64,000 bases of DNA, from the NCBI GenBank assembly GCA_014871385.1, contig CM026426.1, positions 87,273,026 through 87,337,025 on the forward strand, written 5' to 3'. The translations under genes and the position numbers were made by a program. Of the stretch, positions 1 through 64,000 are shown one piece after another. Every line of letters starts with the position of its first letter. Positions within the stretch are counted from its first letter, which is position 1. The notes below the pieces were generated by a model, which saw nothing but the letters and a program-made list of their open reading frames with translations, had not been told where the DNA came from and ran no database searches. This DNA is from Ceratodon purpureus. Its lineage: Eukaryota; Streptophyta; Bryopsida; Pseudoditrichales; Ditrichaceae.

Positions 1-1
1 G

Positions 2-1866
2 GTCAGAGGGGTACCAATCGAGATCACGGCATGGACAATATCACAGGCTTTAGGGATAGAGGGCAGCAAGACATCTAAAGTACCGAAGGCAAGTGGAGAC
101 CTGGACCCGAGGTACATGAAGATGTTTGGCTTGACTAAAGCAGACCACAAGACGGATGGGACCAGGGTCAGTGGGTTCGATGAGCCGTATCAGGATAGAG
201 TCAAGGCCCTGGTAGCGGTAATGTGTGTGAAGAAGAAGTCCTTATACGCCAGCAACGAACTGATGGAGAACATGTACCAAGCCGTCAAGAGGGGGGAACA
301 CAACTGGGCTCCGTTGATCTTATCCAGCGTGAGGAGGATGCTGATCAGAGTGCACACCAGTGAGACCCGGGAGATTAAAGGAGCGGAGCTTATAGATGCC
401 CTGTTGAAGAATTGGTTTCCGGACAATGAGCAGTACGTGGAGCCACCCCCAGCCCAGATCAGCGAGGAAGAAAAGGAAGATAGCGAATGTGAGCCAGATC
501 AGACACCAGTAAGGACGGTAGGTGATCTACCACCGGACGTGATCAGTGGAGAAGGAGCCAAGGGGGTACTGGACCAGAACGTAACTAAGGAGGCAGGGAG
601 ACCAAGAGCCGAAGCCGAACACCAGTCATCCTCCTCTTCTAGTCAGCAGAGAACCGCACCAGGAAAGAGGAAAAGGAAACAGCCCCAACAGCAAACACCA
701 AGAGGGCAGGGAGCAACTCAGAAAGATTAAGGCGGCAGGAGCAGCGGCCCAAGTACAAAGACTGCTCCTCAGAATCCTTAGATTCAGAGGAAGCAGAGGA
801 AGTGGAGAGAGGAGCGATTAACTCGGACGCCAGAAGGACACCCGTCACGAGGGGCAGGAAGAAGGCCAAGACGGCAAAACAGGTACAACCAGGAGATACG
901 CCAGTGGAGGTCTCTAGGGCCCTACTGAAGTTACGGGCAGCACCACAGCAGAAGGCCCGGCGAGTTTCACCTACCCGAGCCAAGCAGGTAGCACAAGAGC
1001 AGGAGCAGGAGGTCCCAAGGGAAGACTCGACACAGAAGAAACAGCAGGGCAAACCCATAGTGGCATTGACCCCCCGTAATCTTGGAAAGACTTTTAAGTC
1101 TACGGGTGAAGATACTAATGGGATAGCCGGAGGGTTGGGACAGTTGATAGAACAACTGCAGCAGGTCCTGGAGAAGACTGCCCGCATCAGGCAGCAGCAG
1201 CAGGAGCAAGAGGAGAGGCAGCCATCGTATGAGTCGTTGCAGGTTGTCAATCAGGAACTAGAAGGGAAGATCAAGGGGTTGGCGGAAACCTTACAGTCTA
1301 CAGCCCTGGAACTCTCGACACTCAAAACCGTATGAGCAGACACCCAAGGACGGTTAGCTGCTCTCACTAGGGCACAGCAGCAGGAGAAGACCGCACGAGC
1401 AGCCCGAGGAGGAGAACTGGAGGAAGTCAAGAAGCGTCGGATAGAGTTGGAGATGGCCACCAGTGCCCGCCTTCGAGGATTCGATCAGCTGGCTCTTGAG
1501 AACCAGGAGCTGAAACGCCAACTAAAGGTGGCCAACAGCAGTGCTACACCAACCAGTCGAGGGCTCCAGCGACACATCTTGGCTACCACCAAGAAACAGG
1601 TCGGGGAGGAAATCAAGGCCTACAATGAAGACGAGGAACGCCAAAACAGGTACTTGGTAAGGTTCGCTGAAGCTTACCCTACTTTCGTGTACTGGTCTGA
1701 TGAGGAGCCGGGAATGGTGGAGGATGAAGGTGGCCAGCAGGAGGCATTTATCCTTACTGGTGTAGCAGTACCAGTAATGGAGGAGTCAAGACCGGGTTCG
1801 ACCCAGTGGGGACCAGATATGCCTTCTACTTCCTCAGCCCCTGGGCCAGTTCAGGCACCAGGTCAG
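2..1866 (+). pseudogene. Coding part of an LTR retrotransposon, cut by the window edge
   Basis: A coding stretch is open at the left window edge and runs almost to a polypurine tract and LTR, so it belongs to that element. The first part (to 730) is hydrophilic and ends in a Ser/Gln/Lys-rich tail. The middle (about 802-1335) is basic and Gln-rich. The last part (1447-1866) begins with a probable coiled coil (ENQELKRQLK) and ends acidic and Pro/Ser-rich. No protease, reverse transcriptase or integrase motif is visible, so this is either a gag-like or accessory ORF, or a non-autonomous element. It is broken, with about two interruptions. The family is not recognised; the LTR context is the firm part of the call. 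Confidence 0.55.
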
Positions 1867-2105
1867 TAGGACCAGTTGCGACTCGAACCATACCCGGACC
1901 AGTAGCAGTTCCCAAGCCCGAGATGACACCAGGCGAACAGGGCCAAGACATTATGAAGACCACACCAGCTAGTGGCTAGGTAGTAGGATACGTAGAGTAC
2001 TGGTAGGACCAGTAGTAGACTCTCTTTTTAATTTTTATTTCCTTTTTTATTTTTGGCTAACTACATAAAACTAGGAGCCAGAGCATCTGAGGACAGATGC
2101 AGACT

Positions 2106-2115
2106 AAAAGGGGGA
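2106..2115 (+). other. Polypurine tract of the LTR element
   Basis: A purine run (AAAAGGGGGA) lies four bases before the TG that opens the LTR. This is the expected position of the plus-strand primer in LTR retroelements. Confidence 0.7.
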
Positions 2116-2118
2116 TAA

Positions 2119-2712
2119 TGTTAAAGGGATTTTTTGCCATTTTACTAGAGCAGTAAGGTAGGAGCAGGAATAGTAAAACTGCCTGGAGCAGTAACTAGTT
2201 AGTTACTGTCCATTTACTAGTCACTGCGTTTTGGATGAAGTTTTGACAGTCGGATGAAATTCTGAACTGGATGAAAAATGGACATAGAAGGATGACGGCT
2301 AGGGTTTGGGGGGTAGTGAGGAGTGAGAGCATGGCGGCTCTCACTCTCTCGCAGCCTCTTGGAGTTTTCAGAGGTATGGTAGTGAGTTAGGAGTAGTACG
2401 AGGGGAGGAGAGGATACTGCTGTAGATCAGAGTTATGGGCAGTATGGTTGTACTTGGTGGAGAAGTAATGAGCAAAGACACATTGAATTCACAGATCTGA
2501 GTTGAGTATTGAATATTAGGGTTAGGGAGCATTGAATGAAGAAGCTTTGCATTGATGATCTGATAAGGAGCAGGGAGCAGGATTCTGGTGTTAGTAGGAT
2601 CAGGTCAGTAGTAGTAGAAGAAGAAGGGTCAGTACTATTTTTTTTCAGAATCCATTTGACTTAGTAGAAGTAACCAAGCTTTTTAAGGGTGAAGCTTAAT
2701 CACCCTTTAACA
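2119..2712 (+). repeat. 3' long terminal repeat (594 bp)
   Basis: The repeat begins TGTTAAAGGG and ends CCCTTTAACA, a 10-bp inverted end with canonical TG...CA. It contains several GGATGAA(A/G) motifs, a run of AGCAGTAA-type words near the start, and a CT-rich box near the middle. The same modules recur in the solo LTR at 16655-17822, so both belong to one family. The sequence after 2712 is unrelated. Confidence 0.8.
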
Positions 2713-2739
2713 AATGCTTGACCTTCTCACTCTTTGATG

Positions 2740-3786
2740 CGAGATCCATTGTCAAATCCTTCACCCGGATTGACAGCCGTTCCTTCTCCGCCTTGAGCTA
2801 AGGCTGCGTTGTATACTCCTCCATCATCCGTGGCAAGTTTCCGGGCTCGCAGTTGTCCATCATGACGTAGACCTTCCGGAGCAACGTCTCCAGCCTCTCA
2901 TAATTGTTGTGCAAGTCTCTGATCTCTTCCTCGACTACCCAAAATGGATCATCCGGAAATCTGAATGACGAGGTGGCTGTCTCGCAAGGGACGGAAGCTC
3001 AGGCTACGAGCGGATTCGCCTGGTGCGAGGCCACTTGCTTCAAGCGCGACTTCCAGTGTGATTTGGCTGGTGTCAAGTCCTGCGGCAGTTCCTAATCCGG
3101 ATTGTTATTCACTGAATCTATATCCGTTTCTTCTTCCGCTACTCCGACAATCCCGGTATCTTCTCCGTACTCCAATAGACACCTTGCAATCTTGAGCTCT
3201 TCTTCTTCCGATTCCTTCAGGCATTTGTACCTGTCATAGAGATGAAATAGGAAGGGGGAGAAGGGAGAAGGTTTCTTCTCTATTCCGGAAAGTAGCTTCA
3301 AAACGACATCGTGAATGATCAACCCCTAGTTGACTTCCCTCAGACCAGACATCACTCCAAAAATAGTGTTGGCAATCGTCAGGGCAATTGGGATCTGAAC
3401 AAGGATCTCTATATCACTTGTTGCTCTCTCGGGTCACCGCAGTCGGCTACCTCAAATCCGTCCTTCAGGTTGATCTTCTCGACAAACTTCCTGTCAATAT
3501 ATAGTATTATCCGACCTAGCGGCCCAGCTCAACCCTTGCCAATTGAACCCGTAAACATCCGTCCACATATCTGTGGTCCACAATCCGGGATCTCTATGAA
3601 TAGTTCTCTCAACTGATTCTCTTGCTCGAACATGAACTCTCTTACCATCCTCTCGTTCTTAAGAGGCCACGGTAGGGCTAACATACCCCCGCACCCTATT
3701 TGCATCAGGTCCTCCACTAAATCCTGCTTGTCGGTTTTCTCTTCCGGGATTGCCGGGTTAATGGTCCTCAAAGCTGCGGAAACCAT
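2740..3786 (-). pseudogene. Decayed protein gene of unknown function
   Basis: Read on the minus strand, coding-like sequence begins at 3786 (MVSAALRTINPAIPEEKTDK) and continues in shifting frames to about 2740. A second open piece at 3322-3092 is rich in Glu (SEEEELKIARCLLEYGEDTG). The last part, near 2850-2740, is Lys/Glu-rich and probably coiled coil. The product is not recognised. A TATA box about 155 bases upstream of the ATG suggests it was once a gene with its own promoter. It could be a host gene relic or the product of a mobile element. Several frame changes make it a pseudogene. Confidence 0.4.
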
Positions 3787-3941
3787 TGCTACAGCTCACT
3801 TTGCTAACTATTTGACCTCACACGCACACACAGCAAGAAATTCAGCAATTCAACTACCGGTGAATCGATAAAGACACCTCACCGCTTGTTCACTCTCTAA
3901 CTTCCATTTACAAAAAGACTTTGTAACCATAAACTCACCCG

Positions 3942-3950
3942 CTTATATAG
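3942..3950 (-). promoter_or_regulatory. TATA box upstream of the 3786 minus-strand gene relic
   Basis: The minus strand reads CTATATAAGC here, about 155 bases before the ATG at 3786. Position and sequence fit a core promoter; this is inference from sequence only. Confidence 0.4.
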
Positions 3951-4344
3951 TACGCGGTTTATTATTGCAACGCATCTCTTAAATGCTGCCGCCACCCTAC
4001 CGGTCCGGCTGTTATTCAAATCATCACATCCATCTGACCGAATGAGATCCAAAACGGTTGCTGTAACGATCTATTGATTGCATTGGATGTAACTTTCTAT
4101 CCAGAAGTGGATTCCTACTTAACTGTTTTAAGAACTTCTGTTGATATGTATTTGCTTAACTTCTAAAATAGATCATTAATGGCCTAATTTTATTTACTTA
4201 ACCAAAAAAAATGAAAGGTACCATAAAACATTGTTTTGGTCTAGTGCTATCGAGTTTCATCTAATCCTTTAGATTCCCTCAACAAGGACAAGGACGGCGA
4301 CTCTCACACCCCCTAACTTAGGTGTAAATGCGGAAGAGGCCAAT

Positions 4345-4929
4345 ATGATTGAGAAGGACGGATCCCTGGGTGCCGGGAAGTCTGCTACGATTTCAATGAC
4401 ATTAGAAGATTCTGATACCGAGCACGAGGAGCCACCAAACATGGACAAATGTGGAGTCGAAGCTGAGAGTCCCCTTGAGACCGGAGAAGCTGCGGCCCAC
4501 GACCGTTACAGTGACGAGGTGGACTACAAACCAGATCCCTTAGAGGAGACATTTGATGATTCTAATCCACGTTATGCAAACCCTTCTCTATTGCAAGTTG
4601 ATGGGGGAGCAAGGAACAGAATCTGTTGGGTTTGCACGCTTATCACCCACTGTACATGATCCCAATACTTCTTCTCAAAATCCTCCAATTCAAATGCACT
4701 TGGTGTGGCACGCACCTCTTACATTGAGGCCCAAAGAGGAGGAAGTTGGCCGAGACGCACCTCCTCAATAGTCGGCAATAAGCATGAGGGGCAACAACCT
4801 GATGCACCTGTTGGAGGGCCGCCAATGGGCAAGGAGCAAACGTCATCCATTCCTTCCACCAGGAAGCAAGGCCGGACTGAAGATTTCCTTTCTCTTGGAA
4901 GGTGTCAAGGGCCGACCCCGGCGGATTAA
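4345..4929 (+). pseudogene. Coding remnant, acidic protein of unknown function
   Basis: A 104-residue open frame starting at 4345 is acidic (SDTEHEEPPN, DEVDYKPDPLEE). Coding-like sequence continues to about 4929 in other frames. It ends in a short basic stretch (KGRPRRIKLVETL) in one of them. A similar basic motif (ARGKPKRIKF) appears at about 9645-9680, so the two may be pieces of related coding sequence. The product is not recognised. Confidence 0.25.
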
Positions 4930-4989
4930 GCTCGTTGAAACCCTGATCCTAAGACACACTCCGCAAAGAGAAGTAAGGTCAATGGTCTA

Positions 4990-7900
4990 GATCATACCAC
5001 TTCTCTTCAGAACATTATTTCACGCAATTCCTTCTCACACAAGCGTATTTGACGTGCCGAGAAATCCAAGATCTTGGTTTTTACTTTTACCTTGTCCTCT
5101 TGAAGCCCTGGATAGTTCCATTGTCAACGGTTTGCCGACAGCTTAGAGTCTACATCAACAACGCTTGTTCTTGATGATCAAATTTAAAACACTGAATAAT
5201 TTTGTTAAAAACGCAAAGATCGTTCCATTTCCACACTTCCATGCTCTACACATTTGTATCCAGTGCAGCTATTGTCCATTGTTTTTTGTAGACCCATGCA
5301 TGAGGTTTCCCTTCTTGCACATTTTCTTCTGAAGTTTCTTCAATCTTTCACCTCGACGCTAGTTTGCCAATGACTTTCAATATAGTCCATTCTCCTCATA
5401 TGCTTCCTCGTGTTCATTGATTTCCATCACTAATTGCACTTCATATTCTTCAGGGCACCTTGTTTTATTTCAAATGCCTTCAGGGTCCACCCCATCTTGA
5501 CAAGAAATGTATTGTCCTAGACGTCAATGCCTTCTCTGCCATGTGAATCACAGTATTCCTACCTTGCCATGAGATATGCATCGGAATGTTGTGAAGTGCC
5601 GAGGTATGAAGAAGCTTTTTGACATGCTTTTCTTGCAGTTTCATGTTGGTTTGTGATTGAAGATGCCCTTGGGAAAACTGAAGCCTTTACTCACACATAT
5701 ACTGCCGCTCGATGTGATGGAGAGGGTGTCCTTCGTCTACAACAAAGGTGACCTTGTCAACGCAAAGAAGTTCCCATGGAGTTATGAGACATTAGGTCAA
5801 GTCTGCTTTAAGGTACAGCCTCGTAACGTCTCCAAATTAGATCACGTGCTCTTTGTAGATGTCGGCTTGAGGTCGTTCAGTAGGACACCGTATTGTATGT
5901 GCTACATTCCTTGGCCTTTTTAGGGTCATCTGAATTTTCTAAACGATAACGGCGTTATACCTAAGGTGCTACAAATATCCTTCCACTAGTATATCCTTTG
6001 CTCAAGTTTGGAACTGTACCGGAGTATATGGCGCAGGAGCAGAGGCCTAGGCACTAGGCAGTTTGGTTGCAAGACAACTTTGACGAACATGAGTGGACTG
6101 GAGTGAAGTGTACAGGAACAGAGTTCAGCGGACTTATTCACCTATGTCTTCCACTTCCTTCGTAATGTGACCTTTATACCTTCCATCGGGTGCCCACCAA
6201 CTGGATCAAAGCGTTCGTGCGGAGTTCAAATTTATGTTGTTACTCATCAACCATACGGCTTTGATTAGGTTTAGAAGGAAACTGTTTGGGGAGTAGGCTA
6301 TGCTGTGATAGAATTTAAGTCGACTTTGACCCTATTGGTGGTAGTAGACTTATTGTTATAGGACTCAATGCTTCAAACTTGAACGGGACTAGGTAGTTTA
6401 GAGTAATCTGTTATAGGCGTGATATTGACTCTGTATTATACATTTTACTAATTGAATCAAAATGATATACTTTACAGTATTCAATGTAACTCTTGTTTTA
6501 CATCCTAGTCTCAATCTTTGATGTTATACTTTCATCACACGCGTATTCTACCCATGTACATGTAGAAGTCATGTTTTGCGTTCTTAACTGTTGGTTCTAT
6601 TCATTTACTCTAACTGTCGTTCATGGCCTCTTTCCATCGGCGGGCTGCTAGGTTGTCATTGGATCAAATTTTAATTCTCTCCATAGATTTAATGCTTCCA
6701 TAGTTACGCCTTTTTGGAATACTAGACTTTTTTTCTGTCTAGAATTATATAAATACCCTTTAGAAAAGCTCCAATTAAGACGTAGATTATATACTAGGCT
6801 CTCATGAAACTCAGGGACAAGGTGGAGTCCATTTGGATTTGCATGAGGGATTCAGCATTTCACTAAGTGACTTTAAGTTTACTTTTGACCGATTGTTAAT
6901 AAATGGCAGAAAAGGCGAGAGTGTCAACATGGTCATACAACCAATGTTTGTGAACTCATTGAATCCAGAGCTTGGTGTGTTGATGGTAATTCCTCCTCGA
7001 ATTCACAGTTACTTTTGAGCACTTCCACCTTGTTGGCCTCTAAATCAATGACATTTATCCCAAAATGCCAAGAGCGCAGCGCCTCTTCTTCTTCCTTGTC
7101 CAACTCAACGGTGTTGTTGCCAATAACCCGCTCCTGGTTGTCTTCTTCATCGCTATCAATGCTCTATGCATTATCCTCCCCTGCCACATCGTTCGCTTGT
7201 ACTGAAACTAAGAGGGTCTTTTTTCCCAGCAAGCAGTGCAGCTGCCCCTCTTGCGGGCAATGACAATGTTCGATGGAGGCTGCTCCCCTTGTCCCCCCCC
7301 CCCCCCCCCACGCTCGTTCCGGGCCTCCGCCCCTATTCCCCCGCCGCTCTCCGTCCGAGCTCCGACCGCCTACCTGCCGAAGTTGTCATTTACTACCCAA
7401 GACTCTCATCCCCGTCCACCCCCTCATCTACCCTAGCGTCGGCACTCTCGCCCCTTGCGCCATCGTTTGTTTGACTTCATTATTCGCGCTGCCACCGAGG
7501 AAGGTTGGTGGAACTATTTTACCATGCTGAGAGGTCAATGTAATTTTGGAGTGCGATTGGACAAAGGTGTCGCCATTCCTCTTACCCTGCATCAGACAAG
7601 GGAGGTGGTCGTGGTAGAGACAAAGTGGATGACCATTAGGTTAGAGTTCAGTAGAGGTGAATTGGTGATATATTTGAAGCTCGTCATGTTTGAGTCTTGC
7701 CATTTAGAAGCGGTCTCTGATGGGTTAGGCGGATGAAGAGTGCAAAGGGTCAAGCGGCGCTCAAGACATTCTCAAGGAGGGTCAAGGCCCTAGAGGTAAC
7801 AAGAAGTTTGTTGGCAGGCTTCATGAATTGGCGCTTCAAGGAGGTGGTGAGGAGGGTCTTTGCCAATATGAAGGCGAGCTTTGTTTTGCCAGTCTTCATA

Positions 7901-10170
7901 TTGGAGCAGGAGGTTTTGCTGTAGACCTCTTTGTCATTGGAGAGGAATAGAGTTGGGAGGACGGCGGTATGACCTCGGAGTTCACAAGATAGGGATGACA
8001 CTGCTTTGCTCAAAGAACCTTATGTAGCTAGAGACGCGGCTGGAAGTAGCGACTCCTGTAGTGACAGCCGCGATTTTGGTCATAGATTCGAGCTTGTCAA
8101 AAACCGCGGACGTGCACAAGCAAGAAGGCAAGTACTAGGCTTTAGCAACCTTGAAAAGAATATTGGAGACTGATGTGCTTTCACTAGGGGGTCTCGCTTG
8201 ATTGAGGATGGAGGCATAGGGATTCATGCCCATCAAACATGCATCAGTCCAAGACATGCAAGGATCTGCTTTCATAGCACGGCGTGAATAGGAGGCCGAT
8301 GCCCATGAGGCATCAGTCCGGAATGATGATGGAGATGCAGTGGGTTCACCGGGTTCCCCACGGTTGGACACTTCACAAACTCTACAGAGAGCATTGAAGA
8401 CGCCGAGGTGATGGCCGAGAAGATGAAGAGGGCGCCATGGAGGAAAATGCTGGAGAAGGTTGAGGCCTCCGTCTAAAGACCACCCTCAAGGTCATTTAGT
8501 ATTGCCGATCTCATTTGGGAGGCAAAGTCCAATGTGGAAAATGGTAAGAAAAGAGAAACTTAAAAAGCCATAATCCGTTGGGACTCGCTTGATGATTTTG
8601 TGAAAGGTGAGATGTCGAGGCAACAACATCCATGTACATTTGTGGAGGAGTCACGGTAGTGCATGAAGAAGGATGTGAGGATACAGGTCCGTGCAGAATC
8701 TGCCGTTGAAGAAATTAGGTAGGCACTCCTTTCGCTTATGTTGTTTCTGTCGGTTTTTGTCTCATGTGTCGTGCCAGATAAGACTTGTATGCAAATGATG
8801 GGCGGAGAGCGGAGAGCAGAGACCAAAGAGTAGATAATTAAGACCAGTATCCAAATATAGAAATTTTCAACTAAAATTAGAAATCAAAATTAGAAAATTC
8901 GAATAATCTTAGAATATTTTTGGAATTTTTTTAAGAAATTTATTTTGGGCCTATAACGGTGGACCTCTTAGATATAATATTCAAAAATTCTACATTTTTT
9001 TCCTATTACTATGTTTACATCATCCAATAGAATCGGATGACGGAATATATTATTTTTTCCGACACGATTTTTACCCTCTTTAGCAGGATGAATGTCATCT
9101 AATTTTTAAACGGTTGGCTTCCTATAGCCATACGCACCTTCTTCATGGATATTTCAGCTTGAGTTGTGAATAATTCCTTTTCCTTCTCCGATTGATTTCT
9201 ACCAAAAAGGTCTTTGTAAGAGTGTGCAACTCCGTGCAAAGACTATGAAAGATGTTTGGGTTATTGACGTTTTGCTTGGTGATATTATTGGCTCATTTTA
9301 ACTATATGTAGAGGTTAAGGAAGAAGACAAGGCCAGCAGCCAAGGGGTTCTTGTGATGGTGGATGTGGATATCTGATCAAATTTGACAGGAGAGCCTTCA
9401 TTTGAAGAAGACACTAATGAGATTTTAGTGCTTGAGGAGGTGGCAGAGGTGCCCTTGCCACCTCATGCATACTCCAACGTTGGGAAGATTCCACTAGGAC
9501 TTGTTCTAGGGAAGCACTCAGTGGGTTGAGTGGAGGTGGGCCATTGTTGAAACGTTCCCAGTTAGGACAAAGGTCAAGTGTGAGGCCAAAAATAAAAGGA
9601 ACTGTAGCTTGTCTTGTAGTGGAGACGGTGGTTGGTGTTAATGCTGAAATGGCACGGGGCAAACCAAAACGCATTAAATTTAATCAATATAGTGACTAAT
9701 TACAACTATTTGTTGGCAGTAATAAAGTGATGAATTCTTCTTATTAATAGTGTACCCGTAAGTGGATACAAAGTACAAACCACTTGTGCTAGGTGGAAAA
9801 GCACTATAAACACCATATTTGTTAAATTGAGACTTTTCAAAGTCTCAATTTAATGCTTGACTGTAGATTTTTCATTAATTCCTTGATTGATTCTATATTT
9901 GTCAAAACTTCTTGACTATATATAGGAAGATTATCCTCAATTCAAGGATAATCTATAAATAGAAAGTTAAAAAGAAGTTCAAATTGTCTCAAAACAATTA
10001 CTGAAATTGTAGGCAAAAAGTTTCAAAGTTCTAAAATTGTCTCAAAATAATGAATATGGTCATTATAAGTCGAAGCTATTGTTACATAATGCAATCAATG
10101 AAAATGACAAGATCCTTTGTATTGAAAAAGACAATGCAAAACTTGTATTGCTGACTCACTACAAGGAATA
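4990..10170. other. Gene-poor stretch with scattered coding traces
   Basis: No intact gene is supported. Short open pieces at 5657-5923, 6833-7018, 7455-7736, 7733-7924 and about 9300-9680 (all plus strand) have protein-like composition but no recognised motif. The part from 8830 to 9110 is AT-rich and non-coding. A GC-rich patch at 7270-7480 includes a run of 17 C at 7293-7309. The whole stretch looks like decayed transposon sequence. Confidence 0.35.
9822..9853. repeat. Perfect 15-bp palindrome with 2-base spacer
   Basis: TTAAATTGAGACTTT is followed by TC and then by its exact reverse complement, and would form a strong hairpin. No gene boundary is visible beside it. It may be a transposon end or a chance foldback. 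Confidence 0.6.
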
Positions 10171-10172
10171 AA

Positions 10173-13050
10173 TCAAGCAGTGATGACTTCGCAAAGATAG
10201 TTGCCATCGTCCACTCTCAAGTGTTCTGGCTGTATGTAGTCACCCTTTTTATTTTTTGCCAAAGGTTGAATCAAGATTTCGCTTTCTAAGACTAGCTTGA
10301 CCTCATTGAAGCTAAAGGTTGGGGTGTGGATGAAAAGTTCAGCGTTGGGATTTCGCTTGCAAATCCTCAAAAGGATGAAGTACACATGCTTGCAATAAGA
10401 CAATTGGGTCCTCCCTTGGAACATAGTCATTGTCTTCCTGAATGCATGGCAAGTGCAACTATGAAAAAAACTAATGGTGATCTGGTATTGTGGGATGGTA
10501 AGAAGAACGCCCGAATTTAGCCCAATGATACAACCATGGCATGGATGAAGTATCATAGTGATGGAACGAAGGCGAGCTTTGAGGGAGTTGGAGGACTTCA
10601 TGGAGAGTCGTTGCGCCAAATTTAGGCGAGTGGCAGTGCGTTGACCATCTTGCCGTCTCTCTTGCTAAGATAGAAGTCTGCTTCAACAGGAATTGGCACT
10701 ACACTAAGATTTGCAGGTGGCGAGGCAATGGAGAAGAGGCATCTTGGAAAACTAGCTTTTTCTACAAGAGTTGAAATCCAACTGCTTCAAGGGCAAGGAT
10801 TTCAGCCAGCTTGAGCTTTGAGCCTAGTTTCACGGGCCAAATGTATGGATTTGGAGGTATCCCTTGTTCTTTTGAATATATAGCAATCCATTTGCGCCTT
10901 GTGCCCTTCATGCACCTCTCAATGTTGGAAGAGCAGAAGAAGACTCTCTCCTCTCTGATATGTTCCTACTTATGTTAGTCCAGACTCCAATGAAGGTTGG
11001 TGCTTCTAATAAATTCGTGCCCGTCACAATTTTCTTAGTACACTTATTCTTTGTGGTAACTCTTTTGACCCAACAGCACTTGGCGGAGGCCTCGGAGAGT
11101 CTTGAAATGTGCCACTCTTAAACGTTAACCATCGTCTCTTCAACTACATTAACATTGCAAATTCCCCCCTTGTTTGGTGGGGACCCAGGGGTAGTCACAA
11201 CCTCCATAGCAAGAGATTGATCTTCATGTATCTCGGTATCATCTTCAGTATCATCTTCTAGAATGATAGGAATCTACACAGTGTGAGTCCTTACAGCTCG
11301 ACCTAAACCTCTTGGATGTGAGAAGTTTACCTAGTCCAGTGGTAGATCTTTTGGGTCCATCAGAAAGAAGACGATATGGACACTCTTTCTTAGCTCCAAG
11401 TGGTAGATCTTCCTTCCACTTGATGGACCCAAAAACCTCTTCTCTTGCCATGCAAGGCTATCGCGTGCAAAACTCATCTGCTCCGAGCATCTCCAACATG
11501 GGACCTCAAGCACTATAGAATTTCCTTTTAGCTTTGCCCTGCATTGTGCCATCCTTGCCTTTAGTTCCTCTTTAAATGGACCAATTCCCCCTATGTCACC
11601 TTTCAGAAACTACTTGAACCTTGACAACATTTAGAAATCCACGATCTAAGTCCTTTACAGTAGCAACGTAGAGGTCGCCGCTGAAGCTTGAAGCTACTTG
11701 TTGTGAATCGTCTCAGCAAGATTACATGAAGACATTTCTGCAGATAAACAATTAAAATAGTTAGATTTGAAGAAGAACCAATTAAAGTTAGTATATTCTT
11801 GAAAAAAAGAATGTGATTAGAGGAATAAGGAATTATCATATTCTAATCATAAATCCTCTCCACTGGCAATAGTGGAAGTGCCAGAATGCAAGCCAGAGCT
11901 CTAGTTTGCTTATGGCCTTCTCAGACACAGCTCCAGCCAATATTCACCATCCTTGCAACCCGTAGTACAGACTGTCCGCTTCGTCCATAGTCCTTGCTAC
12001 TTTGTATTGGTGATACATCTTCTTGTGTTATTCCCAAAGCTCTTCGGGGATGTACTTCTCCGTATACTTGAACATCGATTGTGTCCAATGCAACTGGCAC
12101 GTCCTCTCTTAGCTGTCCATATCGTCTTCTTTCTTTCCATTACCATAGATAATCCAAACTGCATTGCAATTGGCCTGAGCATTGTCAGCCATGAATCCTT
12201 TGAATTTGGGGGCCACAACTCCATTACTCTCCATGACAAGATTAAGGTTTTTCTAGAAAACGATTTGGGCCTCACAGTCCTCAGATTGCATATCACATCT
12301 AGCAATGGTCATGACACGGCAGTAGATTAAGTTGTATACGTGGCATGCCATCGTAGTCCACTATCTTACCCGTTTGACATGGTCAAACATCAGCAATGCG
12401 TTCTCGAGATCTCCGCCAAGCTACATTCTTCTCACCAAGTCTACCCCGTCAAGAGACCCAACTTCAGACATTTCAAAAACAAATACCTTGTCAAGATTCG
12501 CCCCTTGGCTTGGAAATTTATTCTCCAGGACAATGGCCCATAAACGAATACTTCGAAGTTTGGTGATAGCGTCCATGACAACGTATCTTCTCAACCTCCG
12601 GAAAGACATTACCTTATATGTGATGTTAGAGGATGCCATGTCTTTGCACAGGCCGAACATAAGAACAAGCTCCTCCATGCTCAGCTTCTTTGGAGGTGCG
12701 TCCTTAGGCCGAAGGAGATAGCTACCAATCAGAACTTTGGGCGCCTCCAACACCACTGCACTTTTGGTAGCCGAAGGAGTCCTCTCAACTTGCTCCTCAA
12801 ACAGACTATTAATTTCCGCCTTAGTGTCTCTATAGTCTTCCACCTTGACTGGGTGATTCAGAGTTCCTAGATGGATACAAGCCCTCGTTTAATTGCTTTT
12901 TTCCAGCTACATAATAAATCTTAGCTCCACATGTTGCAATACATGCTAGAGGTTCTCATCATACCTTGCATACAAGCTTGGAATCAGCTGAGGGTGCTTG
13001 GTCCACTACAAATAGTTGGAGAGTACAGTCGGGTAGAACATGCTCACAAA
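10173..13050 (-). pseudogene. Degenerate MULE-like transposase gene
   Basis: Reading the minus strand from about 13050 down to a stop near 10173 gives protein-like sequence in several frames. Blocks I recognise from transposon proteins of plants and algae are TMACHVYNLIYCRVMTI followed by CDMQSED (about 12360-12280), then FKGFMADNAQANCNAVWIIY (about 12210-12150), then TCQLHWTQS (about 12105-12080). The two Asp-containing blocks and the later Cys/His block match in order the catalytic layout of MULE-type DDE transposases. The N-terminal part (12843-12421) is open and includes KKLSMEELVLMFGLCKDMA. There are many frame changes and stops. Family assignment is from memory and should be tested with a profile search. 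Confidence 0.45.
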
Positions 13051-13670
13051 TTTTTGTGTAGAGGGAGTTTTTCCAAAAAGTTTGAAAATTCATTGTGAAC
13101 TCAAAAATGATCGGATTTGAAAACCATAAAGTGTGTTGGAATCAAATTAGAGTGTTCTAAATATTGTGAAAAAATAATGATTTCTTTTTGTAATATCATT
13201 CAGAATGTTATAGTTACTTTATGCACCATCTACCATTTGATACTCCTACCTTTAGCTTCAATTATGATGTACATTTCAATTGCAATTTTGAAATGAGCTT
13301 CCAAAGTTGTTCTTGGAATACTTGAGCCCATACTTGAATGATAAATAGAATTTCCTATGTTGAATTGTTTGGTTTGGAGTGGTTCTTATGGTTTTCCAAT
13401 CAAAACTCAAGGTGGACAATAAATATTTTTTTAAACTTGGCAAGAATATTAAAAGAATTTAAGCTAGGCAATAGAGTTATCACTCTAATAGTCTCCCATC
13501 TTTTAAGTCCTTGGATGACAAAAATACTAGTTCAAAAGGCTTCTTGAAGTTTTGGGAAAAGTTTATTGTTCATTATGACTTATTAAGAAATTCCTCCAAG
13601 CCAATAATCAAACAAGACACATATCAATAATACCATAAATATATGCTCAAGTATTCCAAGAACAAGAAAA
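13051..13670. other. AT-rich non-coding stretch
   Basis: I see no gene or repeat structure here apart from AT-rich sequence next to the LTR that starts at 13671. Confidence 0.4.
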
Positions 13671-15583
13671 TGTTAGGCTAGGTTGTCACAATGGAGATGC
13701 GAGATCAAGGAAGACTAGGAAGATCAAAGGGAGGCAGGGGGGTCAGCTAAGGTACGTGGTATGGTTCTGCTTGCTCTTACACAAGAGTGACCCTGTAATT
13801 AGAGGGGTCTTAGTTAGAGGCTTGTCCGTGTGACCTAGAAGTCATGTCGGTTAGTAGACTAGCGATTGTAGAGTTAGGTGGCCGATATCTCCTAGGAGAA
13901 GATCCTCAACTGGGAAACCCAAGACTTCTACGAGAGACAACACAAAGGGAAGACTGGACGTGATGTGGTGCTACAAGGACTGAAGAACGGATCATGCAAA
14001 GATTTAGAGAAACGAAGAATTTTGAGCGTAGAAGAAGATCAGGGGGTAGAAGATGGTAGCCATGGATTCCAAGAGTATAAATAGAGAAGCAGAGTTGCCA
14101 TTAGAATGGCCAACTTTTGTATTAAAAATATGAGGTTCAGGAGTGCAGCCCGTGGGGTTAAGTCCAACCTTTGTACAAAATTTCAAGATAGTGATAACTA
14201 CTATTTGCAGTACTATTATACTATACTACGGTACGTATTTCCTTGCTAACTATTGGTAGTGCCGTCGCTAGCATGCTTCTTGGTGATCGTGGCCGCAACT
14301 GGTAGTCCCAAGCCAATGTGGTACCCTGCCAGGTAACATTTTGCCCTCCGTTGGAGTGTGCAATTTGTCCTTGGATTGCTTGTCAGCCACGAGTACGTCG
14401 ATGAGCCAGTCTTCTGTCGAGTTAGGTCTCCTCGCGTGGCGCCTGCATTTGACGTCGGGGGGGATCTTGGCCATAATAGAATGTTGCGATGGGTGCAGCA
14501 ACAACCCTATGTATCAAGTTGTGCTTCGAACTCCACGTGATGGCGTGTTGGTACATGTCGTAAATTATCTTACCCAGTAGCTTGTTGCAGGCTCGGCACT
14601 ATACGCGATTAGATTCAGGGTTGCTATAGATGCGACTAAGTCAGCGATATTAGTGAAATAAGTTTGAACTTTGCTAATTACTACTTCTGGCTCCTCCTCT
14701 GCTTCACTCTCATCGCTTGCCTGTACTTCTAGGTTATTTTCTTCCTCAATCTTTCTTAGTGCTTCTTTATGAATTTTAAAAATTTAGGGCAAAATAGAAC
14801 TGTGGGCTGGCTTGAAGAAGCTTGGAAGGGTTGTGGCTCATGAGGAAACGGTTGGGGTATTACTCATCCAAGAGATCGACACCATGGCGAACAAGGAGTT
14901 AGGCAAATCTATACCGTGGCAGACAAGGAGTTGGGGAATCATCACCGTGACAAATAGGGAGTTGGAAGCACCGTAACTCGAGACGTCATAGCTCAAAATA
15001 GTAGTTTAGCATAGTATAAGTTCCAGCGTTAGAGCAATAGCAAGGGTCTCTAATTATCCACAGCCTCCAAGCTAGTATTATAGGACCAAGCTCACCACAG
15101 AGATCTCTGGGTCATTACCTCTAAGACTGTTATTCTACACCACTGTTCGGGCCCTCAGTCCTCTATGTCACCGCAATTTTTTTGAATATACTTCTTTTTT
15201 CACCTTGCATCTCTGTCTACACTATACTGTTGCGTTGTGTGAATTTGAAAGCCCTCATTTGACTCGCTCTAATCTCTTCTAATCTCTTGTGATTGCTTGG
15301 CAACTTCCTCCTTGGCACACTTGGAATTCCTAGGTAGTCTCGGCTGCGGGAAGGCTTCAAGGAGTCGGGTAGCGTAACCTCCACCCTACCATTGGCCTTG
15401 GCAGTTCTAGGGTCAGCAATTAGCACCACTCAAACATAGCAGTACACCTGCCAATCACTATACTCCTCCTACTCAAGTAACCGGTTACTACCTAACCTCC
15501 CTTTAGTTCCCTGCTCTGATCTGAACCTCTACATTGTGAACCTTGACGTGATCTCAGACCTTTATTGGTAACCATTTCTAACA
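13671..15583 (+). repeat. 5' LTR (about 1.9 kb)
   Basis: It begins TGTTAGGCTAGG and ends CATTTCTAACA, giving TGTTAG/CTAACA inverted ends. A TATA box (TATAAATA, 14076-14083) lies at a plausible promoter position. No second copy is present in the window, so the boundaries rest on the TG...CA ends and the adjacent PBS. Confidence 0.6.
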
Positions 15584-15586
15584 TTT

Positions 15587-15604
15587 TGGCGACCATTTTG
15601 GGGA
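15587..15604 (+). other. Primer binding site
   Basis: TGGCGACCATTTTGGGGA begins three bases after the LTR end. It resembles the TGGCGCC...GGGGA type of primer site found in some plant gypsy elements. The tRNA match is imperfect and not verified. Confidence 0.5.
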
Positions 15605-15667
15605 TGAAAAGTTGAGATCGACGACAAATTTCCACGACCAGAGGCATTACCTCCCAAGCTTGTCACC

Positions 15668-16523
15668 ATGCGTCAATGGAAGGTACCGCTCGAGAGAAAC
15701 AATGAAGCCAAAGACACCATACAGCAAGACGATCCTCACCCCACTAAAGAACTCCTACAATTCTTGAAAGATGGGATGACGATCTTGGCTGCCAAGAACG
15801 AAGCCACAAATGCCAAACTCGAGATGTTGAGCATTCAGTACCAAAATCTCCATGGCATAGCAACAAATGAGGCCGTCCATGCTACACCACAGATTTGGAA
15901 GCACCATTGGAACCTCTCCAATCCACGACCCTTCCAAGAGAAAATTGCATCGCTGCTACGACTCTGAGCGGGGGCGACCTTGAGCAAACTACCAAGTTTC
16001 CAAAAATCCCTTACCCTGTCTTTGATGAGTCATGAGACCCAGACTGGCATATCCTCTGATTCAAGGTCATTGCCCGCACTAAAGGCATCCTTAGTTCCTT
16101 GGATTTATAAAATATTTTGGAACCACACTCCAAGGAATCCATATCAACTGGTATATAGATTTTGAAACTGAGCATCCACCTGCCAACTAGGACGAGGTGG
16201 GGCGGTTTTCTCAAAAAATTCAGGAAGTTAAAAACTAGTTCTGAGATACTTTGTGCCTTGGGCAACATCACCCAAGACAGAAACGAACATGTAGACAAGT
16301 TTTACAACAGATTCAAACAATTGGCAGACAAGCTTAGCCAACGGCCTGAAGAGGAATATTTATGTGGATGGTTCTAAAAGGGGCTGCTACCATGGATTCA
16401 ACAGGGGATTGTTATCCGTGGCATCGAGACATTAAGAGATATTCTCACTGCAGCAAACGACATCAGCCGTGAACTTGGAGCGTTAAATCGCTTTTTGGCA
16501 CCATTTCTGCCGTTGCCGACCTT
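15668..16523 (+). pseudogene. Gag-like polyprotein remnant
   Basis: The recognisable part is the retrotransposon gag block at about 16250-16370 (LGNITQDRNEHVDKFYNRF then KQLADKLSQRPEEEY), which matches the usual gag pattern of a helical segment before a zinc knuckle. Coding-like sequence continues to the MITE junction. The gene is broken in several places. Function in a live element would be the virus-like particle core. Confidence 0.5.
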
Positions 16524-16654
16524 CATTAGGTGCAAAATGAGGTCTCCAATAGGCCCTCTAAGCGTGCACGTGAGAGGAAAAAAGCAGGGTGCCCGCGCAC
16601 TTTTGACGGGGCACCAAAGGTGCCAGCAACGCCGGAGCAGAGGGTTGAACTAAT

Positions 16655-17822
16655 TGTTCAGCGAGGATTTAAGGTAGTAGAATAGAGGGGCAGTAAATCT
16701 GTAGGAGAGCAGTAAAACTGCAGCTAGTGGGGGGGCAATAAACTGTTAAGTTACTGTCCCGCCCTGCAGTAACTCTGTTTAGATGAAAACTGCCTATTTT
16801 GGATGAAAATTGTTGGATGGATGAAATCTAGGGGTTGGATGAAGTCTGGTGATTGGATGAAAACTATTGGCAGTTAGGGTTTTGGAGGTGGCGGCTAGGG
16901 TTTTGGATAGGGTTGTGGGAGTGGGGGCTGCGAAGCTCATTCTCTCTCTCTCTCGCACTCAGTTTAGAGCTCTCAGATGGTAGTGTGCGTGTAGAACAGG
17001 TTGCATGATGGCTTTGGAGGCGCTGTTAGAGCAATTTTCAGGACCCTGGGGGGCCAGACAGTGATAGTAGTAGGGAGCAGAATGATGTATGGATTTACAG
17101 TGAGTAATGGAAAGGCATTACGTGCAAAATGGGGTTTGGAAAAGGCCGTGTAAGCCTGCCCTTTGTAGGTGAACCCCCTGCCCCCCGCTGGCAGCAGATG
17201 CCAGAATCGCTGCCCGTACGCACCTCGGTGGCGCGTCCTGAACAAAGGTCCTCGGAATATGCGAGCTGACATGATCAGGTCGGCTCGGAGTTTGGTCCAA
17301 AGTGGGCACATGCTGTCAGCCCGCCACTGTAGCAACGCCCTCCACACGCCTCGCGAGGAGGTCATTGGTTCAAGCCCCCGTGGCGGTTGCTGGCACCACG
17401 GTGGCACAGCCAGTGCCATGTCAAAAAGTACGCGGGCAGCGGCCATTTTTTTCTCTCACGTGCCGCTTACACGGCCTTTTCTAGACCTGTTTTTGCACGT
17501 AATGAATTGATTACATTTAGGTGTAAATGTCTGAAGTTGCAGTTATGAGGGTTTGAAGGACCAGGTTAGTAAATTCGCCTGGTGGGTCCAGTAGATCACG
17601 TGTTTAAATGAGTGAATATTGTAGACCAGACCAAGGAGAGTAGGAAAATGTATAAGATCTAGGAAAATACCACCAAGATTTTATTAGATCTAAGTTGGCA
17701 GTTTCAGATCTAGGACTAGGATTTAGAGGAGTTTCAGGGGCAGTATAGAATTTTTCGCAAGATTTAAGAGAGTTATAGGACAGTATTTATTTTTGAAGAA
17801 GTAAGGAAAAACTCCTTTCACA
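16655..17822 (+). repeat. Solo LTR inserted in the outer MITE
   Basis: It begins TGTTCAGCGAGG and ends CTCCTTTCACA, with flanking five-base repeats CTAAT and CCAAT (one difference), as expected of an LTR integration. Internal modules (AGCAGTAA words, repeated GGATGAAA, CT-rich box) match the LTR at 2119-2712. A MITE (17116-17504) sits inside it and accounts for its larger size. Confidence 0.7.
17116..17504. mobile_element. Inner MITE, inserted in the solo LTR
   Basis: It is 389 bp with terminal inverted repeats of about 38 bp. The left end starts CATTACGTGCAAAATGGGG and includes GGAAAAGGCCGTGTAAGC; the right end mirrors this. No coding capacity is seen. It belongs to the same family as the outer MITE, so members of this family moved both before and after the LTR insertion. 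No clear target duplication is visible. Confidence 0.75.
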
Positions 17823-18177
17823 CCAATGACCTTCGCGAAGGGCGTATGTCGGGCGTTGCTATAGTGGCACGCTGACAGCAACCTGACTCACTTGGGACCA
17901 AACCCCGAGCCGACCAGCTGATGTCAGTTGGGATATTTGTCATTGTAATAATGACGCGAGTTACACTTTAGCATATTCTGAATACTTAACCAATCAACCT
18001 CGGCGCTGTCAGGGCCACCGAGGACCCTTCTTAACTATGCGGGCAGCGATTATGGCATCTACTGCCAGCGGCAGAGGGGCTTTTGGGCAGGGGGTTCACC
18101 TAACTTGGGCAGGCTTAGAAGCCCTTTTGGAGACCTTATTTTGCACGTAATGGCGGCTCAAAAATCGCCAAGCATTC

Positions 18178-19770
18178 ATGGTCTGCGTTACCTATGGCAA
18201 AATCCATAGCGGGCGTTGCTGGTTTGCTCCAATCAGCTCTCGCCCAGACAATGGCCGGCAACCACTAACCACCACAACCGCCATGTATACCGAGGAAGTC
18301 AACATGGACGCCTTTCAACCAGGACGAAACGACACTTGTTGGCAATTTTCAATGTATGCAAAATGTTACACTAAGCCAACATATTATTTTGAACACAATG
18401 TTACCCAAAATGGGGTAAAATTGGCTCTAAACTTACACCCTGCCCTAAAATGCTGTTGTGATTGCAATTTTATACAACCATAGTACATTTTCACCAATAG
18501 GTTTTCATGGGAACGAACTTGAAGTGGTTTATTTTGGAGGGTATGTGATGACAAATTGATTGCTTTTCGTAGGAATACTAATACCACATGGTACTACACC
18601 GCGGTAGGGTTGGTGATTTAGAAGGTCATGTAGGCTATTCCAAAGGACAAGGCAATGAAAAAAGTGGTGAGGTCACACCTAGAAACTATTGTGAAGTGGT
18701 GCGTGGAGCTGCTGGAACTGCCGTTGGCTTGGAAGGACAACCAATTCATTCGGGAGTTGGTTAAGACGGAGGACTAGTCGCACGGTAGTATGCACGTCCA
18801 TTCAAATAAGTAGAGAGTAAACAACTGGAAGACCACCTACAGCTTCCAAAGAAGACAAATTACAATTGCAAGATGGAGAGATGGACCTTGGGAAGGAGAT
18901 TTTGTTTGGGTGGAAGATCTCAAGGAAGGATTCAACCTAAAAGGATCTCTAGGATTTGGAAGCCAAGTTGGTAACAAGGTTTTTGAACCATATTTACCAC
19001 CAAAAATAGCCTTGCCGGTTTGTGGCCAAGTAGGCGTTTACCTTAGTCGGAGCAATGAGGGAGAAGATCACAGTCAACTAGACAACCTTCATCGACAAAT
19101 TTGTGGACCGGAAGGCCAAAGATATCCGAAAGGTAAAGAAGTCCGGAACCCTTCTTCTGTCCTACCTTCTTCATTTGTCTCTCGGAAAAGAACTTCTGAA
19201 AGAATTGGATATGAAGATGTATGAGGAAAAGTAAATGACCCAAAAGTTCAAAAGGTTGTAGGATGATTGCTCCGTCAACAAGGACGAAGAGTTTCGTATG
19301 TCATCGTGTCCATGATCAGTCCTTTATTTGAAGAAATGAGCGCGTCAAAACAACTTCGGGCCAGAATAACCTCGGACAAAAAGACATCGAACGAGGACGG
19401 AACATGTCCCAACTTTGGATAAGTTCTTGGTAATGACTAAAGATGTTATGGTAAATTATTTGGAGTTGACAAAGCACATAGGACACCACTTGGCGTTTTC
19501 TCAAACGAAAAACAATGGATTACATGATGGTCACAAATCTTCTTAGAGAGACTAGAGCATTGAACCGTGAAAAGGCAATGGAGTGGCTCCGGAAGCTCAA
19601 GCAGATAGAGGCTCAAGTAAAGGCTCAGGATTTGGATCAAAAGAACCTAATTTGGAAAATCACAGGTGATCGGTCGGGACTGCAGGCATGTGAGCATCAT
19701 CACGTGCACGCAAGACAAACACGAGTTCTTCCTTCTTCATGGCGATCACAAATTTTGGGAATGAAGTAAC
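18178..19770 (+). pseudogene. Coding remnants of an unrecognised protein
   Basis: Protein-like stretches appear at 18178-18483, 18600-18780 (KWCVELLELPLAWKDNQFIR), 18850-19224 (DFVWVEDLKEGFNLKGSLGF, then PKIALPVCGQVGVYLS) and 19515-19770. The last is Lys/Glu-rich and probably coiled coil. Composition and order suggest one decayed gene. I do not recognise the family. It may be a transposon-associated ORF, given its neighbours. Frames change several times. Confidence 0.35.
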
Positions 19771-20244
19771 ATCATACATTTGAAAATCTAATTAGTTTTC
19801 ACTATTGTCTTTTGTGTCCACTTCTTCTATAATATGACCATATATGATATCAAGTACTATAAGATTCACATTTGAAATTCCAAAGAATGCTTCTAAGTTG
19901 GTTTCTGTTCTTTACAAATGTAGAAATGCTATCCTTTATTTTGTGGGATTAAGCATGAATAATTTTTATATTGAAATTAGACAAGATCTCAATTTATTAA
20001 ATATTAGATAGTAATTGTTTATTTCCCAAGAATATTTATTGATATCCAACCTTTCTAAATCATGTTTGCTAACAATGTTCATTTTGACATCACATTAATA
20101 TATTTGAAATTTAACCTTCTTCATTTTGATAGCCCACATACATGTATCATCTCTTGGTTTTTATATTTATGCTAAACTTACAATTGATATTTTCTTGTTT
20201 TTGAATATTGTAACTTCTTTTGTCATCTTCCTTATTCCTTGATT
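19771..20244. other. AT-rich 3' flank of the SPAG1-like gene
   Basis: No further exon can be placed with confidence. If the gene ends at 20245 this stretch holds its 3' untranslated region. Confidence 0.3.
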
Positions 20245-23200
20245 TTACAAATTATTGATTATAGAATCATCAACTGCTTGGATTTTCATTCGCATACAAG
20301 TATTTGATAGGATAGAAGAATTAGACATATTTTGCAGCATAATACTTTCTTCTTTTCCTCCTTGTAGCATAATCGCATGCTTTTTACCTTCTTCAAATAA
20401 AAATTCAGATTCTTGTTTACTTTTGAGACTTTCAAGCTTATGTTTTGTACGGTGAATTAGTTGTAGCGCATCTTGGTTTTGAGGATCAAATTCTAGTGCT
20501 TTGCAAAAATCTAACAAATGCAATGAATTTTATCATATGACTTTCTCTATTAATTTTTGACTGGATTTTTTTTTAAAATATTATTTTTTACTCATATGCT
20601 TTTTACATAAACCCTTCTCATCAAAATGGTTGTGAAGGTTTTGAAGCTTGAGAATAATAATTATAAACGTCACATTATCATAGTAAATGCTTAATTTTAT
20701 CAATGATTAAAAGACACTACATCACACTTAATAAATTATACTATTTAAAGGTGTTTAAATGTTTATACTTAATTGATGTTGAATCAGCCATACCTATCAT
20801 GGCTTCTTGATAATGTTGCAATTTGAAATTAGCTAAACCTCTTCGTATATAAGCCTAAGTGTAAGTTCTATTTATTGAAAAATTACAATTATATAAAATA
20901 TATTTCAAGGTTTAGAATATTTTTTAATAACAATTTTGAATTTGAATACACATGTTCTAGAATATGCATTAGACTATTGGCCACTGCCAACCATTGATGC
21001 ATATGGCTCCAAAGCATAATCATTCTATGACTTATTATAATAATATTAACTAAACAAAATAAAATAAAACAAATCTTATACATCACTATATTACACTATT
21101 TTCTCAAATACACAATCATTTTCAAAAATTCAAAAAATTCAAAATAAAATTAAAAATCACCCACTTTACCAAAGCATTCTGCAACAACAAAGTAGTAATA
21201 GTTTTCAAATAACACACTAAAATAGCATAACTTTAATACTCTTAGAGGAAAATATCTCTTATTTGAAGATATTCTATGACTAAGAAAAAACATGAATGCA
21301 CATTAGAGTCCAAGAATCATGAAAATTTACAAAAAGTTGAATGAAACCCACTTAATAGGCCAAATTTATCTTGCATTGAATTTATTAGTTTTAGAGTCAA
21401 ATTTTACATTTTAAATAAGATTGAAAACCAAGATAAGCACTTGTAAGTTCATTTCTATAAGGCATTGTAAGACATTACACCAAAAAAAACTCATACATTT
21501 ACATGATAGAAATATTTGTGCAATATCAATGAAGTTATATATTCCAAGCAATTTATGTTCTTGGAAAAGAATAAAATTTGATGTTCTACTTTTTATGATG
21601 TATATATTTCTAAGATTTCAAAAAATTGATTCATAATTGATTCATGATCTTCATAAGGAAATTATGAATACATGGTGTGAAGATATAAATAAAAATAAAA
21701 AAATAAAAAAAATAAAAAAAACATGTAAGAAGTTGATTTGATTAGAAGAAACAATGAAAGTAATTGAAGAATATCAAATGACATACAATTAACCTTGAAG
21801 TTGGAAAAATGGTTGCACATTTTAAATAAATACATAAATAAGGTTCTTAAAGGATTCAGTTTGTGAGTGACGCACAACACTATTTTTCAAAAATGTATGT
21901 AAATATATATAAAAATTTAATTATAAGTATTATAATAATATGTTTAAAATAATTAGATTCAACGATATTTTACGTCCATCACTTTGCCAATTGGCATTTG
22001 TAACTTACTTTCATATAATTTCTATCGAGCTCAAGAGCTGTACAACAATCTTTAATAGCATTTTCCCACTTCTTCATCTGACACCAATATAACGTAATGT
22101 TAATTTTAAACAGTTATAATTTAAAATAATTCATTCTGCAATTTCTAAATTTTTTAAATTTTTATGTTTTGATTATATTTTGTATCTGAAAATACACTAA
22201 ACAATCATCTGAACTTATATTTTGTAGTTTTTTTTACATGGCATTAAAAAGAAGAAACTGGTTTGAGTTAGTAGAACTGAAGCTGACATAAAATTAATTC
22301 GCAAATTACTTTAATATTTGATGCTGCACGATTTCCAAATGCAAGAGGTGATCTTGGAAAAAGTTCAATTGCCAAGTTGTAAGTAGCAATACTTGCATTG
22401 TATTCTTTAGCCTGTTGATTCGGTACAAAAGATAGGTTGTTATATTGGGACTGAAATTTAATGTAATATAAGTCTAATTACATTGCTGAGATGTTGGATA
22501 AAATGACAGGAAACACGTTTTAAGTAATTACAAGTATTATGATTACAGAACTGTGCAATACGTTTTTTTTAGACTTTCACTGTATTATTTAGTAAACTAG
22601 TATGTATCTTGTGAACCTTGAAAAGATCATTGCCTTTTTCACGTTCACGTTCAGCAAACCATTTTCTTTCAACAATAGATTTTGCTTTTCTAAGCAACAA
22701 GAAATTATATTGTTAACTAAATTTAAAAAGAATAGATAGTATTATTGTTGAAAATCTATGTTGTTTCTTCCATTTATTATAAAACAAGTTTTTCACTTTT
22801 ATTCATAATGGATATTTTGATAATAGTACTTACTTTATTTTCTACATCTATATCTATATTTATCATATTTTTCTACAACTACACAAATTTTGGTTAAAAC
22901 TATCATACATCTAGTAGATCATTCAAATGATACATTTCTTTTTTTAAACTAAAGCAATAAATACATCAAATCGATATTTGTATTTCTTATTTAAAAAAAA
23001 TCTTAATTGAATTGGTATCATAATTTCTTGCCAAATCACATTTGATGTAGTAACTTTTGCACATTGTACTTCCTATTTGTTTACTTTAAACTATATTACA
23101 TGTAGAAAAGTTTGGTGACTTTTCAACTAGTGTCCTTATTAAACATCAAATTACTTTGAATTAGTCTACATCTCTAGACTGATTCTAAACACCCAAACCT

Positions 23201-25960
23201 ATTCCAAACATACATCAACTTTTTCATTTGAAAATTGAGAGAAACAGCAACGACATTTTAACCTCGCTGTCCTAAACACACTAATGTAACTGGTCTAATA
23301 AGTGGATTATAGAGTTAAAAATAATGATAACTTCTTAATGATTACGATTTTAATATTAAGTTTCTGCTTAAAAAATTAATTAAATAAGAGAAAATCTTTA
23401 ATGAGTGGTTTGCATATTGGAACTATATCGTAAAACCAAATAGATGAGAATCCCAGAATTACCACTTGGAAATCTGAATTCTTTTATGACTTACTAAGGT
23501 AGTGGTACTGAAAACCAATCAGTACCAATAACCAATCAGTAGGGGCAATCACCTAAAAGTTAGATTCTAGCTTTCAACTCCAAAACTTAATGTACAAGGA
23601 AGCTCGATATTATTTTGGAAACTCCTACGATTTTATATTCAAAATTTCAGAACTAATTCAAAAAGAGTTCAAAAATTATGATTCCATAATCACCGGCCTC
23701 CCACAAACTATGCAGATGCCTCGAAAAATATACCCTTCACCACTCCATAATATACTTGCCAAATCTGAAATTTGATTGGTTTTCAGTACCACTACCTTAA
23801 ATAATCAATGCTAAGACTACGATTTGCCATAAGTAATTGTTTTAATATAAGTTCATTCATAATTTATAGAAGTGTACATATATGATGACGGTTAATCTTA
23901 TGTTTTCAATGCAAACAAATATTATTATAGATTTTACCCTATATGCATTGGTTTCTTTTCAAAATTTTCTGAAATATTGAAAAGTTTATATGGACAGAAC
24001 ATGTTCTCATTTTTAGATTTTTGTGTTGTATTTTCTTCAACTTCAATTTCCTATAAATACGTTTTTGAAAAACAATGTTATAGTCAAATACTTCTAGAAT
24101 TAAATAACCATTAACTATATACATATGAATCTTCTACTTATGACATAATTATATAAAAGACACTGATATTCAAATTTTTATGGATAAGTTATTAATAATA
24201 TGCCTTGTTAATATTTGCACCATGGTGTCTCCATTCTTCAAACAAAACGTGTCGGTTGAAAAGACTATTTTTTCCCTCCAACTTAGTTTTGGTAAATTCT
24301 ATCATTTTCAAATTGTTGATTGTTAGTGACACTTTATGTTGTGGCCTTAATAATGACTCCAATATGAAGGAATAAGTTTCTATAAGGTCACAATAGTCAT
24401 TCATATATTGAATCGTAAGATACGCATTAATATTTTGAAGATTGCATTTAATTTTATTGGAATATATATATTCATTCATTCATTCATTCATTGAATCATT
24501 CATTGCTTGCTTGCATGCACTCTACCTTCTTGTTCACATTCATTCATTTTAACTAAATCATTATCAGCTTGTTTTATAAAATCCTGTATCAGGTGTTTTT
24601 ACAAATGATGTCTCATTAATATGCAAGAGACTTTCAACTCTAAACATACTCTAATATGCATTAAGATTTTTATTTTATAATAGGAATGACTATATAATAG
24701 AAAATTAGACTTCCAGATGATATTAATGTTTCAAGCATGTGAGAATCTTTCACTGGTATAATTTAAAGGTTGCAAGTTCTATATAAAACCATTTAAGATC
24801 ATCTACATTCTTTGAAATACCAATGATAAAGTTTGAATAAATAAATAAATATATGAGAACTAAAACTAAATACATGATTATTTAATTTCTGAATATAAAG
24901 AATTCTAACAAAATGTGTTTCACAAGTGTAGTAGAAAAAAAGGACGATGTTACACATAAAAATTATTCTATTCTGTATAATTACATTAATCTTCAAAAAA
25001 ATTATTTATTTTGCATACAGTCGTAACTAATAACACTAGTTGGTTTTAAGTTCTTACACAAACTCGATCACATTTTTTGACTACATTCAAAAACATACAA
25101 CATAGTAAAATACAGAACATAACCTGCCAAGTATCAAAAGTTTTTAAAAATTCATCATTTACAGCGTCAAGATCGCTAAATCTGCAAACTTTATAGTTTC
25201 AGTCCTTGTGTACCACATAGAAAGGCATAAAATTTATAATTTGAAAATTTAAGTAAAGAATTTCTATATGAAACAACATGAATATTGTATAAAATCTTAT
25301 ACTTATATGATTTTTGTATTAGATTAATATTATTATCTCCTAAGAATTATTATTATCCAAATAAAACAATTCTTTGGAAATTGTTGAATTTTTCTTCATT
25401 CCAATTGATCCAATCATTCTTACTGCACATTTGCATTATGAGGACATATGTCTTTTCCACAAAGTTCAACGATCTTTTTTCTTGCCAATTGAGAAGTTTG
25501 CATAAATTCTTCTTCTCTATTATATATTCATGAAGATGTTAGATATGTTCTAAGCGTTGTATTCAATCTAATATTCATCAAATAAACATAAAAATACATG
25601 AATGAATTATGGTCGTGTCCATAGTATTACAATTTTCCACAAATAATGAATTGAAATTGAAATGGTGTTTATAACCAAATGTGAACTGAAAATACTTTTG
25701 TCTTGGCAAACCTCATATATTGCTCCAACCGTAACAGTTTTTTTATGTCAGTCATGTTTGAAATTCTTTCATACCTAAATATGTGAAAATTGAATTTATA
25801 CAATATTTTTCAAATTGTTTAATATATCACAGATATCTATATTTTTTTTTTTTTTATAAGTTACTACTTTTTATTTTTGTCAATATTATATCACATAACT
25901 ATAAAACATACACACACACATACATACATACATACATACATACATACATACATACATACA

Positions 25961-25994
<34 letters not shown>

Positions 25995-26159
25995 CATATA
26001 TACACACACACATACATATATAATGAAATATCTCAAAATATCATGAAAGTAATAATCATAATAGAATGATACATACGTAATACAATTAAACTCTTCAAGT
26101 TCTTCTTCAGACAGTTCCTTTCCAATTCCTTTTTTTGGGCGATATATATACAGAGCCAT
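20245..26159 (-). CDS. SPAG1: SPAG1-like TPR co-chaperone (dynein arm assembly), split gene
   Basis: Exons on the minus strand join in frame with GT-AG borders: 26159-26077, 25774-25712, 25516-25424, 25181-25124, 24583-24526, then (after one or more exons I could not fix, one candidate near 24320-24205) 22689-22617, 22411-22310, 22077-22009, 20854-20794 and 20510-20245. The N-terminal part (EELEEFN, then YERISNMTDIKKLLRLEQYM) parallels the start of animal SPAG1. The later exons encode three TPR units: REREKGNDLFKAKEYNASI, then SPLAFGNRAASNIKMKKWEN, then AYIRRGLANFKLQHYQEAMI and ALEFDPQNQDAL. SPAG1 (DNAAF13) is a cytoplasmic scaffold with HSP chaperones for axonemal dynein assembly. The call is by pattern; RPAP3 or TTC12 relatives are alternatives. 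The 3' end may extend further, since the stop at 20245 would give a protein with a single TPR cluster. Confidence 0.6.
23497..23797. mobile_element. TA-flanked MITE in a SPAG1-like gene intron
   Basis: It is 301 bp with perfect terminal inverted repeats of about 24 bp starting AGGTAGTGGTACTGAAAACC, and a TA dinucleotide on both sides. TA duplication points to the Tc1/mariner superfamily. It has no coding capacity. Its ends differ from those of the large Tc1-like element in this window. Confidence 0.85.
24471..24492. repeat. (ATTC)n microsatellite
   Basis: Five tandem copies of TTCA lie in an intron of the SPAG1-like gene. Confidence 0.9.
25909..26024. repeat. (CATA)n microsatellite in the first intron
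   Basis: A run of about 18 CATA units flanked by CA-rich and TATA-rich sequence lies in intron 1 of the SPAG1-like gene. Confidence 0.95.
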
Positions 26160-29007
26160 TATTAACTCTATAATGCTTCAATGAATATTAAGAATAAATT
26201 AACTTCATAATCATATTCATTTGAATTGAGTCAATGTTATCCAATACATTTTTAATAGAAAGGCTTTAAATCCTATTAAATCCTGCTCACACCACTGATA
26301 AAATTTAGTTTTGATTGATGATATTTGCAATCATATTTAATTATAGCTATTAAAATTTTAATTTAGCCATTGATATTACTTTAAATAAGTTAACTAATGT
26401 TATTTTTAAGGATCCTCGGTTCGAGAAGCTAATTCTTCCATTTCTATTTCAGACAGAAAAAATAGAAATTTCCATATTGGGCATTGTTGGGACTATCTGT
26501 GACAAAATGTCCAAAAGGAAAAGCTTAAGGAAGAACATAAATAATCACCTACTGTTTTAGTATCGTAAGGTTGCTGTAACATGAAAGCAGTGCATGCTAT
26601 AGAAGTTAATGTTGCTTTCAATTCCTTTTTGTTATAATGTCTTGTTTCATAAAGCCTTGTTGCCTGCTTCGTTTCTATTTCCCCTGTTGCCTTACTCTTC
26701 TTCTACCTTTATTAAACTGATTAACCGATTGATTTACAAATCTCTCACTATGGAGAACAAAAATACTTTCACTATTTTTCAAAGCTCTTCTGATGTAAAA
26801 GTTATGTATTTTAGAAGAATTTGCCCTAAATTTGGGCAATAATTTATCACAATTTCCCATTTTCTACCCAAGTTGCCTATCATCTACAAGGGCAAAAAGT
26901 GAAAAGACTAAATTTTCAAAGGCGGGCACTTGCAACATAACGGGCCAATGTGTTTTCATGCATACACAATGTTGACAAGTTTTATCCAATTGACATTTTT
27001 TAATTAACAAGCAGTTGCTATTCTAGAGGATTGTTTCAATCCTCAGAATTTTTTCATTTAGCTGTAAGTTACCATCTATAGGTCCATTTTCATCCAACAT
27101 ATATTTTTCATCTACAAAAAACATGATATCCACACTTCACTTTTCATCTAGTACTAACATATATCATTTTGTTTTTGTAATGTGGTAGTGGGTCTATCCA
27201 CAAGACCCACTATTCATACGTTTCTTCTTTAATGCAAAAATGTTTAATCAAAAACTTCAAGGCACTTTGATGTTTTTTGAAAGTGTTACTCAAACTTTTT
27301 GATATTATAAGAGTGCATGCCAAACTATTGTAAACTCCTTCCAAACGCCCATGGAAAAAAATTTAACAATATTTTGCAAAAACAAGGCGTGTTGTACAAG
27401 GAAATCTCCCTCGCAAATCTCAAATTTGTACAAAAAAGTCGTTGCACAAAATATATGAGGAGGACGGAGGGAAAGAGTGCAACGGGTCCTAAGAGAAACG
27501 CGCCAACGCTGACGCAACTTGGAATAGTGTAGAAGAAAGGCGACTGGGTCACCTTTCAACATCAGACAACTTTTGCTGCAACTTTGAATATTATAATCTC
27601 TAAGATGGTAAACATCCAACGGCTGAAAATTTTATCAGTACTTTTGAAGAAGGTCTTGTAAAAGATCTTACGGCTGGATGTCTAAAAAAAAGCAAATTTG
27701 TTTGGTTCAAATTGTCGTTTCTACAAGGTGGTCAAAAATCACAGTTTTAGAGGTTTTGAGACCCAAAACATGCTTGGGCACTTAGGGGTTAAGGATCAAA
27801 AGGGGATTTGGTAGGAGCCGGCAATTCAATTCTTTGAAGACACCTCCACGTGCTTGATTGAAACCTTCTCCCTATTACAGACAAGCAAAAGAAAAAGGAT
27901 GTCATTCATGTCAAAGAAGAAGGTGACATAGCAACCCTTCCATATAATGAGACTTTACAATGAATCTAAATATAGCGCAACTGTCAATTTAAATTGGCTT
28001 AGGTTCCGGATTTGTAACTTTTTGTTGTATAGACACAAGACAATCAAACTTGTTCATGCAAAGAAGAATTTTCCTAAATGGCTAAACTTATCAATCTAGA
28101 TGAAGTCGGTGATGATGTAGAGTTCATCCACATTAGACAAATTTTAAAGCAGATGAGAGATGCTAATTCATGTTGCCATGAATCCAAGGACTTAACCGGA
28201 GTCCACTTAACCAAGGTTCTCTAAGTGGAAACAATATTGGAAAGTGATGGTGCAAACCTAAACCTAGGTTTAGGCATGTCTTAAAGTAAGCAAAGATCTA
28301 AAGGTACCACCTTTGCACCAAAGTAAGAAGGAGTTTCTTCAACTAGATTAGATATGTCCACAATTATACTTTATTTGAGGAAATAAATCAATTTGCAAAA
28401 ATCTTGTTTTGTATATAACTTGGTGCAGATAGAGAAGAGCCAAAGGGCTAGAATGTTGGACCTTGATCTTTTCTTGCATAGTTTGAAATTAGAAGTTTTT
28501 AGATACCGTAAGGTGAACCCTCATGTCAATTTGTCAAAGTTGATTATAGTATGGTGATGGAAATGTTCAAGGAAAGAAAGATTGTGAGGTCTATGTTGAA
28601 AAAGTGCCTAAAATGGTAGCTACGTGAGCGTAATCTTGTACGCACTTGTTATGGTTGAAATAGAAACTGACTTTCTCTAATATCTCTTAATATCTCTGAA
28701 AACATTGATAGAACTTTGTTGAGAAAGAAAAGCATGTTGATAATTCTTTGATATGTTTGGAGCAATTTTTTTTTGTTTTGATTCACAAAATGCAAAGTTT
28801 AACACTTGAAAATAGGGGAAGACTTGCTCCAAACACAAGGAAGTGTGTGGACAAGATCGGTTGATGTAATGCATTCAACAACAAAGAAAATACCACTTGT
28901 TGTGCCATGATAAGCGAGAGTTCTAGGAAATACAAATAAAAAAAAGATTAAAAGTGGTGAAAATGTCTCTAAAATTTGCCTACAACCAAAGAAATTAGTT
29001 TAGATTC

Positions 29008-29040
<33 letters not shown>

Positions 29041-29357
29041 GACAGAATCTAGCGTAGATTTCTATTCAATGGATTGCATTCAATTCATTTCAATTCATGC
29101 CATGGCACCCTCTTCGACATGAAAAAACCTGTGGACTAATCTCATATGAAATACTGCCTATGTGGTTTTATTTAAATTATTTCTCTCTACTATTTTCTAG
29201 ATCAATTGTCTGATTTAAGACTAGAGAACAATTAAATTCTCTTTGCTTTTAGTGATTGTTGGGCAATTTTCTTTACATGCTCATTGCAATGAGCTAATGG
29301 TTTTTTTGAATCGGTACTTCTAGTCGCCCAATACATTATAATAATTTCATCCTTGTA
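26160..29357. other. AT-rich intergenic stretch with faint coding traces
   Basis: The promoter of the SPAG1-like gene should lie at its left end, but no clear TATA box was fixed. Protein-like traces on the plus strand at 27860-28400 (for example MAKLINLDEVGDDVEFIHIR) are interrupted and unrecognised. A 31-base A run ends the stretch near 29039. Confidence 0.35.
29009..29039. repeat. A31 homopolymer
   Basis: Thirty-one consecutive A follow the interrupted coding traces at 27860-28960. It could be the poly(A) tail of a retroposed sequence, but no target duplication was identified. Confidence 0.6.
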
Positions 29358-29680
29358 CAATTGAGTGACATCCACATTGGCACCTTGTGCAATTTGAAGA
29401 ATAGTGTTCAGTCTACTGCCAACTTTGATACCCTCCCGAGCGTTGGAGAATTTTTATTTCTTCATGAAATTTTAGACACAAAATCATTGTTAAGTCGACA
29501 ACATATTTACCAAATTATAAGAAAAATTGATATAAGAAAAAGATATTTAAGAGATACTAACAAGGGATAGTTGTAAGAATTAATTTACAGCTGCCAACTT
29601 TGACACCCTTCTGAGGATTGAAGAATTTTGTTTTTCACATGGGATTTTAGGAGTAGGAATTTTTTTTATGATTTTTACAG
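29358..29680 (+). repeat. Left terminal inverted repeat of the Tc1-like element
   Basis: About 323 bp matching 62046-62367 in reverse. It contains two copies of a word CTGCCAACTTTGA(C/T)ACCC about 185 bp apart (29403 and 29588). A poorer third copy follows at 29768. The end is therefore built of imperfect repeats of about 180 bp. Confidence 0.85.
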
Positions 29681-30219
29681 ATGTGAAAATTCAAGTCCAA
29701 AAGACTCACAAAAAATCATATTCAAAATCTATTAATTATGAGAAACAAAGGAGAGAATCTTTTCACAACTTCCAACCTTGACAGCCTCTTTAGGACTAAG
29801 AATCTGTTATTTCAATATGAAATTTTTGTCACATAATCTTTTTAATGTTGATAACATGTATAAAAATTTTCAAAGCCAAAAGATAGATACAAAAATATGT
29901 ATTTTAATTACAATAAACACTTCAAGGATATGGTGAAATTATTAAAATATCTTTAACACCTCATGTTTCTTTACTGTAATTATCCATTTGACACAATGCC
30001 TATTTATACATGCATCTAAGAAAAATTAGTAACATTTAAATGTAAAATTTGGAGTTGTTACATGAAGAAGAAACCACTTGTATCACACACGCATGACAAA
30101 GTTACTCCTTCTAAATATCAATTGAGCACTATTGTGTAAACTTAAGAGAATGTTGTATGTTATTTGTGATCATTGGATGTTGGAATATTGGTGAGAGCAC
30201 AAACAAAGAATGTGTTATG

Positions 30220-30229
30220 TGTGGGACAT
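30220..30229. repeat. Left target-site duplication of the LINE
   Basis: TGTGGGACAT, repeated exactly at 60956-60965. Confidence 0.7.
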
Positions 30230-30358
30230 AGGCTCGAAATTCTTGTAATTGCACTTGTTTTTGGATGAGTGGAGCCGAGTGAGGGATGGAGCTTCTGAGC
30301 TCCGTCTTTTTTGATTAGGAGAGAGTTTTGTACTTAGAAAAATTCTGTAGCCTGCACC

Positions 30359-33300
30359 ATGGGACCTCCCTACTCTCTCTTGATACTGTGCGTTGCCCTT
30401 ACCACCATAGCCACCTCTTGGATACAATTCCTCTGTGCCTTTCCCTCCCATAGAATACTGCTAGTTTTATTAACCTCGCCGCTCTTACGTCTCTTCTCTC
30501 TACGTCCCCAATTCTCCCCTCTCCCTGCTACTCCGCTATCCCGCAACACTGCCAATACCATATTCCCCCCTGCTAACTTCACCCTCGACAGCTTCCTGGC
30601 CAAGATGACTATCCGCCTGCACGAACGGCTCCAGCGACCTGCATCAACTCGTCACCCCCCGGCCTCAACTCTGCCCTCGGCTCACCTCCGCCGCTCCGTC
30701 GATCCACTGTCCCAGGAGTACCCCGTCGTTACCGAACTCTGCCGCCCCCTCGAGCAGCAGCTCGGGCTGTCGCAGCTTGTGTTTCACACTCAGACACTCC
30801 CCTCCCCCTACCTCCCTGCACATTTTCATATTCCGTCCTTTTACTCACACAACATTTACACACATACAATCCGCATATCTCAGTCACCAGACTGCGCAAA
30901 GACCCCTTCATTCACTTCCACACCCGTCCCTTCACCACCCTCCATTCCCATCTCTCCCCTCCTTCACCCCCAGCGCCAAACTCATTTCATATTTCAATTA
31001 CACATTTTTGTTTTATTTCTCGCTGAAACATTCCACATTACATTGCTCTCCATAGAGAGTTTGCCTCCACGGCTACCGCTCTACCACCCTATACTCTTTC
31101 TTGCTTCTCTAGCTCTCCTTACTCATCGACACCTTCCTACGCAGCTTCTTCACAGCCAGGCCCCTTTTTCCCATCCCACCTTCATTTTTTTGACCTTCCG
31201 CATACATCAATTCACGCCTCTGCGCTCCCCATCCATCATCTTTGTCTTCACCAATCCTCCCTACCCTCCCTTGCCCACTATTTCCCTCCTCAGCTCCTTC
31301 CGCCTCCTCCCCATCGCACCGCCCACACCTTTCCCCAACTGTTTTCACCCCCCCCCTTTTGGCCCCCTTCAACACTTCCCCCCCATCACACTCCCCTCAC
31401 TACCACTTCCTGCCCACATTTCCGCTGCCCCCCCCTCATCACAGCCCCGCACTCCCCCTCCCACCGTTATCCACTTGGCCCCCTCCGGCCCACCCCCACT
31501 TCCCCACCTCCCCCCACTGCCACTGCCCCCTACAATCACGCCCTCTCTTCCACTACCCTCCTCTACACTCCCCCCCGCACCTTCCCCCAACTCTCCAGCA
31601 CCCCTCTTGACCTCCTACCGCCACTCCCCACCCCTCTCACCTCCTCCCCACTTCCCTCGACACTCTACCCACCCCTACATTCCCCTTTTCTCTGGCATCA
31701 CATTACATCCTTCCTCGGCCGCCACTCCTGTCTCCAACCAACCTTGAGAACTTGCACCCGAAACATCCCACCGACCCTTCACATCAGCTCGCCTCTTTCC
31801 ATCCACCATCATATTAATCACAACACACTCCTCACTCACCTCCCCCACCTTAGGTACTCTACCACCCGCACTGTCCTTGCTCTCCTTTGCATTTTCTCCC
31901 CTCCCCCTATTTTTTGCCCCCCTTTACTAAACCCGGCCACGCTTGTGACTCTCCCTACAGGCCCCTCGCACCTTGTCGCCCCCGATCCCATGGCACGCGT
32001 CAAGACCCTCGCACGCAAGGTGACCATTTCACAAGACTCTCTCCATGCCCACTCAGACAAAGGTGTGAAGGGAGGCTCCTCCAACTCGAAAAAGAGGTTA
32101 GCACTTAAACTCACCGCTCTTGCAATTGAACAACAACTTTTCCCCTACATCGGACCCGATGGTCTCCCCGGTCAGTTTCTACATCTAACCCAAATCCCTT
32201 TTGGCATTGACATAGATCCTACCTCAGGCCTCTAACACACACACAAAATAGTGATACGGTTTGATTCTGGCTATCAGCAGATGAAAAAACAGGAGGTTCA
32301 AAAGGCTACCCTAGCTCGTTTTGAATCAATGGGCATTCCTTTAGCAAACAGATTTCATCAACCCATAGCTGCCCTTATGTACCCTCAAACTAAGAACTGG
32401 TTAGGGTTTATGAAAGTAGACCTTTTCAATCCCAACACTGATGGCGTTGCCTTGCTCCGCGGCCAGCGCATCTTCACGCTCTAGCTCCAAGACTCCTCCT
32501 ATGTAGTTTGAAAAATAGAGGAAGGTTTTGATTTTCCTTCCACAGCAGCAAACAACAAATTAGAAATTAAGAGTCCTATCTTATCTCGATACACTTCTCG
32601 CCACCTGCTAGGTGAACTCACCCGCTTAGAATACTTGCTGGAGCAAATCTGGAGTTTGTCGGAGTCACCAAGCGTATTAAGGAATTAGAGTTTGCTGAAA
32701 TCACCATAGCCTCCGAAAAACCAAGAAGTACCTCTTAGAGACCCCCATCCTGTTTGACAACCAACGCCTTGCCATAACCCTCCCCTCCTCTAACCGTTCC
32801 TCAAATCTTAGCTCCCTCAAAGCGCTCACCACCTCCATTCTTGTTTGAGGCTTACCGGTCGAATACTCTCAGATGCAGGTCACTGCCGCTCTCCACAAAA
32901 TCCTTAGCCCCAAGAACATTCTGACCGTCACTTACAACCAGGCCAAAGGTGACCCACTAGGCCGACATGACGATGTTGCCACTGTTAGGTGCCTTAATTT
33001 GGCGGTCTACACGCATTGATGTAACCGCAAGGGAGTCCCATGCCTCGAGAAGCTTATTGATTTTGCACCCCATGCCAAGACCATGGCCGGCTCTCCCCTC
33101 TAGCTTAAGCCAAAACCCAGGACCTACGCCCCACCCGAGAGGTTATTGCCGACGCCATAACAGCACTCAAAAACAAAACCCCAGCCCCCCCAACCCTCAA
33201 CCCGTTTGAGAATTCTCCACAGGCAGTTGAAACCCGTATCCGCACGCACATCACCACCCTCGGCACCTCCATTAACTCCCACACAACCGACAAAATCGAC

Positions 33301-33484
33301 GCCACTGCTTCCCAAGCTGCCGCCCAGCGCCAGCTCCACCACAACCTCATGTCCCAGCAACTACAACTCCTGTCCTGCGCTTCTCGCAATTTTGGTCAGC
33401 AAATGAGCGGCATTTTTTTGGCACTCAATCAAGGACCAGCTGATGGTCCACTCCCACCTCTCCCACTTCCCGACGCCCACCCCC
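30359..33484 (+). pseudogene. LINE ORF1 (Pro/His/Ser-rich), broken
   Basis: The first 462 codons (30359-31747) are open and extremely rich in Pro, Ser, His and Leu, with a hydrophobic start that only mimics a signal peptide. A second part (31744-32235) contains a basic stretch (ARVKTLARKVTISQ). A third (32251-32484) reads FMKVDLFNPNTDGVALLRGQ and RIFTL. Further decayed coding sequence follows to 33484. ORF1 products of LINEs bind the element RNA. No RNA recognition motif or zinc knuckle could be made out. Frames change several times after 31747. Confidence 0.5.
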
Positions 33485-33487
33485 TAA

Positions 33488-34620
33488 TTGATTAGACGCC
33501 CCTCGCATGGTCTCTATTTGCTTTTTTCAATTTTGCTGTTTGCTACGATCTGTGCCCCAGCTGTATCTGTCTTCTCCGCACCCACCGCGGTGCTCTCCTC
33601 TCTCAATGAAACGCACATTTCTTCACAGTCTCCAACCTTGCCTACTGACTGCTTGTCTTTTGCACTTTCTCATGATGCCCACGCTTCATTTCTAAGTACT
33701 CGCTCCACGCATCCTCCCTTGTACCCCATGATGGTCACACCTCTGTTCCTTTCCACCGTCCCTGTCTACCCTCGCCGCGTCCTTCACACAATTCATTTGC
33801 TCCCCCACCACACCCGTCTGCCTCCCCCGTCTTCAAACCCCTGCTTCCTCTGCCAAACCCTTCCCCACGCCTTCTCCCACCCCCTTGTCCCTCCACCTCC
33901 CCTCACCGCACCCACCCCATTCTCCCTGCCTGCCTATCCATCCACAGTCACATCCACACTTTTACCCCTTGTAGCCTCCCAGCACCCTGCCCGCCTCCTT
34001 TTCCCCAATTCCCTTCCAACCCCCTCCCCCCACGGCAACCCCAAATCCCCCCACACCACACTCCTCGCCAAACCCTTTCCCGTCCCCCAAATTGTTTTTC
34101 TCACATCTACTGCCCACACTCCACAAGCACTCAACAGACATCTGACCCTCCCCCTCTTGCCCGATCCTCACCCTCATGGCTTGCCTCCGTCGCCCCAACA
34201 CAGCCCACCACCCCGCACCCTTCACAGCTGCTCCACACCCTCTCGCTCCACCACCTCCCCCACCTCCCCCACTCTCGCCCCTCTCCCCAATCCCACACAC
34301 CCCCGCCTCCTGCCATGCATCCGTGCACACGCCCCGCCCCCAACCACCCTCGCTCACTCCTTGATTTTTCACCGCCACAATCTTGCCCGCCTCCATCATC
34401 TTATCAAGTCCCTCCCTTCCCCACACTCTCACAAAACCCTACGCTCCCGATGAACCGCCACCCTCCCCCGACAACACCATCTCGCCACCTGTGCACCTTG
34501 CCCCCCCCCTTCTCTATACCATGCTCCCCCCCTCCCCCCCCCCTACACGGCCCCATATCACCCTATACTTGACCCCTAGCTCTCAACCCAGCCCTCTGAT
34601 GCTACTCGGTTCTCCTCCCC
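33488..34620 (+). pseudogene. LINE ORF2, low-complexity N-terminal part
   Basis: 321 open codons (33488-34453) are Pro/Ser/Thr/His-rich after a hydrophobic leader (LYLLFSILLFATICA). They have no domain of known function. The run stops at a C-rich/G-rich junction near 34620, where the inverted segment begins; the same Pro-rich composition resumes on the minus strand at 36610, which supports continuity before the inversion. Confidence 0.45.
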
Positions 34621-36620
34621 TGGGGGGGAGGGGGGATTTGGACAAGACAATGACTGCGGATTTCATTGAGGATAGGGTGAGTGTACCAATGAGGATCAGT
34701 TTTAGCAATGTAGATGGTTTTCCGGATGAGGTGATAGGTAGCGAGGTGGTTCTTCCAGTCTTTGGCGAGTTTTCGAGGGAGAAAGCCGCCTTGTTGGGCT
34801 GTGCGGTTGGTGAGAGTTGGAAGGGGAGGGGCTTGGCAGGTTGTTTCAATGGTTTCGAAGATGTTATCGATGAGCTTGTCTAGAGAGGTGCAGGCGGTTG
34901 TCCATTGAGCAGGGATAAGTTCAGGGGTGTCTAAGTGGTGTGTGAGGTCATTAATTTGTAGAGAGTTGTGTTTGAAGAAAGTAGTGTTGAATTTTTCTAA
35001 GGTGGCGGGGGGAATGGGGTTTAAGATGGAGATTCGTAGGGATGCCAGGGGTGGTAGGGGCCTGGCAAGGAGGGTATCGTGAGGAACATGGAGGGTGATT
35101 GGGTAATGGTCCGAGTTAAGATTGAAGTGAAGGTTGGTGGTGGAAGAATAGCAGGTGTTATCAGGGGAACAGAGATAGAAGCCATCTATTAAACTGGTAG
35201 AGGTATAGTTGTAACCACCTTGTCTAGAGAAGGTGGTGTTGGTAGGAATGTATTCAAAGTTAGGGAGGTTTTAAAGTTGTTCCAAAGGATGTCTTCAGGT
35301 TGTACAAGGGTAGTAGTGTGGTGATTGTTTCTTCCGTGTAATGCGATATCACGGTTGAAGTCTCCATAAAGTGTGTAGATGAGGTTTGGGTGTGAGGCGA
35401 TTTGGTTGGAGATGGTCGTTTGAATGTGGTGGAGGAGGCGAGTGTCTTCGATGTGTGTGGGCATATACATATGAATAAGAAGCCAGGGTTGTAGCGGTTG
35501 ATTGTTAATGCGAATTATCTGAAGGTAGGGGGATATGTTAGCAGGAGTCGGGATTTTAAGGAGGTTGCGAAGAAAGGCGTATTTGTTGTGGATTAAGGTA
35601 AGTAGTCCACCTCGGCCGAGTGTATAGGGCATGCGTTGTTGGATACACCGTGTAAGAGAGTGAGTATTATTGAAAATAAGTTTATAGTCAGGAAATAAGT
35701 TTTGGATGTATTTGGTGGATTTGATAGTGGTGAGTTTGGTTTCTTGTATGTGAATGATTGCAGTGGTGTGGGCAGTATTGGCAAGGAGACTGTGTAAGTT
35801 TGGGAGGGCCGTATTCAAAGAAGAAGCGTTCCAAGTAAGGATGTTTGTTTCGTATGGGGGGTGTTCGTTGTTAGAGCGTGGGAGTGGGGCAGGGATGTGT
35901 GGGAGCGGGGGAGGAGGGGATCGAAACAGCGAAGTGATTCACTGATGAGTTTTGGCGGAAGAAATGGGAATTTGCGTTGAAGGCTTGTTTTGCTTGGGGG
36001 TGTGCCGTGGCTATGGATGTATGTGTAGAGGTCTTTGTGAATTGTAGATTGGGGGTGGAGGAGAACATGGTGGTTTTCGAGAAATGCAGTGTAAGGATGT
36101 TTTGTGAGGATGTGACGTTTGAGGGAGCTGCGAAGGTTGACGAGGCGACTAAGAATGGAGGTGGGCCAGATGTCATTGAAGTGGTGAGCATGCGGTTGGA
36201 CAAAGGTGTCGTTGCAGATGGTGATTGAGGGATCGATGGTAACAACTAAGGCATAAATGAGGTGGGAAGGAGGGGATTGGTTGTGTGCGTGAGTGTAGAG
36301 GGAGTAGTGGGGGTAGGAAGGTGAGGGGAGGTGGAGGAATAAATGGAAGAAATGGATGTAGGAAGGAGTGGGGAAAGTTGGAGGGGTTAAAGAGGTTGCG
36401 GGCTGGTGAAAACTGGAAAGGGGTGGGGAAAAAAGGAGAGGAAAAATGGTGGATATGAAAATGGAGTGGTGTGAGCAGAGGAGGGTGGGTAGTGGTGGTA
36501 GTGATGGAGAGTGAGGAAGTGCATAAATTGTCCAAGAGTTTATCAGAAGGCGAGGACAAAGGGTGATATCCGGGAGGGGTTAGAGATAGAAAGGGGCTGG
36601 GGGTGGACATGTGTCCGGGT
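34620..36620 (-). other. Inverted 2-kb segment of the LINE
   Basis: All LINE coding sequence in this interval lies on the minus strand while ORF1, reverse transcriptase and RNase H lie on the plus strand. Flipping it restores the expected order. Both junctions lie in C/G homopolymer runs (34611-34634 and 36619-36628). Either a real inversion between such runs or an assembly error could produce this. Confidence 0.75.
35085..35870 (-). pseudogene. LINE AP-like endonuclease domain (inverted)
   Basis: The minus strand reads the motif series of the endonuclease/exonuclease/phosphatase fold in order: NILTWNASS (about 35848), IQETKL (catalytic Glu, about 35745), LYGDFNRD (Asp/Asn, about 35350), and SDHYPITL (Asp-His, about 35120). 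Most lies in one open frame, 35818-35189. The domain nicks target DNA to prime reverse transcription. All catalytic motifs are visible, so this part is better preserved than the reverse transcriptase. Downstream minus-strand sequence to 34620 is the linker that should join the reverse transcriptase. Confidence 0.8.
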
Positions 36621-36639
36621 CCCCCCCATTACCACAATT

Positions 36640-38440
36640 CCCCACCAATGGTTAGATGACATAGCTGCTCCTGCCAAAACCGCCAACATCAAAGCCCGTA
36701 AAATCACCACAAACTACTCCAAATCTTGTATTCTCAAAACAATCTTGAAATATCGCCAACTCTATGATAAAAGCTCCAAGAAAATCAACAGAAAAGTATT
36801 CCAAAACTCTGAAACATCACCTCTTGACTCCATCATTGACCACCATAACCACATCCTTACTAGCCGAGAGGATATTGCCCATAAAATCCACATACAACAA
36901 TCACTCAACAATCGACCTACCGTACCTTCATGCCTCCATCCCCACAAACACCCCTTCCATTGTACATGCTACGTCCGTCAGTATCCTTGGCATGACCTCG
37001 AAGGCTTTACACTTGACTAACGTGGCAAACCACACCTCACCCTCCATACCTACTTTGACCAAGAAACATATGATTTTTGTCTTAAGCATCTGGGTAATAA
37101 GAAAGCCCTCGGCCCGGATAGAATCCCCAATTCCATTTTGAAAAATATGCCCCCCCCCCCCCGGACTTCTACAAACTCCTCTACTTGTTCTTCACGCTGT
37201 GCTGTAAACAGAAAAAAATTCATGCTTCCTGGATGACTAGCCTTACGGTACTCCTCTACAAGAAAGGTAACTCCTCCCTCCTCACTGACCATCGCCCTAT
37301 TGCACTCGCAAACACCATCTACAAACTATACACTAGTACATTGCCTTCCATCTTCTCGGCCTACGGAGAACGCCACCAAATCCTCCACGATAGCCAAGAA
37401 GGCTTCCGCGCTGAACGATGGCAACATCTACTCCCAATCTACCACCATCTTTTCTGGCAAACACTTTAGCAAAACTCACCCCATCCCCATCCTCCGTGGC
37501 ACAATTCAAGGTGACACCCTCAGTCGTTATCTCTTTATTATCTTCCTCAAATCCCTCCTTCGTTGGCTACAACAAGGTGACAATGGTTACACCTTCGGAA
37601 CATCCAACATTACCATATCCTCCGCAGCCTACGCCAACGACTTAGCCGCCATTGCCAACAAACTAACATCACTACAAACATGACTCAATAAACTCGATAA
37701 ATTTTGTGAATGGGCCAGTATGGACCTTGGAATCCCCAAATGTGCCATCACGGGCTCTCCAAGCAACTCCAAAATGAATCCTATCGCATTCAAAGCCCAG
37801 ATGTTAGCCACTAATATCAACTACAGAAATCAGCCAATTCTTGTACTAGATCAACATGAACTCTACACATACCTTGGCATCAACCTCGCCCCCTCCCTAA
37901 AATGGAAAACACAAATCACGACTACCACTGCCAAAGTCACCAAACAATGCCAAGCTCTTGTGGCTAGCCCAGCTACTATGACACAAAAAATCAGCATGTT
38001 AGATACGGTTATCCCTGCAGGCATTGCGTAGAGCTTCTATGCCGTCCCATATTCTATCCCGGCTATCAAAAAAATTGACAAAAGACTCATTGCCCTCCAC
38101 AAAACTATCTATGGCCTCCCCAAAAGCACCTCCAACATCGCCACCCAACTCCTTCATGACCTCTTCGGTCTTGAGGCCTTCTCCTTACAAAACGCTTACT
38201 TATGTTGTATTGGTGAACAACTCCAAAACGCCCTCAATGACAAAGGACACCTTGGCAAAATATAATATGGCCTCATTCAATACATCCTTGCCAAATTTGG
38301 TGGTTCCGAAGAAATTCCTTGAATTAAAACTCACCACTGTGTCCGCTCCCCCATTACACGGACCCTTTATCTTCTCAAACACCATGCCGGAGTCCACCTC
38401 AAGAGTACACTTCACCCCTTCCTCCTGAATCCATCTTCAC
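36640..38440 (+). pseudogene. LINE reverse transcriptase domain, with internal deletion
   Basis: Blocks in order: KALGPDRIPNSILKNM (about 37100), DHRPIALANTIYKLYTS (about 37285), DSQEGFRAER (about 37390), then directly NIYSQSTTIFSG, RGTIQGDTLSRYLFIIF (about 37500), AAYANDLAAIANKLTSL (about 37630), and TYLGINLAPSLKWKTQI. The piece that should hold the first catalytic aspartate, between GFRAER and NIYSQ, is absent (roughly 60 codons). The usual YADD motif reads YAND. Several frame changes and a 10-C run occur. The enzyme would copy the LINE RNA; this copy cannot. Confidence 0.8.
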
Positions 38441-38454
38441 TGGAAACTGCCTGG

Positions 38455-39800
38455 ATGTCTGCAACACCAAACTTACATCGACTCAATCCTGCCCTCTCAC
38501 ACAAACTCTTACAAAAACTCCTCGCCTACAATATCACCACCTTAGACCAACTCACTCTACCCAATGGCACCACTCTTATGTCCCTTGCTGACTTTAAACG
38601 CTACCACTCCACTCTTACCAAATTCGTTGTTAGTGCTTTGCACATTGCCCATCAATTATTTTGTCATACCCCTTGCCAACCCGGATGCCCCCTCCCATGC
38701 CCATATCACCGCCTTCCCTACACTCTCAAAGACGCTTATATCTTACTAAACCACAACATACTGCCCCCCCATTCACCCTTCTAATCCACCCATCCGCCTC
38801 CTTCCATCCCCCCCTTCTAATTTCCTTCGCAACCTTCGCCACTTCCCGATCCATTCCATACTTGCTCACAACCACAGAACATACAATGAATCAAATGGCA
38901 TCACACGAAAAGATACGACATACCTTTGCCAATGGCTTGCACCACACAACCACACTTACCGTAAATGGCTAACCCACCGTAAGCTTATTCCTTGGAGTAT
39001 TGCTGAAATTTGCTCCCATAGCACTAACATCCTCACTCATCAACCAACACAAACATTTCTTCAACTTAATACAAGCCTACTTTTCTACCACCCAACCAAA
39101 AGATTCTTGATACATCCTCCCCGCCACAACAATACCCCTAGCTCATATCTCCAACAATGAATACAACCCGGAGAATGATATTCAAACCACAACCAATACT
39201 ATTCAAACACAATTTGATGCTGCGCATATATACAAAGACACTGGTAGACACCTCATCACCATCCCACAATCTAGACTACAATGGCTTTGGAACCAATATC
39301 ACCTTACCAAAAATGCTCCACATGGCCTTGAACCTCCCACCCAAACATTTGAAACCGAACTTGTTTGGTTATACCAACGATACAAATACCAAATTCCCAA
39401 AAATGACCCCCTACAAGGTGCCCAATACACCATTCCTACCTCCATCTTGGACTCTCTCATCACCACATTTAACATCACCACCTCATACTTCTCTTCTCCT
39501 GTTACCTGCCCCACACAACTCACCCACTACCACTCCCCATTCGCGCGCGATAAAGTCTTTGGCTCTCTTGGACCCGCCTTTGACCATAAATGGACTGGCA
39601 TTGGTTACGCCCACCCCCACAATGCTCCGGATTTCCAACAAACTCTCCACTGGGCCCGACTTGCAGCCAAACATGACCCCGATGCAATCACTATTGTCAT
39701 TTCCCCCGATATCGATTGGTATCACAACTTTCAACCCTACACAGACCATTCCCGGACACTCACATAGTTGCCTTGTTTGCTGCGGACACTATTATCTATG
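38455..39800 (+). pseudogene. LINE ORF2 linker between reverse transcriptase and RNase H
   Basis: Coding-like sequence with LINE composition continues in changing frames. Pieces at 38455-38784 and 39157-39801 contain HTPCQPGCPLPCPYHRLP, a Cys/His-rich patch. No named domain is recognised. Confidence 0.45.
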
Positions 39801-40099
39801 ACAAACCCACCATACCCCCGGAATTAATAATTGATAGGAAAGAACTCTCCACCTTGCGTATACTTTGCATCCACCACCAATCCCGTTGTGTTGGCTCTCT
39901 TGAACTTTTGGCCCAACTCCACCTCATCGCATCCACCCTCCGACTCCCACAACTTCACACACAAATTGCCCCCCCTACCCCTCTCAATACTCGTGTCAAA
40001 CCTAGCAAAAGATGGTCTATCCTCTACTACCCAACCACCTTCAACCCGAATCCAATCATCATCCCCGACCTCCCAAATTATCATACCAACTTGCCCGTT

Positions 40100-41351
40100 A
40101 AATTCCACCCCCAATTCAGTTACTACACAGATGGCTCTTTTATTCCCCCTAAAGAACTTAGCACCGGTGAATGGCTCAGGGAAAAAGCTGGTTATGGCAT
40201 TTATAGCCCTAAAGGTCGTAGTCTTCCCAAACGACTCCACGGCCACTAAAAAATTCTCCGCGCAGAAATGATGGCAATCTTCAAAACACTTCGACTCATC
40301 AACACCCAATACCCTGACGAACCCGCATACATCTTCACCGATTGTCTCAATGTCCTCTACCTCCTTAACACGCACATCAAACACCCCACCTTACACAATA
40401 GTCACCCAGATCAAGTCACCCTTGCCTCCATGGTAGACCTACTCCAACAACGCACACAACCAATTACTCTCTACAAAGTCTACGCACACGTTGCCGTTGC
40501 TGGTAATGAAGAAGCTGACAAATTAGCCAAACTCGGAACATGCAAAGCACATTGCAACGCCAAACATGACTATGAACATGCCCATGCCACCCCTTCCTAC
40601 TTCCAAAAATACGATTGGCCTTCCATTATTTCTGTTCCTGACAAGGGCCCAGTCCGCAATCTCGAAAAACAAATCACCAAATATGACAGAGAAAATAACC
40701 TAGAAATCATAGCAATACAAACCCCCAACATATGCAAATGGACTAGTAATGCAGACATCGATAATGATCTCTCCAATGAATTTTGGAACAACCCCACTAT
40801 TACAGACAGACAGAAATCATGTCTCATCAAATTCCGCATCGGAACTTACATGGGCCAAGCTAGAAAACAACTATTTTTTGAAAGAGATCAATTCCCGTCT
40901 ATCACCTGTCCCATTTGCAACTCTCGTGAACAAATACATGGTTCCATGTCCTCCTCACATGCCAACAACAACACATTCAGTCCCTTCGTGTCAGATGACA
41001 TAACAAAGCAGTCTGGGAAATTAGAAGACTATTAGTCTCCTCTGAAAAATCCTTGTAGCATTATTTGTATGAATGTTGGCACCTTCAACAATGAACCCCT
41101 TGAAAACACCGTTCCTAAGTGGCTCCTACCTTGCACGTGTGGGACACAACGCTGCCATTGTAACTCCCACTTTCGCCTTGATATTCTTTGCGTCAAAGGC
41201 TTACCATACAAGAGTGACCCCCCTACAGAACCTCACCAAGATCTTACTATCCAATTCATTGAATTCACATACTGCAACGACTGTTTCTCCCCTGAAACCC
41301 TCACAGCTAAACGCAACAAATATAATCCCCTAATTGCCAGTATTACTGCCC
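40100..41351 (+). pseudogene. LINE RNase H domain, Cys/His finger and start of the C-terminal domain
   Basis: RNase H residues are visible in order: YYTDGSF (first Asp, about 40120), LRAEMMAIF (Glu, about 40260), IFTDCLN (Asp, about 40335) and VYAHVAVAGNEEADKLAK (His and last Asp, about 40480-40530). After it come CPICNSREQIHGSM, a degenerate Cys/His finger (about 40910), and FSPETLTAKRNKYNPLIASI (about 41285-41340). The frame is broken between the first and second blocks. The reading is cut at 41351 by the 19.1-kb element and resumes at 60461. Confidence 0.8.
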
Positions 41352-41379
41352 GAACACCATATTCGTTATTTTGGGAGAT
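41352..41379 (+). repeat. Left terminal inverted repeat
   Basis: 28 bp starting GAACACCATATTCG, exactly inverted at 60433-60460. Its inner half takes part in a second hairpin: 41367-41379 pairs with 41385-41397 over 13 bp with a 5-base loop, a structure absent from the right end. Confidence 0.9.
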
Positions 41380-41872
41380 TTATCATCTCCCAAAATAATG
41401 CATTAGGTCAGGTCGAGTTAAAATGGGCACAATGGTCCCATACTTGACAAGGAAAAGCTTATAAGCAATTTCCATTAATTTGGGACATGATCACACAGTA
41501 CTAATGGGAAATGAAAGAAGGTAGTGGTTTACTAGAAATACTTGAAAAAATACAAGGTAGGTCGAACCACCCTAAATGAACATCAAACAAATAACAAGAA
41601 ATGGACACAACGGATATGCTCGGAAATCTTATATTATATATATGTGTGGAAATACAAATTAGGTCGACACTCCTTAAATGTTGAATCCGTGACAGGCTCT
41701 TTCAGACCTGTACAAACAATCAAGTTGTTCGACTAACATAGCTGCCTACAGTTTCCGGAGTATGATATGCAATCCAAGAACATACGGACTTCATAATAGT
41801 CCCATGCCAACAAATGTATGTTATCGGCTCTACTTCAGAGATCCAAACTAGGAACTTCAACGCTAGATGTCG

Positions 41873-42204
41873 TTTAGGTCGCCTCGACCTAAATGGCTGT
41901 TATGTGGCAGTACATATGATATAGAATCAACGCTTTAGGGTACTAAGTAAAAAGCTACACTAAGAACTATAGGTGACCTGTTGGTATCCCGCACTCGTAA
42001 AGTACGAACTTCAACGCCAAATGCAGTTTAGGTCGCCTCGACCTAAACTGCGGTCTATAATGTGGTACACATGATAAATAAGGAATGGACAGAAACACTT
42101 AAGTAGTGTTCCCTCCAATTAAATATATGTAATTATCTAGTATTCAAAACATAAATACGCTAGAACTAATACGCTATAACTGATCAGGTCGACTCGAGCT
42201 AAAC
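41873..42204. repeat. Left subterminal palindromes
   Basis: Two near-perfect palindromes of the TTTAGGTCG / CGACCTAAA type lie at 41873-41893 and 42027-42047, and a hybrid site at 42184-42204 joins a GGTC half to a GCTC half. The first two are embedded in a longer direct repeat (GAACTTCAACGC...), 154 bp apart. Weaker half-sites are at about 41405, 41558 and 41658. A further stretch to 42324 has no gene. Confidence 0.8.
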
Positions 42205-42324
42205 ATCTACCTTTGTCTTGAAAACAGAAGGGACGAACGGTATTCAGTTCAGTCGTCTTCAAACGAATATAAGGGATCTGACTAAATTCAGAACTTCAAG
42301 ACCACCAACTTCAAAGCTACATGT

Positions 42325-45225
42325 TTATTCAGAATCCGGAGACACAAATCTCTCCAAGGAGGCCTTTATAATGTCCAGTTGTTTCAGTGGGATCTTCAGC
42401 GTTGGATCCTTGCCAACGCCCCGGTCGTTGACATTTTTTTTAACTTTTGATTTCCAAGCTATTATGACTGCATTAGTACTCTGCCACGACTCGGGTACAT
42501 CCTTCTCAACTGTCCAACGAAGTCTCCCATCCACATCCCAGCCGGTATAGAATTTCAAAACATTTTCATCTCGGGAAATTGGGCGGTAGAACTCTACTTG
42601 GAGCGTGTTTGGGAGGTCAGGGTTCGAATTAGGGTCAGTCAAAGCCCGCGCAAGCCAAAAAGGACGATCGTCTTCATCGCAGGGTCGTAATGCTAAGAAG
42701 TACCCTGCAAAAAGGTCTCGCGCAACACGGAACGACGGTCCTGGGCGATCTCGTTTGTGACCAACAAAGTGATCATCCTCTGCGAACTCCTCGCGCAAAG
42801 TTCCATCTTCCTGAAACTCGTCTTCGACGGAGTGAGCGAGCCGCGTGGATGGCCAAAAACCATGCTCCAAGGCGGGGACAACATCAAAGGGAATGGAAAG
42901 AGCCTGTTTAACATCGTTCCAATAGTATGAGAGTGGCTCATAGATTCTTCTGGACTCGACTGAATCCGAAGATAGCCTCTCCCAATGATCTACAAAACCC
43001 GACAAGCCCTTAATCACATCAGGCAGGTGCCGCATCTCGCGAGGCGCCACGGCACCAGGAACACCACGGGGCCATAAAGATCGACCTTCTGAATCCTCCT
43101 TCCACAACTTGATGCCACAACCATCTCCTTTTGGCAACCAGTCGTCGTCGTGACAGAAGATTTTATACTTCATGACTGGGCATCCTGAAGAATCTACATA
43201 GAATTTGAACTGATGAGCTTTAGTGTGACCCATTAACGTATCGTCGCCATCAAGCATCCACTCCGCGATGAATTTCTTGAAATCTGGGACCTCCTGAATA
43301 AGATGCGGAATTGTTGGTACTGCTTCATGTTTCATGAAGGACTTCATGAGGAGAGGTACTGTGGGGAAGTCCTCCCTCCGCAAAGCCATGCTCCATCGCC
43401 CGAAAAGGGCATCAATATCGTCATGAGTATGGCCGATCAGCATGAAATTCACGTACACTTCGCGAAACACCCGCTTCGCGACTAATAGGGACCAGAATGA
43501 AAATACAAACCTATTCTTGTTATCACTGACAGCGTTATCCATTTGGACGTTAAGAATGGGAGGCAAGGGTTTAGCAGCAACACGAACCTCAGGAGGAGGG
43601 CCAAGAGGATCCAAACACATCTCTGAACCATGCAAAAGCGCGGCATACAATGGGTGGGAAGGATTCTCTTGAAAGAGTTCCCTAGAGGTGGATTTAGGGG
43701 GTGACTCAAGGTCCCGAAGGAGCTTCGCAAACGATCCAACCGTGTAATTAGCGTCGTGTGAGTAAATGTCAAGGCCATAATGGGCGTAACGTTGGTCCAC
43801 ATGCCCATGAGCAAGCATTCCCGTGACAGCGAGAGGAAGCTTCATGAGACCGTCTAAGTGTTTGACCTTGTGGGATAAGGCCGGCGACGCCGTCTTCGAG
43901 TGGTCCATCTTGTCATGCATAATAGTAAGAACTTCATGCGGAGTAGCCTTCGACCTGAATCGATTTAGGTAGTACAAGTCCCTATGCGCCATTGCAGAGT
44001 CATTGTGCAGCCTCATTTTCTTAGACCACAACAGGGACGCCTGAGATCCTGTAACCGTCAACTTCTTCTGGGACTGGAACTCATCACATTTTGAGCAACG
44101 AGCGAAGTTGTCTCCTGCCCGTTTGGCGTAATAATCTGGATAGCTAAGCCTCCTGATCTTGCTCAAGTTAGAAGCGGACATAGGAGGCAATCCGCAGTCC
44201 GCTAAATGCTCATCGAGGATGGGAATCTGTTCCTTCCATTTGAAACTGGAAGGCAGAACTTTAGCTACAACTGTCTCCCCTGAAGGCAGAACACGACTCT
44301 TGTGGGGCATGTGGTCGGCATGCCTGTCCAGGATGGCCCCTAGGACGGCAGTTGCTACGACTGTGTGATTTCGAGGTTTACGTAAACCAGTATTACCGTG
44401 AAATTGAGCCTCGAAACCAGCAGCAGCATACTGGGCATTTCTATAGAATGTACTGGAGCTCACTCCCATAATCTTCATCCAGGCGAAGGGGCAAACATCT
44501 ATGCCCTCCAGAGTCACCACACTCTTCCCCGCTGAATTCTTGTGGATCTGTCTATGCACGTCGAGCTTTATGTGATTACGGAACTGCACTGTGGTCTTGT
44601 CGTACATACGCGACCGTAGACTAGAGATTTTATCTCTGGGATAGTGTTGGACGCATAGGTGAGCGCAGCACGTGTTTGCCGCTACAGAGTTGATAGATGG
44701 CTGGGTCATCAGAAACTCAGCGTGACGTGATATAGGAGGGGGGGTAATCCTAGAGGAGTTATCATACGATCGGGTACGATCTCCCAGGGATCGGTTACGC
44801 TCCGCAACCCAACGGTTATACACATCACGTTGACTATGGTGCTCTAGGCTAACTCCATCCAGATAGACGTGGCTGATAGGCCACGTTTTGAAGGAGTACC
44901 TCCAATCATCCTCTGACTCTTCTTCGACCAAAGAACTTGATACCTGGACGACGACTACGGAATCACCAAGGGGACCAACCGTGTCAGATACCAAGCTGGA
45001 CAGTGGGTTCCGGATCAAACCTTCTGCTAACGGGATATTGTCGTCACTATATATTGTTACAGTCTTGTTCTGCCATTGTCTTGAGGGTACAACCACGAAG
45101 TCTGGAAGGTCTGGGTTTACGGGCACTTCAACGGGTACCTCGTCATCGGAGACATAGTCCATTGTACCTGGAATGCAACAGACCCAATTTTGTGAGAACA
45201 TATTATACTCCTTAAAGAGAATCAA
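42325..45225 (-). CDS. DUF7869-type transposase-like protein (966 aa)
   Basis: A long intact frame in this element. Motifs typical of DUF7869 proteins are visible: a Cys-rich patch (CCAHLCVQHYPRDKI, about 186-200), FAWMKIMGVSSSTFYR (247-262), CSKCDEF (377-383), MHDKMDHSKTASP (436-448), NVQMDNAVSDNKNRFVF (559-575) and IGHTHDDIDALFGRWS (597-612). The spacing of D438/D441, D563 and D602-D605 suggests an RNase H-like DDE/D catalytic core; this is my inference. The C-terminal part (836-925) resembles a small chromatin-reader-like domain (GYFLALRPCDEDD, PFWLARAL, WDVDGRLRW). M22 (45162) is an equally good start. It is the best candidate for the enzyme that moves the 19.1-kb element. Five palindromes lie just upstream and may control it. 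Confidence 0.7.
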   Translation of the reverse strand: MILFKEYNMFSQNWVCCIPGTMDYVSDDEVPVEVPVNPDLPDFVVVPSRQWQNKTVTIYSDDNIPLAEGLIRNPLSSLVSDTVGPLGDSVVVVQVSSSLVEEESEDDWRYSFKTWPISHVYLDGVSLEHHSQRDVYNRWVAERNRSLGDRTRSYDNSSRITPPPISRHAEFLMTQPSINSVAANTCCAHLCVQHYPRDKISSLRSRMYDKTTVQFRNHIKLDVHRQIHKNSAGKSVVTLEGIDVCPFAWMKIMGVSSSTFYRNAQYAAAGFEAQFHGNTGLRKPRNHTVVATAVLGAILDRHADHMPHKSRVLPSGETVVAKVLPSSFKWKEQIPILDEHLADCGLPPMSASNLSKIRRLSYPDYYAKRAGDNFARCSKCDEFQSQKKLTVTGSQASLLWSKKMRLHNDSAMAHRDLYYLNRFRSKATPHEVLTIMHDKMDHSKTASPALSHKVKHLDGLMKLPLAVTGMLAHGHVDQRYAHYGLDIYSHDANYTVGSFAKLLRDLESPPKSTSRELFQENPSHPLYAALLHGSEMCLDPLGPPPEVRVAAKPLPPILNVQMDNAVSDNKNRFVFSFWSLLVAKRVFREVYVNFMLIGHTHDDIDALFGRWSMALRREDFPTVPLLMKSFMKHEAVPTIPHLIQEVPDFKKFIAEWMLDGDDTLMGHTKAHQFKFYVDSSGCPVMKYKIFCHDDDWLPKGDGCGIKLWKEDSEGRSLWPRGVPGAVAPREMRHLPDVIKGLSGFVDHWERLSSDSVESRRIYEPLSYYWNDVKQALSIPFDVVPALEHGFWPSTRLAHSVEDEFQEDGTLREEFAEDDHFVGHKRDRPGPSFRVARDLFAGYFLALRPCDEDDRPFWLARALTDPNSNPDLPNTLQVEFYRPISRDENVLKFYTGWDVDGRLRWTVEKDVPESWQSTNAVIIAWKSKVKKNVNDRGVGKDPTLKIPLKQLDIIKASLERFVSPDSE

Positions 45226-45257
45226 TCTCTAAATTTGAGAACTTATCCCAGGCGCAG

Positions 45258-45467
45258 TTTAGCTCGAGTCGAGCTAAACTGTTCCTGGACTATGGGAAGC
45301 ATGAGTTTAGCTCGAGTCGAGCTAAACTGTTGCTGCCCTTTAGATGCAGAAGTTTAGCTCGACTCGAGCTAAACTCATGCTGCCCTTTGGATGCAGAAGT
45401 TCAGCTCGACTCGAGCTAAACTCATGATGCCCTTTGGATGCAGCAGTTTAGCTCGACTCGAGCTAAA
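45258..45467. repeat. Five palindromes in a 47-bp tandem array at the transposase promoter
   Basis: 21-bp palindromes with arm TTTAGCTCGA start at 45258, 45306, 45353, 45400 (one base changed) and 45447. The spacers between the last four are near-identical (CTGCCCTTTGGATGCAG). The array lies 30-240 bp upstream of the 966-aa gene. Confidence 0.9.
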
Positions 45468-45479
45468 CATCTGTCCGCA

Positions 45480-45960
45480 AAAAGCGGCGTTTTAATAGGT
45501 GCTTGCATCTTTGGGATTCTGAGTCGCAGACTCAGAGTACGCTTACGGTGTCCGCTCTAAAACGTCTGTAAGAAGTAAAGAGAGACACTGCAAATACACC
45601 ATGACTTGAAACAATGGAAAGCATACAACAACCAGAAATGAATGAAGTGTACTGATGATCGGAGAAAACTAAAGAGAAGACGTACAAGAGAAACGGCGCA
45701 ATACAGCTTCCGCCCAGAAAACAACCACCTCCAAGTGAGCGCCGAGAGCTCCTACAAGCGAGAGAAGCAAGTGAGTAGAGAAAAGACTTCAAGCGGGGAC
45801 GATTCCAGAGGTCATTCTTTAACGTGTGACCGTTTTCATGCCGCTTCAGTTTTGAAAATAGGCGGGAATCATGCATGACCATTCGACCCTCCACATTTCG
45901 GGGTGTGAGAAAGCGCGGGAAATACCACTTTCCACACTTCTCGGCCCTTTAGATAGATGC
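45480..45960 (-). promoter_or_regulatory. Probable promoter region with E2F-like sites
   Basis: GC-richer than the DNA to the right. It holds GCGCGGGAAA (45913-45922) and GGCGGGAA (45861-45868), both like E2F/DP sites, and a palindrome CTGAGTC-GCA-GACTCAG at about 45519-45535. Overlapping open frames on both strands (45532-45894 minus, 45642-45878 plus) have no recognised motif. It may drive the 966-aa gene. Confidence 0.4.
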
Positions 45961-46062
45961 AGATGCGAAATATTTGGTGCATTTAATCAAATGGGATGGG
46001 TTGGAAGTCCCTATAGCGCCAGATAGAGTGTTGACTTTTGGCCGCGAACTTTTCTTCCTCTA

Positions 46063-46156
46063 TCAGGGTTCAGGGTTTAGGGTATAGGGTTCAGGGTTAA
46101 GGGTTTAGGGTCTTAGGTCCAGGGTCAAGGGTTTAGGGTATTAGGGTTAAGGCATT
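46063..46156. repeat. Interstitial telomere-like repeats
   Basis: About twelve degenerate copies of TTTAGGG and variants (TTCAGGG, GTTAAGGG, TATAGGG) in tandem. TTTAGGG is the plant-type telomere repeat. It marks the left side of the AT-rich island. Confidence 0.75.
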
Positions 46157-46639
46157 TTTAGGGACATTAAATATGTCGTACATGGAATAAAATTAAATCG
46201 AAAATTGTTTGAACCTAATTGAAATTCGTGAGTCTGGTTGATACAGGGAAGTATATCGTTGCAAATATTCATACCTCCATTTACTAAATATGTATTTTTC
46301 CTCAATTTCATTATTATATATCATATATGAAATCAAATTTAGAAACATTTATTTATTCTATAAATTTAGTCAGATATAATTATCATGTATATATATTCAT
46401 GTACTTTTATTTATGTCTCTATTTATTTCATAATGTGTTCTTTACGCCGTGAATGGTGTAGATTTGTTCTTTCATTTTTGGAACTCTACATCTTAACATG
46501 TATATTTTTAATATACATGTTAGGATTATAATATATATAATATAATTATATATTCATTTACAAGTAGGTACTAATATATTTATTAACAATTTAATGTCCA
46601 CTTAAGAATAGTACGAGAATAATTAACTAAAATCTAATG

Positions 46640-47375
46640 TATACAAATCTTAAAATGATATACAAGTATATTCAAGTATATACGCAATACATTGTTAAAA
46701 ATAATAGTATTAGATTATAGAATTTAATTCATTTCTCATGGCAAATTATATACGTTTTTTAGAAGATTGAATTTTTTATATTTAATCATGAGACGCAAAT
46801 ATTTGAACCATGGTATGCCTTGTATGATAGGCATGGGGTGAAAGTACGTTGACCTAAATGTAAGCCTAATATTCTTAAAGTACATGATAGTATCATAATT
46901 TAATTATAATATTATAATATAGTATAGTATACTAAGGCTCTAATATATTCATTTACAATTTTAGAATTAATTATTGATTATAATATGAGAATCATAATCT
47001 ATATTCAAGTATATACAAATCTAAAAATGATATACAAATATATTCAAGTATATATACGAAGTACATTGTTAAAAATAATAGTATTTGATTATAGAAATCA
47101 ATTCATATATTATGGCAAATTCTTTATATTTTTTAAAAGGTTTATGGTTTTTTATATATATTCATGAGAAGCGAATATTTAAACCATGGTATGCCTTGTA
47201 TGATTGGCATGGAAATTACACAAACCTTAATCAATTCATTAATGTTGTACCTTGACTTCTATTTGTACAATTTTATTACATTCTAATAAGAAAGTGGAAT
47301 GTTTGGTTCATTCATTTTAAAAAAAATAACTCATAAATTATGGATTCAAATGAAACGTATTAAACCAATGATCAT
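46640..47375 (+). repeat. Left arm of a long foldback, with an internal tandem copy
   Basis: 46840-47375 is inverted at 48800-49440 with strong but imperfect similarity, for example ACAATTTTATTACATTCTAA here and its reverse complement at about 48886. Within the left arm, 46670-46840 and 47030-47215 are direct copies of one another (both end near CATGGTATGCCTTGTATGAT). Confidence 0.75.
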
Positions 47376-47677
47376 AATTATAATTATAGTATTAATATAT
47401 AATGTCGAGAGAGGCTCTAGATGCTTGACTAAGCATACAATCCCATTAATCAATTCTTTAATAATAGAGTAAAATGACACATTTCAGTAAATCCGGACTT
47501 TCAAAAGCCCACATCGGTCAAAGTCCCGTTACCGAGTCTAGTCAAAGTCCCCTTCGTTACTCTGGAACATTCGGCTTCCCCCAATGCCGCTTCATAAGCA
47601 TAAGTTCCTGAGGGCGACGAAACAGTAATTTCATTCTTAGTTTCCCTTTTGTTTCATCTGCTTCTAGTTCATTTGCC

Positions 47678-48208
47678 GTGATGAGGAGGGCGGGCGGTGG
47701 TTTTAGGGTGTCAAGTTACTCGCCAGACGAGTGGGAGCCCGTTGTTTTCCCACAGGGAGTGGAGGAGCTTCGTCCATGGTTTATGGCGGTGGAACGCGCC
47801 CGTGGTCGCGGCGTAGAGATTCCTCCGTGGAACCTCATTGCACGCCAAATGCAGCCTGGTGTGGAGTGGAATTGGACTATTGCACATGGTCTAGAGCAAG
47901 TGGAGATTATGAACGCTTCCAACATCGATTTCCCCCTCACCTCCAACGAGGGCTTCTCCATGGCTGATTCTAATGAGGATGAGTGGCAGCCGGTTGTTTG
48001 GCCACAAGGAGTGGAGGAGGTTCGTCCGTGGTTTATGGCGGTGGAACGCGCCCGTGGTTGCGGCGTAGAGATTCCCCCATGGAACTACATTGCACGCGTA
48101 ATGCAGCCTGGTGCGGAGTGGGATTGGACTCTTGCACATACTCTAGAGCTAGTGGCGATTATGACCGCTTCTAACATCGATTTTCCCCTCACCTCTGGGG
48201 AGGTCTGA
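47678..48208 (+). CDS. Two-repeat DEW protein of unknown function (176 aa)
   Basis: A single-exon frame encodes two tandem 84-residue units, from residues 17 and 101. Each begins DEW(E/Q)PVV(F/W)PQGVEE and continues RPWFMAVERARG, GVEIPPWN, IAR, MQPG, EW, WT, AH, ending ASNIDFPLTS. By eye the units agree at about 60 of 73 residues. The family is not recognised. It is GC-rich in an AT-rich island and lies in the loop of a long foldback, so it is probably cargo of a mobile unit. No signal peptide or membrane segment is seen. The base sequence just after the stop repeats the linker of the first unit, hinting at a lost third unit. The start at 47678 has MM; the second Met is equally possible. Confidence 0.6.
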   Translation: MMRRAGGGFRVSSYSPDEWEPVVFPQGVEELRPWFMAVERARGRGVEIPPWNLIARQMQPGVEWNWTIAHGLEQVEIMNASNIDFPLTSNEGFSMADSNEDEWQPVVWPQGVEEVRPWFMAVERARGCGVEIPPWNYIARVMQPGAEWDWTLAHTLELVAIMTASNIDFPLTSGEV

Positions 48209-48799
48209 TTCTAATGAGGAGGGGAGCGTGGATTTGGGGAGCCCACCACATGAATGAGTAGGTGAATTGTTATCTCCTCGGAACCCTTAACCTTGTCCTC
48301 AGTTTGATGTTTTCATAATAATAGATTGCGTTTGCTGTATGTGGTGCGCAGCATTGTAGTGGCTCATGCTGTGTTCGTTCTGATTGTTAGGAGGATGAGT
48401 CCTTGCTTTTGACATGCACTTTTCCGTTTTGAACCCTAAACATCATACCATCTGATCCTGTTTTTATCTTTTCTCCAGAACTCGCAGGCATCTTCCATAT
48501 ACTTCTACGATTTTACTTTTTGCTGCTAAACACCTCAGATATGGAATGGGGACTCCAGGAGTAGTTAGCACAACCGTTAGATTATACAATATTTGGAAAC
48601 CATAGATGTGAAAAGATATGACTTTCATCTTTTGGTAACTTTTGCTGCTGGTATTCCCCGTGTGGATTGTAAACTATTTTTGGAATGGAATGCCTTCAAA
48701 ACAGGGCTCTTCTAGACGAAAACCAGTGTTTCATTTGATGCTTTCATATTTGTGTATTTCGTATTCTTATATGTCCATGCTAACTAGTAAATGTAGTAG

Positions 48800-49440
48800 T
48801 AAATTTCGTTTGAATCTATGAATTATGAATTCTGTATTTTAAAATTATGCAAATGAAGCAATCATTCCACTCTCTTATTAGAATGTAATAAAATTGTAAA
48901 AATATTAGTCAAGGTAGAACGTGAAAGAATTGATTAAAACTATTGTAATATACATGCTAATCATACAAGGCATATATATGAAGTACATTGTTAAAAATAC
49001 TAATTATATATAAAATTGAAGTATTATTATCATTAAATGCTAATCATACAAGGCATTCCATTATTATCAATAACTATAATACTATTAATGATAACTATAA
49101 TACTACTAAAGCATTTATAGTATAATACTATTAATGATAACTATAATACTATTAATGATAACTATAATACTATTAAATCATTAATAGTATTATAGTTATT
49201 ATTATTTTAAAAATGCTAATCATACAAGGCATACCATGAATATACTTATATATCATTTTTAGATTTGTATATAGATTTGAATATAGATTATAATTCTAGT
49301 ATTATTATCATTAATTAAATATAAAATTGTAAATGAATATATTAGTATCTTAGTAAACTATACTATATTATTATATTATAAATAAATTATGATACTAACA
49401 TGTACTTTAAGAATATGATGACAACATTTATGTAAATATG
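48800..49440 (-). repeat. Right arm of the long foldback
   Basis: Inverted relative to 46840-47375. It has extra AT-rich tandem units at about 49070-49190 (repeats of ACTATAATACTATTA). The GCTAATCATACAAGGCAT word occurs three times (48956, 49043, 49214). Confidence 0.75.
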
Positions 49441-51250
49441 TTTCCAATTAGAGTGTATGAAATTCATTTTCATTGCTAATAGTGTAACCATATTTGATGC
49501 TTTAGTCAAATAATTACAAATTATTATTACATAAAAAAAAAATGTACATTTTCATCCTTTACAATTGATCATAATTTGTCCACTTCGAAGCTCGAAATTG
49601 TGTATTTTTTCAAAACATCAGAAATTGCGTGCAATTTCTTTTGAATAGAATTTTAATTTATAAACCCTATTTGTTTATTCTGTATTATAATATTTCCATA
49701 TTTTACTGTAAATTTAGTAACGGGGAGGCTAAAAGCTAATAAAGACAATAAAAAAACATACTTCTCTATCTTTCATTCATAGAAATTCAGAAATCTAAAT
49801 CTAATGTAGATTCACAAATTTATATGAATCCATATATAATCAAAAAGCAATACCAACTGTACATAATGCAAGCATGTTTTGAACCATTGTAAAAAATTAC
49901 CAATCCTTTTCATCTGAATAAAAAAAAAATGAGTTCCCTATCCTGTTTAGTTTTCATTGAAACTCACACTGGGTTGGTAACCTCAACCCCATTCACAGTA
50001 CACATTAAGGGTCATGGTTCTCCAATCCCATGTGAGTTATTAGAGCCATCATGGTGAATTCTTCTTAAGGTAAGAAAGAGCAGGTTTACCGAACCATATG
50101 GGGTTAACAATTTGGAGACTGAAGCGCACTATCTATCTTTAAAGTAAATTCCTATAAAAAGTTATTTTCACTTTCTCACTACCCGAATCAGGTTCATAAA
50201 AATAAAATCAAAAAAGGGACAGTAATATTTAACTCGCAATTCTTACAAATATTAATAATACCATTTAGTGATTCTGATATAACTCAAATTATTATTCCGT
50301 AATGAAAATAAAATTTTTGAATTGCAGTATCTATGTACATACTTGTATATGAATTCTGAATTATCAAAATCTTTGAAATGGCATGGAATTTATTTGGAAT
50401 AGAACTCTAATTCATAATTATACTGACATGCTGCAGAAGAATAATATGATGATAACATTTGCGTAAATATGTTCCCAATTAGAGTATAGTAAATTAATTT
50501 TCATTGCTTATAGTGTTTTCATATTTGATGCTTTTGCAATATAATTGCAAACTATTATTTAAACTCCAATATTGTGTATTAAAATTAAATTTGTCTTTGA
50601 ACAAATATTAATTTCATATATCTGGAATGATTATTATGTTAATTAGGATTATTATGTTAATTAAATTTGTAGACGTCTCATATTCAATTAATATTAATTT
50701 TTTTAAAAGAGATGCAGGAACCAAATATTATACTTTCTTGTTATAAAGTAATAAATTTATACAAATATTTGCTTCGCATGTATATTTAATAAAAATAAAA
50801 TATTTGCTTCATATGAATATATCATAAAAATACAAATTTATTAGTTTCAAATTAGAAGCAAATTTGTACGAAAATATTTGCTTCTCATGAATATTTAACG
50901 AAAGTTGTATCTTTGCTCCTTATTAGGAAGTAATAAATTTGTACGCAACTTTAATTATTTGCTTCTCATGAATAAATATAGAAATTCCAATTCCCTAGAA
51001 ATTGTTAATAATTTTCCTAGTACTTAGATTGTATGCTTGCACAAGTGTCTAGACCATTACACATTATCATATGTTAATACTACAACAATCATGATCATAG
51101 ATGTAAGAGGATTAATTTGAATCCATAAAATGAGGATTGTATTTTTGGAATTATATAAAAGAGTGAAAAAAATTAAGTTCCGTTTTAGAATTTGATCAAT
51201 TCGAAAAAGTATTGGTTAGGGTAGAGGTTTAAATTTCTAGGTATATATAA
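49420..51250. other. AT-rich island, right part, with repeats
   Basis: No gene is supported. 49420-49540 recurs as a direct copy at about 50440-50560 (AATATG(A)TGA(C/T)AACATTT...CCAATTAGAGT). At 50730-50980 an ATTTGCTTC(T/G)CATGAATAT word is repeated about four times. The first shared word in a foldback arm (GCGAATATTTAAACCATG at 47172) is similar, so these repeats may be one degenerate family. Confidence 0.5.
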
Positions 51251-52598
51251 AAAAGAAATTCATTTCATCCCACGGGGACGGGGGATTGAACCCCGCGGTG
51301 ACGGGGCCACGCGATTTGGCGGCGCGGTCACGGGCCCGTGCGAGGGGGAGGAACTAATCCCCACCCCGACCTCGTCCACGAAGGTGTTTGCTCCTTCGTT
51401 TCTCTGTGTGTGTCTGTGTCTGTGCTTGTTTTTGGGTGGTGGCGGGAGTGAATTCCATGAGAGAATGTGCACTACAGTGTGTTTCGCGCGAGTTTTGGGG
51501 GCGTCCTCTGTTCCGTTTGCTTCCTCCAAGGGGTGTGAGTTGTTTGTTTGAAGTAGTGTTGGTCTCTAGGGTTTAGGTTTATCTTGATGGTTTGAAGTGT
51601 TCGTGCGCGGAGGGAGTTCCAGGTGTTTGGCGCTGCGGTCTGCATTTGTTTCCCAATTCTCTTTTCCGTGTTCTTGTGCTGGGTTCTTCCTCCGTCTTTA
51701 GGGTTTAGGTTTATTTCGATACTTCTATTCTTGTGCGAACTTCTTCGGTGCTCTGTGGAGGCGTGCGATTTGGATTGGGGTTTCTGGAGGCCTTGAAAAC
51801 GCTGCTGCGCTAATTTTCAGGTGCGTAGCATATCGCTTTACAGGTTTCCTCTTCTTTCAGTTCAATTGCAGTGACTTTTGCGATTTAGGGTCTTCTCAAT
51901 TGAGCTTTTTAGTTTATTTTCTCTTTCCATTATGAATCCTTGGCATGTTCTCGCTAGTTTAGGATAAGCATCCTGTAATTTTTTTAACGAATTCTGAGTT
52001 GTGTGTGTCTGTTTGTGTTCGTATTGTTTAGGTGATATGTGTGTGTCTGTCTGTGGTCGACTTCTGTCTTGTGTTTGTATTCTGGGTGTGTCTATTTGTG
52101 TTTGAATCCTGTGTTTCTTCGATGCTTGACTGTAATTGCTAGGTTTAGATAGGAATTCTCGTGTTATATGTTTTGGAATCAGAGTGCATGCATTTCAAGT
52201 GAATCTGAATCTGTGTTACGACTGTTTCTGCATGAGTGTCATTGCTGTGTGAAGAAATTTATAGGTTTTATGGATGAGGTGACTGCATTCAGATGTAGTT
52301 TGTGTTGTAGTTGAAGTTATGTTTAATCACATCTTTTTCTGAATTGGGTACAATTTGGCGCCAATGCTCACATTCACATGTTTCACCGTATGCTTATTAG
52401 ATCCCATTAGCTTATTATAGGAACTGTACATATGGAATCCAAGTTCATTTGTACTATTCACCCGTATTTTTCGGCACAATTCTACAACATTTTAATTATA
52501 GATGTATGTTCTGATCCTCTGCAACCATGATTCTTTTTTGCAGGAAGAACAAATTTGACAAGACATTCCTTCCAGAAATTGAATAAATCCATCAAGAA
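51250..52598 (+). promoter_or_regulatory. 5' region of the GQHS gene: GC-rich promoter and probable untranslated exon
   Basis: A sharp change to GC-rich sequence at 51260-51340 is followed by T/G-rich transcribed-looking sequence. A good donor (TTTTCAG then GTGCGTAG, about 51821) and a good acceptor (TTTTTTGCAG, ending 52543) suggest a 5' UTR intron of about 0.7 kb before the ATG at 52599. These are predictions from consensus only. Confidence 0.4.
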
Positions 52599-55500
52599 AT
52601 GGCAGAGAGGTAACAAACCAAATGCCAATTTTGTATAAATCTCCATATAGAACGTCAACAATTTAGCTCGAGTCGAGCTAAACTGCAGCTTCCAAAAAAA
52701 AGTACAAAAACTGAATAAAAACAATAATTTTGACACATTTAAACGAGAAAAATTCTGTTATACAGCCTTGCAGTTTAGCTCGACTCGAGCTAAACTGTAA
52801 GGAGCTTTGCAGTTTAGCTCGAGTCGAGCTAAACTGAACTGAACTTACAGCTAATCTGTAAGTTGTGAACTGTGGGAGCTCTGCAGTTTAGCTCGACTCG
52901 AGCTAAACTGCGGAGCACCTTACAGTTTAGCTCGAGTCGAGCTAAACTAGAGGTGTGACTCCCCTAATTTCCTAGAAGAGAAACCTACAGTTTAGCTCGA
53001 GTCGAGCTAAACTGTAAGTTCTCCCTTCTAAAGTCCTGGCAGTTTAGCTCGAGCCGAGCTAAACTGCAAGGGGATCATGGTGGGCGTCGAGCAATTTAGC
53101 TCGAGTCGAGCTAAATTTCTCAACTGCCTCAATGCTCCCCTTGCAGTTTAGCTCGACTCGAGCTAAACTGCTAGGATGCCCCGCATGATCCCCTTGCAGT
53201 TTAGCTCGAGTCGAGCTAAACTGCAAGGCTCCCATGCTGAAAGCCCAAGCAGTTTAGCTCGACTCGAGCTAAACTGCTGGGATGCAATCGGTTACTTGAT
53301 TAATAGTATCAACATTTAGCTTGAATCGAGCTAAATGGCTTTGAATTTGTCTAATGGTAAATGTGTCCTCCTCGCAGTGAGGAGAGAGCAAGGGTAACTG
53401 AGGCGCTACGACATTTCTTCAAGCCTGTTCCTATATCTGATTCAGATGACGATGACGGGGATGACTCAAGCACATACGAGCCGTGGACCTTCAAAGACCC
53501 CACGAAGGTCAAACATTGGACTCTGCGATGGGTTGCATACACCCCATATCTTACCTTCGCAACCATTTTCAAGGGAGAAGTCGATGATCCCGAGGTCATC
53601 GATATGGATACAAAGGTCACCGAGTGTGACAATAAGGGAAAAGACCAAATCAAGATCCTCTGCTCATCTACCGGGGCTAATCCATACCTCTTCTCCATAG
53701 TAGTAGACGTAGCGGAGAACCTCTTCGACCCCATTTCCTTAATGGAAAGTTTGTCCAATTCACCTTTCGAGGAGATAGTGTCCACGATGAGACAAGAAAT
53801 ACTGGACAAGAAATGGGCAACAAAGGATGGACGAACTCTCGGGGCGAAATCCCTAGCGTGGAAACTGAGGAATGTTGTCTGCACCCTTGCTCTCCGCGCA
53901 ACGGAGGCAAAGGTGAAGCAGAACCTCGGAAAATCTCAAGTTGACGTCTCTGGAGTGACAGCAACCGGGAGTCAAATGGGGAGCCAACAGACAGGACGCA
54001 GTAGGGGGAGAGCGATAGTTCCATCCCAAAGCCGAGGCGCTTCTGCAACTCCCACGCCCCACTCACCATTGAAGAAGAAAGGACTCGAGAAGAAAACTGA
54101 CAAGCCAAAGCCCAAGAAGGACTTGCTCTTATCTGCAGAGGACTTGGCAACAAGTTTGAACTCTGTTCTCGGGGAACTCCCCAAGGTGAACAAGGCTGGA
54201 GAGATCCTGGACTTCGACAACGCCAATCGCATTTACCAGAATTTCTTTTCTGATTGCCAGGACGAGTTCGTCTTCAAAACGAATGGGCAACCAAAGAAGT
54301 TCAGTGTGGACGTGACGCGGTGCAAGCCCGCACCGGCCGCATGGACTATCCGTGCATATGAGAAGCGGGGCATGGAGGAGATGAAGAATTACCTGGTCAA
54401 CATGCCTGATAGGGGTCAAAAGCAAACCCTGTGTCTGATGCCAGACACGAAGGCACGACCTCAACAGGAATCGGATCTGGAAGGCTGTGAATTCCACATC
54501 ATCAACGGGCAACACAGCGTGGCGGCGTCCAAATCTCTCATCGAAGATAACGCCAGTGAGGAGTTGTTGAGGGACTTCAGGAGGTGGGATGCGTACATCG
54601 TCTGGACGAAGGATCATGATAAGCTGCGAAAAATCTCAGCATTCTATAATCGGGTGAACCATCTCGCACCCTTCAAGCCAACTTGGGCGAGCAATATACT
54701 TGCCGCTAGAAAAGTGTGGGAGAAGTATGGTAAGCCCCAAAAGAAAAATGCTGCCGCTGGTGCTGCGGACCGCAGGAGTACAGGTCCGAAAAGTAATCCA
54801 GCGTCGAAGACATACGAGGTAACTTCACTGATTCATTAGCATTAGCAGTTTAGCTCGACTCGAGCTAAACTTCCTGCAGTTTAGCTCGAGTCGAGCTAAA
54901 TATTGATAGTCTTTTTCGTTTTCAATATTCTGGTATACCTCGATCAATTTAGCTCGAGTCGAGCTAAACAGTAGTTCCGAGACAGCATCATCTAAGGTTT
55001 CTTCTTGTGCGTATGCAGAACTTTTTGAATGCTATCAGGGAGCGCTTCGCTATGATCGATGTGGCGAAGCATCAAGCCATGGTGGCGAAGAAGGGAGGGA
55101 AGAACACTATCTCCCTAACAAACGAGCTGTTTATCATCACATCCAGTGATGAAACATGGACCTGTGGAAGGAGGGTGATCGCGTCTGCGGCATGTGGTGG
55201 ACTCATTGATCCCGACAGCGAACCTCCGCATAAGAAATTCTATGAGAGGAAGGGGTTCGTTCCGGACAAGGATGGGACGCTTCCAAGGGAGTTCTTCAAA
55301 TGGCTCGGGAACTTGACAGAGGCAGATCACCAGAAGATGTGTAAGCACATCCTGCATAAGTCTGGGCCAAGTCGAAAGTACACATATCCGAAGGTTACCA
55401 TCAAGCAGAATACGAGTGTATTGGAGGACTGCTACTCGGTCAAGGAGTGGGCGGAGCGGAGAAAACGTAAGGCTGTAGCTCAAGCGGAGTTCAACAACAT

Positions 55501-57439
55501 TAATCCAACGCTCCATTTATTCAAGAGAGACGGCCTTGATGTACCCGCTTGGAAGCAGTTCAAGAAGACTTACTTTGTCTCTAAGGAGTCGAAGCACGTT
55601 CTGCTTGATTGGGATATTCCAGACTCGTACTGGACTAACTCCAGAGCTACAACAGTTCCGCAACAAGTCGGCCAAGGATATCTCCCCATATGCGGTTGAG
55701 TTTCTTTAAAACCTTCCTGAAGGTTTCGACATGCGTTTAAGTGTCCTTCAGCTGAGATGTGGTTCCTCCCATTCATCAGGGAGCCTCGACTCGCATTTCG
55801 GATCTTGGCCCTCCGATATATGGAGGTTGGCGGGCGGCGCAACTCACATTCGGAATCATCGACTACCGGTTCCCTCCCAACTACAAGACGAGGCAGAACT
55901 ACCTTTGGAGAACCCCTTCTTCATGGAGTTTCTTCAATATGATCGAAGAGTATGGGCAGCCCCAGTTTAACGATGTTCGGCACTGGGCTTCTCATTTGCG
56001 GAGACGATGAGGACTTCGCCAAGGTGCTCACTTGGGTGGAGCGAACACCTTGAGTGGTCCGCAGAAGAGTCCATTCAGAGTATTTACCCGCTCCTAACGA
56101 GCGACTTCGGCGGACACCCCCCAAAGAGCAGAATCGCGATGGAACCCGTCTAAACTCTTGTTTCTCATTGATGATAATTTACTTGAGAACGAAGTGTCAA
56201 CGCCAGAACCTCTGAGCGAGTACAGAACTGCGGACCCCCACTGTACAAGGACAACAGGAAGTTTAACGAAAGGAGGTACGCAATGGATGGAGTCCATCCA
56301 AGTTAAGCTACCTGCAGGTCCTCGACACTTTCTGCAGTACTGGGAAACGAAGTCCCTCATAGCCGCCGCGGTAAGTTTCCACACTTTAGCTCGAGTCGAG
56401 TTGAATCGTTCCACTGTTTTTATCACATGCACCATGTATGCACACACTTCCACACTTTAGCTCGAGTCGAGCTAACCGTGTTTACCTTGTCTTTGTTTTC
56501 TTCAGATGCTCTCGATCTCGTCTTTCGTGGTCGCGGATGATAGTGACTCTCCTCATATGGTCGAAGCTCAGGCACTTGGATTAACTCTGGACCCAACCGA
56601 TTTTAGTGTCGACGCTTATTTTGTCGATAAGGAACGGTTTCCGGAATACGGCAGAGCCGTGCGGAAAGGGAAAGGCAGAGCTGCGGAGGAGGGTGACGAT
56701 GTTGATCTGGAGGAGGATGCCCCCACCGAGGAACAGACCCCCTCCCAGTGCTGCGGACATTAGCAATGAGAGCGATGCTCCGCCTTCTGATCCGGTAAGT
56801 CAGACAGCATCTGAGGGTAGAGTGGGGAGAAGACTCGAGTTTCCAGACGTCGACATTACACGTACGGACGATGAGAGACCGGGTTCTGCACCAGAGCTGG
56901 GATCCGGAAGTGGGAGAAAGACTGGCGCTGCGCGAAGTACTGGAAAGCCGGCTCAGAAGAAAAAGAGGGTCAATCCTCCAGCTCGGCAAGCCTCCCCGTT
57001 GGGGAGAGCCGCTCCCGATCCGGATATTCAAGCTATTCTCGCAGAATTGCAGGCGTCCAATGCGAGGAATAAAGCATTACAAGATCGGATGGCACAGCAG
57101 GAAAAGGATATAGAGAAGACCGTGCAGGCGGCACTGCAGAATGTTCTGCAAGGCATGAGTAGTGCCACTCTTTTCCCGAATGCGGGTCCAGTTCTGCCCA
57201 ATGTCCAGCCAATAGGTAGTGCCCTGCCTACTTCGCGAGTACTTGAGATTTTGGGCTCCCCTACTGGTGGTGCAAAATTGCCAGAGTTGGATCCGAGTCC
57301 CGCAGCAGTGCCTGAGCCAAGCCATCATTCCACCGACCAGGTCATGCGTGACCGTAGTCCCAGTCCTCCCCGTTCTCCCTCCCACAATCAGACTCAGGGA
57401 GATGCTCCCGAGACATCTTCAGGTCCCTCCCAAACTTAG
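52599..57439 (+). CDS. GQHS/ParB-like protein, four coding exons, with frame breaks
   Basis: Exons 52599-52609, 53378-54818, 55019-56370 and 56506-57439 have GT-AG borders; the first two join in frame (M-A-E-S-E-E-R), and exon 3 is entered in frame. Exon 2 has an acidic start (SDSDDDDGDDSS), a Lys/Pro-rich linker, and CEFHIINGQHSVAASKSL at about residue 378, which resembles box II of the ParB/sulfiredoxin-like fold (GERR-type motif). KLRKISAFYNRVNHL and WASNILAARKVWEKYG follow. Exon 4 ends Pro/Ser-rich after a coiled coil (LQASNARNKALQDRMAQQ). Exon 3 shows about three frame changes between 55630 and 56160, and exon 4 one near 56735, so this copy is probably dead or the sequence has errors. 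All three introns contain palindromes. A DNA-binding or nuclease role is inference only. Confidence 0.5.
52662..53335. repeat. Twelve palindromes in intron 1 of the GQHS gene
   Basis: Sites start at 52662, 52774, 52813, 52887, 52926, 52991, 53043, 53095, 53147, 53200, 53253 and 53315. Ten are exact versions of TTTAGCTCGA, one base, TCGAGCTAAA; 53043 and 53315 carry changes. From 52991 to 53253 the spacing is 52-53 bp. Both central bases (C or G, i.e. both orientations) occur. Confidence 0.95.
54849..54968. repeat. Three palindromes in intron 2 of the GQHS gene
   Basis: Exact 21-bp sites at 54849-54869, 54880-54900 and 54948-54968 in a 200-bp intron. Confidence 0.95.
56385..56476. repeat. Two palindromes in intron 3 of the GQHS gene
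   Basis: Sites at 56385-56405 (right arm altered) and 56456-56476 (last base altered), each following CCACACTTTAG, so the intron contains a short internal duplication. Confidence 0.85.
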
Positions 57440-57542
57440 ATTTTTTGAACTCGGAATTTTGTAGATGAGGTGTTAATACCGGAGTAGTTCACTGAAATGT
57501 GCATTTTGTACCAAAACGATTGTAATTAATACAAATGGGCTG

Positions 57543-57563
57543 TTTAGCTCGACCCGAGCTAAA
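57543..57563. repeat. Palindrome between the GQHS and phosphatase genes
   Basis: TTTAGCTCGA, then CCCGAGCTAAA: one arm base changed. It lies about 90 bp before the first ATG of the phosphatase gene. Confidence 0.85.
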
Positions 57564-57633
57564 CCGTTCAACTGTTTACCAATCCCGTCTATGTCAGCTT
57601 CATTGATCACTCTCTGATGATTCAATAGTTCTC

Positions 57634-58621
57634 TTGCAATGCCCAGGTCACGAAGTGAATGAGGAAGTGGAATATCTTCGGGTCGTGGATGATGTTGTCA
57701 TGGCCCAAACTGCGGATGAGACTGGACGCACAAATATGGATTTAGATGTCACGGCCCAGTGCGCTCTGACCTTGCCAACGTGCGTAGAGGTCTTTCCTAG
57801 CGATCAACCTCAGAATTCATTAGGGTCGATGGGTCCTGTGGAGGATCGGGATGTTGTAGAAAGCCAAGCCGAGGATGCTCAGGTATTTCATCTATCATTA
57901 TATCTCGTTGCACTATTTCCTTCGAGAATGACTTGCCTTGCAACTGTCCTTATTGTATCATTCGTATAACCCCGTCCTAGTATAATATAGTAATGTCCAT
58001 CTGTCATCGGTATTTCCTCTCCAGGTGCGCGAGGCATCTGGATGTAACGTAAGTTCTAGTGAAGAATTGAGTCCTGTCCCGACAAGACCTCAGAGTGGTT
58101 GGTTGAACGTTGTCCTCGACCTTAATGGAATACTCTGCTCCAGTACTCCTAATTGGCCTGGAAAATCATTCGTTAGCCATGACCTTAGCATCCACTCAGC
58201 GTCCAAGCCAGCAGTCGTGGGCCCCAAGCTTGTTTGTGTCAGGCCCAATTGCGCTGATTTCCTTCGTCGGTTGTCAGCATTCGCAACCATAACCGTCTGG
58301 AGTTCGATGAAGACTTCGACGACAAAAATGATCTGCGACTATCTGTTCGGTCCGATTCGTCCTGTCTATCCGCTCAGAATTCTAGGTCAAGAGGACTGTC
58401 AGAGAGTTCCTATGGGCGTAGATTTTCGAGGTCGTCCGATATATATGAAGGAACCCGGGACTCAGAAGGACATCTTCCTTAAGCCGATGTCCGATGGTCT
58501 CTTTCGTAAATTTGGTGGCATATATTCCGAGGCCAACACCATTTTTATCGACGACAGCCCGATCAAGCACTGTCAGAATAATTCTTACAATGTCCTTCTA
58601 CTCTCCACTTGGAACAACTAG
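57634..58621 (+). CDS. FCP1/NIF-like phosphatase-domain protein, two exons
   Basis: Exons 57634-57882 and 58025-58621 join in phase 0 to give 281 residues; 57883-58024 is a GT-AG intron. The second exon carries a HAD-type phosphatase domain of the FCP1/NIF family: WLNVVLDLNGILCS (motif I), VRPNCADFLRRLSAF, TITVWSSMK (motif II), FLKPMSDGLF (motif III region) and TIFIDDSPIKHCQN (motif IV). Motif I reads DLNG in place of DLDE, so the second Asp is Asn, a form I also associate with plant relatives. A TAG at 58619 stops the frame inside the domain; 63 further open codons (NPDAADDRFLLSKLLPYL...) to 58813 continue the family pattern. The substrate is unknown; relatives act on the RNA polymerase II tail. 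The first exon could instead begin at an acceptor near 57644. Confidence 0.65.
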
Positions 58622-58813
58622 AATCCCGATGCCGCAGATGATCGTTTTTTGTTGTCGAAACTTTTGCCATATCTTGTAGACCTACACCACTTTGTGGGGA
58701 CAATCGCTAGATTCAGGGCCGAGCGTCCGATCGGGAAGAAAATGTATTATGATGACCGTTCTACCTGTGAACAATACGCTAAGATTAATGAGGCAATTAG
58801 TCGTAGACCATAA
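58622..58813 (+). other. In-frame continuation of the phosphatase domain after TAG
   Basis: The frame stays open for 63 codons after the stop and matches the expected C-terminal end of the FCP1/NIF domain (LLSKLLPYLVDLHHFVGTI). Either the stop is a recent nonsense change or it is skipped by splicing or read-through. Confidence 0.5.
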
Positions 58814-59154
58814 TTTCGCATGGTTCCGGTTCTCTACTTTGTGAATAGACATTTCATCACTGCCGCGCACCTATTAGTATGTTGTACATCTTAACCACTT
58901 GCGTAATCTTTGTATCCAAACTACTCCTTTTGTAATACGAAGATCATATTTCTTTCTTGATCTACTCTGCCCCTTGCGACGAACCCTTATCCATTGCTGA
59001 ATTATTGGTGGATGTATGTTTCTATTCGCTTTGTGTATTGCAGGATAATGCATGTCGAGCCTCTGTGGATTCTTTGAATTATGCTTATGGCTGCGGGCCC
59101 TCTCTACGTAGCAGAGGGCTTCTGTTGCAATCCGTTGCAACAGCGCAGTCCACG

Positions 59155-59873
59155 ATGGACTATTCAACTATGGCTGTCGACGAAGGGGTTGTGGACAGCC
59201 CGGTTAACCTGTCCGTTCCCAAGACCCTGAAATCCCCTTCTCCTATGTGGCCACGGACCGTACTGCATGTTCTATCTCCGAAACGACAGAGTTCTACCCC
59301 TACAAAGCGTGCTCTTTATAACAATGTGGTGGACATGCCGTCACCACCACCGGCAAAGGTTGGTTTTCATTCCTCAGTATTCACTCTTCATTCCTTTCTG
59401 ATGTTTCATTCTTGTAAGTTTCTTTCATGATGTTTCATTCTGATGTCTTTATTTTAGCTCGAGGCCACCTAAAATGATTGATCTTCTTATACTCTCGTGT
59501 AGGTCTAGTTGTAGCTTATGTAGGCCTCCTCGTTCAAGGTCCGTTCGACCTTTACAATTGCACTCAGCAGTTTAGGTCGATTCGACCTAAACCGAAATCT
59601 CTTCCCAATGCTAATTTATCCCCTTTGCAGATGCCGAGGCTGCGATCAACAACTACTGGATCCAGGGCAAGGAAGTCCGCCGACTCCCACTCTAAACCAT
59701 CCAGTACCCGTCGCCACTCTCTGCCAGAGTCAAGCATCGGTGACAGGCGTAGGCAGAAGTTGCAACGTCTTCTTGATAGTCCAATGATGCAGGTTGAGGG
59801 AATGTCGTGGACACGTCAGCGCCAACGGGAATTCGTCAAGTCAAGAATTGAGGCTTACGGAGGGACTCCATAA
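59155..59873 (+). CDS. Small basic Ser/Thr-Pro-rich protein, two exons (148 aa)
   Basis: Exons 59155-59358 and 59631-59873 join in phase 0 across a GT-AG intron that contains a palindrome at 59571. Exon 1 has Pro-directed phosphorylation-like sites (LKSPSPMWP, VLSPKRQSSTPTKR, MPSPPPAK). Exon 2 is strongly basic (MPRLRSTTTGSRARKSAD, DRRRQKLQRLL) and ends SWTRQRQREFVKSRIEAYGG. The frame is open upstream to an acceptor near 59044, so an upstream coding exon is possible. The product is not recognised. A basic partner protein in the transposase complex is one idea; it is inference from position only. Confidence 0.5.
59571..59591. repeat. Palindrome (GGTC type) in an intron near the right end
   Basis: TTTAGGTCGA, one base, TCGACCTAAA. 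A weaker relative is at 59452-59474. This is the subterminal type, here inside an intron. Confidence 0.9.
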
Positions 59874-60181
59874 CCATATAGAGGATACTATGTACTGTAT
59901 AGCAATGGCGCAGACAATATAGACGATTATAAGACTCCTCTGTGTTATTTCAATGTAATTATGTTTTGAATAAAACGATTGATCTGTTTGTCATATTTTC
60001 TCGTCTGCTATTTTTGCCTCATTGTCTTGCACACTTTTTGTGTTATTCAAGTTTCCAAATGTAATTTATGTAATTTATGGACATTGCCTTTTATTGAAAC
60101 CTTGGTTTAGAAAAGGTAACGGATAGTTACTACTAATATTACAGGGGACGTGGTATATTCTTTTTCCTTGTTTATATTGCG

Positions 60182-60304
60182 TTTAGGTGTGATCGACCTA
60201 AATGACTTAATCATCATCTCTATTTAAACATGTTTTTAATGAATCAATGAACATTACTAAGTTTTCTCCTGTATGTTCGTGCATTTAGGTCCACTCGACC
60301 TAAA
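60182..60304. repeat. Right subterminal palindromes
   Basis: GGTC-type sites at 60182-60202 and 60284-60304, each followed by TGAC, lie 130-280 bp from the right end. They mirror the sites near the left end. The rest of 59874-60432 is AT-rich and non-coding, with the polyadenylation region of the small basic protein gene (AATAAA at about 59970). Confidence 0.85.
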
Positions 60305-60432
60305 TGACATGGGCCTCATTGTTCCTTTAAGGTGTTATTAATGATTCAATATTGATTTCCGCAAGATTGAAGTAAATGGGAGATGACGAATGTCGCCATT
60401 TCTCTGCACTCTGATTTCCCAAAATCAAGAAT

Positions 60433-60460
60433 ATCTCCCAAAATAACGAATATGGTGTTC
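60433..60460 (-). repeat. Right terminal inverted repeat
   Basis: Exact reverse complement of 41352-41379, followed by CC and then LINE coding sequence. Confidence 0.9.
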
Positions 60461-60955
60461 CCATGGCTGGAAAGTCAACCCCCTTATTGTCATCACTGCC
60501 AGCGCCATAGCCACCACCCACATTCCCTCCATGAATCTTCTTGAAGATAAATTCAAAACCCCTCTTCCTACCATCAAAAATACCTTCAAAAATATTAATA
60601 CTATTGCCATACATTACGCCATGTCTAACCTCCTCCACAAACGCCGCCTCAAAAACCACCAACCATTACCACAAAACCTCGACGCCCCTTAAGAATCCAC
60701 TCTCACATTTCACCACATCTTTTACACACTCTCCCTCCCCCTCTCTATGCATCCTTGCCATATTCATCCGCCTTTTTCTGTTCACTCTTCTTGCTTGTTG
60801 TCTTGGTTACCAGTGACTAAAGTGTCTACTCTCGAAAGGGGGGAGTAGATCTTTACTCTCATACCTTTGTCCTGTGGTCTCTTGCTTGGGGGTGGATCAA
60901 ACAGACACTCTATTCACGTCGGTCTCCTCCGGAGTCCGAAGTTTCTCTCTCTCTC
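60461..60955 (+). pseudogene. LINE ORF2 C-terminus and 3' UTR
   Basis: Starting in the frame left at 41351, the sequence reads HGWKVNPLIVITASAIATTH, then IPSMNLLEDKFKTPLPTI, and ends after HQPLPQNLDAP at about 60692. The 3' UTR follows, with a CT run before the target duplication at 60956. Because the frame is continuous across the 19.1-kb element, this is the missing tail of the same LINE copy. Confidence 0.75.
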
Positions 60956-60965
60956 TGTGGGACAT
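60956..60965. repeat. Right target-site duplication of the LINE
   Basis: TGTGGGACAT follows the CT-rich LINE 3' end and equals 30220-30229. Confidence 0.7.
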
Positions 60966-61205
60966 GGAATGATGTGTTATATGATTGTTGTGAGGGAGTA
61001 ATTTAGTCATGCTTGCTTATGCTTGCTTATGCATCTTGAATGATGTGGATGTGGTTATTCTTACTAGGCTAAACAATGTGCATGTGGTTATTTCTAATGG
61101 ACAAAATGCTTTGATTCAGTGACTGATTCTGTATAAAATTGTTAATACTACTAATGAAGGTTTAAGATTTTGTTAGCCTACTAAAAGAAAGTTCAACATA
61201 TTCAG

Positions 61206-62045
61206 ATGGCAATTTTTGATGAAATTTGTGCACGTATAATAGGTATGAGTGAGGGAGGGAAAACTCAAGTTCATATTGCAGCTACTATCAAAGTTTTCGT
61301 TAGAAGAGCTAAGAGGTTGGTGAAAAAATCTAGAGAAACTGGAACTTACAGGCATAAATCTTGTGGTGGAAGTCACACCACAAAACTTAGTAATAGAGAT
61401 GTGCGTAATATTTTGCATTTCTCAAAATTAATTGTTGCACGTAAGTATCAGAGATTGTTAGTGTATGCCCTACTCTTATGTGTGGATGTACCATACAAAG
61501 GCTCTTACATAGAAGTGACGTTATGAGTCAAATTGCAGTAAAACCTTTTTTGACACATCGTCACATATTTCAGAGGCTGGTTTTGCTCAGAGGTATTGTG
61601 GATGGAGTGCAAAAGATTGGGTGCATATTATTTGGACAGATTAATCTATCTCTAAAATTGGAAAGAATTCTAGACAAGTTTGTGTTTGGAGAATTGCATA
61701 TGAGCAGTATTCATCAAATTTAATAGTTCCTACTTTGAAAAGTAGACGGACTTCTTTGATGATTAAGATTGCATTTGCAAGAGGCCAAAAGTCAAATCTT
61801 GTTTTTATGCTTAAATAATAACGCTCTGCAAAGGATTTCGTGGAAGTGGTTTATGAAAGAAAAGTATTTCATTTCATGGTTAATATTCCACATGCAATGC
61901 TCATTAAAGATGGCGTGCATGTCCATTCCAACAAAGTATGTTAAGAATGGAGACAACTACGCTTTCTTGAAAGCTCAATTTACCTGCATACTCTCTTGAT
62001 CTAAATTCAATGGATAACTTGCAAATGATTCTAAAAGATCACGTC
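61206..62045 (+). pseudogene. Tc1/mariner-like transposase, decayed
   Basis: The N-terminal helix-turn-helix region is readable (ARIIGMSEGGKTQVHIAA, then RRAKRLVKKSRETGTYRHKS), as is CGGSHTTKLSNRDVR just after it. The catalytic part is spread over other frames. IGKNSRQVCVWRIAYEQYSS follows the place where the first aspartate block should be, and LPAYSLDLNSMDNL (about 61979-62020) matches the family motif PAYSPDLNPIENLW that precedes the last catalytic residue. Several frame shifts and stops are present. In a live element the protein would cut at TA sites and move the transposon. Confidence 0.75.
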
Positions 62046-62367
62046 CTATGTATAAATCATAAAGAAATTCCTATCCAAAAATCCCATGTGAAAAACAAAA
62101 TTCTCCAATTCTTGAGAGGGCGTCAAAGTTGGCAGCTGTAAAGTATTTCTAACAACTATCCCTTGTTAGTATCTCTTAAATATCTTTTTCTTATATCAAT
62201 TTTTATTATAATTTGGTTATATGTTGTCAACATAACAATTATTTTGTGTCTAAAATTTCATGAATAAATAACAATTCTCCGGCGCTCAAGAGGGTGTCAA
62301 AGTTGGCAGTAGTGTGGACACTATCTCTAGAATTGCACTAGGTGCCAATGTGGGTGTCACCCCACTG
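62046..62367 (-). repeat. Right terminal inverted repeat of the Tc1-like element
   Basis: About 322 bp, inverted relative to 29358-29680, including long exact blocks such as GATATTTAAGAGATACTAAC on the minus strand. It also carries two copies of the GTCAAAGTTGGCAG word about 180 bp apart. Confidence 0.85.
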
Positions 62368-64000
62368 TTCAATTCATTCATGTGCATGTTGACTATTGCA
62401 TAACATGCAATTTGATCTACAAAAAATTTAGTTTTCTCAAGTATAGGTTCCTTGCTCTACTCTTCAAAATCCATAAGTTCAAGGACATTGCTTCAGGAAA
62501 TTTGTAAGGGCCCACAAAAACCATATGTGATCCACAGTGACAATGCCTATGCAATATCAATCAAATCTTGTGCACTAGATGATAGTTGCTGCAACCTTGT
62601 TTTGAATTCTGTAAGTGCTAGAAAAATTTGTTTTGTTGTCTTTTTTAGAGATTGAGTAATATGACAATTGCGGTTGCATGACTCTTAGATGTTAAGCTTT
62701 AATGCTGTCACTATATAGAGATAGTCTAGCTTTGAAGGCATTGGCAACAATAGTGGCTTATGCACTCCAATTTTGTGTAATTGTGTTTCAATGGCTAGGA
62801 ACTTATTCCTTAACATGTTCCCACAGAAGAACCTTGAAAAATGAGGAACAATTCCATGTGATGTCCTTGACTTCTATTTGTTCTCAATGATCATAGAATT
62901 ATAGCTGATGTTGTACATGGGTACAATAAACGTCTTCAAAGGCAAGATTCAAGGTGAGTTACCTCACCACATATTGTGAATTTGATGCTAAACATGTCAA
63001 GTAACTCCACAATTTTGCAAGCTCTATGGTTGTTCTCCATATGTTTTCCTATAAGATGTACGAATTCTAGGGCTTCACGGACATCGTTACAAAATTCATG
63101 GCTACAGTGTGCGGTTTGAATGCTTTTCCTTTAGCTTGAAAAGGCAACCTTTGACAGTTAGATTACTACACGTTGGGCTAGAACATGGTACACATTTTCT
63201 TCAAGTAGCAGTTGTTTCATCGCCTAATGCTTGTTTGGCACTACAATTTAGTTGACACCTTTGTTGGTACTACACATTTTGTGACATCTTTATCTTCTTT
63301 ATATCTGATCCTAGGATACAATAAAATGGACCAAAAAAAGTATCCAATAAAAACACTTCGTCTCTTTGAGATGCCCTAGGTGGAGCTGTAGATGCATTGT
63401 TTAGAAAATCTAAGTTGTTTTCCATTTGAAATGATCATGAATTGATAAGAGGAAGGTATAGATTCAAGTACTTGATTATTATATATTATCAATATAGATA
63501 TCCATCAATGCACTAAACTTTGACAACGTGTTTAATCAAATAATAATCAATACTTAATATAATTGTTAGGGTTTAACGCCACCAAACATCTGAACAAGAA
63601 ATTTTGGATCTTTAAGATCAGATTATAGTTCCACCATATGTTGAACAATATTAAAACAAAATGTCACAAGAAAAACATGTCTAACTATTCTCGTTTCCAG
63701 ATAATCTTGTGATCTTTTTTAGAAAATATGAAGTAGTATACTATTCGTAGATGTTAGTTATGTTTGACTCAATTGGCATTTAAAGGGTCTGATTGCTTCT
63801 ATTTTCTTAGCTCAATGATCACCAAATCAAGTTTGAGAGTAGATAGAGAAGTTAGAAAGACCATTGAAAAATAGAGGCACATCAAGAGAAAGTAGAGGTT
63901 AGAAACTAAAGACAATGTAGTGACGTCGTACAACTTGTAAAGGAAAAAGGAATGAGGTGGCAGGCTAAGTTTGAGCTTTCTTAGAGCATCTGCACCTTAA
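62368..64000. other. AT-rich stretch without supported genes
   Basis: Short open frames at 62452-62655 and 62702-62890 are the longest and show no motif or codon bias I can support. I see no terminal repeats or tandem repeats here. Confidence 0.35.

Follow-up and report, generated by a model that had tools for sequence, protein, structure and literature searches.

To our knowledge, sequence-specific self-recognition by plant transposons is best documented in one Arabidopsis group. VANDALs are Mutator-like elements that encode a VANA transposase and an anti-silencing protein, VANC, which binds the element's word and removes silencing marks. In the maize Spm element, short subterminal repeats are bound by an element protein, TNPA. 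According to PMC5735166 and PMC10398659, VANDALs carry short, element-specific words in introns, intergenic regions and terminal non-coding regions. The VANC words described there are 8–9 bases long, the tandem repeats expand and contract, and related families bear related yet different words; a search of PMC5735166 found no mention of palindromes. Galileo elements with a THAP-type protein are reported (PMC3688188) to repeat a short word many times close to their ends, where it is bound by the element protein. PMC10741241 gives target duplications of 7–12 bp for Mutator elements, and for Sola elements duplications of 4 bp, terminal inverted repeats (TIRs) of 11–1124 bp, lengths that sometimes exceed 15 kb, and an occurrence in the moss Physcomitrella.

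Here we describe a large transposon within a 64-kb stretch of DNA from the moss Ceratodon purpureus, referred to below as the window. Like the VANDALs, it has a family-specific word, located in non-coding DNA and arranged in tandem arrays, but this word is a 21-bp palindrome rather than one of 8–9 bases. It differs from them also in its 4-bp target duplications, its DUF7869 open reading frame (ORF) and its orphan second gene. With DUF7869 as the sole Pfam match of its 967-aa frame, and duplications of 4 bp, it falls outside the VANDALs as Mutator-like carriers of VANA and VANC. The 4-bp duplication is shared with Sola, to which the DUF7869 ORF has a putative link. Unlike Spm/TNPA and Galileo, most copies of the moss word are internal, in the introns and 5' regions of element genes.

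The element and its genes

The transposon extends from 41353 to 60459. Its boundaries are 27-bp TIRs, the left at 41353–41379 on the forward strand (AACACCATATTCGTTATTTTGGGAGAT) and the right, identical to it, at 60433–60459 on the reverse strand, where the earlier note had placed the ends. The flanks, cccg at 41349–41352 and ccca on the right, form an imperfect 4-bp target duplication in which three of four bases agree; the duplication is perfect in all 14 of the other end pairs examined. The left TIR is invariant across 29 aligned left ends, which were themselves picked because 21 of the 27 bases matched exactly (29 of 30 copies were used; L037, without the exact TIR string, was left out).

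The element comprises the DUF7869 frame and at least two further genes. The DUF7869 ORF (42325–45162, reverse strand; 945 codons from the ATG) is the probable transposase. It matches Pfam PF25273 with an E-value of 6e-42, scoring 143.8 bits against a gathering cut-off of 26, and the 47 copies scored out of 1777 candidates, the window copy among them, are 96–100% identical. Gene 2, on the forward strand, begins with a short exon 1 (ATGGCAGAGAG; 52599–52609), followed by exon 2 (53378–54818; 87 copies scored of 716 candidates), an exon 3 region (55016–56370), whose frame closes at 55699 in the window copy, and a last exon (56505–57439). Gene 3, also forward, has an NIF/CTD-phosphatase-like domain at 57986–58621 (Pfam PF03031, E 1e-10). 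Splice sites in this gene model were read from the sequence by eye, and the exon structure of gene 3 is uncertain. The middle of the element (46001–52598) is mostly AT-rich, with nested inverted repeats, a small duplicated ORF and no family palindromes.

Gene 2 encodes an orphan protein. Searches of Pfam, NCBIfam, PHROGs and PADLOC, and of PDB by sequence, gave only weak matches and no significant family, and no recognizable DNA-binding domain emerged from the profile searches. Single-protein queries of IMG/VR returned no close viral relative for either gene 2 or the transposase, and gene 2 was not found in phages. Structure models built without an alignment were unusable (mean pLDDT 36.1 for gene 2 and 35.5 for the transposase). 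The motif IINGQHS, in exon 2, resembles the signatures of ParB/DGQHR proteins. Together with palindromic sites it recalls bacterial ParB/parS, a likeness we treat as a lead only, there being no convincing profile match to a ParB-type domain in Pfam, NCBIfam, PHROGs, PADLOC or PDB.

The palindromes in the window

At three or fewer mismatches, TTTAGSTCGANTCGASCTAAA is matched 30 times in the window, always between 41873 and 60304, and nowhere outside the element; the earlier note had counted about 29 and none elsewhere. Allowing up to five mismatches raises the number to 33. Chance was discarded as an origin, 100 dinucleotide-preserving shuffles giving no match at all.

Three palindromes lie 3' of the transposase, between it and the left end (41873–42203). 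Five form an array directly 5' of the transposase (45258–45467; period 47/48 bp), and 12 occupy gene-2 intron 1 (52662–53335 within 52610–53377), where the last seven steps are 52–65 bp. Intron 2 (54819–55015) contains three (54849–54968), intron 3 (56371–56504) two (56385–56476), and the gap between genes 2 and 3 one (57543–57563). Two more lie in a late intron (59453–59591 within 59359–59632) and two near the right end (60182–60304), 102 bp apart. Three degenerate, G-like subterminal palindromes at 41402, 41556 and 41658 (41402–41678; 4–5 mismatches) were listed for element copy E1 and have identical letters in the window.

The sites are of two types, C and G, in which both arms differ together. 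All five full G-arm sites, among them 41873, 42027, 59571 and the right-end pair, lie 0.9 kb or less from an element end, and the two mixed sites (42183 and 59453) within 1.0 kb of one; the 23 C-arm sites, which include both the 5' array and the intron-1 array, are 2.9–7.8 kb from the nearer end. By the gene model, no palindrome (0 of 30) is in an exon. Counting eight independent clusters, with about 40% of the element coding, the probability of this is about 0.016, so avoidance of exons, as claimed earlier, is real in the window element but statistically modest. It is no rule for relatives: in a more distant, 678-aa class of DUF7869 elements, three of four full words are inside an open reading frame.

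The word in the genome and in sister elements

The exact word occurs 2484 times in the genome. Placement copy by copy covers chromosome C1 (29.0 Mb), the other contigs being represented by counts. On C1, 43 of 44 exact copies fall inside two element copies, which supports the earlier proposal that the sites serve the element; the abundant copies in unrelated DNA that would have spoken against it are not seen there. The remaining copy is isolated in unrelated sequence, with similarity over about 35 bp only. A generic word was likewise rejected, as there are no occurrences in viral contigs and, in 257 billion bases, three prokaryote records with one place each.

What is new here is that sister families have words of their own placed in the same layout. 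Sister DUF7869 elements spell TTTAGCTC-xxxxx-GAGCTAAA, with the inner bases changed. Related arrays were present at three of three loci (942-, 966- and 980-aa classes) in stretches selected for lying upstream of the DUF7869 domain, the ORF start being seen, by eye, in L067 only. In the 966-aa class both arms differ together from those of the window word, 16 of the 20 arm positions are retained, and the placement is unchanged; at the 942- and 980-aa loci, the inner bases are mostly non-palindromic. At locus L071 a gene-2 homologue adjoins the sister array (27% identity over 378 aa, E 1e-24). Searches found TTTAGCTCNNNNNGAGCTAAA at 3532 places and the sister word TTTAGCTCACNGTGAGCTAAA at 446, with none for either control. 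Among the first 50 of the 446 sites, 49 have one of six DUF7869 matches no more than 25 kb away, the site always being on the upstream side, and one is 33 kb from the nearest match; at most 1.8% of C1–C5 sequence is that close to a listed match.

Conservation of the word

The 5'-array and left-end comparisons used the 30 best-scoring of the 47 copies, a sample that leans towards well-kept ORFs. In the 5' arrays, which vary from 5 to 12 units, arm differences number 21 in 4960 positions (248 sites, picked at four or fewer mismatches), versus 1099 in 4836 in the spacers of 26 nt (186 of 218). Steps are only 46–48 bp, and so no unit within the arrays was missed. Four intron-1 arrays agree: arms mismatch at 7 of 820 positions, and 23 spacers differ pairwise by 56%. 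Eleven unambiguous single sites on the right side, in three copies aligned against the window copy, differ at 13 of 660 positions against 117 of 1810 in their 30-bp flanks (Fisher p 2e-6). The three left-end sites show no excess conservation among 29 young copies, whether judged by variable columns (6/63 in cores, 71/885 in surroundings; p 0.63) or by minor letters (11/1827 and 239/25620; p 0.20). When the five 5' cores are aligned through the array, minor letters number 43 of 3023, above any codon position, a figure to which toggling of the centre base and shifts of the array contribute. An earlier core comparison in E1, E2 and E3, confounded by shifted array alignment and superseded by the 5'-array, intron-1 and single-site counts, gave differences of 32/441, 19/436 and 22/436 in cores, 57/4033, 127/4033 and 320/4029 in exons, and 159/2935, 221/2889 and 277/2873 in other non-coding DNA.

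That the word itself is selected or spreading, as had been suggested, is supported by arms that are kept better than spacers in both arrays and by right-side sites kept better than their flanks, but not by the left-end sites; the modified words of the sister families, in matching layout, also favour it. The likeness of arms could also come from gene conversion between cores.

Alternative explanations

The palindromes might instead form RNA hairpins within introns and leaders, affecting splicing or RNA stability, for example, with no protein reading the DNA. Since most copies fall within introns or 5' regions, they may be transcribed, and flanks immediately beyond the core of 21 bp show more self-complementarity within sites than between sites (1, 0, 0 and 203 of 5000 permutations reached the observed value in four element copies). 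This flank signal may, however, come from template-switch repair at quasi-palindromes or from inverted spacer copies, several spacers being the exact reverse complement of another. The core is fixed in sequence beyond what pairing demands: mismatched 5'-array cores have one arm altered alone, with no compensating change among the types listed. Nor do opposite columns of the 26-nt spacers covary, several pairing less often than expected, on which ground covarying spacer hairpins were rejected. The word is present, too, at subterminal sites outside genes, and we regard an RNA role as unlikely.

A functionless minisatellite, or a small hopping palindrome carried along in the element, would account for the varying unit number (5 to 12), the shuffling and inversion of spacers among copies, the lone copy elsewhere with its ~35 bp of similarity, and the three left-end sites that vary like their surroundings. 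Neutral arms should decay as spacers do, yet they do not; the eleven right-side sites, aligned singly, are likewise conserved, and the 966 sister, its gene-2 protein 27% identical, still keeps most arm positions and the placement. We think passive carriage slightly less probable again than hairpins. Least probable of the three is that a host factor, such as a transcription factor, binds the sites and is exploited by the element. Sites at 5' regions and first introns would be accessible to host regulators, but the word on C1 is almost confined to these elements, and its inner bases differ between related families within one host, which suggests element-specific readers.

Proposed function and significance

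We consider it likely that the palindromes are binding-site arrays, predicted to serve an element-encoded protein that controls the element's own genes and ends. A sequence-specific, probably dimeric protein, for which the gene 2 and DUF7869 products are the candidates, would bind the arrayed sites. The C-type word would mark 'self' at the 5' intron or promoter of element genes, the G-type word would mark both subterminal regions, and the bound protein would raise or protect the element's expression and mobility. Arrays would expand and contract by tandem duplication while selection held the word, and with inner bases altered between related families, each family would mainly address itself. 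Several observations speak against this reading: gene 2 shows no recognizable DNA-binding domain, the left-end sites are no better conserved than their surroundings, inner bases at the 942- and 980-aa loci are mostly non-palindromic, mixed sites occur, one C1 copy and one sister-word site stand apart from the elements, and most full words of the 678-aa class fall within an ORF. The outcome may be anti-silencing, activation or autorepression. Anti-silencing of the VANC type, proposed by analogy, is the closest working model, and autoregulation by the transposase would be the main alternative under the same heading.

A wider reading, possible though on balance doubtful, is that moss DUF7869 transposons evolved sequence-specific self-recognition, for anti-silencing or self-activation, through 21-bp palindromes and the orphan gene-2 protein independently of the Arabidopsis VANCs, with inner bases diverging as families split. 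The palindrome would then be an old addressing code, in which the word is more conserved than its presumed protein readers. If this is true, a second plant case, in an unrelated transposon and with sister spellings in one genome, would mean that such codes evolve repeatedly, and the pairs of word and protein would be ready for direct tests of co-evolution. A further possible use of the arrays is as orthogonal address tags for DNA.

Structure and ends of the element

The palindromes lie within an element that occupies positions 41353-60459 of the window (G000:C6:87273026-87337025; the genome, G000, is 362.5 Mb, and its contig C6 is 110,524,308 bases). Its terminal inverted repeats (TIRs) are 27 bp long, identical at both ends, and enclose the palindromes. 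Ends of this type, counted with a 28-mer (the repeat plus one adjoining base), occur 363 times in the genome (178 + 185, at ≤3 mismatches; control matches, 0). The 4-bp target duplication is perfect in 14 of the 15 end pairs examined, and matches at 3 of 4 bases in the window copy. Identical TIRs and 4-bp duplications thus identify the element as a TIR transposon of ~19 kb. LINE-like coding sequence (37684-41398), with an RNase H domain at 40250-41035, adjoins its left side; the right flank (60460-60720) may continue this LINE, and so the element may be inserted in it.

The leftmost gene is the DUF7869 ORF, the probable transposase. Among 29 aligned copies, drawn from the 30 best-scoring, its minor-letter rate is lowest at codon position 2 (0.0012), followed by position 1 (0.0033) and position 3 (0.0128), as under purifying selection. 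We found no paper on DUF7869 in the open-access literature searched. Gene 2 comprises an 11-bp first exon, then an intron of 768 bp, and encodes an orphan protein; the third gene encodes a NIF phosphatase domain. Structure predictions for the gene-2 protein and the transposase gave no usable fold. The central 6.6 kb is mostly AT-rich, and the palindrome family is absent from it. This middle part also has, at 46849-49436 and 47726-48206, inverted repeats of 167 and 123 nt together with a small ORF built from two 229-nt repeats that are 87% alike, perhaps a nested element.

Older copies of gene 2 are almost all on C6. In a survey of C6 and other contigs (87 scored of 716 candidates), 28 of 30 copies below 92% identity were on C6, versus 21 of 49 at ≥95% identity (p 4e-6). 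In Ceratodon purpureus, according to the review PMC9273592, the U chromosome measures 110.5 Mb and the V chromosome 112.2 Mb, these being its sex chromosomes. C6 is probably a sex chromosome, and a non-recombining chromosome may retain old insertions.

Placement of the palindromes

The earlier note held that the family is confined to the element and kept out of exons; both claims are borne out in the window, the second with modest statistical support. At ≤3 mismatches the 64-kb window contains 30 palindromes (0 expected), all in 41873-60304 and none elsewhere. None of the 30 falls in an exon of our gene model; for the eight clusters that they form, with 40% of the element coding, the chance of this is ~0.016. 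The biggest arrays number 12 palindromes, in intron 1 of gene 2, and 5, immediately upstream of the transposase. The arms have two spellings, C-type and G-type: 23 C-type sites lie inside, and five G-type and two mixed sites lie ≤1 kb from an end.

Genome-wide, the exact word, in either arm type, occurs 2484 times (control, 0). The note asked whether copies always fall within related elements; on chromosome C1, where all 44 were examined, 43 lie inside two element copies (one of these shows a single TIR within the sequence examined). The other, C1:15616582, is isolated in unrelated sequence, with ~35 bp of similarity to the element. There (L013:4516-4603, a stretch outside the window), a lone exact palindrome at 4583 accompanies a single arm at 4516; no further similarity to the element was found in this stretch. 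By eye, the lone palindrome precedes an apparent intron acceptor.

Conservation of the word

Across the 5' arrays of 30 copies (248 sites), 21 of 4960 arm positions deviate from the word; among the spacers of 26 nt (186 of 218), 1099 of 4836 positions depart from the majority letter of their column. These arrays comprise 8 units in 24 of the 30 copies (range 5-12). Arm mismatches number 7 in 820 in four copies of the intron-1 array, whose 23 spacers differ pairwise by 56%. Eleven unambiguous single sites differ at 13 of 660 arm positions, versus 117 of 1810 in the 30-bp flanks (p 2e-6). Three left-end sites show no extra conservation among 29 young copies (variable columns 6/63 versus 71/885; p 0.63). 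The word is held, then, and its surroundings mostly are not: the suggestion that the word itself is preserved is supported for both arrays and the single sites, and not visibly at the left end, where sites vary like their surroundings.

The centre base of the 5' array sites is G or C in 246 of 248, and several spacers are identical to another spacer read in reverse complement, so units seem to have been copied in both orientations. A block of four spacers recurs, order unchanged, in the 12-unit 5' array of one genomic stretch (L039), and partially in the 11 units of another (L043), pointing to multi-unit duplications; the 12 units of a third (L027) have no recurring block.

Sister families and their words

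A genome search for DUF7869 (150 scored of 1394 candidates) returned several open-frame length classes, and words were read in stretches intended as upstream of four class members. Related 21-bp palindromes, at steps of 25-26 bp, occur in the 966-, 942- and 980-aa loci. Their outer TTTAGCTC/GAGCTAAA is kept and their inner bases are changed; the inner bases match best from arm to arm in the 966 locus. The 678-aa class has an upstream open frame of 682 codons, containing a stretch 26% identical to the element's over 300 aa. Its word, GTCGGCnnnnnGCCGAC, has four copies in 2.5 kb: three within this frame, and one among half-sites before the first ATG (assigned by eye).

The outer word TTTAGCTCNNNNNGAGCTAAA occurs at 3532 places in the genome (control, 0), and the 966-type word at 446. 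Among 50 matches listed of these 446, 49 lie upstream of one of six DUF7869 hits, at a distance of ≤25 kb; such zones make up ≤1.8% of C1-C5. Mixed words, TTTAGCTCGATGTGAGCTAAA, half the element's and half the sister's, occur at C1:18096744 and C1:18096906, at the expected 3' end of a sister transposase (compare 42027 and 42183 in the window).

The sister element on C1 has a second array, upstream of its DUF7869 domain at a distance of 9.6-10.3 kb, versus 9.1-9.8 kb in the window. In the 1351 bases examined beyond this array, where we expected a gene-2 homologue (an expectation not recorded beforehand), there is one, 27% identical over 378 aa (E 1e-24) and retaining the motif IINGQHS. The layout of arrays and genes is thus old. 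The element and 966 words share 16 of 20 arm positions; by this comparison of sequences, the word has changed less than gene 2.

A possible reader of the word

With its odd length of 21 bp, its fixed arms, and its repetition at gene 5' regions and near both ends, the palindrome resembles a dimer-binding site set out in arrays, and we infer that a protein would bind it as a dimer. Because the word is found almost only in the element, the simplest account is a putative reader encoded by the element itself, with the gene-2 protein and the DUF7869 protein as candidates; it is less likely that the palindromes are bound by host factors. That they act as RNA hairpins, or are passive minisatellites, is also less likely. 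Within the account of an element-encoded reader, the transposase might instead bind its own promoter and the element ends.

We found no description of such a palindrome-array DUF7869 transposon system from moss in the open-access literature searched. Our working model for an element-encoded reader is VANC of Arabidopsis, whose words, according to PMC5735166 and PMC10398659, occupy introns, intergenic and terminal regions, form tandem repeats, and differ between related families. The moss elements resemble that system in having tandem word repeats in non-coding regions, and a word that differs from one related family to another.
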